The notes beneath the pieces are model-generated. The model was not told where the DNA came from, searched no databases, and was given only the letters and a program-made list of their open reading frames with translations. 64,000 nucleotides of DNA. Source: Serratia quinivorans (lineage in GTDB: Bacteria > Pseudomonadota > Gammaproteobacteria > Enterobacterales > Enterobacteriaceae). A program made the position numbers and the translations under genes. Shown piece after piece: positions 1 through 64,000 of this stretch. The stretch spans positions 496,001 to 560,000 of the forward strand of contig UGYN01000002.1 of NCBI GenBank assembly GCA_900457075.1, in the 5' to 3' direction. Within the stretch, counting starts at the first letter, position 1, and each line of letters opens with the position of its first letter.

Positions 1-512
1 CCGTGGTGGCGAAGTTCGAGCAGACCATCGAAGGCATCGAAGCCAACATGTTTAAATCGGAGTTTGATCAGGCCGCCATTGAGAACGTCTATACCCTGCG
101 CCGTCACCTGCTGGCACTGCGCAATGCCGCGATGCCGATGGACGAAATCTGCAATCAGCTGATTCGCCTGCATGAAGAGGTGATCCCGAAAGAGCTGCGC
201 GCTTATGTACGCGACGTGCAGGACCATGCGCGCCAGGTGGTCAGCAACATCGACGATATGCGCGAAATGCTGACTAACGCCATGCACGTCAACCTGGCGC
301 TGGTCACGGTAAAACAGAACGAAGTGGTAAAACGACTGGCGGGCTGGGGGGCGATCCTGGCGATCCCAACGGTAATATTCAGCCTGTACGGCATGAACTT
401 CGCCAATATGCCGGAACTGAAATTCCCCTGGGCCTATCACACCATCCTCGGGGTGACCGGCGTCGGCTGCTTCTTCCTGTATCAAAAACTGAAGAGATCC
501 GGCTGGCTGTAA
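1..512 (+). CDS. CorA-family magnesium transporter, C-terminal part
   Basis: This is the C-terminal part of a CorA-type Mg2+/Co2+ channel of the inner membrane; the reading frame is open at the window edge, so the gene begins upstream. About 169 residues are visible. They include the long helical stalk (about residues 1-105), a first membrane segment ending in the family signature YGMNFANMPEL (about 128-138), and a second membrane segment close to the basic C-terminus (KLKRSGWL). GMN sits at the mouth of the pore in this family. Which CorA paralogue it is cannot be decided without the N-terminal domain. Confidence 0.88.
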   Translation, partial: VVAKFEQTIEGIEANMFKSEFDQAAIENVYTLRRHLLALRNAAMPMDEICNQLIRLHEEVIPKELRAYVRDVQDHARQVVSNIDDMREMLTNAMHVNLALVTVKQNEVVKRLAGWGAILAIPTVIFSLYGMNFANMPELKFPWAYHTILGVTGVGCFFLYQKLKRSGWL

Positions 513-520
513 GCGGCACA

Positions 521-547
521 GGGGCTGCGCACGACAGCCCCGTTTTT
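521..547 (+). terminator. Rho-independent terminator after corA-like gene
   Basis: GGGGCTG (521-527) and CAGCCCC (535-541) form a 7-bp stem with a 7-nt loop, followed by GTTTTT. It lies 9 nt after the stop codon and separates the CorA-like gene from the convergent symporter gene. Confidence 0.8.
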
Positions 548-552
548 ACCCT

Positions 553-1935
553 TTACTCGGGCTGAACCTGCGGCAGCGGGCCTGGTCGGGTCAGCAGGCT
601 GCCAATCAGAAAGGCCGCCCCGCCCGCCAACAGACCCCCGTAGATTGGGCTGTTGGCCTCAATGCCGTGATAATACATCAGCACCAATACGCTCAGACTG
701 CCGGTCAGCATGCTGGCGATAGCACCGGTGCTGGTGGCACGTTGCCAAAAAATCGCACCGATCAGCGGGATCAACATACCGCCCACCAACAGGTTATAGG
801 CCAGCGTTAGCGCCATCATTACGTCGCGCACCACGAACGCCAGCCCCAACATAATGCAACCCATGACAAACGTCGTGAATCTCCCGGCCGCCAGCCCACC
901 GGAGGGCCGCTTGCGGACAGCCGGCAATACATCTTCCAGCGCGATGGTTGACGATGCCAACAAACAGGCACTGGCCGTCGACATCAGCGCCGCCAACGCC
1001 GCCGCAGCCACCAGCCCGCTGACGCCCGGCGGCAGCACCGCCTGAGCAATGGCGGCAAAGGCACCGTCGGTATTGGTCAGTTGCGGCAGTACCAACTTGC
1101 CGGCCATGCCAATCAGAGCGCCGGCCACCCCATACAGCACGCAGTACACCCCAGCCCCCAACCCGGCATAGCGAGCAATATTGGTGCTGCGGGCGGTAAA
1201 TACCCGCTGCCAGATATCCTGACCAATCAGAATGCCGAAGAAGTAGATCAGGAAGAACACCAGGATGGTATCAAGCCCGATCGACGACAGCTGGTAGTAG
1301 CTGTCCGGCAACAGGTGACTGAACGCCGCCCAACCCCCGGCCTTGACGATGCTCATCGGCATCAACACCAGCATCATGCCGACGGTCATGATGATAAACT
1401 GGATGATGTCGGTTAGCGTCAACGACCACATGCCGCCCAGCGTGGAATAAAGCACCACCAAACCGCCGCCGAGCAGAATCGATGCGGTGAACGACAAATC
1501 AAACATCACCTGCATCACACTGCCGATAGCAATAATCGAGGTCACGGCCACCATCAGGTCATAAGCCAGCATGATGGCACCGCTGGTGACCCTGGCGGCC
1601 GGATGATAGCGCCGCGCCAGCACCTGGCTGACGGTGTAGAGCTTTAGCTTGAGCAAGGGTTTGGCCAACACCAGGCTCAACACCACAATCCCCGCCCCCA
1701 GCGCGCCACACAGCCACACGCCCGAGATCCCGTAGGTGTAACCCAGCTTAACGCTGCCAATGGTCGACGCCCCGCCAAGCACCACGGCGGACAGCGTGCC
1801 CAGGTACAAACAGGGCCCCAGATTACGGCCGGCCACCAGATAATCTTCCTTGGTGGTGGCCCGGCGAACGCCAAGCCAACCCACCGCCCCTATCACCAAA
1901 AAGTAAAACACCACTACCAGCAGGTCGAGATTCAT
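553..1935 (-). CDS. Sodium:solute symporter family permease
   Basis: A 460-residue polytopic membrane protein of the sodium:solute symporter (SSS) family. The N-terminus carries family-typical elements: a first hydrophobic helix, then a DYLVAGR-type motif (about residues 31-37) and a glycine/serine-rich second helix (GGASTIGS). About 12-13 hydrophobic segments can be read. It follows the guanidinobutyrase-like gene on the same strand after about 70 nt, so the two are probably cotranscribed. Import of 4-guanidinobutyrate or a related guanidino compound or amino acid is inferred from context. From memory, Pseudomonas aeruginosa also has an SSS gene near gbuA. The substrate cannot be read from the sequence. 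Confidence 0.85.
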   Translation of the reverse strand: MNLDLLVVVFYFLVIGAVGWLGVRRATTKEDYLVAGRNLGPCLYLGTLSAVVLGGASTIGSVKLGYTYGISGVWLCGALGAGIVVLSLVLAKPLLKLKLYTVSQVLARRYHPAARVTSGAIMLAYDLMVAVTSIIAIGSVMQVMFDLSFTASILLGGGLVVLYSTLGGMWSLTLTDIIQFIIMTVGMMLVLMPMSIVKAGGWAAFSHLLPDSYYQLSSIGLDTILVFFLIYFFGILIGQDIWQRVFTARSTNIARYAGLGAGVYCVLYGVAGALIGMAGKLVLPQLTNTDGAFAAIAQAVLPPGVSGLVAAAALAALMSTASACLLASSTIALEDVLPAVRKRPSGGLAAGRFTTFVMGCIMLGLAFVVRDVMMALTLAYNLLVGGMLIPLIGAIFWQRATSTGAIASMLTGSLSVLVLMYYHGIEANSPIYGGLLAGGAAFLIGSLLTRPGPLPQVQPE

Positions 1936-2006
1936 CGGTCACTCCGCATGCTTGTTATTATTCGGTATCAGGCGCAACGGCTCCGCCGATCGGGTTATCG
2001 GTCGCC

Positions 2007-2939
2007 TTATCGCGACGGCAGTACACACAGCATTTCAAACAACAGATTGGCCGCCAGTAGCGCGGTGTTGCCGGAACGATCGTAAGGCGGCGAAACCTCC
2101 ACCACGTCGCTGCCGACCAGGTTCAGCCCCCGGCAGCCTCTGACAATTTCCAGGCCCTGCCAGACCGACAGCCCACCGACCTCCGGCGTGCCGGTGCCCG
2201 GTGCAAATGCCGGATCCAGGCCGTCGATGTCGAAACTGAGATAAACCGGCGCATTGCCCATCTGCTCGCGCACTTCCGCCATCAGCGGTGCCAACGAGTG
2301 GTACCAGCAGGCTTCTGCCGGTACTACGCGGAACCCCTGCTTGCGCGACCAATCGAAATCATCGGCCTCATAGCCGCTGCCGCGCAGGCCAATCTGAATG
2401 ACCCGTTGTGGCTGCAATAGCCCCTCTTCAAAGGCTCTCCGGAAAGTTGTTCCGTGTGCCAACTTTTCACCAAACATCTCTTCGTTGGTGTCTGAGTGAG
2501 CATCTACGTGAATCAAGCCGACCGGGCCATATCGGCTGGCCATGGCGCGCAGCACTGGTAACGTCAGCGTGTGGTCGCCCCCCAGCGTCAGTGGAATGCA
2601 GCCGTGGGCCAGAATACCGTTGTATGCCAGCTCAATGCGGCGAACGCTGTCTTCCAGGCTGTAAGGATTGATGGCGATATCCCCCAGGTCGGCCACCTGC
2701 AGCCGTTCAAAAGGTGCGGCAGCGGTGCCCATGTTGTAAGGGCGGATCATCACCGACTCCTGACGGATTTGCCGCGGCCCGTAACGCGTGCCACTGCGGT
2801 TTGAAGTGCCAATATCGAGGGGAATACCGACGAAGGCCGCATCCAGCCCCCGCGCATCGTCGGCAACGGGCAGACGCATCATGGTAGGGATGCCGGCAAA
2901 GCGCGGCATATCATTGCCACTCTGGGGTTGATTCAGCAT
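2007..2939 (-). CDS. gbuA: Guanidinobutyrase (agmatinase/ureohydrolase family)
   Basis: A 310-residue Mn2+ ureohydrolase that should split 4-guanidinobutyrate into 4-aminobutyrate and urea. All metal ligands are visible: GGDH (H123), DAHSD (D146, H148, D150) and SFDIDGLDP (D237, D239). The N-terminal stretch GNDMPRFAGIPTMMRLP, the block SVMIRPYNM and the C-terminal LLFEMLCVLP closely resemble P. aeruginosa GbuA as I remember it, more so than E. coli SpeB. A divergent LysR gene and a downstream SSS permease complete the same module as gbuA/gbuR in Pseudomonas. Guanidinopropionase activity is the main alternative. Confidence 0.86.
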   Translation of the reverse strand: MLNQPQSGNDMPRFAGIPTMMRLPVADDARGLDAAFVGIPLDIGTSNRSGTRYGPRQIRQESVMIRPYNMGTAAAPFERLQVADLGDIAINPYSLEDSVRRIELAYNGILAHGCIPLTLGGDHTLTLPVLRAMASRYGPVGLIHVDAHSDTNEEMFGEKLAHGTTFRRAFEEGLLQPQRVIQIGLRGSGYEADDFDWSRKQGFRVVPAEACWYHSLAPLMAEVREQMGNAPVYLSFDIDGLDPAFAPGTGTPEVGGLSVWQGLEIVRGCRGLNLVGSDVVEVSPPYDRSGNTALLAANLLFEMLCVLPSR

Positions 2940-3187
2940 GATCTTTCCTTATTCGGCTGTCAGATAATTTCAACATTTGGATAACAAACACAGGCTACCC
3001 GCCCCCTGACAGGGCTACCATTCCATCTTTGGGATGTAAGTATTGAAAACACCGATGTTTGTTAACACATTGAAGCATTGGATTTTATTTAACATTCATG
3101 CCATAAAAAGACAGTTTTACGGCCGCCAGCTTCATTTTGGGGATGTTATGAAATGGTTAATTTCGCGCTATTACTGCGGAGGAAAGG
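2940..3187. promoter_or_regulatory. Divergent promoter region of gbuA-like gene and LysR regulator
   Basis: This 248-bp AT-rich interval separates two divergent starts, the usual place for a LysR-type operator. A strong ribosome binding site, GGAGGAAAGG, lies directly before the ATG of the LysR gene at 3188. I cannot assign exact operator half-sites. Confidence 0.5.
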
Positions 3188-4105
3188 ATGCTCACCAACC
3201 TAAGCGATATTGATCTGCGGCTGCTGCGGGTCTTCGTCGCCGTCGCCGAAGCCCATGGCGTCAGCGCCGCCCAGGAAACGTTGCTGATGAACCAGTCGAC
3301 CATCAGCACCCATCTCGCCACCCTGGAAACCCGGCTGGGATTTCGCCTCTGTCAGCGAGGCCGATCCGGTTTTATGCTGACACCGAAAGGCGAACGTATG
3401 CTGATCGCCTGCCGCACCCTGTTCAACGCCGCGCGTGATTTCACCCGCGTCAGTCAGTCGCTGAATGGGCTACTGACCGGTGATTTGCAGATTGGTCTGG
3501 TAGATAATCTGGTGTCGCTGCCGGGTAATCCCTTCAGTCATGCCATCAAACAATTTCAACGCCGACACCAGGATGTGCAGTTACAGTGCCGCATTTGCGC
3601 CCCCGGCGAAATAGAACAGGGGCTGCTGAATCAGCAACTCGATTTGGGCATCGGTTATTTCGGTCAGCAGTTGGACGAGTTGCAGTATCAGCCCTGGATA
3701 GCAGAGACGCAGGCGGTTTATTGCAGCAGCGATCATCCGCTGTTTTCGCTGGAGCAACCGGGGCGTGATCAGATTGAAAATGCACGCTGGGTTAAACGCG
3801 GCTATTTGTTGGCACAGCAACTTTGTCCGCTGGCACCGTTAAATCTCGGCGCCGTCGCCCATCATATGGAAGGGGTCGCCCATTTGGTGCTCAGCGGCGA
3901 GTATCTCGGTTACCTGCCCACCCATTACGCTGCACGTTGGGTAGAGCAAGGCGTATTGAAACAGTTAGGGGGGCAAGCGCTGTCTTATCAGGCGGCATTG
4001 AGTCTGGTGACCCGGCCGGGGTTGCCGAAGGAGGCTCTGAGCGCATTGCTGGAGGATTTGCAGCGCGCCGGGGAGATTTCAGCCGCTATGGTGTTGATGC
4101 AGTAA
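3188..4105 (+). CDS. LysR-type transcriptional regulator (GbuR-like by context)
   Basis: A 305-residue LysR-type regulator. The N-terminal winged helix-turn-helix occupies about residues 8-67 (DLRLLRVFVAVAEAHGVSAA, then the recognition helix around MNQSTISTHLATLE). A substrate-binding-like effector domain follows (about 95-300). It is divergent from the guanidinobutyrase/SSS pair, so it most likely controls that pair in response to guanidinobutyrate. In P. aeruginosa the gbuA regulator GbuR is also a LysR protein. The effector is inferred from context only. Confidence 0.85.
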   Translation: MLTNLSDIDLRLLRVFVAVAEAHGVSAAQETLLMNQSTISTHLATLETRLGFRLCQRGRSGFMLTPKGERMLIACRTLFNAARDFTRVSQSLNGLLTGDLQIGLVDNLVSLPGNPFSHAIKQFQRRHQDVQLQCRICAPGEIEQGLLNQQLDLGIGYFGQQLDELQYQPWIAETQAVYCSSDHPLFSLEQPGRDQIENARWVKRGYLLAQQLCPLAPLNLGAVAHHMEGVAHLVLSGEYLGYLPTHYAARWVEQGVLKQLGGQALSYQAALSLVTRPGLPKEALSALLEDLQRAGEISAAMVLMQ

Positions 4106-4120
4106 CCCTGCACGCTGGAT

Positions 4121-4149
4121 AAAAAAATGCCCCGCACTTGGCAGGGCAT
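4121..4149 (-). terminator. Rho-independent terminator after yeeZ
   Basis: ATGCCC (4127-4132) pairs with GGGCAT (4144-4149). On the minus strand the stem is followed by a run of T (A run 4121-4127 on +). It terminates yeeZ and lies between it and the convergent LysR gene. Confidence 0.65.
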
Positions 4150-4160
4150 GTTCGAAATGC

Positions 4161-4985
4161 TTAGTTGACCGGCATACGCGCCGGATCCGGGTACTGATAT
4201 TCAAACCCCAGTTCATTGCAGATACGGCTGCCGTCCACCAGACGACCGCCCTGCTCCGTCTCGGCGGCAAACTGCGGCGGCGACAGATTTAACTGTTCGG
4301 CCAGAGCCGGGTAGAACTCACGCTTGGTGGGATGGGCCGGGGCGCACAGGTTATAAACGTGGCCGCCTTTCGGCAGTTTCAGCAACAGTTGGATCGCGCC
4401 GATCACGTCGTCCTGATGCACCAGATTGACTCCTTGCGAACCGCCTTTGACATCGACTTTGCCCGCCAGGAAACGCCCGGGATGGCGATCGCCCCCCACC
4501 AGCCCCGCCAGACGCAAAATATCCACCGAGGTGTTCGGCAGTTCATGCAGCCAACGCTCCAGCTCTGCCAGCACCAGCCCGGAAGGTGAAACCGGCTTCA
4601 ACGGCGAATCTTCGCGTACCGTGCCCGTGGTTTCCCCGTACACCGAGGTTGAACTGGTAAACAGAATGCGCGGCACACCGAAGGCCATCGCGCTGTCCAC
4701 CAGCATACGCACCGCATTAAAATAGTTTTCGCTGCCTTCGACGGTGCGGCGGGCTGGGAGTGTTATCACCAGCGCATCGACGCGCAGCAGCGCCTCCAGA
4801 TCCTCCGGCTCGCAAATCAGTTCCGGCGTCAGTTCCAGCTGATAGCATTCGATCCCGCTCATCCGTGCGGCCTCGACGCCATCCGGCGTGGTTTTACTGC
4901 CAACAACGTCAAACCCACGGCTCATCAGCGACAGAGCCAGCGGCATACCCAACCAACCCAGGCCAATAATGGCTACCTTTTTCAT
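4161..4985 (-). CDS. yeeZ: NAD(P)-dependent epimerase/dehydratase-like protein YeeZ
   Basis: A 274-residue extended short-chain dehydrogenase-like protein with an N-terminal dinucleotide-binding motif (IIGLGWLG, residues 6-13) and a TSSTSVYG segment near residues 111-118. It matches E. coli YeeZ, which also lies directly upstream of hisL on the opposite strand. The typical YxxxK catalytic pair is not obvious (the SDR position reads SGLVLAE), so catalytic activity is uncertain. The physiological substrate is unknown. Confidence 0.85.
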   Translation of the reverse strand: MKKVAIIGLGWLGMPLALSLMSRGFDVVGSKTTPDGVEAARMSGIECYQLELTPELICEPEDLEALLRVDALVITLPARRTVEGSENYFNAVRMLVDSAMAFGVPRILFTSSTSVYGETTGTVREDSPLKPVSPSGLVLAELERWLHELPNTSVDILRLAGLVGGDRHPGRFLAGKVDVKGGSQGVNLVHQDDVIGAIQLLLKLPKGGHVYNLCAPAHPTKREFYPALAEQLNLSPPQFAAETEQGGRLVDGSRICNELGFEYQYPDPARMPVN

Positions 4986-5140
4986 CAGCTTCCTCTCTTG
5001 AAGACTGCAACGCTTTGCCCATTAAGGCTACGCCAGTCGGCGTAGTGATTCAATCCACCGACCTTAAGCTTAGGTAAAGTCGCGTCTTGCTAATAATTCA
5101 TCCTGTTTCAATAAATTAAATTTATGACGAGAAAAAAGAG

Positions 5141-5170
5141 TTGCGTGAAAGACAGTGGATAGTTTAGGTT
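5141..5170 (+). promoter_or_regulatory. his operon promoter
   Basis: TTGCGT (5141-5146) and TAGGTT (5165-5170) are spaced by 18 nt. The arrangement corresponds to the E. coli hisL promoter (TTGCTT, 18 nt, TAGGTT, from memory) and lies about 45 nt upstream of the leader peptide start. Confidence 0.6.
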
Positions 5171-5214
5171 AATTAGCAATTGAGTTTGTAGCGACTTTAT
5201 ACAGAGAAAACATC

Positions 5215-5262
5215 ATGACACGCATTCAGTTCAGCCACCATCATCACCATCACCCTGACTAG
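5215..5262 (+). CDS. hisL: his operon leader peptide
   Basis: A 15-codon ORF reading MTRIQFSHHHHHHPD with six consecutive histidine codons. It is the attenuation sensor of the operon: when charged histidyl-tRNA is scarce, ribosomes stall in the His run and the antiterminator forms. The E. coli leader has seven His codons in a row. The sequence just after the stop (TAGTCTTTCAGGCGATGTGTG) is also strongly conserved with E. coli. Confidence 0.95.
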   Translation: MTRIQFSHHHHHHPD

Positions 5263-5280
5263 TCTTTCAGGCGATGTGTG

Positions 5281-5365
5281 CTGGAAGACGGTTTTTTAAT
5301 CTTCCAGTGGCGCGCAGAATGCAAGAGAGAGCCCTCGGAAGATTTCTTCCGAGGGTTTTTTTTTT
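5281..5365 (+). promoter_or_regulatory. his attenuator (pause hairpin and terminator)
   Basis: Two hairpins are visible. CTGGAAGA (5281-5288) pairs with TCTTCCAG (5300-5307). The terminator pairs CCCTCGGAAGA (5332-5342) with TCTTCCGAGGG (5345-5355) and is followed by ten T (5356-5365). TCTTCC of the first hairpin can pair instead with GGAAGA of the terminator arm, which gives the competing antiterminator. Confidence 0.92.
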
Positions 5366-5435
5366 GGCTCCGGACAGACAGATAAAATAATTTTCATAAT
5401 AAATTCATAAAATTACAGATTAAACAGAGGTTACC

Positions 5436-6335
5436 ATGCTGGATAAAACACGTTTACGGATAGCAATGCAGAAATCGGGCCGCCTGAGTGATGAGTCTCA
5501 GGAATTGCTGGCGCGCTGCGGTATCAAAATCAACCTGCAGCAACAACGCCTGATCGCCTTCGCAGAGAATATGCCGATCGATATCCTGCGCGTCCGTGAT
5601 GACGACATCCCGGGCCTGGTGATGGATGGCGTGGTCGACCTGGGTATTATCGGTGAGAACGTGCTGGAAGAAGAGCTGCTCACCCGCCGCGCTCAAGGCG
5701 AAGACCCGCGTTATTTCACCCTGCGTCGCCTGGATTTCGGCGGTTGCCGCCTGTCGCTGGCCACCTCGCTCGACAGTGAATACACCGGCCCGCAAAGCCT
5801 GCAAGATGCCCGCATCGCCACCTCTTATCCACACCTGCTCAAGCAATACCTCGACAAACAGGGCGTGCGCTTCAAATCCTGTTTGCTGAACGGTTCGGTT
5901 GAAGTCGCTCCACGTGCCGGCCTGGCCGACGCCATCTGTGACCTGGTCTCTACCGGCGCCACGCTGGAAGCCAATGGGCTGCGTGAGGTTGAAGTGATTT
6001 ACCGCTCGAAAGCCTGCCTTATCCAACGCGATGGCGAAATGCCGGAAGCCAAACAGCAATTGATTGACCGTCTGATGACCCGTATTCAGGGCGTGATCCA
6101 GGCGCGTGAATCCAAGTACATCATGTTGCACGCGCCGAGCGAGCGTCTGGACGAAATCGTCGCGCTGCTGCCGGGTGCCGAACGCCCGACCATTCTGCCA
6201 TTGGCCGGGGCACAGAACCGCGTAGCCATGCACATGGTCAGTAGCGAAACCCTGTTCTGGGAAACCATGGAAAAACTGAAAGCGCTCGGTGCCAGCTCGA
6301 TTCTGGTATTGCCTATTGAGAAGATGATGGAGTAA
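5436..6335 (+). CDS. hisG: ATP phosphoribosyltransferase
   Basis: A 299-residue long-form HisG that catalyses the first, feedback-inhibited step of histidine synthesis (ATP + PRPP to phosphoribosyl-ATP). The motif [17 protein letters not shown] and the PRPP-binding segment [15 protein letters not shown] are present, as is a C-terminal ACT-like regulatory domain (about 225-299). It is the first structural gene after the attenuator, and hisD follows 4 nt after its stop. Confidence 0.97.
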
Positions 6336-6339
6336 CGCC

Positions 6340-11882
<5,543 letters not shown>

Positions 11883-11889
<7 letters not shown>

Positions 11890-12497
11890 CAGAACAACAA
11901 AGAAACCTGCTGGACTGGGAAAAAACTGACCACCTGCTACCGGTAATCGTCCAGCATGCCGTATCCGGCGAAGTGCTGATGCTCGGCTATATGAATCAGG
12001 AAGCGCTGGCCGTTACCGAGCAGAGCGGCAAGGTCACCTTTTTCTCACGCACCAAACAGCGCCTGTGGACCAAGGGCGAAAGCTCTGGCCACTTCCTTAA
12101 CGTAGTCAGCATCACCCCGGATTGCGACAACGACACGCTGTTGATTCTGGCCAATCCAATCGGCCCCACCTGCCACCTGGGTAACACCAGTTGCTTCCAC
12201 CCGGCCAGCAGCGATTGGGGTTTTCTGTATCAGCTGGAACAACTGCTGGCAGAACGTAAAAACGCCAGCCCCGACAGCTCTTATACCGCCAGCCTGTACG
12301 CCAGCGGCACCAAGCGTATCGCGCAGAAAGTCGGGGAAGAAGGCGTGGAGACCGCACTGGCCGCTACGGTGAATGACCGCAAAGAATTGACCAACGAAGC
12401 CTCTGATCTGATTTATCACCTGTTGGTGTTGCTGCAGGATCAGGATTTGGACTTGAGCAAAGTGATTGGCCGGTTGCGCGAGCGGCACCAGAAATAA
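11883..12497 (+). CDS. hisI: Bifunctional phosphoribosyl-AMP cyclohydrolase / phosphoribosyl-ATP pyrophosphatase
   Basis: A 204-residue HisIE fusion, the second and third steps of histidine synthesis. The N-terminal cyclohydrolase (about 1-110) contains PDCDNDTLL and the zinc cysteines in [12 protein letters not shown]. The C-terminal pyrophosphohydrolase has [13 protein letters not shown]. The GTG start at 11883 overlaps the end of hisF and gives [14 protein letters not shown], matching E. coli HisI. It is the last gene of the operon. Confidence 0.96.
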
Positions 12498-12512
12498 CCC
12501 TGTTTTTCAGGC

Positions 12513-12552
12513 AAAAAAAAAGCCGCCGGGCGTAAACCTCGGCGGCTTTTTT
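12513..12552. terminator. Bidirectional terminator between hisI and gnd
   Basis: GCCGCCG (12522-12528) pairs with CGGCGGC (12540-12546). A nine-A run precedes the stem and six T follow it, so it works on both strands for the convergent his operon and gnd. Confidence 0.9.
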
Positions 12553-12570
12553 ATACTTCAAACGTCGGGA

Positions 12571-13977
12571 TTATTCCATCCATTCGGTATGGAATACGCC
12601 TTCTTTGTCGATACGTTTGTAAGTATGAGCACCGAAGTAGTCGCGCTGCGCCTGGATCAGGTTGGCAGGCAGAACCGCTGAACGGTAGCTGTCGTAGTAG
12701 GCAATCGCCGCAGAGAAGGTCGGCGTAGGGATGCCGTTTTGCACCGCATAGGACACCACGTCACGCAGCGCCTGCTGGTATTCATCAGCAATCTGCTTGA
12801 AGTATGGTGCCAGCAGCAGGTTAGCGATATCCGCGTCGTGTGCATAAGCGTCGGTGATTTTCTGCAGGAACTGTGCGCGGATGATACAACCGGCGCGGAA
12901 GATCTTGGCAATATCGCCGTAGTGCAGATCCCAGTTGTTTTCTTTGGAAGCGGCTTTCAGTTGAGAGAAGCCCTGCGCATAAGAAACGATTTTGCCCAGG
13001 TACAGTGCACGGCGCACTTTCTCAATAAATTCAGCCTTGTCACCGCTCACTGGGGTCGCTTTAGGACCGGTCAGCACTTTAGATGCAGCCACACGCTGGT
13101 CTTTCAGTGAGGACAGGTAGCGAGCGAACACTGACTCAGTGATCAGTGACAGCGGCTCGCCCAGATCCAGAGAGCTCTGGCTGGTCCATTTGCCGGTGCC
13201 TTTGTTGGCAGCTTCGTCCAGGATCACATCAACCAGGTATTTACCTTCTTCATCTTTCTTGGTGAAGATATCTTTGGTTATGTCGATCAGGTAGCTGTTC
13301 AGTTCGCCTTTGTTCCACTCGGCGAAGGTTTCAGCCAGCTGTTCGTTGCTCAGATTCAACGCCTGTTTCAACAGGGAGTAAGCTTCTGCAATCAGCTGCA
13401 TGTCGCCGTACTCGATACCGTTGTGTACCATCTTCACATAGTGACCGGCACCGTCAGCGCCGATATAGGTCACGCAAGGCTCGCCTTCCGCTACCGCAGC
13501 GATTTTCTTCAGGATTGGCGCCACCAGCTCGTAAGCTTCTTTCTGACCGCCAGGCATGATTGAAGGCCCTTTCAGCGCGCCCTCTTCACCACCGGAAACG
13601 CCGGTACCGATGAAGTTGAAGCCTTGATCAGACAGTTCGCGGTTACGACGGATGGTGTCCTGATAGTAGGTGTTGCCACCGTCGATCAGGATGTCACCTT
13701 TATCCAGGTGCGGAGTCAGGGAAGCAATGGTCTTGTCAGTCGCTTCACCCGCTTTCACCATCAGCAAGATGCGGCGTGGTTTTTCCAGCGATTCAACGAA
13801 CTCTTCGACGGTGTAGTGCGGCACCAGGTTTTTACCTGGATTCTCGGCAATAACTTCATCAGTTTTATCGCCTGAACGGTTAAAGATCGAAACGGTGTAA
13901 CCACGGCTTTCGATGTTCAGTGCCAGATTGCGGCCCATTACCGCCATGCCGACAACGCCGATTTGTTGCTTGGACAT
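12571..13977 (-). CDS. gnd: 6-phosphogluconate dehydrogenase, decarboxylating
   Basis: A 468-residue NADP+-dependent enzyme of the oxidative pentose phosphate pathway (6-phosphogluconate to ribulose-5-phosphate + CO2). Dinucleotide motif [12 protein letters not shown] at the N-terminus, catalytic segment [21 protein letters not shown] around residues 177-196 (Lys and Glu acid/base pair). The frame is open upstream, but [10 protein letters not shown] at 13977 is the conserved start and has GGAG eight bases upstream. As in E. coli, gnd borders the O-antigen region. Confidence 0.97.
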
Positions 13978-14254
13978 TGAAGAACTCCTGTCTGAGGATG
14001 ACCCTGTTAACAACTGTGGCCAACAGGTTTTGTGATGTGGCACACATGTTAACTCAGGAAGCTGCCGCGTGGGTAGTGATTGGTGCGATAGTTATTTTTG
14101 TAACAAACAGGCAGCTCTGCAACGGCGTTAAAACATAACAACATGAATAATAAACAAAAAATAATATTTTTTCTGATTGTATAAGACAAATCAGTATTGC
14201 TGCTTACACGGGATGCTGTACAATCCAGCGATTTAACTGGTTTAGGAATGGAAA

Positions 14255-15556
14255 GTGAGAGCCACTTCAAGCATTTTTACATTATTTTTCATTGTATTAG
14301 CCATGTTGGGTACCGTCAAAATTTATATCGGTGGCAACATCAATTGGTTAATTCAAATAATGTTATTATTGGCAGCTACTGTAACGTCTCTGGCGGCATC
14401 CCATCTTTCCACAGGTCAAACGCTACTGGTGCGTCTATCTCGACTTGGTGACTATAAGCCAATGTTACTCGGCTGGCTGCTTTTTATGGCGGGTATCGCT
14501 GCAGCATCATTAGCCAACCATGGCCTGGGGTTTTATACTCTGGCTAAGTATTTGGCCTTTATGCTCGTGCTCGCCATGCTGGTTGTGATTTCACCACTCA
14601 CACCAAAGCTACTCGAGAAGTCACTAAGCACAGCGCTGATCGTTTCATTGATCCCATTAATATTACTGGCATTGTTTCGACAAACTGACGCAATGGTGAT
14701 TTTGGGGGATGGCCGAATGGGCTGGCTTGCCAGTTGGCCTGGTGTTATCTGGAAAGTTGGCGCTTTCGTCTGGCCTTTCGCCGTTTGGCGCTGCCTTAAA
14801 CAGCCACACATACATAATCTCTTATTAGCTTTTAGCGCTGTGTTAGTTATGGCCCTCGACGGTAGCCGCACCTCCATGTTGTGGTTGGTGCTGGTTTGGG
14901 GCGTATTAGCCGCTGTTGCATTTGCTTGCAAAGTACATGCTAAACCGGTACGGAGCCATCTTGGTCTTCTACTGCTAACCATTTTATCCTTTTCAATTAT
15001 CCAACCGGTATTACTTAATTGGGTATCAGGCCATTATGATCCGTTGATTTCTCAGCTGTTCAGCGAAACCAAGGATAATGGAAATATTATCAATAGGTTA
15101 GAAGAAACCGACATCACCCCTAGCAATGAATCAACGGCAGACCGCTTGGTCAGCGGTGATAATACCACTCGCCTGGAAATGCTACATGTAGGTTGGCAAC
15201 ATGCAGTAGAGACATTCCCTTGGGGAGGCGGTTTTGGCAGCACCAGGGTGATGGACTTCGGTGCCAGTAGTGTTATTCACATGACTTACCTGCAATTACT
15301 CGCAGACGATGGCGTGTTGGCCTTGGTTGGCTATCTCCTGTTCCTGCTATACCCTCTTTTCCGGGGGGTGAGATTCGTCACCAGCCAACGAGAGCTGTTT
15401 GTTGAACGTTTTGACACTATGTTGTGCCCACTTTCAACTCTGACTCTGTTCCTGTTTATGGGATTATTCCACCCATTAAGTAACGAACTTACTGAATGGG
15501 GTATTATTTTGGCAGCGCTAGCTATTGTGGTTACCCATGTCTCGCGTCGCCACTAA
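14255..15556 (+). CDS. wzy: Polytopic O-antigen polymerase/ligase-like protein (Wzy candidate)
   Basis: A 433-residue integral membrane protein with about 11-12 hydrophobic segments. It has a large hydrophilic loop around residues 265-315, then the motif PWGGGFGSTR (about 324-333), as seen in the Wzy/WaaL superfamily. Its place next to a flippase and glycosyltransferases makes it the probable polymerase of the O-antigen-like repeat unit. A ligase role is possible, but waaL normally lies in the core locus. The start is GTG at 14255 with AGGA nearby; an ATG at 14248 is out of frame. It overlaps the next gene by 20 nt. Confidence 0.7.
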   Translation: MRATSSIFTLFFIVLAMLGTVKIYIGGNINWLIQIMLLLAATVTSLAASHLSTGQTLLVRLSRLGDYKPMLLGWLLFMAGIAAASLANHGLGFYTLAKYLAFMLVLAMLVVISPLTPKLLEKSLSTALIVSLIPLILLALFRQTDAMVILGDGRMGWLASWPGVIWKVGAFVWPFAVWRCLKQPHIHNLLLAFSAVLVMALDGSRTSMLWLVLVWGVLAAVAFACKVHAKPVRSHLGLLLLTILSFSIIQPVLLNWVSGHYDPLISQLFSETKDNGNIINRLEETDITPSNESTADRLVSGDNTTRLEMLHVGWQHAVETFPWGGGFGSTRVMDFGASSVIHMTYLQLLADDGVLALVGYLLFLLYPLFRGVRFVTSQRELFVERFDTMLCPLSTLTLFLFMGLFHPLSNELTEWGIILAALAIVVTHVSRRH

Positions 15557-16775
15557 CACCGCCTGGTTAATGATCGCTCAAATCGGGGGATTGGTTATCC
15601 CATTGATTGAGCTTCCGGTCTTGGCGCATGCGCTAGGTCAACAGGGGTACGGGCAGGTTTTGTATGCGCTGGGCATTGCGTTAACAGCATCAGTGTTCGT
15701 TGAGTTTGGTTTTAATTTCAGCGCAGCACGCAGTGTGGTGAAAGCACAAGGTAATCAGAAACAATTGGCGCAGCTGCTTACCAATGTCTTGCTAGCGAAA
15801 ATACTATTGAGCTTGGCTGTTGGTATCGTTGTCGCTATCTTGATTTTTTCAGGTATCGGGGCCACGACAATCCCGAACTACTGGTTCATCTGGATATCGT
15901 TGTTCATACTGGCATTTGGCTTTACCCCGCTTTGGTACTATATCGGTCTCGAGAAGCTTATTTTTCCCGCGTTGCTGGATATAGGATTACGCAGTATTGG
16001 CTTGTTGGCGACCATAGTTTTGGTTTCCACTCCCGCCCATGCACAACGTGTGTTGGCTATCCAGGCTACGGTTGGAATAATCAATACATTGCTCCCAACG
16101 TTGCTTATCGTTCGTACCACCGGTTTTGGTCGCATAAGCTTCACGGGAGCAACCACCGTTTTACGCGAAAGCTGGGAACTATTTCTATATAAAGGGGCCC
16201 AAAGTATCATGGGCTCAATTGCATCTACACTCTTAGGTTTACTCGGGGGCGCGCGCGCAGTAGGCGCTTTTGTCCCAGCAGAAAAACTGGTCAAAGCTGC
16301 GAGTGGATTTGCCGGACCGGTGTTAAATGCCGCATTTCCTCATTTAGTACGTCTGCAACACAATTCGGCTCGTGATGCGAAAAAAATGGTTGTGCTGATT
16401 TTAATTGGCTTATTCATCGCAACTACACTGTTTGCACTAGTTACCCTTTGGCTCGCACCATGGATCGTCAACATGGTATTCGGGCCAGGTTATGAGGATG
16501 CCATCGAATTATTAAGAATTTTAGTATGGGTTGTTCCTTTGCGTATCAATAATATGGCACTGGCCATACTATGGTTTATTCCTAGTGGAAAGGAAAGAAT
16601 TGCCAGCAGAGCTATGATGCTGAATATCGCTATTATTTGCCTGCTCTCTATGTTGCTGGTTCCTGTGTATGGCGGTTTAGGCATGACCATTGCGTTCCTA
16701 AGTGCCGAAATCGTAATGTTTACTCTATTTCTACTGTTATTTTGTAGAAAAGCCACCAAAGCAAGCGATAAATGA
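15537..16775 (+). CDS. wzx: O-antigen flippase (Wzx-type)
   Basis: A 412-residue membrane protein of the MATE/Wzx superfamily, with about 12 hydrophobic helices. The first reads NTAWLMIAQIGGLVIPLIELP, typical for this family. It is expected to flip undecaprenyl-linked repeat units to the periplasm. The frame opens at a TTG (15525), but the ATG at 15537 gives a normal N-terminus (MSRVATNTAW). Coupling with the upstream gene by overlap suggests one operon. Codon usage is AT-richer than his. Confidence 0.8.
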   Translation: MSRVATNTAWLMIAQIGGLVIPLIELPVLAHALGQQGYGQVLYALGIALTASVFVEFGFNFSAARSVVKAQGNQKQLAQLLTNVLLAKILLSLAVGIVVAILIFSGIGATTIPNYWFIWISLFILAFGFTPLWYYIGLEKLIFPALLDIGLRSIGLLATIVLVSTPAHAQRVLAIQATVGIINTLLPTLLIVRTTGFGRISFTGATTVLRESWELFLYKGAQSIMGSIASTLLGLLGGARAVGAFVPAEKLVKAASGFAGPVLNAAFPHLVRLQHNSARDAKKMVVLILIGLFIATTLFALVTLWLAPWIVNMVFGPGYEDAIELLRILVWVVPLRINNMALAILWFIPSGKERIASRAMMLNIAIICLLSMLLVPVYGGLGMTIAFLSAEIVMFTLFLLLFCRKATKASDK

Positions 16776-16838
16776 TACTGATTTACTTTATCGTTAAGCA
16801 TGGCAAACTATTATTAACTGCTTTGCTTTATTAGTATA

Positions 16839-17747
16839 ATGAAGGAAATGAGTTTGAATAACTTCACATTAAGCGTCGTCATTGCCACCTACAACCGACC
16901 AGAGCTGGTTGTTCGCGCAGTGAACTCCGTCATAGCTGAAAGAAATGCGAAGCATACGATTGAAATAATTGTAGTTGATGATGCCTCGACCACTCCACGG
17001 CCAAAGTTTGAGACAGAAGGCTTGGTGTATCATCGCATGCCCGTCAACGGTGGTCCAGGGCCCGCACGTATGGAAGGGATAGCGTTAGCCAATGCACCGT
17101 GGGTGTTAATACTGGATGATGATGATACCCTCGAGCCTGGAACCGCCGATTATCTGGAAAAAATACTCCCTCTTGACGAAAATGCCAGTCATCCGGTTTA
17201 CCAATTTGCCATAACGGCTCAAAACCAAAAAGAAAAGTATCAGCTGATTACTTTTGATGACTACGTAAATAAAAAAATTGAGGGTGATTTTACCCCTGTA
17301 TTCAACAAGAAAATATTTCTTGATACCGGTTTTCGCTACCCGGAAAATCGTGCTGGTGGTGAACACTTACTTTGGTGGAAAATTGCCGAAAAATTCGGCA
17401 TACCATCGTACAATCATCCTTTAGTTTGCGTTTCTAATGACGCCGAATTGCGCTTAACGCATTATTCATCACAAATAAAAAAATCGCTCTGCCATAAACA
17501 ACTAGCGGAAATAGCATTAGAAAACTTTGGTGAACGATTACGCAACAACCACCCACAAGAATTTCAACGCATTAATTTGGCACTTATTACCTACACTTTG
17601 TTAAGTAATGAGCCACAGCAAGCACGTAATTATTTAAAAAAATCCCCGCTCGGGAAAAAATTGAAGATTGCGTTATGGATCATCAGTTGGTTACCACAAC
17701 CCTTGATAAAAAAATCATTCCTCATTTACAGGAAGAATCAAGGATAA
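16839..17747 (+). CDS. Glycosyltransferase family 2
   Basis: A 302-residue GT-A glycosyltransferase. The N-terminal nucleotide-sugar domain starts with LSVVIATYNRPELV (about 12-25), continues with IIVVDDAST, and has the metal-binding acidic motif LILDDDDTLEPG (about residues 89-100). A C-terminal helical extension follows. It should add one sugar to the lipid-linked repeat unit on the cytoplasmic side of the membrane. Sugar specificity cannot be read. An alternative start is the ATG at 16848; neither has an ideal ribosome binding site. Confidence 0.82.
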   Translation: MKEMSLNNFTLSVVIATYNRPELVVRAVNSVIAERNAKHTIEIIVVDDASTTPRPKFETEGLVYHRMPVNGGPGPARMEGIALANAPWVLILDDDDTLEPGTADYLEKILPLDENASHPVYQFAITAQNQKEKYQLITFDDYVNKKIEGDFTPVFNKKIFLDTGFRYPENRAGGEHLLWWKIAEKFGIPSYNHPLVCVSNDAELRLTHYSSQIKKSLCHKQLAEIALENFGERLRNNHPQEFQRINLALITYTLLSNEPQQARNYLKKSPLGKKLKIALWIISWLPQPLIKKSFLIYRKNQG

Positions 17748-17755
17748 TAAAAGTT

Positions 17756-18843
17756 ATGCAAATAGATTACGTTATTACCGGTTTAGAAATTGGTGGCGCT
17801 GAATATCAGGTTGTTTCTCTACTAGAGAGGCTGGTTCAAAAAGGTCATCAGATGCGATTGATTTCACTGACGCCACCGTCATCGGCTGTTTTTATTGGAA
17901 GGCTCGCCGCTGCTGGCGTTCCATTAATATCCTTGGAAATGAAATCGGCCAAGGACTTACCGTTGGCGTTACTACGCTTGTGCAAAATATTGCGCCAATC
18001 AAAACCGGATATTGTGCATGCCCATATGGTGCACGCCAACCTTTTAACGCGCCTGGCGCGGCTATTCCTACCTTCGTTGAAAATAATCTCTACCGCACAT
18101 AATACACACGAAGGCGGCAAACTTAGAGACTGGGCTTATCGTCTGACAAATCCCCTATGTCAGATAAACACGACTATCAGCGAAGCCGCAACCCACCGAT
18201 TCACTAATGAAAATGTGCTACCGCAGCATAATACATATACCGTTTTCAACGGAATTGATACGGATAGGTTTATGCCGCCGACGATAAAAAAGGTGACAAC
18301 CTCCCCTTTCTGTTGGCTCGCAGTAGGGCGACTCGTTGAGCAAAAGGATTACCGACACTCATTCAAGCATTCACGCATATTTCAAGCGGAAAATTACTGA
18401 TCGCTGGGCAAGGGCCACTGGATGCAACCTTGAAACAGCTGGTAAAACACTACGGTATCGAAGATCGGGTTGAGTTTATCGGGTTGAGTGATGATACTGC
18501 ACAATTATACCGGCAGGTCGACGGCTTCGTTTTGTCATCCGCTTGGGAAGGCTATGGTTTAGTCGTTGCGGAAGCTATGTCTTCGGAACTTCCGGTAGTT
18601 GTTACTGATAGCGGCGGGCCGCGTGAGATTGTCGGCAGTGATGGGTCGTCAGGATTGATAGTGCCAATTAAAGATCCATTGGCTTTAGCGAATGCCCTGA
18701 TTTCTATCGAAAAAATGCCAGCCCATGAAAGAGAAAAAATGGGTGCTATCGCGCGGACCAGAATACAGGAAAAATTCTCATTGAATGAAATAGTTACTCA
18801 GTGGGAGAACATTTACACAGAGCTGAAAAATAAGAACAAATAG
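17756..18843 (+). CDS. Glycosyltransferase family 4 (frameshifted as sequenced)
   Basis: A GT-B glycosyltransferase split over two frames. The first part starts at ATG 17756 (MQIDYVITGLEIGGAEYQV, with AAGGA upstream) and runs to VGRLVEQKDY. The frame then shifts: GATTACCGACA at 18348-18358 lacks one C against the expected GATTACCCGACA, which would read DYPTLIQAFTHI. The second part has the donor-binding segment EGYGLVVAEAMS (E-x7-E). With the base restored the protein is 362 residues, of normal length. The nature of the break (C doublet at 18352-18353) suggests a sequence error. Confidence 0.82.
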
Positions 18844-18857
18844 CTTATAAGGTTTTT

Positions 18858-20006
18858 ATGAAAATAGTATTGATAGGCACAACAGCAAACTGCGTTATCG
18901 GTTTCAGAGCAGATCTGATTAAGTCATTGCATCAGCAAGGGCATATTGTTTACGCATTTGCGCTTGATTATGATGATAAAAGCCGCAAGCAGGTCGCCGC
19001 ATTGGGTGCCACGCCAGTGAATTATCGTTTCAGTCGTACAGGTCTTAACCCGATAAAGGACCTCTATGATACTTATACACTCAGTAAACAGTTGAAAAGC
19101 ATTGCGCCAGATCTTGTGTTTTCTTATTTTTCAAAACCATGTATCTTCGGAACGCTAGCTGCGGTCCTTGCAGGCGTCAAGAAACGTTACGCGATGCTCG
19201 AAGGTTTGGGCTATGTGTTCACTGAACAACCTCAAGGGGTTAGCTGGAAAGTTAATCTACTGAAGAAAACCCAGACAACACTATACCGTTTAATTTTTCC
19301 CAAGCTAGATGCTTTAATTTTATTGAATCCAGACGATCGCAACGATCTATTAGTTAAGTCTGGCATAAAAGTAAAAAGAGCTCATGTGTTAGGTGGGATA
19401 GGCCTTAAACTAACTGATTATCCCTTCAGCCCTACTCCAACAGAGCCGGTATCATTTATTTTTATCGCTCGCCTTCTGGCGGAAAAAGGGGTACACGAGT
19501 ATGTTACAGCGGCCAAAGCAGTTAAACAGCGTTATCCTGACATTCAGTTTTATATGCTAGGAGCCGTCGATAAGCAAAACCCTGGCAGCCTGACTGAAAA
19601 CAGCCTCAAAAAACTGATAGAAGATGACGTTATTATTTACCCTGGTCACGTTTCGAATGTGCAAGAGTGGATAAAAAAATCCAGTGTTTTCGTTCTACCA
19701 TCATATTATAGAGAAGGAATCCCCCGCAGCACTCAAGAAGCAATGGCTATGGGCAGAGCGGTGCTTAGCACTGATGTGCCAGGATGCCGCGAAACTGTCA
19801 TTCACGGGGTCAATGGGTTTTTAATCCAACGCTGGTCCCCCGAAGAATTGACCGCACGTATGATTGAGTTAATAGAAGATCCCGCAAAAATCGTTGAGAT
19901 GGGACTCGCAAGTTACCAGTTGGCGCAACAAAAATTTGATGCTCATGAAGTCAATGGTCGCTTATTGGAGATGCTCGAGATTCCACAGAATAAGACTCAA
20001 GATTAG
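18858..20006 (+). CDS. Glycosyltransferase family 4 (PglA-like)
   Basis: A 382-residue GT-B retaining glycosyltransferase with an N-terminal Rossmann-like acceptor domain. Its C-terminal donor domain carries FIARLLAEKGVHEY and the E-x7-E type motif REGIPRSTQEAMAMG. This architecture is shared with PglA-type enzymes that add HexNAc or hexose to undecaprenyl-diphosphate-HexNAc. It is the last plus-strand gene of the O-antigen-like cluster. Specificity is not determinable here. Confidence 0.8.
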   Translation: MKIVLIGTTANCVIGFRADLIKSLHQQGHIVYAFALDYDDKSRKQVAALGATPVNYRFSRTGLNPIKDLYDTYTLSKQLKSIAPDLVFSYFSKPCIFGTLAAVLAGVKKRYAMLEGLGYVFTEQPQGVSWKVNLLKKTQTTLYRLIFPKLDALILLNPDDRNDLLVKSGIKVKRAHVLGGIGLKLTDYPFSPTPTEPVSFIFIARLLAEKGVHEYVTAAKAVKQRYPDIQFYMLGAVDKQNPGSLTENSLKKLIEDDVIIYPGHVSNVQEWIKKSSVFVLPSYYREGIPRSTQEAMAMGRAVLSTDVPGCRETVIHGVNGFLIQRWSPEELTARMIELIEDPAKIVEMGLASYQLAQQKFDAHEVNGRLLEMLEIPQNKTQD

Positions 20007-20020
20007 TGTAGTAAATTTAA

Positions 20021-20058
20021 AAAAATAGAGAGCGGTCAAAACCGCACTCTATTTTTTT
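20021..20058. terminator. Bidirectional terminator between glycosyltransferase and wecA-like gene
   Basis: ATAGAG-A-GCGGT (20025-20036) pairs with ACCGC-A-CTCTAT (20041-20052) around a CAAA loop. An A run precedes it and a T run follows, serving the two convergent genes. Confidence 0.88.
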
Positions 20059-20098
20059 GTATAGTCAATACTCGCACTCACTACCCTTTTTATTCTAG

Positions 20099-21136
20099 TT
20101 ATTTCAGATAAATTTGACTGCCACGAGCTTGAGAAAGAATTTTGATAACCAAGCAGTAAAAAACAAAAACACACATAAATAACAACAGAGAGAAAAACTC
20201 TGCAATATGCAACATTTCTCCAACAATACCAACGGTTGCCAGAAGAGTTGCCAAAAATGCCATAATCATGACAGTTCCGCGAGCAGAGCTGCCTGCACGC
20301 ATCAGAATATGATGCAAATGTTGACGATCAGGTTTGAAGGGATTATTTCCACATCTAATGCGGCTAATCATGACCCTGACCATATCCATTAATGGTATAG
20401 CAATCAACCAGAGGGCCGTTACCGGTTGCATAGCTCTATTCTCCCCCTGACTTCCCAAAATCAGCACCCAGATAACTGTAAAACCTATCAAAGTACTACC
20501 GGCATCCCCCATAAACACCTTGAACTTGCGCCCCCAGATCACACCCAAGTTAAGTAAGAGATAGGGTAGACACGAGACCATGAGACATAAACACCACAAA
20601 GCCATATCAGTATTACCGTGAATATAGAACACCACAGTTAAGGCGCAAAAAGTCACGCAAGACAAGGCTCCTAGCAAACCATCAACCCCATCAACCATAT
20701 TGAAGGCGTTAATTGCTCCCCATATTGCAAGTACCGTAATAACGGTGCCGCCGATTCCCAGAAAAAGTTCGTGTCCGAAAAAGATCTCGCCAAAACTTTT
20801 TAGGTACAGTCCGTTACAGATCATCAATACAGCGATTGCAGCTTGTAGCGCAACCCTGGGCCATACCGGTAAATCATAACGATCGTCGAGCACTCCAATA
20901 GCCAAAAGCAATGTGGCGCAGACCATATAAAGAGTGAAATCCGGCAACCAGGCCGGTTGCATCAAGTAAAGGATCCAAAGTGATAGATAGACAGAAACCC
21001 CGCCAACCAAAGGGATATGACCTTGATGAAGTTTTCGACTATTGGGTTTGTCGACTAGCCCAACCCTCCTTGCGACCTTCCTCGCCATAAAAAGAACGGC
21101 AAGCGCACTGAAAAAAACGGCCACAATTTCTTGCAT
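20099..21136 (-). CDS. wecA: Undecaprenyl-phosphate HexNAc-1-phosphate transferase (WecA family)
   Basis: A 345-residue polytopic transferase of the WecA/MraY family that starts glycan assembly by moving HexNAc-1-phosphate from a UDP-sugar to undecaprenyl phosphate. Family motifs: VDKPNSRKLHQG at the first loop, DDRYDLP (Mg2+ aspartates), NAFNMVDGVDGLLG, FMGDAGSTLIG, and the HLHHIL carbohydrate-recognition histidines. In enterobacteria the main wecA lies in the ECA locus, so this is probably a second copy dedicated to the O-antigen-like cluster. Confidence 0.87.
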   Translation of the reverse strand: MQEIVAVFFSALAVLFMARKVARRVGLVDKPNSRKLHQGHIPLVGGVSVYLSLWILYLMQPAWLPDFTLYMVCATLLLAIGVLDDRYDLPVWPRVALQAAIAVLMICNGLYLKSFGEIFFGHELFLGIGGTVITVLAIWGAINAFNMVDGVDGLLGALSCVTFCALTVVFYIHGNTDMALWCLCLMVSCLPYLLLNLGVIWGRKFKVFMGDAGSTLIGFTVIWVLILGSQGENRAMQPVTALWLIAIPLMDMVRVMISRIRCGNNPFKPDRQHLHHILMRAGSSARGTVMIMAFLATLLATVGIVGEMLHIAEFFSLLLFMCVFVFYCLVIKILSQARGSQIYLK

Positions 21137-21637
21137 ATATCAAATACCCCTAGTACTTTTCCTGCTGTTCTACCAGACACGAGCTTTTTCCGCAGACAGA
21201 GACTAAAAAATGTAGAAATTCTATATCGTTACATACCCATTGATATGACAGATTACGCTCTCTGCTACAACAATTAGCCAAGATTATTCTGATTATCCAC
21301 AATCAACGCACGCTATCAGTATACTGACAAAATAGCGTAAGTTTGTCTAAACAAAGATACAACGAGACAAACATTGATCGGGCCGCAGACCGCTGCGGAC
21401 AACTGAGTCAGACGTGCTTGTTAGACTTAAAATGTTTAGCTGTTCAAAAACATTTTGGTTTATACCTGTTTGCACATCCGGGTGTAAAGCTCTACATCCA
21501 TAACCAATGAAAGCCCAATAGACTCAATGAAAATTATTGCCCGCGCAATGAAAAGGGGGGCTTTTGGGAAAGAAAAAATGAAGTATGTAAGCCATTACCG
21601 CACCTGCCAGCACGGTAATATCAACAAATGCGGTGTG
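21137..21637. other. Intergenic region between wecA-like gene and galE (no gene seen)
   Basis: 501 bp without a convincing gene. It must hold the promoter of the wecA-like gene. One perfect hairpin, CCGCAG-ACCG-CTGCGG (21383-21398), has no T run. The galE-proximal part gives only a 29-codon hydrophobic minus-strand frame without a good start, which I do not call. Confidence 0.5.
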
Positions 21638-22651
21638 CTACCGATAACCTTGCGGGTTATTCTTTTGCCAATTCCAGGTATCGCGCATCATTTCATCGAT
21701 ACCGCGCCGTACTTCCCACCCCAGCTCTTTACGGGCAAGATTCGCGTCAGCCCAGAAAGCCGGCAGATCTCCGTCACGGCGCGGTAAGATCTGATATGGG
21801 ATCTTCACGCCAGAAGCCTTTTCAAAAGCCTGCACCATTGCCAAAACCGAGTGCCCTACTCCTGCCCCCAGATTGTATGCTTTGAAGCCTTCGACTTTAT
21901 TCAGATGATCCATCGCCATCAGATGCCCTTCGGCCAGATCCATCACATGGATGTAATCACGTTCACCGGTGCCATCTTCAGTTGGGTAATCACCACCGAA
22001 AATGCCCAACTTATCCAGTTTGCCAATTGCTACCTGAGAGATATAGGGCAACAGATTGTTTGGGATACCATTTGGATCTTCACCAATAAAACCTGACTCA
22101 TGCGCACCGACCGGATTGAAGTAACGCAGGGCAATAATGGAAAACTGGGGCTCAGCCTTGGCAAAATCCTGCAAAACCTGCTCTACCATCAATTTGGAGG
22201 TCCCATATGGGCTGGTTGTTCCACCAATAGGTGTAGTTTCCACATAGGGCACAGGAGAGTTAGCGCCATAAACCGTAGCGGAAGAGCTAAAGATAAATTG
22301 GTGAACACCTGCACGGCGCATTTCATCCAGTAACACCAGCGTACCGGCAACATTGTTTTGATAGTACTCAAGTGGCTTGCGAGTCGACTCACCTACCGCT
22401 TTCAGGCCGGCAAAATGGATAACCGAATCTATCGCATGAGCGTCGAAAATGCGTTTCAGACATTCGCCATCTTGAATATCACCCTGGTAAAACACAGCCG
22501 CTTTGCCCGCTAACTTTTCTACACGATGCAAAGACTCTTCCGAAGAGTTCGACAGGTTATCCAATACCACCACATCCTCATCGCGCTCCAGCAAAGCCAG
22601 AACGGTATGAGAACCGATATAACCGGCTCCGCCGGTGACTAAAATCGCCAT
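21638..22651 (-). CDS. galE: UDP-glucose 4-epimerase
   Basis: A 337-residue extended short-chain dehydrogenase interconverting UDP-glucose and UDP-galactose with tightly bound NAD+. N-terminal [17 protein letters not shown] with the catalytic Ser, and the YGTSK catalytic Tyr/Lys pair are visible. It is the only sugar-nucleotide gene of the 14-23 kb cluster, so it likely feeds UDP-Gal (or UDP-GalNAc) to its glycosyltransferases. It lies away from a galTKM operon. Confidence 0.95.
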
Positions 22652-22873
22652 ATCAACCCCTCTTCCCCAGCCTTACTGGAGGATCCTCACTGGTTAAAAA
22701 TAATCTATTGGTTCAAAAAATCAGGAGAAAAATGCCAACCCAGATATCAATGCCGGCAGACATGATACAACTTACTCGACTTATCGCCAAAACGTCAGAG
22801 CAGTCAAAGCGGCTCTCAACCTTCATCCACAGCAATCCAATAGCGTTGCTGTCCGCAAACATAACGTATTGAG

Positions 22874-22903
22874 ACAAAAAAGAGCAGCTCAAGGCTGCTC
22901 TTT
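22874..22903 (-). terminator. Rho-independent terminator after lipD
   Basis: AAAGAGCAGC (22879-22888) pairs with GCTGCTCTTT (22894-22903). On the minus strand a T run follows. It is 35 nt after the lipD stop and ends the lipBCD operon. Confidence 0.88.
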
Positions 22904-22937
22904 CGGATAAATAGTCATGATGAGTGTAACTATCTGT

Positions 22938-24314
22938 TCAGCGGCTCATGGAAAAATACTGCGCCACGCGTTTTACATCTCTTTCATCAAGGGTTCCCGA
23001 ATCACTCAGCAACGTAATCCAGGATTTTATGTAGGTGTACTTTGCCGAGGCCAGATCACGTTGGGCACTGTACAACTGTTGCTCAGCATTGAGCACATCG
23101 ACGTTGACACGCTGCCCTGCCAGCACGCTCTGGCGTGTTGCCGTTACCTGAGTGGTCGCCGACTTCACCGCCAACTCGTAAGCCGCCAATTTGGCGCGGC
23201 TGCTAATGCACAAATTATACTGTTTGCGCAGATCGTTAAGCGTAGTGCCCACCTGCGCATCCATTTCGTACATCGCCTGTCCGTATCGTGATGCCGCCTG
23301 GCGAGTCGATGCCGAAACCCCACCGCCGGCGTAGATCGGCATACTCACCTGCACGCCAATACTGTCAGTGCGATATTTTTGGTTAACCGTATTATCGCTG
23401 CTGGAGTCATTCTCAGAATGCGAGGCGTAGAGCTGCACCTGCGGCATAAAACCGGCACGATTTCTCTCCACTTCATATTTCGCCGCATCAACCCCGTGGC
23501 GAGAGGCCGCCAACATCGGATTATTCTCGAGGGCAATTTTTTGCCACTCTTCAAACTTTGATGGGATCAACGGCGCCACCTGGAATTTGCCAGGGCGTAG
23601 CAGCTGTACGTCATCGAGCTGATTGAGTGGCATACCAATAATGACTTCCAACTCGCGCTGAGCCGCGTCCAGCGCATCACGCGCCTCAATTTCCTGCGCC
23701 TCTGCCAGGCTGTAGCGCGCCTGAGTCTCGGAAACGTCGGTAATGGTGCCCTCACCCGCGCTCATTAAACGATCGTTCAGCGACAACTGTTCTTTATAGG
23801 CTGCTTTTTGCGCTGAGGCTAAAGCGATTTGGTCCTTGGAGTAAGCCACTTCCACATAGGCGGAGATCACCCGTACGGCCAAATCAAGAAACTTGCTGCG
23901 GTAGCGCTCATCAGACATCAGCGTCTGCGCCACGCCAGCCTTGTAGCGTGCATAAGCCTCGTAATCGAACAGCGGTTGCGTCAGCGTTACCGAGCTGGAA
24001 TAGCTGCGGTACTGCTGCCGCTTGGTGGTTTCAGTGACGTTGCCAAAGAAATCGCTTTGTGGGTACTTTTGCGTTTGCCAGTTTCTCGGTGAGTTCTGGT
24101 AATTAAGCGATACCTTCGGCAGCAGCCCCGCCCTGCCGATGTTTTCGTTTTCGTCTCCCGCCTCTTTCTCTTTTATAGCCGCCCTAAAGGTCGGATCTTT
24201 TTCAAGTGCCAGCGAATATGCGTCTATAATCCCTATCGAATGAACCGGCGCAGCTATCGCAAACAAGAGGGTACTGATAGCAAGGCCAGCAACCTGTCGT
24301 TTAAATTGAATCAA
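22938..24314 (-). CDS. lipD: Type I secretion outer-membrane protein LipD (TolC family)
   Basis: A 458-residue outer-membrane efflux protein with an N-terminal signal peptide (hydrophobic to about residue 26, cleavage after PVHS) and two repeated helical-barrel halves (about 27-230 and 245-440). It forms the outer-membrane tunnel for the LipB-LipC exporter. The order lipB-lipC-lipD and the sizes fit the Serratia marcescens Lip system, which exports lipase, metalloprotease and S-layer protein. The start is TTG (24314) preceded by GAGG within the end of lipC; translation is probably coupled. Confidence 0.88.
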   Translation of the reverse strand: MIQFKRQVAGLAISTLLFAIAAPVHSIGIIDAYSLALEKDPTFRAAIKEKEAGDENENIGRAGLLPKVSLNYQNSPRNWQTQKYPQSDFFGNVTETTKRQQYRSYSSSVTLTQPLFDYEAYARYKAGVAQTLMSDERYRSKFLDLAVRVISAYVEVAYSKDQIALASAQKAAYKEQLSLNDRLMSAGEGTITDVSETQARYSLAEAQEIEARDALDAAQRELEVIIGMPLNQLDDVQLLRPGKFQVAPLIPSKFEEWQKIALENNPMLAASRHGVDAAKYEVERNRAGFMPQVQLYASHSENDSSSDNTVNQKYRTDSIGVQVSMPIYAGGGVSASTRQAASRYGQAMYEMDAQVGTTLNDLRKQYNLCISSRAKLAAYELAVKSATTQVTATRQSVLAGQRVNVDVLNAEQQLYSAQRDLASAKYTYIKSWITLLSDSGTLDERDVKRVAQYFSMSR

Positions 24315-24316
24315 AA

Positions 24317-25648
24317 TTATTCCTCGGTTAATGAAGTATGAGCGCGATCCAAAATAGGTTTAAACAGATAACTCAACAGTGAGCGCGAGCCGGTCTTCAC
24401 AAACACCTCCACAGGCATCCCCGGTTTGATGTCTTCGCCACTGAGCAATTTCATGCCCTCGGGCGAAACCGTGACCTGCATTTGGTAGTAGGGTTCGCCA
24501 TTGGCCTTGTCGACCAGACGGTCGGCAGAAACCAACGTCACCGTCCCCGGTATTTTCGGGGTCTTGTTTTGGTTGAAGGCGGTAAACATCAAATCCACCG
24601 GCAACCCGTTGTACACTTTATCAATCAGCTCTACCTTGAGGCGTGAATCCACCACCAATGTAGCCTGACTGGGTACAACGTCCATCAGGTGGTCACCCGC
24701 TCCCACGACGCCCCCCTGAGTAAAGATATTTAACCCAACGACAGTCCCATCCACCGGCGAGGTGATGGCGGTGTTGCCGAGGTCAAAATTCGCCATTTCC
24801 AGCTTGTTTCTAAACTCGCTGGCATCCATCTGCGTTTGCGCCAACTGAGTTCTGACTTCGCGTTGATAGTCGGCAAAGCGTTGGTCGATCCGCTGCTGAG
24901 ACTCCTGCAACTGTTTTTGTACCTGGCCAATTCGCCCAACGGTTTCATCGATACTGCTGTTCACTTCTGCAAACTGACGCTGGACTTCCAGATAACGGTT
25001 GCGCGGTAAATAACCGTCCGCAGCCAGTTGCTTCATGCTGTTCATCTGTTCACGCAGGCTGGAAAGCTGGATTTGCTTGTTGACCCTTGAGTCCTGCAGG
25101 CCCTTCAGTTGGAAACGCATGCCGTCCATTGACTGTTTATAGCCGTCAACTTCGCTTTGTAGCCCTATGCGACGGGAAGAGAATAACTGCGTTTGCAATG
25201 CGATGATCTCAGCGACCCGCGGCTGAGCCTGGATGGTTTCAAAAACAGGAGAAAAAGTGACTTTGCTTAATCCATCACGTTCAGCCAGCAAACGTCCTTC
25301 ACTGGCAAGCGTGGTGTAATATTGGTCACGAAGCGAGTCAACCTGTGCCTGGGCCTGAACCTGGCTCAACTGCACCAGCACCTCGCCCGCTTTAACCTTG
25401 TCGCCTTCTTTTACCGTGATACTTTTGATGATGCCGCTGGCCGGGGCCTGTACGGTTTTACGATTGCCGGAAACGGTCACCGAACCTGGTGACGCGACCC
25501 CTTTATCCAAAGGTGCAAACGCAGCCCAGGCGAAGAAGCCAAACAGGCCAATCCCAACCACTAACCACCCCATGCGGGTGAAACGCCGTTCATCCTGTGG
25601 GATCTGTTCTGAATACGAGTCTTGCGGCTCGCCAATGTGCGTAGACAT
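24317..25648 (-). CDS. lipC: Type I secretion membrane fusion protein LipC (HlyD family)
   Basis: A 443-residue periplasmic adaptor that bridges LipB and LipD. It has a short cytoplasmic N-terminus and one membrane helix (about residues 27-46, MGWLVVGIGLFGFFAW). Lipoyl-type half motifs follow (VQAPASGIIKSI... and AITSPVDGTVVGL), with a long coiled-coil hairpin between them (about 95-270). The frame is open 17 codons further upstream, but the ATG at 25648 has AAGGAG five bases away and gives the expected length. Confidence 0.92.
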   Translation of the reverse strand: MSTHIGEPQDSYSEQIPQDERRFTRMGWLVVGIGLFGFFAWAAFAPLDKGVASPGSVTVSGNRKTVQAPASGIIKSITVKEGDKVKAGEVLVQLSQVQAQAQVDSLRDQYYTTLASEGRLLAERDGLSKVTFSPVFETIQAQPRVAEIIALQTQLFSSRRIGLQSEVDGYKQSMDGMRFQLKGLQDSRVNKQIQLSSLREQMNSMKQLAADGYLPRNRYLEVQRQFAEVNSSIDETVGRIGQVQKQLQESQQRIDQRFADYQREVRTQLAQTQMDASEFRNKLEMANFDLGNTAITSPVDGTVVGLNIFTQGGVVGAGDHLMDVVPSQATLVVDSRLKVELIDKVYNGLPVDLMFTAFNQNKTPKIPGTVTLVSADRLVDKANGEPYYQMQVTVSPEGMKLLSGEDIKPGMPVEVFVKTGSRSLLSYLFKPILDRAHTSLTEE

Positions 25649-25702
25649 ACCAACTCCTTTGACTGCAGACGGCATTTTGGTGCCGCCCGGCAAGTACACA
25701 GC

Positions 25703-27469
25703 TTAATTAATTTGAGTTTTTGGAATATTGCCTTCGTCCGGCTCGGAGTTGACTGCGCGCACCGCCTGCTGTGGAGTTTGCGCCTTCTGCGCATTGGCCA
25801 ACGCTTGCAACACCTGCTGAGTTGGGCCAAATGCATTGACGGTACCGTTCACTAACAGCAGCAGCTTGGTGGTCATCGACAACAGGTTGGTTCGATGGGT
25901 AATCAGGATCACCGTTTTATTACGCTGTTTAAGGAACAGGATCGCCTGATTCAGCGCTTTTTCACCGGCATCATCCAGATTGGAATTGGGTTCATCCAAT
26001 ACGATCAGGGAAGGATCGCCATACAGCGCACGGGCCAGGCCAATACGCTGCTTCTGTCCGCCGGATAATCCCGCCCCGCCATTGCCGATGATCGAATCAT
26101 AGCCATTAGGAAAACGCAGGATCAGCTCATGGACTCCGGCCAACTTGGCGGCTTCAATCACTTTCTCAGAATCGATGTCGTTAAAACGAGCGATGTTCTC
26201 GGCAATGCTGCCAGCGAACAGTTCGATATCCTGCGGCAGATAACCGATGAATGGCCCCAGTTCGTCTTTATTCCATTGGTAAATATCGGCATTATCAAGC
26301 CGCACAATACCTTCGCTGACCGGCCAGATACCTACCAACAAACGCGCCAACGTGGACTTACCGGAAGCGCTTGGCCCGATAATCCCCAGAACGTCCCCCG
26401 GCTGGATCGCGAAGCTGACATTATGTAATACCGCATCGCCTTTGGAGCCCGGAGGCGTGGCAGTAACACCTTCAACAGAGATGACCCCTTCCGGCCGCGG
26501 CAAAGACATACCCATACCGCGTGGCGGATGTTTATCCAGTAATTTCACCAGGCGCTGATAGGAGAGTTTGGCAGAGCTCCAGCTCTTCCAAACGTTGATC
26601 ACCTGTTCGATAGGTGCCAGTGTACGTCCCATCAGGATAGAACCGGCAATCATCATTCCGGGGGTAATATGGCCATCTATCGCCAACCAGCCACCCAGTC
26701 CCAGCACCAGGGATTGCAACGAAAGACGAACAAATTTGGTTATAGAGGTAACGGTAGTGGCACGCTCGCTGGCGACACGTTGGCTATTCAGAAATCTCTG
26801 ATGCAAACCGAACCAGCGGCGCTTTAGATTAGGTAGCATGCCCAATGCCTCGATCACTTCGGCATTACGCAAATTCGTACTCGCCAAACTGCTGGACATG
26901 ATCGATAACTTGCTGGCTTCTCCCAAAGGTTTCTTGGAAACCATTTCGTTGACCACCGCCAACGCAACCAACAACAGTGAGCCAACCAGGGCGAACAATC
27001 CCAACCACGGGTTAAACAGGAAAATCACCAGCAGGTAAATCGGGAACCAGGGCGCATCGAAGAACGCAAACAATGCGCTACCGGTCAGGAACTGCCGTAC
27101 GGTGGTCAAATCACCCAGCATCTGCCCTGCGTCGGAAGAGCCATTTTGCAGATTGGATTCATAGGCCGCGGTGTAAACACGGGTGTTTAATCGCATATCC
27201 AACTGACTGCCGATACGGATTACAACCATGCTACGGACATACTCAAGAAGCGCCATCATACCGAACATTCCCAGCATAATCAGCGTTAACATCAGCAAAG
27301 TGATTTCATTACGTGAAGGAAGTACCCTGTCGTAGACCTGCAACATATAGACAGAGGGAACTAACATTAATAAATTTATAAATGCGGTAAATATGCCAAC
27401 GGTCCAGAAGATTTTACTGCGTGTCCGTATAACATCCGCAATTTCATTACGCGGTATAAATTGATTCAC
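25703..27469 (-). CDS. lipB: Type I secretion ABC transporter LipB
   Basis: A 588-residue ABC exporter with an N-terminal membrane domain (about 1-310) and a C-terminal ATPase. Walker A is GPSASGKST (about 358-366), the signature is LSGGQKQR, and Walker B is LIVLDEPN. It energises one-step export of substrates with a C-terminal signal. The length equals that of S. marcescens LipB. The start is GTG (27469) with AAGGA upstream. It heads the lipBCD operon and is divergent from the SlaA-like gene. Confidence 0.93.
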   Translation of the reverse strand: MNQFIPRNEIADVIRTRSKIFWTVGIFTAFINLLMLVPSVYMLQVYDRVLPSRNEITLLMLTLIMLGMFGMMALLEYVRSMVVIRIGSQLDMRLNTRVYTAAYESNLQNGSSDAGQMLGDLTTVRQFLTGSALFAFFDAPWFPIYLLVIFLFNPWLGLFALVGSLLLVALAVVNEMVSKKPLGEASKLSIMSSSLASTNLRNAEVIEALGMLPNLKRRWFGLHQRFLNSQRVASERATTVTSITKFVRLSLQSLVLGLGGWLAIDGHITPGMMIAGSILMGRTLAPIEQVINVWKSWSSAKLSYQRLVKLLDKHPPRGMGMSLPRPEGVISVEGVTATPPGSKGDAVLHNVSFAIQPGDVLGIIGPSASGKSTLARLLVGIWPVSEGIVRLDNADIYQWNKDELGPFIGYLPQDIELFAGSIAENIARFNDIDSEKVIEAAKLAGVHELILRFPNGYDSIIGNGGAGLSGGQKQRIGLARALYGDPSLIVLDEPNSNLDDAGEKALNQAILFLKQRNKTVILITHRTNLLSMTTKLLLLVNGTVNAFGPTQQVLQALANAQKAQTPQQAVRAVNSEPDEGNIPKTQIN

Positions 27470-28130
27470 TTTCTTTCCTTAACTTCACCCGCACTGTCAG
27501 CCAAATTCGCATTGATCCGCATAGGAAACTTCCCAAACGATAATCACCCCTAACATGCTCAAGACTGCAGTCGCAATTTTTATTAACTATAGATACATAA
27601 ACCCGATATCGGCAAGGCACAAAGGAAAAAAAAACTGGTAACCTCACATCATTTTTTTAATTTCAAAAACAATAAGTTATACCGTGCAAGCAACTTAAAA
27701 ACCAAACCAACAGTTATTACATGGTTTTTCACGTCTCTAATCCCTGTTTTTACATATGAACTTTCAAAAAATAAATAATTAGACATCTAATAATCACCAC
27801 ACTTAGTAGCATGTTTTGAATTATTATCATTAATAAAAAACCATATATAATCAATATATAAAGAGCGCAAGCCATTACTTTCATGAACTTTTAAGAATAG
27901 TACGATGGCAAATAAATAAAAAAAATCCTAGTTCCTTGACAAAATTCCCGTTAGCTCCTTTGCTTAAATTGCGAAAACAAAAATTGCTATTCATGCGCCA
28001 TCTTTATATGTCGCTGTTTTTGCGCTCGTTAACACTAAAAATTCTGACCGAATCTCTCTGTTAACGGTAGTGGAGCAAGGTCACGACATACTTATGACAA
28101 TAGAAATGGGTACATCCAAAGGGGTAACGT
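27470..28130. promoter_or_regulatory. AT-rich divergent promoter region lipB / slaA
   Basis: 661 bp without a gene, visibly AT-rich. On the plus strand TTGACA (27936-27941) could serve as a -35 element; a TGC-TTAAAT extended -10 candidate (27961-27969) is spaced too far from it to be certain. The slaA-like gene has a clear ribosome binding site (AAAGGGG, 28118-28124). The length suggests a long 5' leader or several regulator sites. Confidence 0.45.
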
Positions 28131-31089
28131 ATGGCCACATTAGTAACACAGCAAAAAACAGCAGCGTTGTTTTTAGCCATATCAGGAAAGAACATTGATG
28201 CCGCGGGTTTAGAGTACTATTCACAAAAAGTTGAGACTTCAGCGCTTTCACTTGATCAAGTCGCCCAAAAATTCATTGCAGGCACTGCTGGCCTAAATGG
28301 CAAATCAACCTCTGACATTGTCACTGCAATTTACACGGCAGTAAATGGTAGTGCTCCTACCGCTCCAGTTCTGGCTGCCCTTTTAGCCGGTAACGGAACT
28401 GCATCATCCATAGTGGCAAAAGTAGTTTCTGATCTACTGGACTACAAAGGCTTTGATTCCACATTATTGACACAACAGAACAACTTTGAAACGAAAGTTG
28501 AAAAGGTACTCTTCCCAGTAGCCAGCGCATCAGCAACTCCGGGAGCTGCTGACGTACAGGGGATTTTCCACGTTGTCGGTCTGACTCAAACCCAAGACGG
28601 GATCAACTATTGGGGCACAGTGCTGGCTCAAGGTTCAAAAACTCTGGCAGCCATCGCACAGTCATTTGTCAACTCCAGCCCATTGAAGACACTGAGTGAC
28701 AGCGCCTTCATCAATGCTATTTTCCAAAATAGCTATGAACGTGTGCCGACAGCGGCCGAAAGCAATAGTTATCTTGCTCTGCTGAGCGGAGGTTCTACAC
28801 GCGGGGATGTAGTGGCGCAAATTATTGGCGCATTGAAAGGAACGGTTGCAGTCGGTGATACCACGGCGCAGCAACACTACCAGGCAGCAACTCACGTCTA
28901 TCAGACGGGTGAACTTCCTGCACTGAACTTCCAGGAACAAGCCGCAGCCGTATTCCTGGCGGTGCCGGGCCGTGGCATAGATGCCGGTGGCCTCGACACC
29001 TGGAGTAAGGCACTGTTCGCAGGCAAAACCTATGCGCAGGTTATCACTACCCTGATCAACTCAGCAGAGTCTCAGGTTAAAGGTGGCCAGTTGACCGGTG
29101 ATGCATTCGTTCAACACGTATTTACTTTGGTGCACGGCGTTGCCGCCACAGCGGCGCAGTTAGCTACCTACGGTGCATTGGCTGATAAAACGGCCATTAC
29201 CCAAGCCATCATTAATGACTTGCGTACCTCCGTGGCGACCGATGCTGCCACCGTAACCCAGCAACACGGTTTTGAATTTGATATTGGTACCAGTCTGCTG
29301 TACAAAACAGCGGCATCACTGACGACCACTGCGGCTGGCGGCAATGCCACCGGCACCGTTAATACTGGAGCTTCACACCAGATTAGCAATGCCGAAACTG
29401 CGGTATTGACTGATGTTCAGCTTGCCGCTAACGCAGCCAGCGTCGTTAATCTGAAGTTCGCCGATCATCTGGCGAATCTGACCATTAACGGCACCAGCGC
29501 GGCGACGGTTAACCTGTCTGACAACGGTGTTAACCCGGGTGTCGATATTACCGTCAATAACGGCAACGTTATTCTGAATGCCAGCTCGGGTGCAGATGAT
29601 GTCCTGGTCACCACTACGGCAGCTGTTGCTACCGCTACTGGTGATTTTAATCTGGGGGGCAGGTAATGACTCACTGAAATGGTTGGGTAATGCGGCGGTT
29701 GGCGGTGCTAACACCGTCGGCGCTGGCATTTCTGGCAACGGCGGCGATGGTATTGATACCATTTCGGCCAACTTCATTACCAAAAACGTGGTGATGTCAG
29801 GTAACGCGATTGTCCGCACCGCGACGATTACCAGCAATGCCTCCCAGTTCACCAATTTTGAGAAAATTGACCTGGCTGGCTACATCGGCAAAGCAACGGT
29901 TAACACTGGCTCCACAGCGGCAAACCACACCTTTGACTTTGGCTTGTTAACCGGTAATGCAGTTTCTGAATCCAGCACTACCGGTTTGACCAACAACGTC
30001 GTTCAGGCTGCCACCTCCAACATTGGCTCACAAGGTTTTGTGTTGTCTGGCTTGGCTGAAGCAGTGAAAGTGATTAATGCTGCCGGTGGTAACTCCGCGC
30101 AGTTGGAAGTGACCGGTAATGCGACGGCGGCAAGCAGCGTGGAAATTACTTTCCTGCAGAATGCCACTAACCACTTTAACGTAACTTTCGATGCCGTTAG
30201 CTCAACCGATGTGAATGCCGGCTCTCTGGCACTGAACAGCAGCAGCAGCCTGTTGTTGCCAACTGCACTGAGCACGCTGAACATTGCGTCTGGCGGTACC
30301 GGTAGTTTTGACAATATCTTGTCACTGACTGGCACAAATGCTCAGGTACAGAACATTGCTGTTACAGGCGATCACTTACTGGATCTGACTGTGGGCAGTG
30401 GTTTTAGCAACGTGCGTGATATTAACGCATCTGCTAATACTGGCGGTTTGGATCTGAACTCAAACCATGCCGGTACCGGTGACGGTATCATCGTTCAGTT
30501 GCTGAACATTCTGCCACTGAGTGCGGTCACCACGGGGTTGTTGGCGCCAGTACTGACCGCCTTGGGTCTGAATGGTTATCAACTGACTGTTGAGGGTACC
30601 GGGACTACGGATAGCTTCAACGTTCTGGGTAACACCACCTTGGCCGGTGGCAACGGTGTGAATACCTATGAATTGAAGTCCAGTACTACGCAGGCCGGTG
30701 TCACCATTACCGACTTTGATAGCGCCAAAGACAAGATTGTTGACGCTGCTTCTGCTTTGACCATTTCTGGTGATACCAGCGGTACTGCGGTGGCGGATTA
30801 CGGCACCCGTGCTTCCGATACTCTGGATGCACTGCTGGGGACTCTGGTTGGCGGCCTGACCAACGGCGTTATCGGCCTGTTGGGCGGTATCCTTGGCCTG
30901 GGCAGCAGCAACGCGTTGACCGCGAAAGTGGGCGTAGCGTCTGTGGTATTCGGTGGGACAGGTGATAACGCCAGTTCTTATGTGATTATTGATAACAACG
31001 ATAACCACACATTGGATGCCAACGACAGCGTGGTTTACCTGACTGGGCAAAACCATCAGCAACTGTTGGATACTCTGCATTACGCCTAA
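28131..31089 (+). CDS. slaA: SlaA-like S-layer protein, DUF4214 repeats (frameshifted as sequenced)
   Basis: A large secreted protein without an N-terminal signal peptide, as expected for a type I substrate. The first 380 residues contain several DUF4214-like repeats (for example AALFLAISGKNIDAAGLEYY and AAVFLAVPGRGIDAGGLDTW). A low-complexity, Gly/Ala/Ser/Thr/Asn-rich beta region follows, with RTX-like pieces (LGAGNDSL; AGGNGVNTYEL) and a C-terminus ending LLDTLHYA. The frame breaks in a G run at 29654-29659 (six G where NLGAGNDS needs five). Corrected length is 985 residues, close to the roughly 100-kDa S. marcescens SlaA, whose gene also lies beside lipBCD. Confidence 0.87.
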
Positions 31090-31161
31090 GCAATACTCTG
31101 CAAACTGGCAATGTTGGTGAAGTCTGTCAGTTGCCGAAAAGTACCAACAATTAATATCAAT

Positions 31162-31193
31162 GCCGGCCAGTTAACTCTGACCGGCTTTTTTTT
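31162..31193 (+). terminator. Rho-independent terminator after slaA
   Basis: GCCGG-C-CAG (31162-31170) pairs with CTG-A-CCGGC (31177-31185) with one mismatch, followed by eight T. Confidence 0.88.
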
Positions 31194-31273
31194 GTGATTA
31201 AAGGAGTATTTCTCTTTGGAGAGGCTTCAGAGCGGGGAACTAATAAGGTGGGTTGGCTGAGGAGAAATTTGAC

Positions 31274-31307
31274 AAAAAAATCCGGAAACAAGGATGTTTC
31301 CGGATTT
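31274..31307 (-). terminator. Rho-independent terminator of the capsule operon
   Basis: AAATCCGGAAACA (31278-31290) and TGTTTCCGGATTT (31295-31307) form a perfect 13-bp stem with an AGGA loop. On the minus strand it is followed by seven T. It marks the end of the transcript that starts near galU. Confidence 0.9.
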
Positions 31308-31361
31308 AATAGAGAAGGATTCAGTAAACCCTGTCCGAGCCTTTATTGGTCATCGAAGCTA

Positions 31362-32696
31362 TCACCAGGGGGAAGTAATAGCCGAACTGGAACGCATCAT
31401 TACGGGCACATCCCCATCAGGCGTCGCGGTATTACCCTGCACTTCTTTCAAAGGCGTCGCCTTCTGTTGTTGCACAGGTGTGTCACTGGACATAAAACTG
31501 CGTAGGCTAGACGCAATCCCGGTTGAAGGCTGTGCTACCGGTTTTTCCTGCCAGAACAACATTGCATGTTGGTTATTGCCCTTCAACGCGATAGATATTT
31601 TTCCCCCAGGCAACACCTGATATTTCTCTACCGAGTATGAGCGGGCGACATCTGCGACTTTACTGAATGCCAACATAGATGGTTTTGGCTGACCATCACG
31701 AGTCAATAAGCCAAAGCGGTGTTCGTTGATCTTCGGATTATCACCATCATCAAGCAGATCATACCACCAGACCCCTTTGATATATGGCCGTGACTTCGCC
31801 AGGAAGGTGTACTTCACTATATATTGCGCGGCAATATCTTTCGACAAGCCCCCTTTCCCCTCATAGGTTGGCACACCTATTTCGGTAATATAGATTGGCA
31901 CCTGACGCCCTGCCGCCTTGGCAAGCTTCGCCTCAAACCGATCCACTACGCCGAGATTACCCTCAGGTGCTCGCACGGCATAGCTGTCGTTTCCGTAGGA
32001 GTATGGGTGAATAGATAATCCATCGACATAGTTGAGAACGCCCAATTTGACAATATTATCTACCCAGGAAGGATCGCGAGTTCCGGTCGGGTTGGCTGAG
32101 CCCGTCATGACAATCGCGTTAGGATCGGCCTTTTTAACCGCCGCAGCCGTTGCTTTCACCAACGCGACGAAAATCTCTGGCGAAGGTGGATTACGTGGTT
32201 TAGGTTTAATCGCGGTGGAATTGGTCCATTCGTTCCAAATTTCGTAGTATTTAATCTTGCCTTTGTATTTTGACGCCGTCCAATAAGCATAGTTGGCGAA
32301 GGCATTGATAGCTTCAGGTGTGGTTGGATAGCCCGATGGATCATACAGCTTGTTTCCATATGCCAGCACCAATAACCCGTTAAGCCCAAACTTCGCCTGA
32401 CCATCGTTAAAAGCCTTATCGGCCTTTTGCATATTTCCGGTAATCACATACTGGCCTTTTTGCTGCTCTAACCCACTCCAGGGGAAATCAGCACGATATG
32501 AAGTGAAGCCATAACGCTTTACCAATTCTAGATACTTGTCGGGATCGTTGGGATACCAGCGAAAATGCGTGTGTACCCCAACCTCAAAAGCTGCCGAGCC
32601 AGAACTAAAAAACATTAGCGGCAAAACGGCAAGGGCTAACAAAGTCACTTTGCTTTCCCCTGCCTTAGGTTTATTACGGCTTGCTATAGTCAGCAT
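31362..32696 (-). CDS. Secreted glycoside hydrolase, PslG-like TIM barrel
   Basis: A 444-residue exported glycoside hydrolase of the GH39/clan A type. Signal peptide to about residue 36 (cleavage near SGSA-AF). Catalytic residues: acid/base Glu in YYEIWNEWTN and nucleophile Glu in IYITEIGVPT. PslG of Pseudomonas has the same architecture and trims its exopolysaccharide. As the last gene of the capsule operon it probably cuts or edits the capsule polymer in the periplasm. The frame opens 29 codons earlier, but ATG 32696 has GGAGG five bases upstream. A Ser/Thr/Gln-rich C-terminal tail is of unknown use. Confidence 0.82.
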   Translation of the reverse strand: MLTIASRNKPKAGESKVTLLALAVLPLMFFSSGSAAFEVGVHTHFRWYPNDPDKYLELVKRYGFTSYRADFPWSGLEQQKGQYVITGNMQKADKAFNDGQAKFGLNGLLVLAYGNKLYDPSGYPTTPEAINAFANYAYWTASKYKGKIKYYEIWNEWTNSTAIKPKPRNPPSPEIFVALVKATAAAVKKADPNAIVMTGSANPTGTRDPSWVDNIVKLGVLNYVDGLSIHPYSYGNDSYAVRAPEGNLGVVDRFEAKLAKAAGRQVPIYITEIGVPTYEGKGGLSKDIAAQYIVKYTFLAKSRPYIKGVWWYDLLDDGDNPKINEHRFGLLTRDGQPKPSMLAFSKVADVARSYSVEKYQVLPGGKISIALKGNNQHAMLFWQEKPVAQPSTGIASSLRSFMSSDTPVQQQKATPLKEVQGNTATPDGDVPVMMRSSSAITSPW

Positions 32697-32797
32697 CTGA
32701 CCTCCAGCTTTAAATGGAAAATGAACTGTCTCAACGCCCCAGAGACCAGGAAATTCGCACTCCGCCGTGTGTAAAACCAACAATTCAAGCTTTATAA

Positions 32798-34216
32798 TTA
32801 ATATGCGGACTTATTAATAAAACCTTTGAAAATCGTCAGAAAGACAATTTTAACGTCCAACCAGACACTCCAGTTACGAATATAGTCCAGATCGAACTCA
32901 ACACGTTTTTGCATTTTCTCCAGCGTGTCTGTTTCTCCACGCCAGCCATTGATTTGTGCCCAGCCAGTGATACCTGGCTTCATTTTATGGCGCAACATAT
33001 AGCCATTGATCAACTTTCTGTACTGCTCATTATGCGCAACAGCATGCGGTCTTGGTCCAACAATGGACATATCGCCTTTCAATACATTGACGAATTGTGG
33101 CAGTTCATCCAAAGAAGTGCGGCGTAGAAATGCCCCAACCGAGGTTAAGCGCGTGTCCCCTTTTGTCGCCTGAACCACTTTGTCTCCATCCTCCATTACA
33201 GACATAGATCGGAATTTCCAGACCTCAATGGCCTTGCCATCCATGCCATAACGGCGCTGTTTAAAGATCACCGGTCCCGAAGAGGTAAACTTCACCATAG
33301 CAGCAATTAACAGCAGCACAGGGGAGATAAACAGTAAAATGAAAACTGACAGGACAATATCTTCAATCCGTTTAATAACCTGGTTAATTCCACTCATCGG
33401 AGTGTCAAACAGCGAAACAACAGGTACGCCGTTAATTTCTTCTGAACGCGATTGCAAAATATTGAAGGTGAAAATATCGGGTATTAACATCACTGAGCAG
33501 GTGGTATCGGAAAGGTCAGCAACCGTATCTTTGATTAACTTCTCTTGATCCATGGACATGGCAATGTACACACGGTCGATACGCCCGCTTTTGGCATCCT
33601 CAACCAATTGGCACAAATCTCCCCTGCGCTCAATCGTAGTGTCCAGCGGGGAATTGTCATTGTCATAAATGCCAAGAACCTTAAAGCCCATCCAATGAGC
33701 ATCACGTAATGACTCAGCAAGACGGATACCCACCGGCATCGCCCCCATTATCGCTACATTGCGGGTGTTAAAACCTATGTTACGCATATAGCCGAGGAAT
33801 AATCGAATGACACTACGCGAAATGACCAGGCCGCAACTCACCAATAAATACCATTGGATATAGACGGAATACTCATTGTTAAAGGAGTTAACCAGTGCGA
33901 CGGTGCCCGAAGTTAGAAGTAAACTCAGTGACCAATTTTGTAAAATCAGCTGAACCTCGAGACCGGCACGGACCCCCCGCCATGAGCGATAAAAATCGGT
34001 AATACCGCCTATCATTTGAAAAATTACAATTGAAATCAAAACCATAACCCAGTGCTGCATAATGAAATCAGCACCAGAAATCAGACAAGACAAATATAAA
34101 CCGGCAAAAATAATGAAAATATCTGAAAAGCGCTGAATCATTGAGGTTAGGGAAGCATTAGTGTGCAATGTCCCTCGACGGAAACCGTTCATAGATAACT
34201 GCCTATTAACAATCAT
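32798..34216 (-). CDS. wcaJ: Undecaprenyl-phosphate glucose phosphotransferase
   Basis: A 472-residue polyprenyl-phosphate hexose-1-phosphate transferase that starts capsule assembly. The N-terminal half has about four membrane helices (about 25-140), then a soluble Rossmann-like domain. The C-terminal catalytic domain (about 275-472) has KFRSM, LRRTSLDELPQF and MSIVGPRPHAVAHN. It closely matches E. coli WcaJ, even at the C-terminus (FLTIFKGFINKSAY). Glucose-1-phosphate is therefore the likely first sugar. Start choice between 34216 and 34192 is open. Confidence 0.92.
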   Translation of the reverse strand: MIVNRQLSMNGFRRGTLHTNASLTSMIQRFSDIFIIFAGLYLSCLISGADFIMQHWVMVLISIVIFQMIGGITDFYRSWRGVRAGLEVQLILQNWSLSLLLTSGTVALVNSFNNEYSVYIQWYLLVSCGLVISRSVIRLFLGYMRNIGFNTRNVAIMGAMPVGIRLAESLRDAHWMGFKVLGIYDNDNSPLDTTIERRGDLCQLVEDAKSGRIDRVYIAMSMDQEKLIKDTVADLSDTTCSVMLIPDIFTFNILQSRSEEINGVPVVSLFDTPMSGINQVIKRIEDIVLSVFILLFISPVLLLIAAMVKFTSSGPVIFKQRRYGMDGKAIEVWKFRSMSVMEDGDKVVQATKGDTRLTSVGAFLRRTSLDELPQFVNVLKGDMSIVGPRPHAVAHNEQYRKLINGYMLRHKMKPGITGWAQINGWRGETDTLEKMQKRVEFDLDYIRNWSVWLDVKIVFLTIFKGFINKSAY

Positions 34217-34318
34217 AGTATAGATGCCTTTTGTTAGTTTTCTCTGGTACCTATATCTCTTAACTTAGCTGAGCCACTCGCATGGCCCAGCTATATAATA
34301 TAGCGTTAAACTCAGAGA

Positions 34319-35692
34319 TCATCTGCGCAGCAAGGCCAGTATTTCTTCTGTTTTTTGTTGCATTAATAGGGGATTAGCACGCGACTCAACATTTAACCGC
34401 ACAACAGGCTCAGTGTTGGAACTGCGCAAATTGAAACGCCAATCGGAAAACTCCAGACTAATGCCATCAGTGGTATCAAATGCCAGGGAGGTGGGTTGGT
34501 AACAATTCAACACTCTTTCAATTGCAGCCTGCGGATCCTGCAATTTGCTGTTGATTTCCCCCGAAGCAGGATATGCGGCCATACGGTCCTCAACCAATTG
34601 ACCCAATGTCTTATTCTTAATGCACAACAACTCAGCCACCAGTAGCCATGGGATCATGCCACTGTCGCAATAAGAGAACTCACGGAAGTAATGATGGGCG
34701 CTCATTTCCCCACCATAGACCGCATCTTCCAGACGCATACGCTCTTTTATAAAGGCGTGCCCCGTTTTCGACATTACCGGCACCCCACCCGCTTTCGTCA
34801 CTACGTCGATGGTGTTCCAGCTTAAACGCGGATCATGGATGATTTTTGCCCCATGTTCTTTTTCGAGGAACGCCTCAGCCAGCAAGCCAACGATATAATA
34901 TCCTTCGATAAAACCGCCGTGCTCGTCAAACAGGAAGCAGCGGTCAAAATCACCATCAAAAGCGATTCCCATATCCGCCTTATGCAGACGAACAGCCTGA
35001 GCGGTATCCTCACGACATTCAGGTAACAATGGATTAGGGATCCCATTGGGGAAGTTGCCATCCGGCTGATGATGGACCTTGATAAATTCAACAGGTACCT
35101 GAAGCTGCTTAAAGCGAGCTTCTATAGCATCGATCACGTGACCGGCAGCACCATTGCCAGAATTAACCACTAGCTTCAATGGCTTTAAATTAGCTGCATT
35201 TACATAACCCAGCAGGTGATCAACATAATCTTTCTCAATAGAGATCTTTTCATAGCTGCCGCGCTTATCTTTATCCACCGGTGCAAAACTGTTCTGCTCC
35301 GCCAATCGTTGAATATCGCGCAGGCCAGTATCACCACTGATGGGTTTCGCCTGGCTACGGACTAATTTCATGCCATTATAATTCATAGGATTATGGCTAG
35401 CAGTAACTTCGACACCACCATCAATACCTAAATGGAATGTGGCAAAATAGATTTCCTCTGTGCCACTCACACCAATGTCTAATACATCCACACCGGAATC
35501 ACGCAGCCCTTCGGCCAGAGAAAGTTTGAGCTCCTCGCTGGTCAGCCGGATGTCCCCGCCAACAACGACGCTTTTTGGCTTCAAGAATTCTCCATACGCG
35601 CGACCTATACGATAAGCTATATCGCTATTTAATTCTTCGCCCAGTTGTCCACGAATGTCGTATGCTTTGAAGCAGGTCAATGATTGTGACAT
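34319..35692 (-). CDS. manB: Phosphomannomutase
   Basis: A 457-residue alpha-D-phosphohexomutase converting mannose-6-phosphate to mannose-1-phosphate. The phosphoserine motif [11 protein letters not shown], Mg2+ loop DGDFDRCF and sugar-binding loop [10 protein letters not shown] are visible, as is the phosphate-binding RSSNTEP at the C-terminus. The frame extends 17 codons further, but ATG 35692 ([15 protein letters not shown]) has AAGGA upstream and fits CpsG. Works with ManC to make GDP-mannose. Confidence 0.94.
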
Positions 35693-35755
35693 GTTGAGAT
35701 CCTTACCCAAATATAAACCCGGCAGCGCTGTGCAAATGTCCACAGCGCTAAATTA

Positions 35756-37171
35756 TTAATTATGTTGAGCTGTATCGCCAATACGAACGATGTCGTCTTC
35801 ACCCAAATAGGCACCTGATTGAATTTCAATCAAATCCAGGGCTATTTTCCCCGGATTTTCAAGGGAGTGCTCAACACCCAACGGAATATAAATAGATTCA
35901 TTCTCGCTGATTAACTGTACTTTCCCGTTGGTATTGACTTTCGCCGTGCCAGAAACCACAACCCAGTGCTCTGAACGATGATGGTGCATTTGCAAAGACA
36001 GTTTCTCACCAGGTTTAACGGTAATACGACGAACCTGGAAGCGATCACCTTGTGCAATCGCATCGTGTTTACCCCATGGACGATAAACTTCGCGATGCTG
36101 TTTGCTTTCGGAGCGTTTCTGCTGTTTGAGCTGATTAACAATCTCCTTCACATCTTGAACTTTATCTTTATTAGCAATTAGAACTGCGTCTTTGGTTTCG
36201 ACTACCACCAGGTTATCTACCCCAACCACAGCCACTAACTTATGTTCAGCACGGATGTAGTTATTAGAGCAGTTATGTTCCAGAACGTCGCCGAAGGTAG
36301 AGTTACCCTTGACATCTTTCTCACTAATTTCCCACAGGGCTGACCATGAACCCACATCATTCCAACCGGCATCTAACGGCACAACAACGGCATCTGCCGT
36401 CTGTTCCATTACCGCATAGTCAACAGATTCATCAGGGCAGGCAATGAAGGCTTCACGATCGACACGAATAAAGTCCATATCCGGTGACAGGTGTGCCAAT
36501 GATTTTTTGCAGGCATCCAGAATATCAGGACGGAAACGCTCCAATTCATCTAAATAGCGGCTAGCTTTGAACAGGAACATACCGCTGTTCCATAGGTAAT
36601 CGCCACTATTCAGATACTGCTGAGCTGTTTCAAGGTTAGGTTTTTCTACAAAACGCGATACGCCACAGATACTGGAACCATCAACACTGGTGCCTTTTTG
36701 AATGTAGCCGTAACCCGTCTCTGGCCCTGTTGGCACAATACCGAACGTCGCTAGTTTGCCTGCTTCTGCATAAGGTATAGCCTGATTTACCGCCTCGCGG
36801 AAAATAGCCTCGTCCTGAATAACATGGTCCGCAGCCAATACCAGCATCAGAGGATCATCACCGTTAGAAACAGCCTGCAGGGCAGCAAGTGCAATTGCCG
36901 GAGCAGTATTACGTCCTACGGGTTCCAAAATAATATTATGCGACAAACGAGTAATCTGACGCAGTTGCTCTGCAACAATAAAGCGGTGTTCTTCATTACA
37001 GATCACAAGAGGATTAATAATGTCTAACCCTTTAAGACGCATCACCGTAGTTTGCAGCATTGAAAATTCATTGCACAAAGCTAAAAACTGTTTTGGGAAT
37101 AACTCACGGGACAGTGGCCATAGACGACTTCCCGTTCCCCCAGCCATGATAACAGGATAAAGGTTACTCAT
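35756..37171 (-). CDS. manC: Mannose-1-phosphate guanylyltransferase / mannose-6-phosphate isomerase
   Basis: A 471-residue type II bifunctional enzyme. The N-terminal nucleotidyltransferase (about 1-335) has [22 protein letters not shown] and RFVEKP. The C-terminal cupin-type isomerase (about 350-470) has [26 protein letters not shown] and [12 protein letters not shown]. Makes GDP-mannose for the capsule. ATG 37171 ([12 protein letters not shown]) preferred over a GTG four codons upstream. In reading order manC-manB-wcaJ equals the order in the E. coli colanic acid cluster. Confidence 0.94.
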
Positions 37172-37273
37172 TTTTACTCTCACTGATTAAATACAAATAG
37201 GAATTTAGTGTGAATTAACAATAGAACACAGAAATAAATAACATTAACTACAGATGATAATCCCCAGAGAATA

Positions 37274-38338
37274 TCATCTGTATAGATGGTAAGTATTTGA
37301 GATCATTTTTTCAGAAGTGAAATTGGCGCAATAAAAATCTATACAGGACGCTTTCATCGACGCCCAATCTTCTTTGCCGCGTGAGCTTAGTATATCCACA
37401 GCTTCATCGGCATTATTGGTCGTAAACAAGTAACCCGTAACCCCATCACTGACTACTTCTGGCAAAGAGCTACACCGGCTGGCAACCACAGGTAAACCAT
37501 AACTCTCTGCTTCAACCGCAACCAGACCAAATGACTCCCAGCGACTTGGCATTAACAAAACGTCAGCACGAGCAAAATAAGGGGCTATCTCAGAAGAGGA
37601 CAACCAGCCTTTATAATTAATTCTCGCATGCTGTGGTGGCTGTTCTTTTGAATGAACATTACCACCAATGACAGTTATTAAAAATTTATCGTCTAACTTT
37701 GAGGCAATATCCGTAACCAGATCAAAACCTTTTTGATAGTCAAATCGCCCCACGAATAATATATTAATTTTATCTGACGAATAAGGAGTAGCATACTCAG
37801 CGGTAGGCATCGGGGGTTCTACCCCATTATAAACGACAGTTAAATTAGCTGCATCCATCCCGACATCAAGAGCAACTTTCTTCTCATACTCACTAGTACA
37901 AATGATCACATCAGTATTTTTTTGCAAAAACTTTTCTATGCGAGTATAGATTTTCTTTTTCTTCTCTGAGGTATCCATCAAAAAGGAGAACGCGTGCGGG
38001 CAATAAATTATTTTTGGTTTGCACGTCATTCTTACCAGAGGAGTAAGCAATCGACAGATCACACCGGCAAAGGTACTATGAATATGGATGACTTGCGGTT
38101 TTTCTTTGCGAACCACTCGAATATAATTTATTGCCAATGAAATAAATGAAGGAATATTCCTTCCCGTACGGGAGAATTTCTTCAACTTACTTTCAGGGAA
38201 AACACCTATTTCTTCGCTCTGGCTATCCGGTAACAAACAATAAAAATCAAATTCATCATTTGGTTGTACGAGTTGCCTGATAACTGTCGCGACTCCACCT
38301 TTCACCGTTTCGGCAACGTGCAACACTTTTTTGTTCAT
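37274..38338 (-). CDS. Glycosyltransferase family 4
   Basis: A 354-residue GT-B glycosyltransferase. The N-terminus VLHVAETVKGGVATVIRQL is typical of capsule GT4 enzymes. The donor domain has FVGRFDYQKGFDLV and the E-x7-E motif ESFGLVAVEAESYG. It starts within the last codons of the upstream GT4 gene (4-nt overlap), so both are in one operon. It likely adds one capsule sugar, with mannose a reasonable guess given manBC next door. Confidence 0.83.
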   Translation of the reverse strand: MNKKVLHVAETVKGGVATVIRQLVQPNDEFDFYCLLPDSQSEEIGVFPESKLKKFSRTGRNIPSFISLAINYIRVVRKEKPQVIHIHSTFAGVICRLLTPLVRMTCKPKIIYCPHAFSFLMDTSEKKKKIYTRIEKFLQKNTDVIICTSEYEKKVALDVGMDAANLTVVYNGVEPPMPTAEYATPYSSDKINILFVGRFDYQKGFDLVTDIASKLDDKFLITVIGGNVHSKEQPPQHARINYKGWLSSSEIAPYFARADVLLMPSRWESFGLVAVEAESYGLPVVASRCSSLPEVVSDGVTGYLFTTNNADEAVDILSSRGKEDWASMKASCIDFYCANFTSEKMISNTYHLYR

Positions 38339-39393
38339 TGAGCAGCTCTCATAATGATTTTATTCAATTCTTCAGCAGAACGCATCCAATCGAAACGCCT
38401 AACATTCTCAAAACCTTTGGAGATCAAACTCTGGCGTAAAGCATCATCCTGGATAATTCGCTCCAGGGCGTGCTTCATTTCAGGGATGTTTTCCGGATCA
38501 AAGTACAGCACGCTATCCGCCAGCACTTCCGGCAGAGAGGCCTTATTAGATGAAACAACCGCACAACCGCAAGCCTGAGCCTCCAATGGCGGAATACCAA
38601 AGCCTTCATATAGTGAGGGAAAAACAAAGGCTCTGGCATTAGAATACAATTCAATCAGACTTTCATCGCTCACACGGCCAACAAATTCTATATTATCAGC
38701 CTGCATTGCATCTGGAGAAAAATTCACACCTGCAAAGTTTTTATTCGCAGATCCAATAATTTTTAACACAACCTCTTGGTTGTTTCTCATTTGCGTGAAT
38801 GCGCTAACCAGTCCATGGAAATTTTTATGATAATTTGGTGAAGAAACAGCCAATAGATAAGGTTTCTCTTCACTAGCCACCTGTGTTTCAGGTTTAAACT
38901 GGCTAGCAACAGCATTATTTATTACATGAATATTGTTTAATGGATAGCTAAATGCTGCATGAAGTTCATTTTTTGAGAACTCGCTAACCGTCAACAATGC
39001 CTTGCTTGATCGTAGCATCAAGGGAACAAAGTTATTATAGACAAAACGAAACTTCGCAGAATAACTTTGCGGATAACGTTTATAAATAACATCATGATGG
39101 GTAACGAATTTATTACTATAAAAAACAGGAGCCGTATTACATAGGTTTATCAACAAAGGGCTTCCCTGCTTACGTAAAAAAGAGGGTAACTCTAATTGCT
39201 CCCATAGATGGCCACTTTTATTACCTATAATCTTAACATTCAACTGAGAGGCAACTTCAGCGTGTATAATATTTCCAGGGGAGAGAAAAACGACATCATC
39301 CCTAATTTTACTTAATGCTAAGCTTATCTCTTGAGCAAATCGCTGAACGCCCGTTAAATCCTGCGTTAAAAATCGCGCATTGACATAAATCAT
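38335..39393 (-). CDS. Glycosyltransferase family 4 (mannosyltransferase-like)
   Basis: A 352-residue GT-B glycosyltransferase. The N-terminus MIYVNARFLTQDLTGVQRFA and the pattern EGFGIPPLEAQACG (E-x7-E) are typical of WbaD/mannosyltransferase-like GT4 members. The middle has YLLAVSSPNYHKNF at the domain junction. Specificity toward GDP-mannose is inferred from resemblance and context. Confidence 0.82.
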   Translation of the reverse strand: MIYVNARFLTQDLTGVQRFAQEISLALSKIRDDVVFLSPGNIIHAEVASQLNVKIIGNKSGHLWEQLELPSFLRKQGSPLLINLCNTAPVFYSNKFVTHHDVIYKRYPQSYSAKFRFVYNNFVPLMLRSSKALLTVSEFSKNELHAAFSYPLNNIHVINNAVASQFKPETQVASEEKPYLLAVSSPNYHKNFHGLVSAFTQMRNNQEVVLKIIGSANKNFAGVNFSPDAMQADNIEFVGRVSDESLIELYSNARAFVFPSLYEGFGIPPLEAQACGCAVVSSNKASLPEVLADSVLYFDPENIPEMKHALERIIQDDALRQSLISKGFENVRRFDWMRSAEELNKIIMRAAQ

Positions 39394-39426
39394 TATCTAC
39401 CCCATACCATTCAAATAATAACCGTG

Positions 39427-40762
39427 TCAATGTGATAGGTGAACACGACCAAGAGTCTTTTCAGATCTCTTGGCAACACTGCCCTCAGGTTTTCTGACCG
39501 ATAGTAATAATATCGATATTATTATCGGGAATATATACCCTGGATAGTTTGTTAATGGGTTGTTGTAAACGAAATTCATCGACAATGATATCATCCAATA
39601 CAAATATACACTCGGATTCAGCCCACGCCGAGTACGTTGGTAAAGAATGCCGAGAATTAACGACGCAACAATAACCAAGAAAATAATACCCAAATTCCCG
39701 TAATTAGAAAGCATATATATATACATACTATCTAAGGGGATAGAGTTAGTATTATCATCGCCGACTACGGCATTACCATTCACTGCATAACCCGCACCGA
39801 TAAAAGGAGAATAGCCGCTGTCAGCACGTACAGCCTCGATGTTCACCGTTCTAAGCAAAATGCTATTCTCTGCGTAGGCATTTTCCTTAGGGAATATCAT
39901 CTCATAAATACTGTAATTCGTTGTGGTGACGTAGAAAAACAACGACAAGACCATTGTCACCATTGTTACAATATTCAGACTAAAACGCTGCGAGAAGAAG
40001 CGTCGAGAGATCAGGAACATAATATACAGAAGCGCCATGATTATGGCTGTTTTAGACGTAGAAAACGCGATTCCAACGACAATAAGTAATATATATTTTT
40101 TCCGATGTTTTGCGCTTACGAAAGGCGCCAGTACTAACGCAAAGAAAAGATATTCACTTAAGCTGAATGGGCCGGTAAGCAGGCCGAAAGCACGAAGCTG
40201 TCCCTGAATTGTGCGTAACAACAGCCCATATTCTTTACCAAACTGCGTCAACTGCGGGCCTGGGTCAAAACCAATAACCGCGTACAACAACCCCGCTAGA
40301 CTGGATTCCGCAACAGCAAAGAGCGCATTTAATACGGCAAAAATTATATAGTACTTGATAACCTTTGTGACAATCTCAACCCGCTCATCATATTCAAACA
40401 GGAGCAAAAACGGCAGCAAAGAAAAATGAACCAAAGGTCAATAACTCTAAACGGAATTGCACTATGGCGCGGAAAAAGTCGAATCGGCCTGATAGCATAC
40501 TCAAAAGGATAAACACTAATGAAAATACAACCATCGACAAGAATAAAATCAATATACTCCGGCACTGAGCGGACACGCGTGGGTTTCGAGCAAAAAGCAG
40601 AATCAACACAAAGACGGGGACGGCCATGGCAAAGAAATCTTTATACAGCAAAAGTGCCCTGGTCGACATGTACGCAACGACAGTCACAATCCCATTCAAT
40701 GACAACAATGTCATATACATTAATAACAGGAAAACAACCAGCGATTTTGTCGATACTCTCAT
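39427..40762 (-). CDS. wzy: Capsule polymerase Wzy candidate (frameshifted as sequenced)
   Basis: A polytopic membrane protein, about ten hydrophobic segments, of the O-antigen/capsule polymerase type. The first part reads from ATG 40762 to a TGA at 40396-40394. The rest is in another frame from about 40430 to 39427. The joint is a five-T run on the minus strand (A run 40422-40426 on +): with four T the frame reads LLTFGSFSLLPFLLLFEYDERVE without a stop. Corrected length is 444 residues. Its start overlaps the stop of the upstream GT4 gene by one base. A sequence error is likely. Confidence 0.75.
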
Positions 40763-41901
40763 TATTGTCCTCTGTACACACTTTCGTAACTGCTGGCTAT
40801 TTTTTCACTCTCAAAAAACGAGCTCTGCAGCTTATTATTATTTTCTCGAACGGCCTTTACCGCCCCTGAGACAGAAAAATCTTTCAATTCGAAAATATTA
40901 TCATAAAAAGCAGCAATTTCGGTAACACCACCGCTGAAGGTAGTATACACAACCTTACCAGAGATAGCCGATTCTGCAACCGCGCGGCCGAAGGGTTCGT
41001 TCCAACGTGTTGGTAGCACTACCGCGTCAACCTGTGCCATAAAATCTTCAATTTTGATAAACCCGAGTAAATTAACCCCGGCCTCAACCGCCAGAGCCTT
41101 CATCTGCTCACCAGAAATATCGTTATTAAATCTACCAGCAGCATAAAACTCCACCTGAGGATCCTGAATACCCTGCCTGGCCAGCAGACAGAACTCATCA
41201 AACCCCTTATCCTCAGTCAAACGACCGACAAAGCCAATTCTGACCTTTTCACTCGTAGTTGCATTAAATGCTATAGCGGAAACTGGATTATAGATATAAG
41301 TATGCTGCGCATGGCAAGCAAACCCATTATCTTTGTGTAAAGCTGAAATATACTTACTGATGCCAACGAAAGCATCAACGTGCTGGCTGGCTTTTTTCTT
41401 GAAATATGAGGTAATGGTCACAGCTCGGCTTTTTACATCCATATTCATCCCATGTTTAAACAAAGTCCCATTAGGATGGAATAAGTAATAATCACGAGTC
41501 GTGTGAACAACTCGAGCACCAAGCTTTTTAGCCACTCGCCACACCGCAACAGAAAAACCACTCAGGTTGTTGGTGTGTACCACATCAGGAGAAAAATCTT
41601 TCAATTCAGCACGTACCAAACTCGCCATAAATGGATTGTATGAGTCAAGTAAATGCCAGACTGCTTTTTTCAGCTTGCCGGCCACCTGCTTTTGAAACGG
41701 CCAATACAGATTCTTTAATGGGAAGTACACAATGCTTACACCATTTAGTGAATCATGTTTAATTTCATCACCTTCATGAAGACAAAATACACGCACCTGG
41801 TGTCCAGCGCTCTGCAGGCTTTCAGCCAGCATTTGTACGGATACCTCTGCGCCACCAATTTTGTAGGGAGCATAAAGTGTATTTATTAAAGCAATCTTCA
41901 T
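40762..41901 (-). CDS. Glycosyltransferase family 4
   Basis: A 379-residue GT-B glycosyltransferase with N-terminal NTLYAPYKIGGAEVSVQMLAE and donor domain GFVGRLTEDKGFDEF and NEPFGRAVAESAISG (E-x7-E). It belongs to the capsule operon, upstream of the polymerase. Sugar specificity cannot be told. Confidence 0.83.
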   Translation of the reverse strand: MKIALINTLYAPYKIGGAEVSVQMLAESLQSAGHQVRVFCLHEGDEIKHDSLNGVSIVYFPLKNLYWPFQKQVAGKLKKAVWHLLDSYNPFMASLVRAELKDFSPDVVHTNNLSGFSVAVWRVAKKLGARVVHTTRDYYLFHPNGTLFKHGMNMDVKSRAVTITSYFKKKASQHVDAFVGISKYISALHKDNGFACHAQHTYIYNPVSAIAFNATTSEKVRIGFVGRLTEDKGFDEFCLLARQGIQDPQVEFYAAGRFNNDISGEQMKALAVEAGVNLLGFIKIEDFMAQVDAVVLPTRWNEPFGRAVAESAISGKVVYTTFSGGVTEIAAFYDNIFELKDFSVSGAVKAVRENNNKLQSSFFESEKIASSYESVYRGQ

Positions 41902-41931
41902 TTGTTGACCACCACAGGGAATTTTATAAAA

Positions 41932-42951
41932 TCAAAATTTATCTTTAATCAGAGTGATATCTGCACTCTCATAAGTCTCATAATTTTTATAGATTGCGTC
42001 AACGAATCCTACCCACTCCGGTGACAGCACTTTTTCATCAAGAACATAAGCAGTTATTTTTATTTTTTCATCATAGATTTTGATCAGGTTGTCATATAAC
42101 GAAGAATAAAAACCAGCTATTGAGGCTACATTCTCGCCCATTACGATGGGATAAACCTCAAATGGGAAGTCGAGACGTCTAACCTCAACATGCTGTCTAA
42201 TAGCATCGATTTTCTCTTCCCGCTCGCGTCGATGTGGAATATATACTAACTCGACGCCTTCTTTATTCAGTTTCAGGTCGTCGATCATTTTTAACGTTAG
42301 CTCTATATCATCGACTGAAGTCACCCCAGCTTCGTAAAGTGGCGTCCCTATAATGAACACCTTATTACCTCCCTGCGGCAGGGCAGCCAACTTCAGTTTG
42401 AAGTTCTGATAATTATGTTTAATTATTCTGTCTTTTTGAGCGATATTATTTTCAATGTTGTATACCGAGAAAAAAGTAATTTTCTCGCGCTCATTATTGG
42501 CCATACCCAAAGATTTAAGAAAAATAGACTTAGCGATATCTCTTACCGTAACGTTATTAGAACGTTTAATCCGGAGTGTCGCCGTACCGTCATCCAACAG
42601 GACAATATCTCTTTTTGGAAACTTGTTGGCCAACATCCAGAAAACTCTCGCGCGATACTCGCCAGCGATCAATGTCACATTCTCTTTTTTGGTGCTGACC
42701 TCTGACTTAACGCTCTTTAATTCCTTCCTAATATCGAGAACTTTACCTAAGTACCCTTCGACATCAATAGTTTTCAACGTCTTGTGCCTGATCATCTTCA
42801 ATAAATATACGATCTGGCCATGATTCAATGCTGAGTTGGCCGAACGTTTATTCACGATCAGTAAATCGAGAGTGATGTTCTTTACATCTAAATACTCGAT
42901 CAGGTTAAAAGCCTGCAAGGGTGACTCTATATACGCAATGTGCTTACTCAT
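41932..42951 (-). CDS. GT52-like / sialyltransferase-like glycosyltransferase (tentative)
   Basis: A 339-residue soluble protein. It starts with an IAYIESPLQAFNLIEYL segment and contains VLLDDGTAT (about residues 116-124) and VYIPHRRERE (about 233-242). A D/E-D-G-x-x-T loop followed later by an HP/HR motif is seen in bacterial sialyl- and polysialyltransferase families (GT52 and relatives). Because the operon also makes a CMP-activated nonulosonic acid, this is the best candidate for the enzyme that transfers that acid. I am unsure of the exact family. Confidence 0.6.
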   Translation of the reverse strand: MSKHIAYIESPLQAFNLIEYLDVKNITLDLLIVNKRSANSALNHGQIVYLLKMIRHKTLKTIDVEGYLGKVLDIRKELKSVKSEVSTKKENVTLIAGEYRARVFWMLANKFPKRDIVLLDDGTATLRIKRSNNVTVRDIAKSIFLKSLGMANNEREKITFFSVYNIENNIAQKDRIIKHNYQNFKLKLAALPQGGNKVFIIGTPLYEAGVTSVDDIELTLKMIDDLKLNKEGVELVYIPHRREREEKIDAIRQHVEVRRLDFPFEVYPIVMGENVASIAGFYSSLYDNLIKIYDEKIKITAYVLDEKVLSPEWVGFVDAIYKNYETYESADITLIKDKF

Positions 42952-42999
42952 ATTTCTGGTATCCGGTTATGGCTGCTGATGCAAACTTCCAAGCACTAC

Positions 43000-43506
43000 T
43001 CAGTGGAACTTACCTTCAGCCTTGAGCTGCAAATAATGCTCGACATTGCGCTGTGAGAATGACGTAGCCGGGTGTCCACCTGCGATAGCATAAGGTTGAA
43101 TATCTTTAACAACAACGCTACCGGCCTGAATAATTGCACCTTCACCTACGGTAACGCCGGGTAGGATAATCACATTAATACCCAACCAGACGTTATCTCC
43201 AATATGAGTATCTTTAATTACATAAGTATGATCATACGGAATAGCAGTACCGTTATGATTATGATTCTCTGTGATTATCACACAGCCAAAACCGCAGTGG
43301 AAATTATCACCAATGACAACACCACCCTTTCCTACAACGGTCAATCCATTAGAATTGAAGTTGTTGCCAAGAATTGTTTTATTATTAACAATGGTCAAAA
43401 AGTTAACTTTTGGTTCGCGACCACATTTCGCTGCAGTATTGATAACTTTTGAGCGATAACGTTGCTTACGTAAACTTCGCAGCCATCGTTTCAAACTTGC
43501 CATCAT
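43000..43506 (-). CDS. Hexapeptide-repeat acyltransferase (maltose/galactoside acetyltransferase type)
   Basis: A 168-residue left-handed beta-helix acyltransferase. Hexapeptide repeats (for example [44 protein letters not shown]) and an [10 protein letters not shown] loop containing the likely catalytic histidine are clear. The C-terminal AGGHPATSF is the usual cofactor-binding end. It probably O- or N-acetylates a capsule sugar. The start overlaps the wzx stop; ATG at 43503 is an alternative. Confidence 0.83.
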
Positions 43507-44741
43507 CTTTTCCTCTCAATGCTAATTTGACGCTTACCATAAACAAAGGTCGCCACGCAGGCAAAAAGACTGGATACAGCATAGACGAAACAGAAATACT
43601 CTACCTTTATCGTCGTCATGGTAATGATAAAAATACCAACTAAATGCGTAACCATTGAACCCATGGTTATAATTGAGATCATTTTATTTTTACGATAATA
43701 AAAAAGAGAATGCGTAAAAATATAATATATAGAAAGAAATGCTGTACCTGGCAACAAGATATTAAAGTAATAGATGGCTCGATTAAACTCAGCTTTAAAC
43801 AAGTAAGGGAAAGCAAATGGCATAATAAAGAAATAAATAATACAGGCGACAACAACCAAGCCTGTATAGCCATATTGAATTAGCTCAACACCTCTAAAAT
43901 CTTTTTCTTTCAACTTTCTATAAATGAATGGCTGAAATGCCTGATTAATTACACCGAAAAACAACATCACTATAGAAGTAAGCTGAAATGCCAGGCCGTA
44001 AACCCCGACTACTGCAGTGCTCATGTAATGTGCAATGAAAAATCGATCTATCGATGATTTTATCCAGTAACTGCCATGGTGTGGCAGCAGCGAAACGCCA
44101 TAACTGATAATTTCTTTATAACGTTTGCGAACCGGCTCAAGTACAACACGTTCACCTTTGATTCTCTTATAAACAAAAAACTCATACGCTAGTTGAATAC
44201 TGAAAAATGAAGCCGCGATGGCTATCAAACGCTGTCCTGGAGTAGCCGCAATCATTTCGAAAAGAGCGATCGTAAACAGAACGTTAAATGCAGAAAGTAG
44301 AAATTGTCCAATCGCAGCGACCTTGTAGGTCTGACTGATACGCAGATGCGACAGGTTAATAAAGTTAAGCGCTTGTGCCAGAGATGCCAGAACGACCAGG
44401 AAACCATCACTGAAACTTACTGATATATTCGCGACTAATGTAACAATATAGAATATTGCCACTAACAATACACTCGAAGCTATCGCCAGTGTGATGTTAT
44501 CTCTGCGGAACACCAGGGAACTCCCTTCCCCCTCCTGCATGTATTTGACCGGTAACAGACCCTGACCACTAAACGAAATAAAAATGATCAGCATCTGAAT
44601 AACGGATAAATATAGAGTTAGCGCGCCGTATCCCGACGCGCCAAGGTGTGCTGTTAAATAAGGCAGTATGATGAAGCCTATGACCTTGCCGAGAATATCC
44701 CCTATCGACAAGGCCGCAGCGCCCATAATGACTTTGCTCAT
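43503..44741 (-). CDS. wzx: Capsule repeat-unit flippase (Wzx-type)
   Basis: A 412-residue polytopic membrane protein of the Wzx/MATE superfamily with about 12-14 hydrophobic helices. The N-terminus [30 protein letters not shown] helix is characteristic. It should flip the undecaprenyl-linked capsule unit. Its ATG follows the stop of the NeuB fusion gene directly. This is the second flippase in the window; the two show no obvious close similarity. Confidence 0.83.
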
Positions 44742-46982
44742 TTACAGATACTTTTCCAGGAAGTTAAGTGCGTGCCAGAATCCCTCTCCCTGATTTTTAT
44801 GGCCTTGCCAGACTTCAGGAATGAACATCGCACCAGGAGCATACCGCTTCAGATCATCAGCAAGCTCGTCAAAGTTCACATCACCTTTACCAATCTGAAC
44901 GCCTTCTCCATCAACGCCCAAAGCATCAACAACGTGCATGTGTGCGGTGTAAGCACCAACCTTCTGGGTAAACTCATGAAGGTCCCATTGATAGTAGTTG
45001 CAGGCCATCATTGAGTGGGAAGTGTCGTAGCAAATGCGATAGTTATATTTTTCGCAGAATGCTTTAATCTCATCCGGATCAACAAACAGGTTATGGTAGC
45101 TCTGACCACCAAAGTGCCATGGGAATGGCGGCATGGTCTGGATAATAATTTCCACACCTTCCTGATTAATCTCACCTAATGTAGCACCAATGCGTTCATA
45201 CATTGCTCTGCGAGCTTCTTTAGGCAAGAAACCTGTGGTGTTGAATCCACCGGCGTTAACCACGATAACCGGACGTTCGGTTTTCGGGAAATATTGCTTA
45301 AGCGCACGGGTCACGTCGCAAACACGCTGCAATTGTGCGATCGAATGGGCCAGATATGCCGGGTCTTCGGTTGCCAGATCCAGAATATGGTCGTTGGCAA
45401 ACAGTTCTGGGCTATGTACGGCAAAACCAATATCTTCAGCACCGGTGAAGAACTCAGTCAGATCCAGTTCCATGTCCTGATAGCTCAGGTGGAACTCAAC
45501 AAAGTCCAGGTTGGATTTGTTTTTCAGCTTACTGTAGTCGTGGTAACGAACTGGAATACCGAAAGGACGGTCAAAGTCATAATCTTTGGCTTCAATCGCC
45601 ACATCGTTTAGATCTGACTCGTAGAAATAACCACCTGTTTCAAGATCTCGGTTGGCTTTTTTACCGACTAACTGTTCCATGTACAGAGGTTGTAAACCCT
45701 GGCCAGGACTTTTCACTTCAATCATATCGCGGGTGATGATTTCACCCTTTTTCAGATCACGATTGATGATCAAACTTTTTGCCAGCGTTTCGCGGTTGAT
45801 CATTTCACCCTGAGTGATGGCTCGCTCACCGGCCTGCCCCATGGATTCTTCAACTTCACGAATACGCACAACCATCTCTTTAAATTCTGGTGGCAACAGT
45901 GAAACCTTGTGGTCATTGCCTTCCATCGATTTATCAATGGTGAAATGCTTCTCGATAACGCGTGCACCCAGTGCAGCCACGGCAATGGGTATAGAGATCC
46001 CACGTTCATGGCCTGAATAGCCAACCAGGCAACCGGTCACTTGCTGCAGTCGTTTGATATAAGCCAGGTTCACATCTTTGAATGGCGTAGGGTAGGTTGA
46101 GTTGCAATGAAGGATAACAAACTCAGCGCCTTTGGATTTCAAGAATTCAACCGAGCTTTTGATTTCTGCTTCGCTGCACATACCGGTGGAACAAATCAAC
46201 GGCTTGCCGGTAGCAGCCAATGCACCCAGCATTTCGTGGTTGGTAAAGTCTGCAGAAGCAACTTTATAACCTTCCATACCGTACTCTTCCAAAATCTCAA
46301 GGCTCTTGAGATCCCATGGCGTACACAGCGGTGTCAGACCCTTGGTTTTGCAGTAGTCGAACACTTCGATAAGTTCTTCATTGGATAGCTGGAATTTTCT
46401 CAGCAAATCAATGGTATATTGCGCACCCAGATCGGCAGACTTATCTTTGTCGTTGCCGCCTTTATACAATGAACTCAGATCACGCATTTGGAATTTGACA
46501 CAATCCGCACCGGCATCAACAGCCAGATCTACCAAGTGCTTAGCCAATTTGATGTCGCCGTTATGGTTATTACCAATTTCCGCAATGATATAGCTCGGCG
46601 ATGTATCGGTGATAGTGTGCTTACCAATGGTCAGCCCTTTTTCACTTTGCAACGCAACAGCGACCAGACGGCGATAGTCATCAACCAATGGCAGAACATC
46701 AACACCGTTGGTGAATAATGCTTCAACTTCAGGACGAGGCGCATCAACTTTTTTATAGCGCACGTTCTGATTCATAACTTCAGACATTTCACGACTCAGG
46801 TCGAAATCACCACTGGTGATCCAACGACGGAAGTCGCCATCTGAGAAGGAACCGCATAACTTACCGTCTTCAGTTACAACGAAAATAATGCGTTTCTTGT
46901 TTGAGTTGATTTTTTCCAATGCTTTGATGATTGTTTCTGTTTCAAACACCAAAAAATCGGATATTTTCTTCTGAATTAACAT
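44742..46982 (-). CDS. neuB: Multidomain NeuB-type nonulosonate synthase: CBS pair - NeuB - SAF - xylose-isomerase-like barrel
   Basis: A 746-residue fusion. Residues about 1-115 look like a CBS pair (SFSDGDFRRWI; GVDVLPLVDDYRRLV). About 120-365 is the NeuB condensing domain (YIIAEIGNNHNGD, DCVKFQMR, PLICSTGM, GYSGHERG, EKHFT), which joins PEP to an N-acyl-mannosamine-like sugar. About 395-460 is the SAF/antifreeze-type domain (DLKKGEIITRDMI). About 475-746 is an AP-endonuclease-2/xylose-isomerase-like barrel (FVEFHLSY, DTSHSMMAC, HMHVVDA, GKGDVNFDEL, FIPEVWQGH). Ordinary NeuB is about 350 residues. No NeuC epimerase is present, so the extra barrel may help make or check the substrate. That last point is inference. 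Confidence 0.85.
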   Translation of the reverse strand: MLIQKKISDFLVFETETIIKALEKINSNKKRIIFVVTEDGKLCGSFSDGDFRRWITSGDFDLSREMSEVMNQNVRYKKVDAPRPEVEALFTNGVDVLPLVDDYRRLVAVALQSEKGLTIGKHTITDTSPSYIIAEIGNNHNGDIKLAKHLVDLAVDAGADCVKFQMRDLSSLYKGGNDKDKSADLGAQYTIDLLRKFQLSNEELIEVFDYCKTKGLTPLCTPWDLKSLEILEEYGMEGYKVASADFTNHEMLGALAATGKPLICSTGMCSEAEIKSSVEFLKSKGAEFVILHCNSTYPTPFKDVNLAYIKRLQQVTGCLVGYSGHERGISIPIAVAALGARVIEKHFTIDKSMEGNDHKVSLLPPEFKEMVVRIREVEESMGQAGERAITQGEMINRETLAKSLIINRDLKKGEIITRDMIEVKSPGQGLQPLYMEQLVGKKANRDLETGGYFYESDLNDVAIEAKDYDFDRPFGIPVRYHDYSKLKNKSNLDFVEFHLSYQDMELDLTEFFTGAEDIGFAVHSPELFANDHILDLATEDPAYLAHSIAQLQRVCDVTRALKQYFPKTERPVIVVNAGGFNTTGFLPKEARRAMYERIGATLGEINQEGVEIIIQTMPPFPWHFGGQSYHNLFVDPDEIKAFCEKYNYRICYDTSHSMMACNYYQWDLHEFTQKVGAYTAHMHVVDALGVDGEGVQIGKGDVNFDELADDLKRYAPGAMFIPEVWQGHKNQGEGFWHALNFLEKYL

Positions 46983-46985
46983 TAA

Positions 46986-47675
46986 TTATCTCCCATTCCA
47001 ATTCTGCAAAATCACTTCAACAACCGCCCAATCGAGCATGGTATCAATCTCAAAACTTTCTTCTTCTGACATCTTATGCGCAACAACCTTTCCGCCAAGA
47101 CGATTTCCGGTACTCAAAAGAATTTCGCTTTTAGTTACGTAGATTGAACCATTTTCTTTCAGCTTAATATTTTCCGGCTTAATATCTTGGCGCCGTGGAC
47201 GGTTTAAATAATCATAATAAGCTTTCGGATTATCTTCATTTTCCCAAAGGAAATGCCAAAACTCACAGACACTCAACAATGAATCGGCTTTTTTATCAAT
47301 AATCTTTTTGATCGCTACATCAATCGCATCGTCTTTACGAACTGGTGAGGTTGCCTGCAGCAGAACAGTAAATTCAGGTTTATAGTTCTCATGCTCCGCC
47401 AACCACTCTAAAGTGTGCAGCAAAGCAGGTTCAGTGGCCGCGGTATCTACTGCCAAATGAGCCGGGCGCATAAAGGGAACTTCAGCACCATACTCTCTTG
47501 CAACAGCAGCGATATCCTCACAGTCGGTTGTAACAATAACACGATCAATTTGTGATGAATTAAGGGCCTGCTCAATACTCCAGGCAATTAAAGGTTTACC
47601 TGCAATTTCTTTAATATTTTTCTTAGGGATCCCTTTCGACCCGCCCCTTGCCGGAATAATTGCAAGATTACTCAT
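46986..47675 (-). CDS. neuA: CMP-nonulosonate cytidylyltransferase (NeuA-type)
   Basis: A 229-residue nucleotidyltransferase of the CMP-NeuAc synthetase family. Motifs: [16 protein letters not shown] (CTP binding, residues 6-21), [27 protein letters not shown], and [10 protein letters not shown]. It activates the nine-carbon acid made by the next gene. Sialic, legionaminic, pseudaminic acid or KDN cannot be told apart by eye. The gene is first after the wza-wzb-wzc block. Confidence 0.86.
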
Positions 47676-47719
47676 CTGATATCTCCGAAATTGGAATCTA
47701 TAATTTATTGAACGGAACT

Positions 47720-47747
47720 AGAGGCTCCTAAAGAATAAGGAGCCTCT
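47720..47747 (-). promoter_or_regulatory. Stem-loop between wzc and biosynthesis genes (possible attenuator)
   Basis: AGAGGCTCCT (47720-47729) and AGGAGCCTCT (47738-47747) form a perfect 10-bp stem with an 8-nt loop, 22 nt after the wzc stop. No T run follows on the minus strand, so full termination is not expected. In group 1 capsule loci a stem-loop at this same place lowers expression of downstream genes relative to wza-wzb-wzc. Confidence 0.65.
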
Positions 47748-47768
47748 ATTTAACGTAAGGAAAGGGGT

Positions 47769-49916
47769 TTATTTATATTCGTACGCGTAGTAGCCGTAAG
47801 CGCTACCGGATTTATGTTCTACGGCATTAAGGATAATACCCTTAATTTCCATGCCATTTTGCTCAAAGCGGCGGATACTCACTTCAATCTCTTTCAGTGA
47901 GTTAACACCGTAACGCGCCACCAATAAAGTGGTCCCCACATTACGCGCCACAATTGCAGCATCTGTCACTGCCAATATTGGCGGAGTATCGACCAAGACG
48001 ATGTCATATTCTTTGCCCGCCCACTCCAGGAACTCCGACAAACGATTATGCATCAGCAGTTCTGAAGGATTTGGTGGAATTTTACCACGCGATATAAAGC
48101 TCAGATTCTCAATCGAAGTTTTTTTGATCGCCTGTTGCGCCGTTGCCTGTCCAGAAAGCACATCGGACAGACCTAAACCTAACTCACAATTCAACAATGA
48201 GTGGGCATAGCCTTTACGCATATCGGCATCAACGACCAAAATACGCTGGCCCGCCTGAGCAATAACAGCAGCAAGGTTAATACTCACAAACGTCTTACCA
48301 ATGCTTGGGCTGGCGCCCGAAATCATAAGAACGTTGTTTTTGGCTTCCAAAGATGCGAAATGCAAACTGGTACGCAAGCTTCTGACCGCTTCGATAGCCA
48401 GGTCCGCTGGGTTACCCACAGCAAGCAGCGTGTAGCTTTTAGTACTGCTGCGCTTACCGGACAGCATCGTTTCACGGTCGCTTTTCTGTTGCCATTCAGA
48501 TAACGGAATGCTGGCATAGACGTTGATACCCTGCTGTTCCAACTGCTCCGGGCTTTCGATGCCACGATGAAGCATGGTTTTCAGCAAGACAAATCCGGTA
48601 GAGAACAGACCGCCCAACAGGGTAACAATCAAGACGATAATTGTTTTTTGCGGTTTAACCGGACGTGGTTGAGTTACTGCCGGATCAACAATACGTACGT
48701 TGCCTACAGTACTTGCCTTGGTGATGCCCAGTTCTTGCTGCTTGTTCAGCAATTGCATGTAAATTTCTTGCCCAGCCTGAACATCACGGGTCAAGCGTAA
48801 AATTTCCTGCTGAGTTTTCGGCATGCCACTGACACGCTTGTTCAGCTTGTCCTTTTCCTGTTGTAACGTGACGCGTTTTTCCATTAGCGCACGATATGCA
48901 GGGTGCTCTTTAGTATAAAGCTTGGAGATCTCCGCTTCCTTGAAAGTCAGTTCATTTAACTGAGCTTCAACACCAACAATGGTATCCAATACCGATTTGG
49001 CCTCGAGTGACAAATCTACGGAGTCGTTGGCCTGGCGGAAACGATTGAGTTTCTCCTCAGCGCTGTCTAATGAACTACGTACCTCAGGCAATTGCTCTTT
49101 AAGGAAGTCCAGGCTTTTAGCTGCTTCCTCTGACTTACGCTCAACGTTTTGCAACAGGTAGTTTTTACTGATGCTATCCAGGATTTTACGTACCAGAATA
49201 GGATCGTCGCCAATCAAACTCAGGGCCAAAACGCCCGTATCCTTGCCCTTATCCTCAACGGTCAAGGCATCCAACAGATTGTTGGTGGCGACCAAACGCT
49301 GCAGTTTGGCCACTTCAAATACGGTGCCAGGCTCGGCGGAGATTTCGCTAACCAATAAAGCCACACCTTGGGCACTGGCTAATTCACCAACTTTCCCTTT
49401 GATAATTTCCGTGCCGTTTTTACTCAGCACATAATTTTTATCATCGATGACTTTCAGTTCAAGCTCAGTGTCGTCTGCGTTCGACGGAACGCTGAGACGG
49501 GACAAGGCAATGCGTCCTGGCTCAACGCCGGTCAAACGTGCCCAACCGCGCCCAAACACCGGGAAAAATTTCTGTTGAGTTACGGTGTCAAGATTCAAAT
49601 CGTCAACAGTTTTACCCGTTACCATACGTGATTTGATTAGCTCAATTTCCGTAGAGGAACCCGGTTGGCTGTTAGGTAACATCTGGGATAAATCATTGAC
49701 CAGTGAGTTACCGACGTTTTGCTCAACCTGGACCATCGCGTCTGCTTGGTATACTGGCGTCGCGAACAGTGAATAAATGATACCGGCGACAGAGAATAAC
49801 GCTGTCACACCGATAATCAGCCACCGGTGGTCCAGTAAAGTCCCAAGCAAGCGACTTAGGTCGATCTCGTCATTATTATTGGCCGTTGATAAGCCTGGTT
49901 TCGTATTATCAGTCAT
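47769..49916 (-). CDS. wzc: Tyrosine-protein kinase and capsule co-polymerase Wzc
   Basis: A 715-residue bacterial tyrosine kinase of the inner membrane. The N-terminal Wzz-type domain (about 15-110) contains the first membrane helix near 30-52. A long periplasmic coiled-coil region follows, and the second membrane helix is near 425-445. The cytoplasmic kinase domain has Walker A GASPSIGKTFVS, A' VVDADMRKG and Walker B DIVLVDTPP. The C-terminus has the autophosphorylated tyrosine cluster (Y707, Y709, Y710, Y712, Y714). With Wzb it cycles phosphorylation to drive high-molecular-weight capsule export through Wza. Confidence 0.96.
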   Translation of the reverse strand: MTDNTKPGLSTANNNDEIDLSRLLGTLLDHRWLIIGVTALFSVAGIIYSLFATPVYQADAMVQVEQNVGNSLVNDLSQMLPNSQPGSSTEIELIKSRMVTGKTVDDLNLDTVTQQKFFPVFGRGWARLTGVEPGRIALSRLSVPSNADDTELELKVIDDKNYVLSKNGTEIIKGKVGELASAQGVALLVSEISAEPGTVFEVAKLQRLVATNNLLDALTVEDKGKDTGVLALSLIGDDPILVRKILDSISKNYLLQNVERKSEEAAKSLDFLKEQLPEVRSSLDSAEEKLNRFRQANDSVDLSLEAKSVLDTIVGVEAQLNELTFKEAEISKLYTKEHPAYRALMEKRVTLQQEKDKLNKRVSGMPKTQQEILRLTRDVQAGQEIYMQLLNKQQELGITKASTVGNVRIVDPAVTQPRPVKPQKTIIVLIVTLLGGLFSTGFVLLKTMLHRGIESPEQLEQQGINVYASIPLSEWQQKSDRETMLSGKRSSTKSYTLLAVGNPADLAIEAVRSLRTSLHFASLEAKNNVLMISGASPSIGKTFVSINLAAVIAQAGQRILVVDADMRKGYAHSLLNCELGLGLSDVLSGQATAQQAIKKTSIENLSFISRGKIPPNPSELLMHNRLSEFLEWAGKEYDIVLVDTPPILAVTDAAIVARNVGTTLLVARYGVNSLKEIEVSIRRFEQNGMEIKGIILNAVEHKSGSAYGYYAYEYK

Positions 49917-49928
49917 TGGAATCTCTGG

Positions 49929-50363
49929 TTAACGATTTAATGCCTGCGCCCATTTTTGGGCAGCATCATCAAGAAGGCGGTAAACAAACTCAAACGCTTC
50001 TGCGCTTTTTTTGTAAGGATCGGGCACTTCTTTTTGCCCCAGCCAGTGAGCAAAAAGCATCGTCTTCCCTCTGACTTCCGGCACTAATCGACAAACCGCA
50101 TCGATATGGCCTTTTTCCATCACCAGAATCAGCGAATACTCCCGGCACATTTCTTTCGTCAGTTGCCTCGCTTCATGATGTTCTAGCGACAAATGGTGTT
50201 TTTCCGCAATGGCAATAGCGCTTTTGTCCGCAGGGTTGCCAACTAATGCGCTAATCCCGGCAGAGGCGATCTCTTTCTCTGGTAAATGTTGTTTCAGCAA
50301 ACGTTCTGCCGTTGGAGAACGGCAGATATTACCGACACAAACAACCAGAATAGAATCAAACAT
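49929..50363 (-). CDS. wzb: Low molecular weight protein-tyrosine phosphatase Wzb
   Basis: A 144-residue phosphatase with the P-loop CVGNICRS (nucleophile Cys9, Arg15) and the general-acid loop VPDPYKKS. It dephosphorylates Wzc. It lies 11 nt after the wza stop and 12 nt before wzc, a standard wza-wzb-wzc arrangement. Confidence 0.96.
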   Translation of the reverse strand: MFDSILVVCVGNICRSPTAERLLKQHLPEKEIASAGISALVGNPADKSAIAIAEKHHLSLEHHEARQLTKEMCREYSLILVMEKGHIDAVCRLVPEVRGKTMLFAHWLGQKEVPDPYKKSAEAFEFVYRLLDDAAQKWAQALNR

Positions 50364-50374
50364 TACCTACTCCC

Positions 50375-51511
50375 CTACGGCCAATTACGAACACGCAATG
50401 CGCCTTCCGTGAGATTGTTGAAACTATCAATGGTAGGTGCCAATTGAACAATCAGACGGTTCCAACGGGCGATCGGCGCTGCTGTAACATAAACAATATC
50501 ATAAGGTTGCAGATGGAACTCCGCCCCCATCACCAAGGCTGTCGCATCTGCCATGTTGAGCTGATAAATGTTTGCCAGCTTTTCACCCTGCGTACCATGC
50601 AGAGGGCGAATAACGAAGACACCTGTTGCATCTGCCGCCGCTTGACTGATCCCCTGGGTATTACCCAAAGCCTCTGTCAAAGTCATGCCGCTACGGTCCA
50701 TCTTCAGTGTCGCAGGCGTTCTGACTTCACCCATAACAAACACTTTCAGGTCGTCATTGCGCGGCACGTAAAGAATGTCACCAGGGTACAGCAGGCGGTT
50801 CTGAGTCAAATCGCCATTCTGCATCAGTTGTTGCAGCGACAAGCTCGATTCTTTGCCATTGTGAGTCAACACAATGTTACGCCAGTCTGCATTCTCCGTC
50901 AGGCCACCTGCGGCATTGATAGCATCCATCACCGTCAGAGGTACGTTGGTAATAGCTTGCTGGCCCGATTTAGACACTTCACCGGTCACATAGGCTTTTT
51001 GAGAACGGAAAGCGGCGATATTGACATCAACCTGCGGGCTCTCAATATATTGAGCCAAGCGGGAAGCGATCTGATCGCGAATTTGGGTCACCGTTTTGCC
51101 TACCACGTTCACCTTACCGATGTAAGGATAGAAAATAGTGCCATCCGAATGGACCCAGTTACCAGTATCACTGGCACTGCGATATTGCCCTGCAGGCGTG
51201 GTCAGTTCAGGGTGATCCCAAACGGTGACGTTAAGCACATCACCCACACCGATCCGGTATTCATAGGTACGCAGAGAAGCATCCAACTGGCCATTGGTTT
51301 GCGCTACTACTTTTGCTGGGCGCAACTTATCCAGCAGCTTGGGCGTCATTGGGTAAATATTGACCATTTTGTCAATATCAAAGTCCGCATCTTCCTGCTT
51401 TACAACGTCTTTACCGCTTGTAGAAAGGTGGGTTCCTGGAAACACAGTACAACCACTGATTACGCTGATTGATATCAACAGCGGTATCATTTTCAATTGT
51501 CGTTTTGCCAT
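50375..51511 (-). CDS. wza: Outer-membrane polysaccharide export lipoprotein Wza
   Basis: A 378-residue outer-membrane translocon subunit. The lipobox ISGC places the lipidated cysteine at residue 21. A polysaccharide export domain follows ([19 protein letters not shown], about 86-104), then two SLBB domains, and the amphipathic C-terminal helix that spans the outer membrane ends with RVRNWP as in E. coli. The frame opens at a TTG (51514), but ATG 51511 is preferred. Confidence 0.96.
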
Positions 51512-51963
51512 CAAATTATCATCACTTTCAAAGTAAATGTATCTGCAAAGCTACAATGCTAGCCGACCATGGCTGCGTCTCTGTAACCTTACCAAAATGC
51601 CTCGGTTTATGTACCCGTCCTGAAACGGAGGAAAACCTGTTGCAATAAATCTTTAACGTTTATCTGCTGTTGATGAATACAAAGATATTATTATTAACGA
51701 AGTAAAGTATTCAGCTTATGCTCACACTGGCGACTGCCTACAAGCGCTAACGGTAATTACCCTTATAAAACAGAAAGTTGCTGTGATTTTACAACCTGAT
51801 TCACAAAGAAAAACCGCGCAGGCCAAACGGTAAGACAGCCTGTAATAGAATGTATACTAATATAAAAAATGAAACAGCGAAATTACCTAAGATTCAATGG
51901 GTGTGGCAAATTGCCCTGACAGCTACTGAATTCGCTGCCAGGTCACAAATTATCGCCTGGATC
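51512..51963. promoter_or_regulatory. Intergenic leader upstream of wza
   Basis: About 450 bp between galF and wza, AT-rich. It could contain a second promoter for wza (for example under Rcs control), but I could not find a convincing RcsAB box or a good terminator after galF. The length is notable because most genes of this operon are tightly packed. Confidence 0.4.
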
Positions 51964-52857
51964 CTAGAGTGACAATTTTTCTGCCCACTCGCGAAATGCC
52001 TTGCCTTGGGTAGGGTGACGCAGGCCATAAGTCACAAACGCACGCAGGTAACCCATCTTCTCCCCGCAGTTGAACGATTCCCCGACCAACTCTGTCGCTT
52101 CAACCGGTTTGTGCTTCAACAACTCGGCAATGGCATCTGTCAGTTGAATACGTCCCCATACGCCCGGCTCGGTTTTTTCTAAAATCGGCCAAATATCGGC
52201 AGAGAGAACATAGCGCCCTACAGCAGAATAATTAGACTTCAACGGAACTTCATGGCCCGGTTTTTCTATGATCGAAGTCATACGCGAGCTTTCACCAGGC
52301 TGCAGCTTGTTGGCTTCACACTCAACCACCGAGTAGTCGTGTAAAACATGCTCATCCGCAGCCTGAACCAGCACCTGGCTCAAACCCGTCTGTTCAAAGC
52401 GACTAATCATATGCGGCAGGTTGTCTTTCTTCAGGTCGGCTTTGGCGTCGTCAAGCAAGACATCCGGCAACAGAACTACAAAAGGTGAGTCCCCTACCAG
52501 CGGCTTGGCACAAAGCACCGCATGCCCCAAGCCTTTTGGCTGCCCCTGACGAATATGCATTAGCGTTACGCCTTTCGGTGTAATAGATTGCACTTCATCG
52601 AGCAATTGGCGCTTAACGCGCGCTTCAAGCATCGCCTCCAACTCGAAGGAGGTATCAAAATGGTTTTCGATTGCATTCTTGGATGAATGCGTCACCAGGA
52701 TGATCTCTTTGATCCCCGCAGCAACGCACTCATTGACAATGTATTGAATCAGCGGCTTATCAACGATCGGCAACATTTCCTTTGGAATAGCCTTGGTTGC
52801 AGGCAGCATACGCATACCCAGACCTGCAACGGGAATGACAGCTTTTAACTTGGTCAT
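51964..52857 (-). CDS. galF: GalF, UTP-glucose-1-phosphate uridylyltransferase paralogue
   Basis: A 297-residue nucleotidyltransferase, paralogous to the gene just upstream. It has [25 protein letters not shown] N-terminus, where the GalU position GLGTR reads GLGMR, and [14 protein letters not shown] in place of the GalU form [10 protein letters not shown]. These are GalF-type differences. GalF is thought to have low activity and to modulate GalU. The pair at the head of the capsule operon should set UDP-glucose supply. Confidence 0.9.
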
Positions 52858-52902
52858 GGTAATCCTCTTGATATCTTATGATCGTCTTTTCAGCCGTAAC
52901 TC

Positions 52903-53817
52903 TTACTTGCTGTTCAGCGTTTGTTTTAGCCACTGGGTAAAATCTTCGCCTTCGGAGGCGTGGCGCAGTCCGTATTGTACGAATGCCTTCATATAACCCA
53001 ACTTATCGCCGCAGTCATGCGATTTTCCGCTCATATGAAAAGCTTCTACGGTTTCCTGCCCCATCAATGCAGCAATGGCATCAGTCAACTGGATTTCATC
53101 GCCGGCACCCGGTAAGGTTTTTTCCAGCAGCGGCCAAATATCCGCAGACAAAACATAACGGCCAACCACCGCCAGATTTGAAGGTGCATCTTCCAGGGCC
53201 GGTTTTTCCACCACGGCGGTCATCGGGATACTCTCACCTGCTGACAACGCCGCACCACCACAATCAACGACGCCGTATTTCGAAACATCCTGTTCCGGTA
53301 CCGGTTCCACCATGATCTGGCTAAAACCGGTATCAGTGAAACGTTGAATCATTTTAGCCAGGTTTTCTTTACGCAGATCGGCAGTTGAGTCATCCAGCAA
53401 CACATCGGGTAACAACACCACAAAAGGATCATCGCCGACCATTGGTTTAGCGCACAGAACCGCGTGACCCAGACCTTTAGCTTGCCCCTGGCGTACTTGC
53501 ATTACTGTCACATCTGCAGGGCAAATACTCTGCACTTCTTCCAGCAACTGGCGTTTGACCCGTGATTCCAGTACCGCTTCAAGCTCAAAAGAGGTATCGA
53601 AGTGGTTCTCAATCGCATTTTTAGAAGAGTGAGTTACCAGAACAATATCTTTAATCCCAGCAGCAACACATTCATTAACGATGTATTGGATCAGTGGCTT
53701 ATCGACCACGGGCAACATTTCTTTAGGGATGGCTTTTGTCGCCGGCAACATACGGGTTCCCAGACCTGCTACGGGAATGACAGCCTTCAATCTTTTTTGC
53801 ATGTTTTTCATCCACAT
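52903..53817 (-). CDS. galU: UTP-glucose-1-phosphate uridylyltransferase GalU
   Basis: A 304-residue enzyme that makes UDP-glucose from UTP and glucose-1-phosphate. The active-site segment [28 protein letters not shown] and [12 protein letters not shown] are GalU-type. It is the first gene of the minus-strand capsule transcript, about 60 nt after the JUMPstart element. The start could be 53817, 53811 or 53802 ([15 protein letters not shown]); no ribosome binding site decides it. Confidence 0.92.
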
Positions 53818-53878
53818 TCATTAATTATTACATAGCTGAACCAAGTCGCTCATGAAGTCGGAAACGGGATAATTGAGA

Positions 53879-53916
53879 CACGCTACCGCCCTTGGCTTTC
53901 AGCTACCAATGTACTG
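53879..53916 (-). promoter_or_regulatory. JUMPstart element with ops (RfaH recruitment)
   Basis: On the minus strand this reads CAGTACATTGGTAGCTGAAA then GCCAAGGGCGGTAGCGTG, an almost full match to the JUMPstart consensus. The ops core GGCGGTAG is at 53883-53890. RfaH binds paused RNA polymerase at ops and lets it read long surface-polysaccharide operons through terminators. Confidence 0.93.
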
Positions 53917-53957
53917 TCATCGTTCTCTATAGGCGACCAGGTTCAGTCACGTTTTAA

Positions 53958-53987
53958 TGTATATTGAGGGACGTACTCTTTTGTTAA
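53958..53987 (-). promoter_or_regulatory. Candidate capsule operon promoter
   Basis: On the minus strand TTAACA (53982-53987) and TATACA (53958-53963) are spaced by 18 nt, about 42 nt upstream of JUMPstart. Position is right for an ops-containing leader; strength and use are unproven. Confidence 0.4.
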
Positions 53988-54462
53988 GCGATAGTTAGAT
54001 CACAAATAAAACAAAATAAATACGTCCTTATAACCAAACGATGATACTTGTAAATGTTTATATGGCTAAGATTCTTATACTATTGCCTTATCGATACAAG
54101 CCTAAGATACCTATTGGGTACCCTTTTCAGAATAAGACTACCCACAGGGGTAGACTCAGCAAAGTGTAGCAGTCAATGAAATCCATAACGGTTTGATTTT
54201 TAAAAATTATATTTACGCTGCTTTTATCAACAAACGTCTACCCCGATATTCCGGAAACTGACTTCCTTTTCAGAAAATCCCCCATTTCTCCTGGTGTCAC
54301 ATTCTGATCTCCTCCTGCATGGATGGATTTTTATGCATTCTTTTTGCTTGGTTTTTTCATTTCACAGGCAACTCCCCCAGTTTTAATGTTGAATTTTCCT
54401 GGCCCAGCACCCATCATTCGTTTGCGGCATAAGCCGTCGAACTTATAGGTGAAATTGGGCGT
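53988..54462. other. Intergenic region between capsule promoter and yegH (no gene seen)
   Basis: About 475 bp of AT-rich, non-coding sequence between two divergent transcripts. It should hold the yegH promoter; AGGTGA lies 11-16 bases before the yegH ATG. Binding sites for capsule regulators would be expected here, but I could not identify one. Confidence 0.45.
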
Positions 54463-56049
54463 ATGGAATGGATCGCAGATCCAACAATTTGGGCCGGCCT
54501 GGCCACTCTGGTCGTGCTGGAAATCGTTCTGGGTATAGACAACCTTATCTTTATCGCCATCCTGGCGGAAAAATTACCAAAACATCAAAGAGATAAAGCC
54601 CGCATTGTAGGTTTAATGCTGGCGTTGCTGATGCGCCTGGCGCTGTTGGCCTCCATCTCATGGTTGGCGACACTGACTCAACCGTTGTTTTTTGCCGGCG
54701 GACATCCCTTCAGCGGCCGCGATCTGATAATGCTGGTTGGGGGCATTTTCCTGCTGTTCAAAGCCACCATGGAGCTCAACGAGCGACTCGAGGGTAAAGA
54801 TGAAGAGCAACAGGGCCAGCGCAAAGGCGCCCGCTTCTGGCCAGTGGTGGCACAAATCGTGGTGCTGGATGCGGTCTTCTCGCTCGACTCGGTGATCACC
54901 GCCGTCGGCATGGTCGATCACCTGGCAGTCATGATGCTTGCGGTGTGTATCGCTATCGGACTGATGTTACTGGCCAGCAAACCGCTAACGCGCTTCGTCA
55001 ACGCCCACCCAACGATTGTCATCCTGTGTCTGAGCTTCCTGCTGATGATCGGTTTCAGTCTGGTTGCCGAAGGCTTTGGCTACCACATTCCGAAAGGTTA
55101 TCTGTACGCCGCCATTGGTTTCTCAGTGATGATTGAAGCCTTGAACCAACTGTCGCAGTTCAACCGCCGCCGTTTCCTCTCGACAGCACGCCCCCTGCGC
55201 GAACGTACCGCAGAAGCCGTGCTGCGCATGTTGAGCGGCAAGCACGAAGAAGCGGAGATCGACAACCAATCGGCCAACCTGTTGGCCGATAGCGGCAATG
55301 AAAGCGGCGAAATTTTCAACCAGCAAGAACGGCATATGATAGAGCGCGTACTGGGTATGGCGCAGCGTACGGTAAGCAGTATCATGACCTCCCGTCATGA
55401 CGTGGAATATCTCGAGTTGAATGATCCGCAGGAAAAGCTGACCCAATTGCTGGAGAAAAATCAGCATACGCGCATTGTGGTGGTGGAAGACAGCGCCAGC
55501 GATGAACCCCTCGGTGTCATTCATACCATTGACGTGTTGAAGCAGCAGTTAACCCAGGCGCCACTGGATTTACGTGCGTTGGTACTGCAGCCACTGATTT
55601 TCCCCGAGCAGTTGACCCTGCTGAGCGCTCTGGAGCAATTTCGCCAGGCGCAGACCCATTTTGCCTTTGTCGTAGACGAATTCGGCTCGGTTGAAGGGAT
55701 AGTCACGCTGACTGATGTGATGGAGACCATTGCAGGCAACCTGCCGGAAGCCGGAGAGGAAGTCGACGCCCGGCATGACATTGTGCAAAATGATGACGGA
55801 AGCTGGACCGCCAACGGTTACATGCCGCTGGAGGATCTGGTGTTGTATCTGCCATTACCGCTGGAAGATAAGCGTGAATACCACACGTTGGCCGGCCTGC
55901 TGATGGAACACAGCCAGCGCATTCCCCAGGAAGGCGAGCAGTTGCGGATCGGTGACTACCTGTTTGAACCGCTGGAAGTCAGTAGCCACCGTATTTTGAA
56001 GGTAAAAATCACCCCGTTGTCGGTACCAGAACCAGACTACGAGGTTTAA
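54463..56049 (+). CDS. yegH: TerC-family membrane protein with CBS and CorC/HlyC domains
   Basis: A 528-residue protein matching E. coli YegH. The N-terminal TerC-type membrane domain (about 1-235) has seven helices with acidic motifs ([30 protein letters not shown]). A CBS pair (about 305-425; [32 protein letters not shown]) and a C-terminal CorC/HlyC transporter-associated domain follow. Related TerC proteins export manganese or other metals. Neighbourhood wza-yegH-asmA-dcd-udk is conserved with E. coli. Confidence 0.93.
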
Positions 56050-56054
56050 ACCGG

Positions 56055-56073
56055 GGCCGGGCATCGCTCGGCC
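56055..56073. terminator. Hairpin between convergent yegH and dcuC
   Basis: GGCCGGGC (56055-56062) pairs with GCTCGGCC (56066-56073) with one G-T pair. T tracts are poor on both strands, so termination efficiency is uncertain. Confidence 0.45.
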
Positions 56074-56077
56074 GCTA

Positions 56078-57436
56078 TTATAAATGCTGGGGAACCAGTA
56101 ACTCCGTCGCCACAATCACCACGATCAACCCAACAATCACCGGTACCGAAGTACGTTTCACCACTTCGAACGGCGAGATTTTTGCCATGCCGGATACCGC
56201 CACCACCACCCCGGAAACCGGCGACAGAGTGCGTCCCAGATTCGAAGCCTGCAGCATCGGGATCACCAGATACGCCGGATTAACCCCCATCTGCGCCGCC
56301 AGTTTAGGAATCAGCTCTACGAAAGCATAGAACGGAGCGTTGCCTGAACCGGTAGTCATCGCCGCCAGCATGGTAATCACCACCAGCACCAGCATCATGA
56401 TGATGCCGCCGGTACCGAATGACTGCGCCAGGCTGATCAGCCCGCTGATAAACCCGACGGTGCTCAGCCCCTGGGCGAACACGCCGGCAGCTACCAGCAG
56501 CATCACTACGCTGGCAAAAGCATCCGCCATACCGCGATAAGCGACTTCCAGACCGGTAAATACCTGTTTGGCGCTGAAGCTGCGCAGGAATTCAATTACC
56601 GCCGCCAGCAGCATACAGCCAACCAACACGGTGATAATATGCAGTTCCGGCCCCCACTTACCATCAAACACCAGCACGCCAAGGATAGGGGTAAACGGCA
56701 GCACCGCGTAAAAGCCCGGCGCATGAGTGGTGATTTCACTCACATCCATAATGTGATGCTGTTCATTGGCCTTCTTGTCGAGGTAACGCTGCCAAAAGAA
56801 ATGCGCAACCGCCATGCAGACAATCGCCGCAATCGAGATGGGTAACGTAGTTTTAAAGGCGAAATCAACCAATGGCATTTCCGCCGCCTTGGCGGCCAGC
56901 ACCACGTCACCCGAGGTTGGTGCCAGAATAATCGCCGCGGGTGAAGCACAAATCGCCGCTGCCGCACCACGGCTGATACCCACGTTGACCATCAGCGGGA
57001 AGAGCGTAGCCATCAGCAATACGCCCAGACCAGTGGCAGACGAGACTGCCAGTGACATCAGACAGGCAACAAAATAGGCCGCCACCATCAAAAGGTAGGG
57101 GGAATTGATCATTTGCAGCGGACGGGATGCCAGCTTGACCACCACATCATTGGCGCCAATGTGCGTCATATAGGCCGCAAATCCGCACAGCATCATAATC
57201 ATCATGCCAAGATCGCCACCACGGCTCATCAGCAGAATTTTGACGTATTCAATGATGTCGGTCGCGCGCCATCCGGTAGATGTGGCGCTGGCAGGCAACA
57301 AACTTTTGCCCATCAGGGCACTGATGGCCAACAGTAACAGGCCACCCACCATCAATACGCCAGTGGCGGAGTAACCTTTGATGATATAACGGCCAACGCC
57401 TGCCGCGACGACTGCCCCGATCAGAAGCTCTATCAT
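56078..57436 (-). CDS. dcuC: Anaerobic C4-dicarboxylate transporter DcuC
   Basis: A 452-residue polytopic transporter close to E. coli DcuC through its full length (for example ILLMSRGGDLGMMIMMLCGF and SNLGRTLSPVSGVVVAVSG). It exports succinate and exchanges fumarate or other C4-dicarboxylates under anaerobic conditions. GAGGGA lies just before the ATG. A candidate FNR site is upstream. In E. coli, dcuC is elsewhere, so its place between asmA and yegH is a genus-level difference. Confidence 0.93.
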   Translation of the reverse strand: MIELLIGAVVAAGVGRYIIKGYSATGVLMVGGLLLLAISALMGKSLLPASATSTGWRATDIIEYVKILLMSRGGDLGMMIMMLCGFAAYMTHIGANDVVVKLASRPLQMINSPYLLMVAAYFVACLMSLAVSSATGLGVLLMATLFPLMVNVGISRGAAAAICASPAAIILAPTSGDVVLAAKAAEMPLVDFAFKTTLPISIAAIVCMAVAHFFWQRYLDKKANEQHHIMDVSEITTHAPGFYAVLPFTPILGVLVFDGKWGPELHIITVLVGCMLLAAVIEFLRSFSAKQVFTGLEVAYRGMADAFASVVMLLVAAGVFAQGLSTVGFISGLISLAQSFGTGGIIMMLVLVVITMLAAMTTGSGNAPFYAFVELIPKLAAQMGVNPAYLVIPMLQASNLGRTLSPVSGVVVAVSGMAKISPFEVVKRTSVPVIVGLIVVIVATELLVPQHL

Positions 57437-57529
57437 ATTCCCTCAACTTATCATTTTCGTTTTTGACCGTAACAAAGCGTATAAATCGCTTAACTGCGCA
57501 CACTCTGCACAAACTCAGGCACAGACGTC

Positions 57530-57543
57530 ATGATATCCGTCAA
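57530..57543 (-). promoter_or_regulatory. Candidate FNR site upstream of dcuC
   Basis: On the minus strand TTGACGGATATCAT matches the FNR consensus TTGAT-N4-ATCAA at 8 of 10 positions. It is centred about 100 nt before the dcuC ATG, and dcuC is FNR-activated in E. coli. No strong -10 box was found at the matching distance. Confidence 0.4.
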
Positions 57544-57594
57544 AGTTACGGGAGGAAATTATTGGGAAAGGGAAATACTCTGGCGAGGTTTACT

Positions 57595-57626
57595 GAGAGT
57601 GCGGGCCAGGTCACCGCCGCACTCTC
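57595..57626 (-). terminator. Hairpin after asmA (possible weak terminator)
   Basis: GAGAGTGCGG (57595-57604) and CCGCACTCTC (57617-57626) form a perfect 10-bp stem just after the asmA stop. No T run follows on the minus strand. Confidence 0.45.
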
Positions 57627-57631
57627 AAAGA

Positions 57632-59467
57632 TTAAAGCTTATCGAGCAGTTTTTTAAGATCCTGGCCTTCGCGCGAATCCTTGTTTTTATCGGCCCACTT
57701 GTTCAGCGCATCCTTCGCCCGATTCTGCAGCGTTTTACGCAAGATTTGATCGACCTGCAACTGGTAGTTGAGCTGGTTCCACGGGCCATAAACTCGCAAC
57801 GGGATTGGCGTTTTCTGCAGTTGCTCAATCAGATCGTCGCGCCCTTTCCAACCGCCGGTTACGCGAACGTTAAGTTGCATATCGCACTGTTTGCCCGGCA
57901 TATCTACCGTCCCATTGCCGCTCAGTTTTAACAACGGAGAATCTGCACCCAACTCGGTGATTTTTACCGTACCCTGGTTCAGGCTGGCTTTAGCCGACAG
58001 TTGTTTCACTTCGGTATAACGCTGGTAATCATCCTGTCCACGCACGCTACTGTCATTACGCGCCACAGCCTGCTGAATCAACTGCTGAATGTTCAGACCG
58101 TGCAACTGCGCGTCCTGCATCGCCAACTGGGCAGTGCCCTGCCAGCGCCGTTCAAAAGATTGTGACGTCAGCCGATCTCCGGTTAAATCCCCTTGCATGC
58201 TGAATTTCCCGGTCATGACTTGCGGCATCTCAAACGCCTTCAGAATGCTGCCAAGTTCAACCTGCTTCACCATCGGCTGCACGGTAATCACCGGTCTGCG
58301 GCCACGCGCGTCCAGGGTGCCTGGTAAAGCGAAATCACCACCGGCTACCTGCCCGGAGAACGAATGCAGCGTTAACAGACCCTGTCGGTTTTCTGCCTGG
58401 GTCGAAAGATGGGAAATATTCATGCCGCGATAGGTGAGTTGATCCACGCTCAAATTGAGCTGTGCGTTAAACTCGCGCAGCACCTCAAGATTTTGCTGCG
58501 GGTCATCCATTTGACTGGCAATGACCGGCGAAGAGGTGACGTTCTGTACTTGCGATACTTGGGAACTACTGGACTGCCAGCCGCTAAACGCATCAAAATT
58601 CACCGCAGCAGACGTCAGATTAAGCGTATAAGCCGGTATCTCACCGAACTGGATGCTGACGCCACCGCTAAAGGTGCTGTCATTGACCCCCAGGCTCAGT
58701 TGGCTTAATGCAAGTTGCTGCGGCGTTTGTTGATATACCACTTTAGTGCTGCCGTCACCTTTAATGCCACCGGCAAGTATGTCAGCCCCCTCCAGTTGGT
58801 AACTGAATTGGGTGACATTGGCTGCTATGCGCCGCGGATATTGCTGCAGATCGATATCAGCCGCCAGGTTGAAGGTCAAATCACGCTGATTGCGGTTTAC
58901 CCGGCTGGAAAGCTCCATTTGCGCCTGACGTTTGGCATTTTGCTGCAGGGTGAGATTAATATCGCGAACGTTGATCTGTTCGTTATTGGCACGTTGCCAG
59001 ATCAACAGGCTGTCCACTACCCGCAGATTATCGATATCAAATTTCCACGGCGTATCTACCGACTCTTCGGCATGGCCCGCAGGCGCGATAGGCGCGTCCG
59101 GTTGATTTTGTTCTTCACTGTCGGGGGTAAGGCGGATGACGGCGTTTTTCAGCATCACCTGTTTAACAAACAGCTGATGCGACAACAGCGGCAGCAGTTT
59201 GACATCAAGGCGCATATTATCCGCACTCACCACCGGCGCTTTGGCTCCGGGTGCAGTCAGCGTCATACGACCGGCCAGAATGCTGAGCTGTGGCCAGATA
59301 TGCCAACGCAAGTCACCATCCAGCGTCAGATGATAACCACTCTTTTGTTCGACCTTCGTGACCATATAGGCGCGAAAATCATTCGGATTAACCAGCAGTA
59401 CCAGCGCAGACATCCCCGCCACCAGCACCACCAGTAAAATCACCAAAGTCGTCAGTAATCTTCTCAT
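57632..59467 (-). CDS. asmA: AsmA family outer-membrane assembly / lipid transport protein
   Basis: A 611-residue AsmA-like protein: one N-terminal inner-membrane helix (about 5-27), a large periplasmic AsmA domain, and a basic Lys/Asp-rich C-terminus. AsmA affects outer-membrane protein assembly and LPS level in E. coli; the wider family is now linked to phospholipid transport between membranes. Length fits E. coli AsmA, and dcd lies just upstream on the same strand. Confidence 0.93.
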   Translation of the reverse strand: MRRLLTTLVILLVVLVAGMSALVLLVNPNDFRAYMVTKVEQKSGYHLTLDGDLRWHIWPQLSILAGRMTLTAPGAKAPVVSADNMRLDVKLLPLLSHQLFVKQVMLKNAVIRLTPDSEEQNQPDAPIAPAGHAEESVDTPWKFDIDNLRVVDSLLIWQRANNEQINVRDINLTLQQNAKRQAQMELSSRVNRNQRDLTFNLAADIDLQQYPRRIAANVTQFSYQLEGADILAGGIKGDGSTKVVYQQTPQQLALSQLSLGVNDSTFSGGVSIQFGEIPAYTLNLTSAAVNFDAFSGWQSSSSQVSQVQNVTSSPVIASQMDDPQQNLEVLREFNAQLNLSVDQLTYRGMNISHLSTQAENRQGLLTLHSFSGQVAGGDFALPGTLDARGRRPVITVQPMVKQVELGSILKAFEMPQVMTGKFSMQGDLTGDRLTSQSFERRWQGTAQLAMQDAQLHGLNIQQLIQQAVARNDSSVRGQDDYQRYTEVKQLSAKASLNQGTVKITELGADSPLLKLSGNGTVDMPGKQCDMQLNVRVTGGWKGRDDLIEQLQKTPIPLRVYGPWNQLNYQLQVDQILRKTLQNRAKDALNKWADKNKDSREGQDLKKLLDKL

Positions 59468-59511
59468 GCCATCCTCTTGTCAGCGCCACACCGACCGTGC
59501 TTCCTGCGCTG

Positions 59512-60093
59512 TTAGTCCTTGTCGATTCGGCTGGCGACTGCGCCCTGCTGATCGCGGTATTTTGCATCCTGGCGGCTATTGTAAGGACGCGCTGCCGGCC
59601 CGGACAGTGGTTCAAAACTCAGTGCGCCGATCAGCATGCCTGGGCGTAATGCCAGCGGCAGCTTACCTGAATTATAGAACTCCAGGACAATTCGGCCCTG
59701 CCAACCTGGATCGATACGGTGCGCGGTCACATGAACCATCAGGCCCAGACGCGCCAGGGAAGAACGGCCGTCCAGCCAACCGACCAGATCGTTTGGCAGC
59801 GTGACCGATTCGAGCGTGACCGCCAGCGCCAACTCTCCCGGGTGCAGGAAGAAGGCCTCCCCTTCCGGCAGAACGATTTCATCACTCATCACGCGATCCA
59901 ACGCGGCGCTGACTTCATCTTTCGGCCCACTCAGATCGATAAAGGCAGCGGTATGGCCACGAAAAACGCGGAACTGATTGCCTAAACGGACATCCACTGT
60001 GGCCCCGTTAATACGCTCAATCGGCGGACGCGGTGAAATCACCAGTTTTTCACAATCCAGCCAGGCTTCTATATCACGGTCGCACAGTCTCAT
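59512..60093 (-). CDS. dcd: dCTP deaminase
   Basis: A 193-residue trimeric enzyme that deaminates dCTP to dUTP, the main dUMP source for thymidylate in enterobacteria. Motifs: LRLGNQF-type N-terminal core ([14 protein letters not shown]), [14 protein letters not shown] (Ser/Arg of the active site), and the catalytic Glu in [11 protein letters not shown]. Full normal length. Confidence 0.96.
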
Positions 60094-60219
60094 TTATTCA
60101 TCTCCATCAAGGCGTGTCACTAAAACAAAAATTGCCACACAACGGGCGAAAGGTCTACGCCGCGGCGTAAATAGTTGCCCGCCGGCCGGAAACACGGGTT
60201 TTCCGGCCATTGAACGGCA

Positions 60220-60861
60220 TTACTCAAAGAACTGGCTGATTTTGGCTTTCAGAATATCGATCGCAATGCGGTTTTTACCCCCGCGTGGGACGATAATGTC
60301 GGCGTATTGTTTGGAAGGATCGATAAACTGCAGGAACATCGGGCGGACGGTTTTCTGATATTGCGCCATTACCGAATCCATCGAGCGGCCACGTTCATTC
60401 ACATCACGCTTCATACGGCGCATCAGGCAAATATCCAGCGGCGTATCAACAAAGATCGAGAAATTCATTTCCTGACGCAGACGGATATCCGTCAACAGCA
60501 GGATCCCCTCAAGAATAATCACCTTTTTCGGTTCCAGGTGAATGGTCTCTTTCTTACGCGTGTGCTCGGTGTAACTGTACAAGGGTAACTCTATCGCCTT
60601 GCCTGATTTCAGCATCTGCAGATGCTGAAACAGCAGGTTGTGGTCCATGGCGCTTGGGTGGTCATAGTTTGTCTTGACCCTTTCTTCCATGGTCAAGTGA
60701 GTCTGGTCTTTGTAGTAACTGTCTTCAGGAATAACGCCGATATGTTCATCGCCAACCTGATCGCGAAGTTCACGATACAACGTACTGGCGATAAGGCTTT
60801 TTCCGGAGGCAGATGCGCCAGCTATACCAATAATGACGCACTGATGCGGCTTGTCAGTCAT
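60220..60861 (-). CDS. udk: Uridine/cytidine kinase
   Basis: A 213-residue nucleoside kinase of pyrimidine salvage. Walker A is [11 protein letters not shown] (residues 12-22). [10 protein letters not shown] is the substrate-binding segment, and LIDIRLR-type Walker B region plus [12 protein letters not shown] lid follow. Upstream of dcd on the same strand, as in E. coli. A hairpin without T run (60184-60208) lies between udk and dcd. Confidence 0.96.
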
Positions 60862-61107
60862 AAAATTGAAGACCTGATTTCGTAGTGTGAAGGGGGGGAA
60901 CTAAAACGCGTCAATTATAGGGAGTTAGTGCCCTTAGCGCCAGACTATATTGTCACCGCCAGGCCGCTATATAGGGTTATTTCGTCGGATTGGCCTGCCA
61001 CGATTTTCAGATGATTGCTTCTAGGGCTATCTGGCATGCCGGGGTAAACTCGGTGACTTGATGATAATCCTGACAATTGGGATTGCCTTATTTCACCGGA
61101 GACCGAC

Positions 61108-61737
61108 GTGCTGGACTGGTATTTTCTGACATTTTTTGGCGACAGTATGTTGCTGCTGCCGTGCTCATTGATTCTCTTTGTCGTATTAGTCGTGCCACCA
61201 GCCACCCGAACCGCAGGCTGGCAATGGGCGCTGATTTTCGGCGGTGCCGGCGGCGTGGTATGTGCCTCCAAACTGGCCTTTATGGGCTGGGGCATTGGCA
61301 TTGAAAGCTATGACTTTACCGGCTTTAGCGGCCACTCTGCGCTGGCGGCCAGTATCTGGCCGGTGTTTCTCTGGACGCTGACCGGGCGTTTTTCGCATGC
61401 GGTTCGCAGTATGGCGCTGGTGGCAGGTTTGGTGTTGCCCCTCACTATCGGGCTATCACGCCTGGCCATTCAGGTGCATTCGCCTTCGGAAGTGGTGAGT
61501 GGACTGGTGTTGGGTTATCTGGCCAGCACTCTGTTCCTGTGGTTACAACGAGGCAAGGCGCGCCCGCAGCTTTCCTGGTTACGGATCATTTGCGCACTGG
61601 CTTTACCGCTCGCTCTGATGGGCAACCGGCAACCGGCACCGACGCAGGGCCTGTTGGAACATATTGCCACCGCTCTGGCGCATATCGAACGCCCTTACAC
61701 CCGCGCGGATCTGCACAAACACATTACGACCCCATAA
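61108..61737 (+). CDS. PAP2-family membrane phosphatase
   Basis: A 209-residue membrane protein with about six hydrophobic segments. PAP2 signature parts are visible: FSGHSALAASIWP (about 71-83, with the catalytic His) and SRLAIQVHSPSEVVSG (about 116-131, with Arg and the nucleophile His; the usual final Asp is Glu). A lipid- or polyprenyl-phosphate phosphatase role is likely; the exact substrate is unknown. The start is GTG (61108) with GGAG upstream. Confidence 0.75.
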   Translation: MLDWYFLTFFGDSMLLLPCSLILFVVLVVPPATRTAGWQWALIFGGAGGVVCASKLAFMGWGIGIESYDFTGFSGHSALAASIWPVFLWTLTGRFSHAVRSMALVAGLVLPLTIGLSRLAIQVHSPSEVVSGLVLGYLASTLFLWLQRGKARPQLSWLRIICALALPLALMGNRQPAPTQGLLEHIATALAHIERPYTRADLHKHITTP

Positions 61738-61741
61738 ACAA

Positions 61742-61769
61742 AACCCCGGTACATGTCCGGGGTTATTTT
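61742..61769. terminator. Terminator between PAP2 gene and apbC
   Basis: AACCCCGG (61742-61749) pairs with CCGGGGTT (61757-61764), followed by ATTTT on + and preceded by AACAAA; it lies between convergent genes. Confidence 0.8.
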
Positions 61770-61788
61770 CTGGCTGGCGTTAAGTTAA

Positions 61789-62901
61789 TTACAGCGCGCG
61801 GAAAGAGATTTCCGTCGGAATAGCTTCACCCTGCCAATACATCTGCGCGGCAACGCGACCGGCAAGCTGGCGATACAGCTCGGCAAATTCACTGTCCGGG
61901 CGGCTAATCACCGTCGGCTCGCCACGATCCAAATCTTCACGCAGTGAAATATGCAGCGGCAATTGCCCCAGCAGGCGGCTATGGTATTTCTTCACCAACT
62001 TCTCCGCCCCACCGGTACCGAAAATGGGTTCGTGGTGTCCGCAGTTGCTGCAAATATGCACACTCATATTTTCCACAATGCCCAGCACCGGCACATGAAC
62101 CTTCTCAAACATCACAATGCCCTTGGCGGCATCAAGCAGCGCGATATCCTGCGGCGTGGTGACCACCAAAGCTCCGGTAACCGGGATGTTTTGCGACAGC
62201 GTCAACTGAATATCACCGGTGCCCGGTGGCATATCCAGCACCAGATAGTCCAGATCCGGCCACAGCGTATCCTGCAGCAATTGCATTAACGCCTTACTGG
62301 CCATCGGGCCGCGCCAAACCATGGCGTTGTCATCAGTCACCAGATAACCGATCGAGTTGGTCGCTAACCCGTGGGCAATGATCGGCGCCATGTGCTGACC
62401 GTCCGGCGAGGTTGGTCGCTCGTTTTCGGTCCCCAGCATGTTCGGGATCGACGGGCCATAAATGTCGGCGTCTAGAATACCGACCTTGGCCCCTTCCGCA
62501 GCCAGCGCCAACGCCAGGTTAACCGCCGTGGTGGATTTACCCACCCCGCCCTTGCCGGAACTGATGGCGATAATATTACGCACGCCTTTGATGCCGGCCT
62601 GATCGTTGGCGCGTTTCAGAGTGGTAATGTCGTGCTTCAGTTTCCAGTCGATTCCCTCAGCACCGGTCACGCGCAGTAATTCTGCACTGACGCTGTCTTT
62701 CAGCACCTCAAAACCGCTCTGCCAGGCGAATGGCATAATCAGTTCAATGTGCAACACATGATCCAACAACGCGCAGTGGTGAATGGCCTTCAGCGCGGTC
62801 AGATTATTTTTTAACGTCGGGTGTTCAAAGGCGGCCAGTACACCGGTCACCAGGGCACGCAGAACTTCGGGGTTGGTCTGCTCGGGGGATTTTGTGCTCA
62901 T
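61789..62901 (-). CDS. apbC: Iron-sulfur cluster carrier protein ApbC (Mrp)
   Basis: A 370-residue P-loop ATPase that carries [4Fe-4S] clusters. The N-terminal DUF59/MIP18-type domain covers about residues 10-90. The deviant Walker A is SSGKGGVGKST (about 114-124), and the CxxC motif HICSNCGHHE holds the bridging cluster in the dimer. Divergent from metG, as in E. coli (mrp-metG). Confidence 0.95.
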   Translation of the reverse strand: MSTKSPEQTNPEVLRALVTGVLAAFEHPTLKNNLTALKAIHHCALLDHVLHIELIMPFAWQSGFEVLKDSVSAELLRVTGAEGIDWKLKHDITTLKRANDQAGIKGVRNIIAISSGKGGVGKSTTAVNLALALAAEGAKVGILDADIYGPSIPNMLGTENERPTSPDGQHMAPIIAHGLATNSIGYLVTDDNAMVWRGPMASKALMQLLQDTLWPDLDYLVLDMPPGTGDIQLTLSQNIPVTGALVVTTPQDIALLDAAKGIVMFEKVHVPVLGIVENMSVHICSNCGHHEPIFGTGGAEKLVKKYHSRLLGQLPLHISLREDLDRGEPTVISRPDSEFAELYRQLAGRVAAQMYWQGEAIPTEISFRAL

Positions 62902-63060
62902 CCCGGCTCCTTGATTTTAATGGATAGCTTCTCGCTAAGCATATCAGAACTGCAGGCCGGTCGGCGCATGTCTGTATAAAGAAACCGCCCTAGCCGTGGC
63001 GAGCGCGATCGGGTAACATCAAAGACCCTTTTTATTCATTACAGAAACCAAGTTCTCACT

Positions 63061-64000
63061 ATGCCTCAAGTCGCGAAAAAATTATTGGTGACGTGCGCGC
63101 TGCCGTACGCAAATGGTTCCATCCATCTCGGCCACAATGCTCGAGCACATCCAGGCAGACATCTGGGTTCGTTACCAACGAATGCGCGGCAACGAGGTTC
63201 ATTTCATCTGCGCGGACGACGCGCACGGCACGCCGATCATGCTGAAAGCTCAGCAGTTGGGTATCAAGCCGGAAGAAATGATCGCGGAAATGAGCCAGGA
63301 GCACCAACAGGATTTCGCCGGTTTTGGCATCAGCTATGATAACTATCATTCAACCCATAGCGATGAGAACCGTGAGCTGTCGAACCTGATTTACGGCCGC
63401 CTGAAAGAAAACGGTTTCATCAAGAACCGCACTATTTCTCAGCTGTACGACCCGGAAAAAGGTATGTTCCTGCCTGACCGCTTCGTCAAAGGCACCTGCC
63501 CGAAATGCAAATCACCGGATCAATACGGCGATAACTGTGAAGTCTGTGGCGCAACCTATAGTCCGACCGAGCTGATCGATCCGAAATCCGTGGTTTCCGG
63601 TGCGACGCCGGTGCTGCGTGATTCCGAGCACTTCTTCTTTGATCTGCCGTCGTTCAGCGAAATGCTGCAGGCCTGGACCCGTTCCGGCGCGCTGCAAGAG
63701 CAGGTCGCGAACAAGATGCAGGAATGGTTTGAGTCCGGTCTGCAACAGTGGGATATCTCTCGCGATGCGCCGTATTTCGGCTTTGAAATCCCGGATGCGC
63801 CAGGTAAATACTTCTATGTCTGGCTGGATGCGCCAATCGGCTACATGGGTTCATTCAAAAACCTGTGCGACAAGCGTGGCGATCTGGACTTTGACGAGTT
63901 CTGGCGCAAGGACTCCACCACCGAGCTGTATCACTTTATCGGCAAGGACATCGTTTATTTCCACAGCCTGTTCTGGCCGGCAATGCTGGAAGGCAGTAAC
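63061..64000 (+). CDS. metG: Methionyl-tRNA synthetase, N-terminal part (frameshifted as sequenced, cut by window end)
   Basis: Class I aminoacyl-tRNA synthetase charging tRNA-Met. ATG at 63061 gives [20 protein letters not shown] with HLGH (HIGH-type signature). The frame is then broken by one extra A at 63136-63137 (GGCCACAATGCTC; GGC CAC ATG CTC expected). From 63138 the correct frame ([18 protein letters not shown]) stays open to the window end. The zinc knuckle cysteines (CPKCKS, CEVCG) are present; KMSKS lies outside the window. metG is essential, so the break is almost certainly a sequence error. Confidence 0.93.

What the first reader, a model, noticed from the sequence alone, without database searches (positions are those of the whole stretch)
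44742..46982. Four-part NeuB fusion: CBS pair, nonulosonate synthase, SAF and a xylose-isomerase-like barrel
A normal NeuB is a synthase plus a SAF domain of about 350 residues. Here the same chain has an N-terminal CBS pair, which could sense adenosine or cytidine nucleotides, and a C-terminal sugar-isomerase-like TIM barrel with D/H/E ligand patterns (DTSHSMM, HMHVVDA, FIPEVWQGH). The capsule operon has no NeuC-type UDP-GlcNAc 2-epimerase, yet it has a CMP-sugar synthetase and mannose-phosphate enzymes. The extra barrel could supply or interconvert the six-carbon acceptor, perhaps a mannose derivative leading to KDN or another variant acid. The domains are read from sequence; the route is inference.
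Basis: partly seen in the sequence, partly recalled or inferred. Interest (0 to 1): 0.82.

Follow-up and report, generated by a model that had tools for sequence, protein, structure and literature searches.

The report
KDN-type sialic acid synthase fused to isomerase-like barrel
This capsule gene makes one long protein that joins a sialic-acid-type sugar synthase to a probable regulatory domain and a sugar-isomerase-like barrel; a very similar gene in a related bacterium is already known to be needed for a capsule carrying the rare sialic acid KDN, but I found no test of what the extra barrel does.

Summary
The ORF lies on the MINUS strand (44742-46982, 746 aa) and has CBS, NeuB, SAF and a xylose-isomerase-like barrel. 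It recurs: 118 of the 120 listed relatives are 745-752 aa, and 80 named loci span many phyla. The genome lacks NeuC; its only Epimerase_2 protein is WecB, and 47 of 50 fusion-bearing genomes examined have no NeuC over the cut-off. The guess of KDN is strongly supported by print: Serratia marcescens KL1 neuB, also 2241 bp, also between neuA and wzx and with an extra COG1082 domain, is needed for a capsule with KDN:Neu5Ac about 20:1 (PMC9000132). Found here: catalytic NeuB residues kept, but the N-acetyl-recognising Arg is Ser (80 of 81 fusions; Arg in 8 of 8 ordinary NeuB/PseI); a ketose-3-epimerase fold whose first metal-site Glu is an invariant Gln (81 of 81); and a CBS part that in one genus sits in a neighbouring gene. 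Best reading: a KDN synthase whose barrel makes or hands over the mannose-type acceptor. The product is well supported; the barrel's reaction is inference.

The parts
44742..46982 (-). neuB-type fusion gene, 746 aa: CBS + NeuB + SAF + xylose-isomerase-like barrel
   Evidence: model pLDDT 90.5
46641..46982 (-). CBS part, residues about 1-114
   Evidence: Pfam CBS 12-55; weak second repeat; strands in model
45813..46640 (-). NeuB synthase domain, residues about 115-390; catalytic residues kept; R167 is family-specific against the controls
45600..45812 (-). SAF (antifreeze-like) domain, residues about 391-461; S425 in place of Neisseria R314
44745..45599 (-). Xylose-isomerase-like TIM barrel, residues 462-746; proposed metal-type site Q615, D653, H683, E723
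   Evidence: geometry not measured
46986..47675 (-). neuA-type CMP-sugar synthetase (CTP_transf_3), 3 bp upstream of the fusion
43503..44741 (-). Wzx-type flippase, starts at the base after the fusion stop codon
   Evidence: Polysacc_synt
47769..49916 (-). wzc-type tyrosine kinase, upstream in the same capsule operon
   Evidence: ORF; name read from the sequence (recalled, not scanned); order as in S. marcescens KL1
35756..37183 (-). manC: mannose-1-P guanylyltransferase/mannose-6-P isomerase
   Evidence: TIGR01479 over cut-off
34319..35743 (-). cpsG/manB phosphomannomutase
   Evidence: NF011943 over cut-off

Best explanation
It is the KDN (ketodeoxynonulosonic acid) synthase of a Serratia Wzx/Wzy-type capsule. 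The NeuB domain, with the SAF domain as lid (as in Neisseria NeuB, recalled), condenses phosphoenolpyruvate with a mannose-configured six-carbon aldose; the adjacent NeuA makes CMP-KDN; a transferase adds it to the capsule. No NeuC is needed because the acceptor is not N-acetylated. The barrel most likely works in the same chain on the acceptor side, as a metal-dependent single-base aldose-ketose isomerase (fructose-type ketose to mannose-type aldose) whose product is pulled into the condensation. The CBS part is an add-on that probably tunes activity by binding a nucleotide. Shown elsewhere: neuB of this type is needed for sialic acid and capsule, and the capsule has mainly KDN. Shown here: architecture, intact synthase residues, changed N-acetyl pocket, Gln in the metal-type site, frequent two-gene unit with a CMP-transferase, no NeuC. 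Inferred: the barrel's reaction, whether the acceptor is phosphorylated, the CBS ligand.
Against: I found no enzyme assay for any member. The published strains also make some Neu5Ac, so the pocket is not exclusive. The operon's ManC is the type with a mannose-6-P isomerase part, so an extra isomerase is not obviously needed; no phosphatase was found in the two-gene unit. The first metal-site Glu is Gln in every member aligned, which could also mean a non-catalytic barrel. Neisseria N184, a PEP-site residue as I recall, is Ser295 here (81: 80 Ser, 1 Ala), although Ser also stands there in PseI 8h2c and Leptospira 6ncs. Two synthase-only and one barrel-only relative (P0290, P0339, P0189) may show that the parts can stand alone. 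22 of 80 loci show no CMP-transferase nearby. UMH9 neuB was not fetched; the link rests on length, order and domain content.
Confidence: 0.5

Rival explanations
1. KDN synthase in which the barrel has lost catalysis and acts as a sugar-binding or structural/regulatory module that holds the acceptor or the oligomer together.
For: Invariant Gln at the first metal-site Glu (81 of 81); ManC in the operon already supplies mannose phosphates; possible synthase-only relatives P0290 and P0339.
Against: D653 and H656 in 81 of 81, H683 and E723 in 80 of 81, and 8 of the 13 residues of QTMPPFPWHFGGQ plus T616 in 81 of 81: more than a scaffold would seem to need.
Confidence: 0.22
2. The synthase uses mannose-6-P, gives KDN-9-P, and the barrel, related in fold to endonuclease IV, removes the phosphate before NeuA.
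Against: The three-metal site of endonuclease IV (recalled) needs a Glu where Gln615 stands (by the MJ1311 alignment) and more His than I can place; this was not aligned residue by residue. Housekeeping phosphatases could do the job.
Confidence: 0.1
3. The barrel epimerises C2 of gluco-sugars (Glc to Man, GlcNAc to ManNAc), which would explain both KDN and the minor Neu5Ac without NeuC.
For: KDN and Neu5Ac both depend on the locus in S. marcescens, about 20:1; no NeuC and no PF07221 epimerase in the window's genome.
Against: Two-base epimerisation is hard with Gln615; ManNAc could instead leak from UDP-ManNAc made by WecB.
Confidence: 0.1
4. An ordinary Neu5Ac, Leg or Pse synthase with decorative extra domains.
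For: NeuB Pfam match and TIGR03569/PseI matches below cut-off; the neighbouring NeuA resembles PseF best, also below its cut-off.
Against: N-acetyl Arg replaced; no NeuC in the genome; no Leg/Pse enzymes among the operon proteins scanned; published KDN for the S. marcescens type.
Confidence: 0.06

Closest known systems
NeuB of Serratia marcescens KL1/KL2 capsule loci (Anderson et al. 2022, PMC9000132)
   Same: ORF length 2241 bp (given for KL1 strain UMH9), place wzc-neuA-neuB-wzx, NeuB plus extra COG1082 sugar isomerase/epimerase domain; required for sialic acid (KDN much more than Neu5Ac) and capsule
   Different: Different species by our nearest named match; the paper's text does not contain the word CBS, and in the parts that I read the extra domain was not tested
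Neisseria meningitidis NeuB/SiaC, N-acetylneuraminate synthase (1xuu, 4ipi, 4ipj)
   Same: NeuB+SAF fold (Foldseek top hits), ten listed catalytic positions kept
   Different: About 30% identity; R314 and F288 replaced; no CBS, no barrel; uses NeuC-derived ManNAc (recalled)
MJ1311 and ketose 3-epimerases (3wqo, 5h1w, psicose/tagatose 3-epimerases)
   Different: 15-22% identity; first active-site Glu is Gln; fused to a synthase
KDN-9-P synthases (human NANS; Bacteroides thetaiotaomicron)
   Same: Make KDN-type acid from mannose-6-P (for the human enzyme)
   Different: Separate phosphatase step, no barrel or CBS (recalled); not compared here by sequence

Membership tests
NeuB / PF03102 nonulosonate synthase family | Pfam NeuB and SAF over cut-off | tested here: met
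   282.9 bits vs 22.1; SAF 43 vs 21
NeuB / PF03102 nonulosonate synthase family | PEP, metal and catalytic residues (Neisseria E25, K53, T110, K129, S132, S154, Y186, H215, H236, D247; list recalled) | tested here: met
   same letters in the 8 controls except Ser at the T110 position in 3. N184, also recalled as a PEP contact, is Ser295; N74 falls in a gap
N-acetylneuraminate synthase proper (TIGR03569) | Score over the curated cut-off | tested here: not met
   327 vs 399.65 bits
N-acetylneuraminate synthase proper (TIGR03569) | SAF-domain Arg314 that recognises the N-acetyl group (role recalled; 4ipi/4ipj are R314 mutants) | tested here: not met
   Ser425; S in 80 of 81 fusions, R in 8 of 8 controls
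Neu5Ac pathway | NeuC or other ManNAc-forming 2-epimerase in the genome | tested here: not met
   only Epimerase_2 is WecB, 571.4 bits vs 210.15 cut-off, NeuC model 97.3 vs 235.9; no PF07221
S. marcescens KL1/KL2 NeuB type | 2241-bp ORF between neuA and wzx with isomerase/epimerase domain | tested here: met
S. marcescens KL1/KL2 NeuB type | Sequence identity to UMH9 neuB | not tested
   UMH9 sequence not fetched; 94-99% copies in 4 other genomes of the genus
S. marcescens KL1/KL2 NeuB type | KDN in the capsule, lost on neuB deletion | not testable with these tools
   published: sialic acid lost with neuB, KDN absent when the capsule variable region is deleted, in UMH9; not for this strain
Xylose-isomerase-like TIM barrel (PF01261) | Pfam over cut-off and fold | tested here: met
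Ketose 3-epimerase | Two active-site Glu flanking the metal (recalled) | tested here: not met
   Gln615 aligned with a Glu of MJ1311, Q in 81 of 81
CBS pair | Two CBS repeats | tested here: inconclusive
   one repeat over cut-off, second only weakly

The most novel reading that the evidence does not exclude
This is a self-sufficient bacterial KDN synthase class: synthase and acceptor-making isomerase in one chain, so that only the fusion and NeuA are needed to go from a central ketose to CMP-KDN. It occurs in many phyla and gives a sequence signature (Arg167/Ser425 plus Gln-Asp-His-Glu barrel) for KDN production, which annotation cannot now tell from Neu5Ac.
Probability: 0.33. Interest if true: 0.75.

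Novelty: new member of a known kind. Interest (0 to 1): 0.5.

Why it matters
[quoted passage not shown] If the fusion is a general bacterial KDN synthase, it makes KDN predictable from genomes from cyanobacteria to enterics, explains a sialylated capsule without NeuC, and offers a case of an acceptor-supplying enzyme fused to a PEP-condensing synthase.

Tried and rejected
Lead that the acid is 3-deoxy-pentulosonic acid as in Klebsiella K38 (recalled): nothing useful found, dropped after the Serratia paper. E. coli genomes: no DNA match. Phages: 3 records, NeuB part only. Plasmids: 102 records, one place covering 80% or more, Ensifer canadensis, with a CMP-transferase just upstream. Standalone close relatives of the barrel: the 120 listed of 560 look like pieces of fusions by name and domains, but I aligned only four of them (P0125, P0138, P0163, P0189), and P0189 is a whole barrel alone. 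Paper searches for the architecture: searches gave no paper, one unrelated paper each, three (KDN, sialyltransferases). Klebsiella K4, the first bacterial KDN capsule (cited), could not be tied to a fusion-bearing Klebsiella protein (P0006, P0011). Kleikamp et al. is not held. No model coordinates were available, so metal geometry was not measured. The neighbourhood ORF caller picks the longest frames and loses genes in G+C-rich loci: in 4 of 80 loci it missed the fusion itself.

Full report
Observation. The 746-aa frame is real and lies on the minus strand at 44742-46982. Pfam gives CBS, NeuB, SAF and AP_endonuc_2 in that order, each over its cut-off. AlphaFold gives a confident full-length model (pLDDT 90.5, pTM 0.75) and a very confident barrel (94.4). 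The gene starts 3 bp after a CMP-sugar synthetase and is followed without a gap by a Wzx-type flippase; ManC, CpsG, WcaJ and three GT4-type glycosyltransferases lie downstream. G+C is 0.39-0.46 in the 2-kb steps from 36000 to 47999, against 0.49-0.51 at 28000-31999 and 52000-55999; S. marcescens KL is likewise low (47% against 60%, passage).

How widespread. A search gave 7575 relatives among 7998 scored candidates; of the 120 listed, 118 are 745-752 aa and all carry the NeuB and barrel Pfam labels. A scan of named genomes confirmed 177 places and kept 80, from Serratia, Pseudomonas, Vibrio, Nitrosomonas, rhizobia, sphingomonads, many cyanobacteria, Thalassobacillus, Sediminibacterium, actinobacteria, Verrucomicrobia, Chloroflexi and Desulfobacterota (phyla by my reading of the titles, several of them MAGs). 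It is patchy: 5 of 30 genomes of the genus, 2 of 394 of the order, 5 of 398 of the phylum, each counting the window's own (the last two at E 1e-100). The genus is Serratia by inference: G019 of the genus set has a contig of the same length as the S. proteamaculans UME734 contig of L003, whose protein is 99% identical.

The unit. A CMP-transferase like NeuA lies within the fetched flanks (up to 10 kb) in 58 of 80 loci and is the next gene upstream in 37; in the 31 of these on the same strand the gap is 19 bp or less in 28. Some of the 22 misses are short contigs; others, such as L028, L052 and L063 with 10 kb on each side, are misses at that threshold, though the simple ORF caller loses genes. 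Nitrosomonas loci add a short-chain dehydrogenase and a Gfo/Idh/MocA protein; marine Synechococcus loci add DUF6716 transferases and sulfotransferases. So the product may be modified in some lineages.

NeuC. The window's genome has one NeuB and one Epimerase_2 protein, which is WecB (571 bits against a cut-off of 210; NeuC model 97 against 236). It has no PF07221 epimerase. Among 50 fusion-bearing genomes (5 Serratia and 45 of the 80 named loci) NeuC is over its cut-off in 3, those of L008, L039 and L053; 31 others show only sub-cut-off matches and 16 none. Many of these genomes are drafts.

Product. Anderson et al. 2022 (PMC9000132; I saw the abstract, sections 11 and 13 and found passages) describe S. 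marcescens KL1 and KL2 loci with neuA and neuB at the start of the variable region; primers and deletions place them between wzc and wzx in UMH9. The UMH9 neuB ORF is 2241 bp, exactly the length here, and has an extra COG1082 domain. Deleting it gives four-fold less sialic acid and no capsule above the level of a strain without the variable region; neuB in trans restores sialic acid. [quoted passage not shown] Cells in the sialic acid assay grew in defined medium. A later paper (PMC12077157, passages only) used a capsule-null KL2 neuB mutant. In what I read neither tests the extra domain. Thus KDN is the likely product here; this strain itself was not analysed.

Synthase pocket. Mapping onto Neisseria NeuB keeps the ten catalytic positions that I listed from memory. 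N184, also recalled as a PEP contact, is Ser295, in 80 of 81 fusions; Ser stands there in PseI 8h2c and Leptospira 6ncs too. The differences in the acceptor pocket are R314 to S425, F288 to T399, E134 to D245 and H57 to R167. In 81 fusions S425 is kept in 80, R167 in 81, D245 in 81. In eight ordinary enzymes that I chose from the plasmid hits (six NeuB or NeuB-family, two PseI) the first position is Arg in 8 of 8 and the second Phe or Tyr in 8 of 8; D245 is not diagnostic, as one of the eight also has Asp. Loss of the N-acetyl contact fits an acceptor without an acetamido group; the new Arg may bind a hydroxyl or a phosphate (inference).

CBS. In one unnamed genus (three genomes) the synthase lacks CBS but keeps the barrel, with all listed pocket and barrel letters except T399, which is Asn, as in 24 of 81 fusions. 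In those loci a CBS part 31.6% identical sits in the next gene; in the two of three that I scanned that gene is a GHMP-type kinase. A CMP-transferase was found beside it only in L111. So CBS is a movable, probably regulatory part. Its ligand is unknown.

Verdict. The gene type and its role in a KDN capsule are in print for S. marcescens. The breadth, the pocket signature, the Gln in the barrel, the NeuC survey and the movable CBS were not met in searches of the open library. What the barrel does is the open question, and it is directly testable.

Noticed in passing
window 39427-40762, minus strand: The Wzy-type ORF is split into two overlapping frames (39427-40434 and 40394-40762) that together match one 444-aa ORF of S. 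proteamaculans L003 at 99-100%; frameshift or assembly error.
   Followed up: partly
window 41932-42951, minus strand: A 339-aa ORF in the operon has no Pfam match over cut-off; its S. proteamaculans counterpart has only a weak hit (E 2e-4) to a 300-aa ORF in L005. It could be the KDN transferase.
   Followed up: partly
L109:5903-7402, L110:4892-6409, L111:8707-10218: CBS part in the gene beside a CBS-less NeuB-SAF-barrel, fused to a GHMP kinase in L109 and L111 (L110 not scanned); L111 also has a separate AP_endonuc_2 barrel and two short-chain dehydrogenases.
   Followed up: partly
L064, L067, L068, L072, L075, L076: Marine Synechococcus/Vulcanococcus loci place the fusion between DUF6716 glycosyltransferases and sulfotransferases, suggesting a sulfated, ulosonic-acid-rich polymer.
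   Followed up: no
L010-L014, L016: Nitrosomonas and an AOB MAG share SDR, Gfo/Idh/MocA and CMP-transferase genes divergent from the fusion, followed in L010-L013 by an unknown protein family (467 aa in L012).
   Followed up: no
P0243, P0125 (Klebsiella): Some Klebsiella copies break off or start late (608 and 353 aa), suggesting broken capsule genes.
   Followed up: no
P0189, P0290, P0339: A barrel-only and two synthase-only relatives that may be real separate proteins or split genes.
   Followed up: partly
window 28131-31089, plus strand: Two overlapping S-layer-like ORFs beside an ABC-type secretion set (22938-27469), as next to S. marcescens KL (S-layer locus); possible frameshift, not tested (names read from sequence, recalled).
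   Followed up: no
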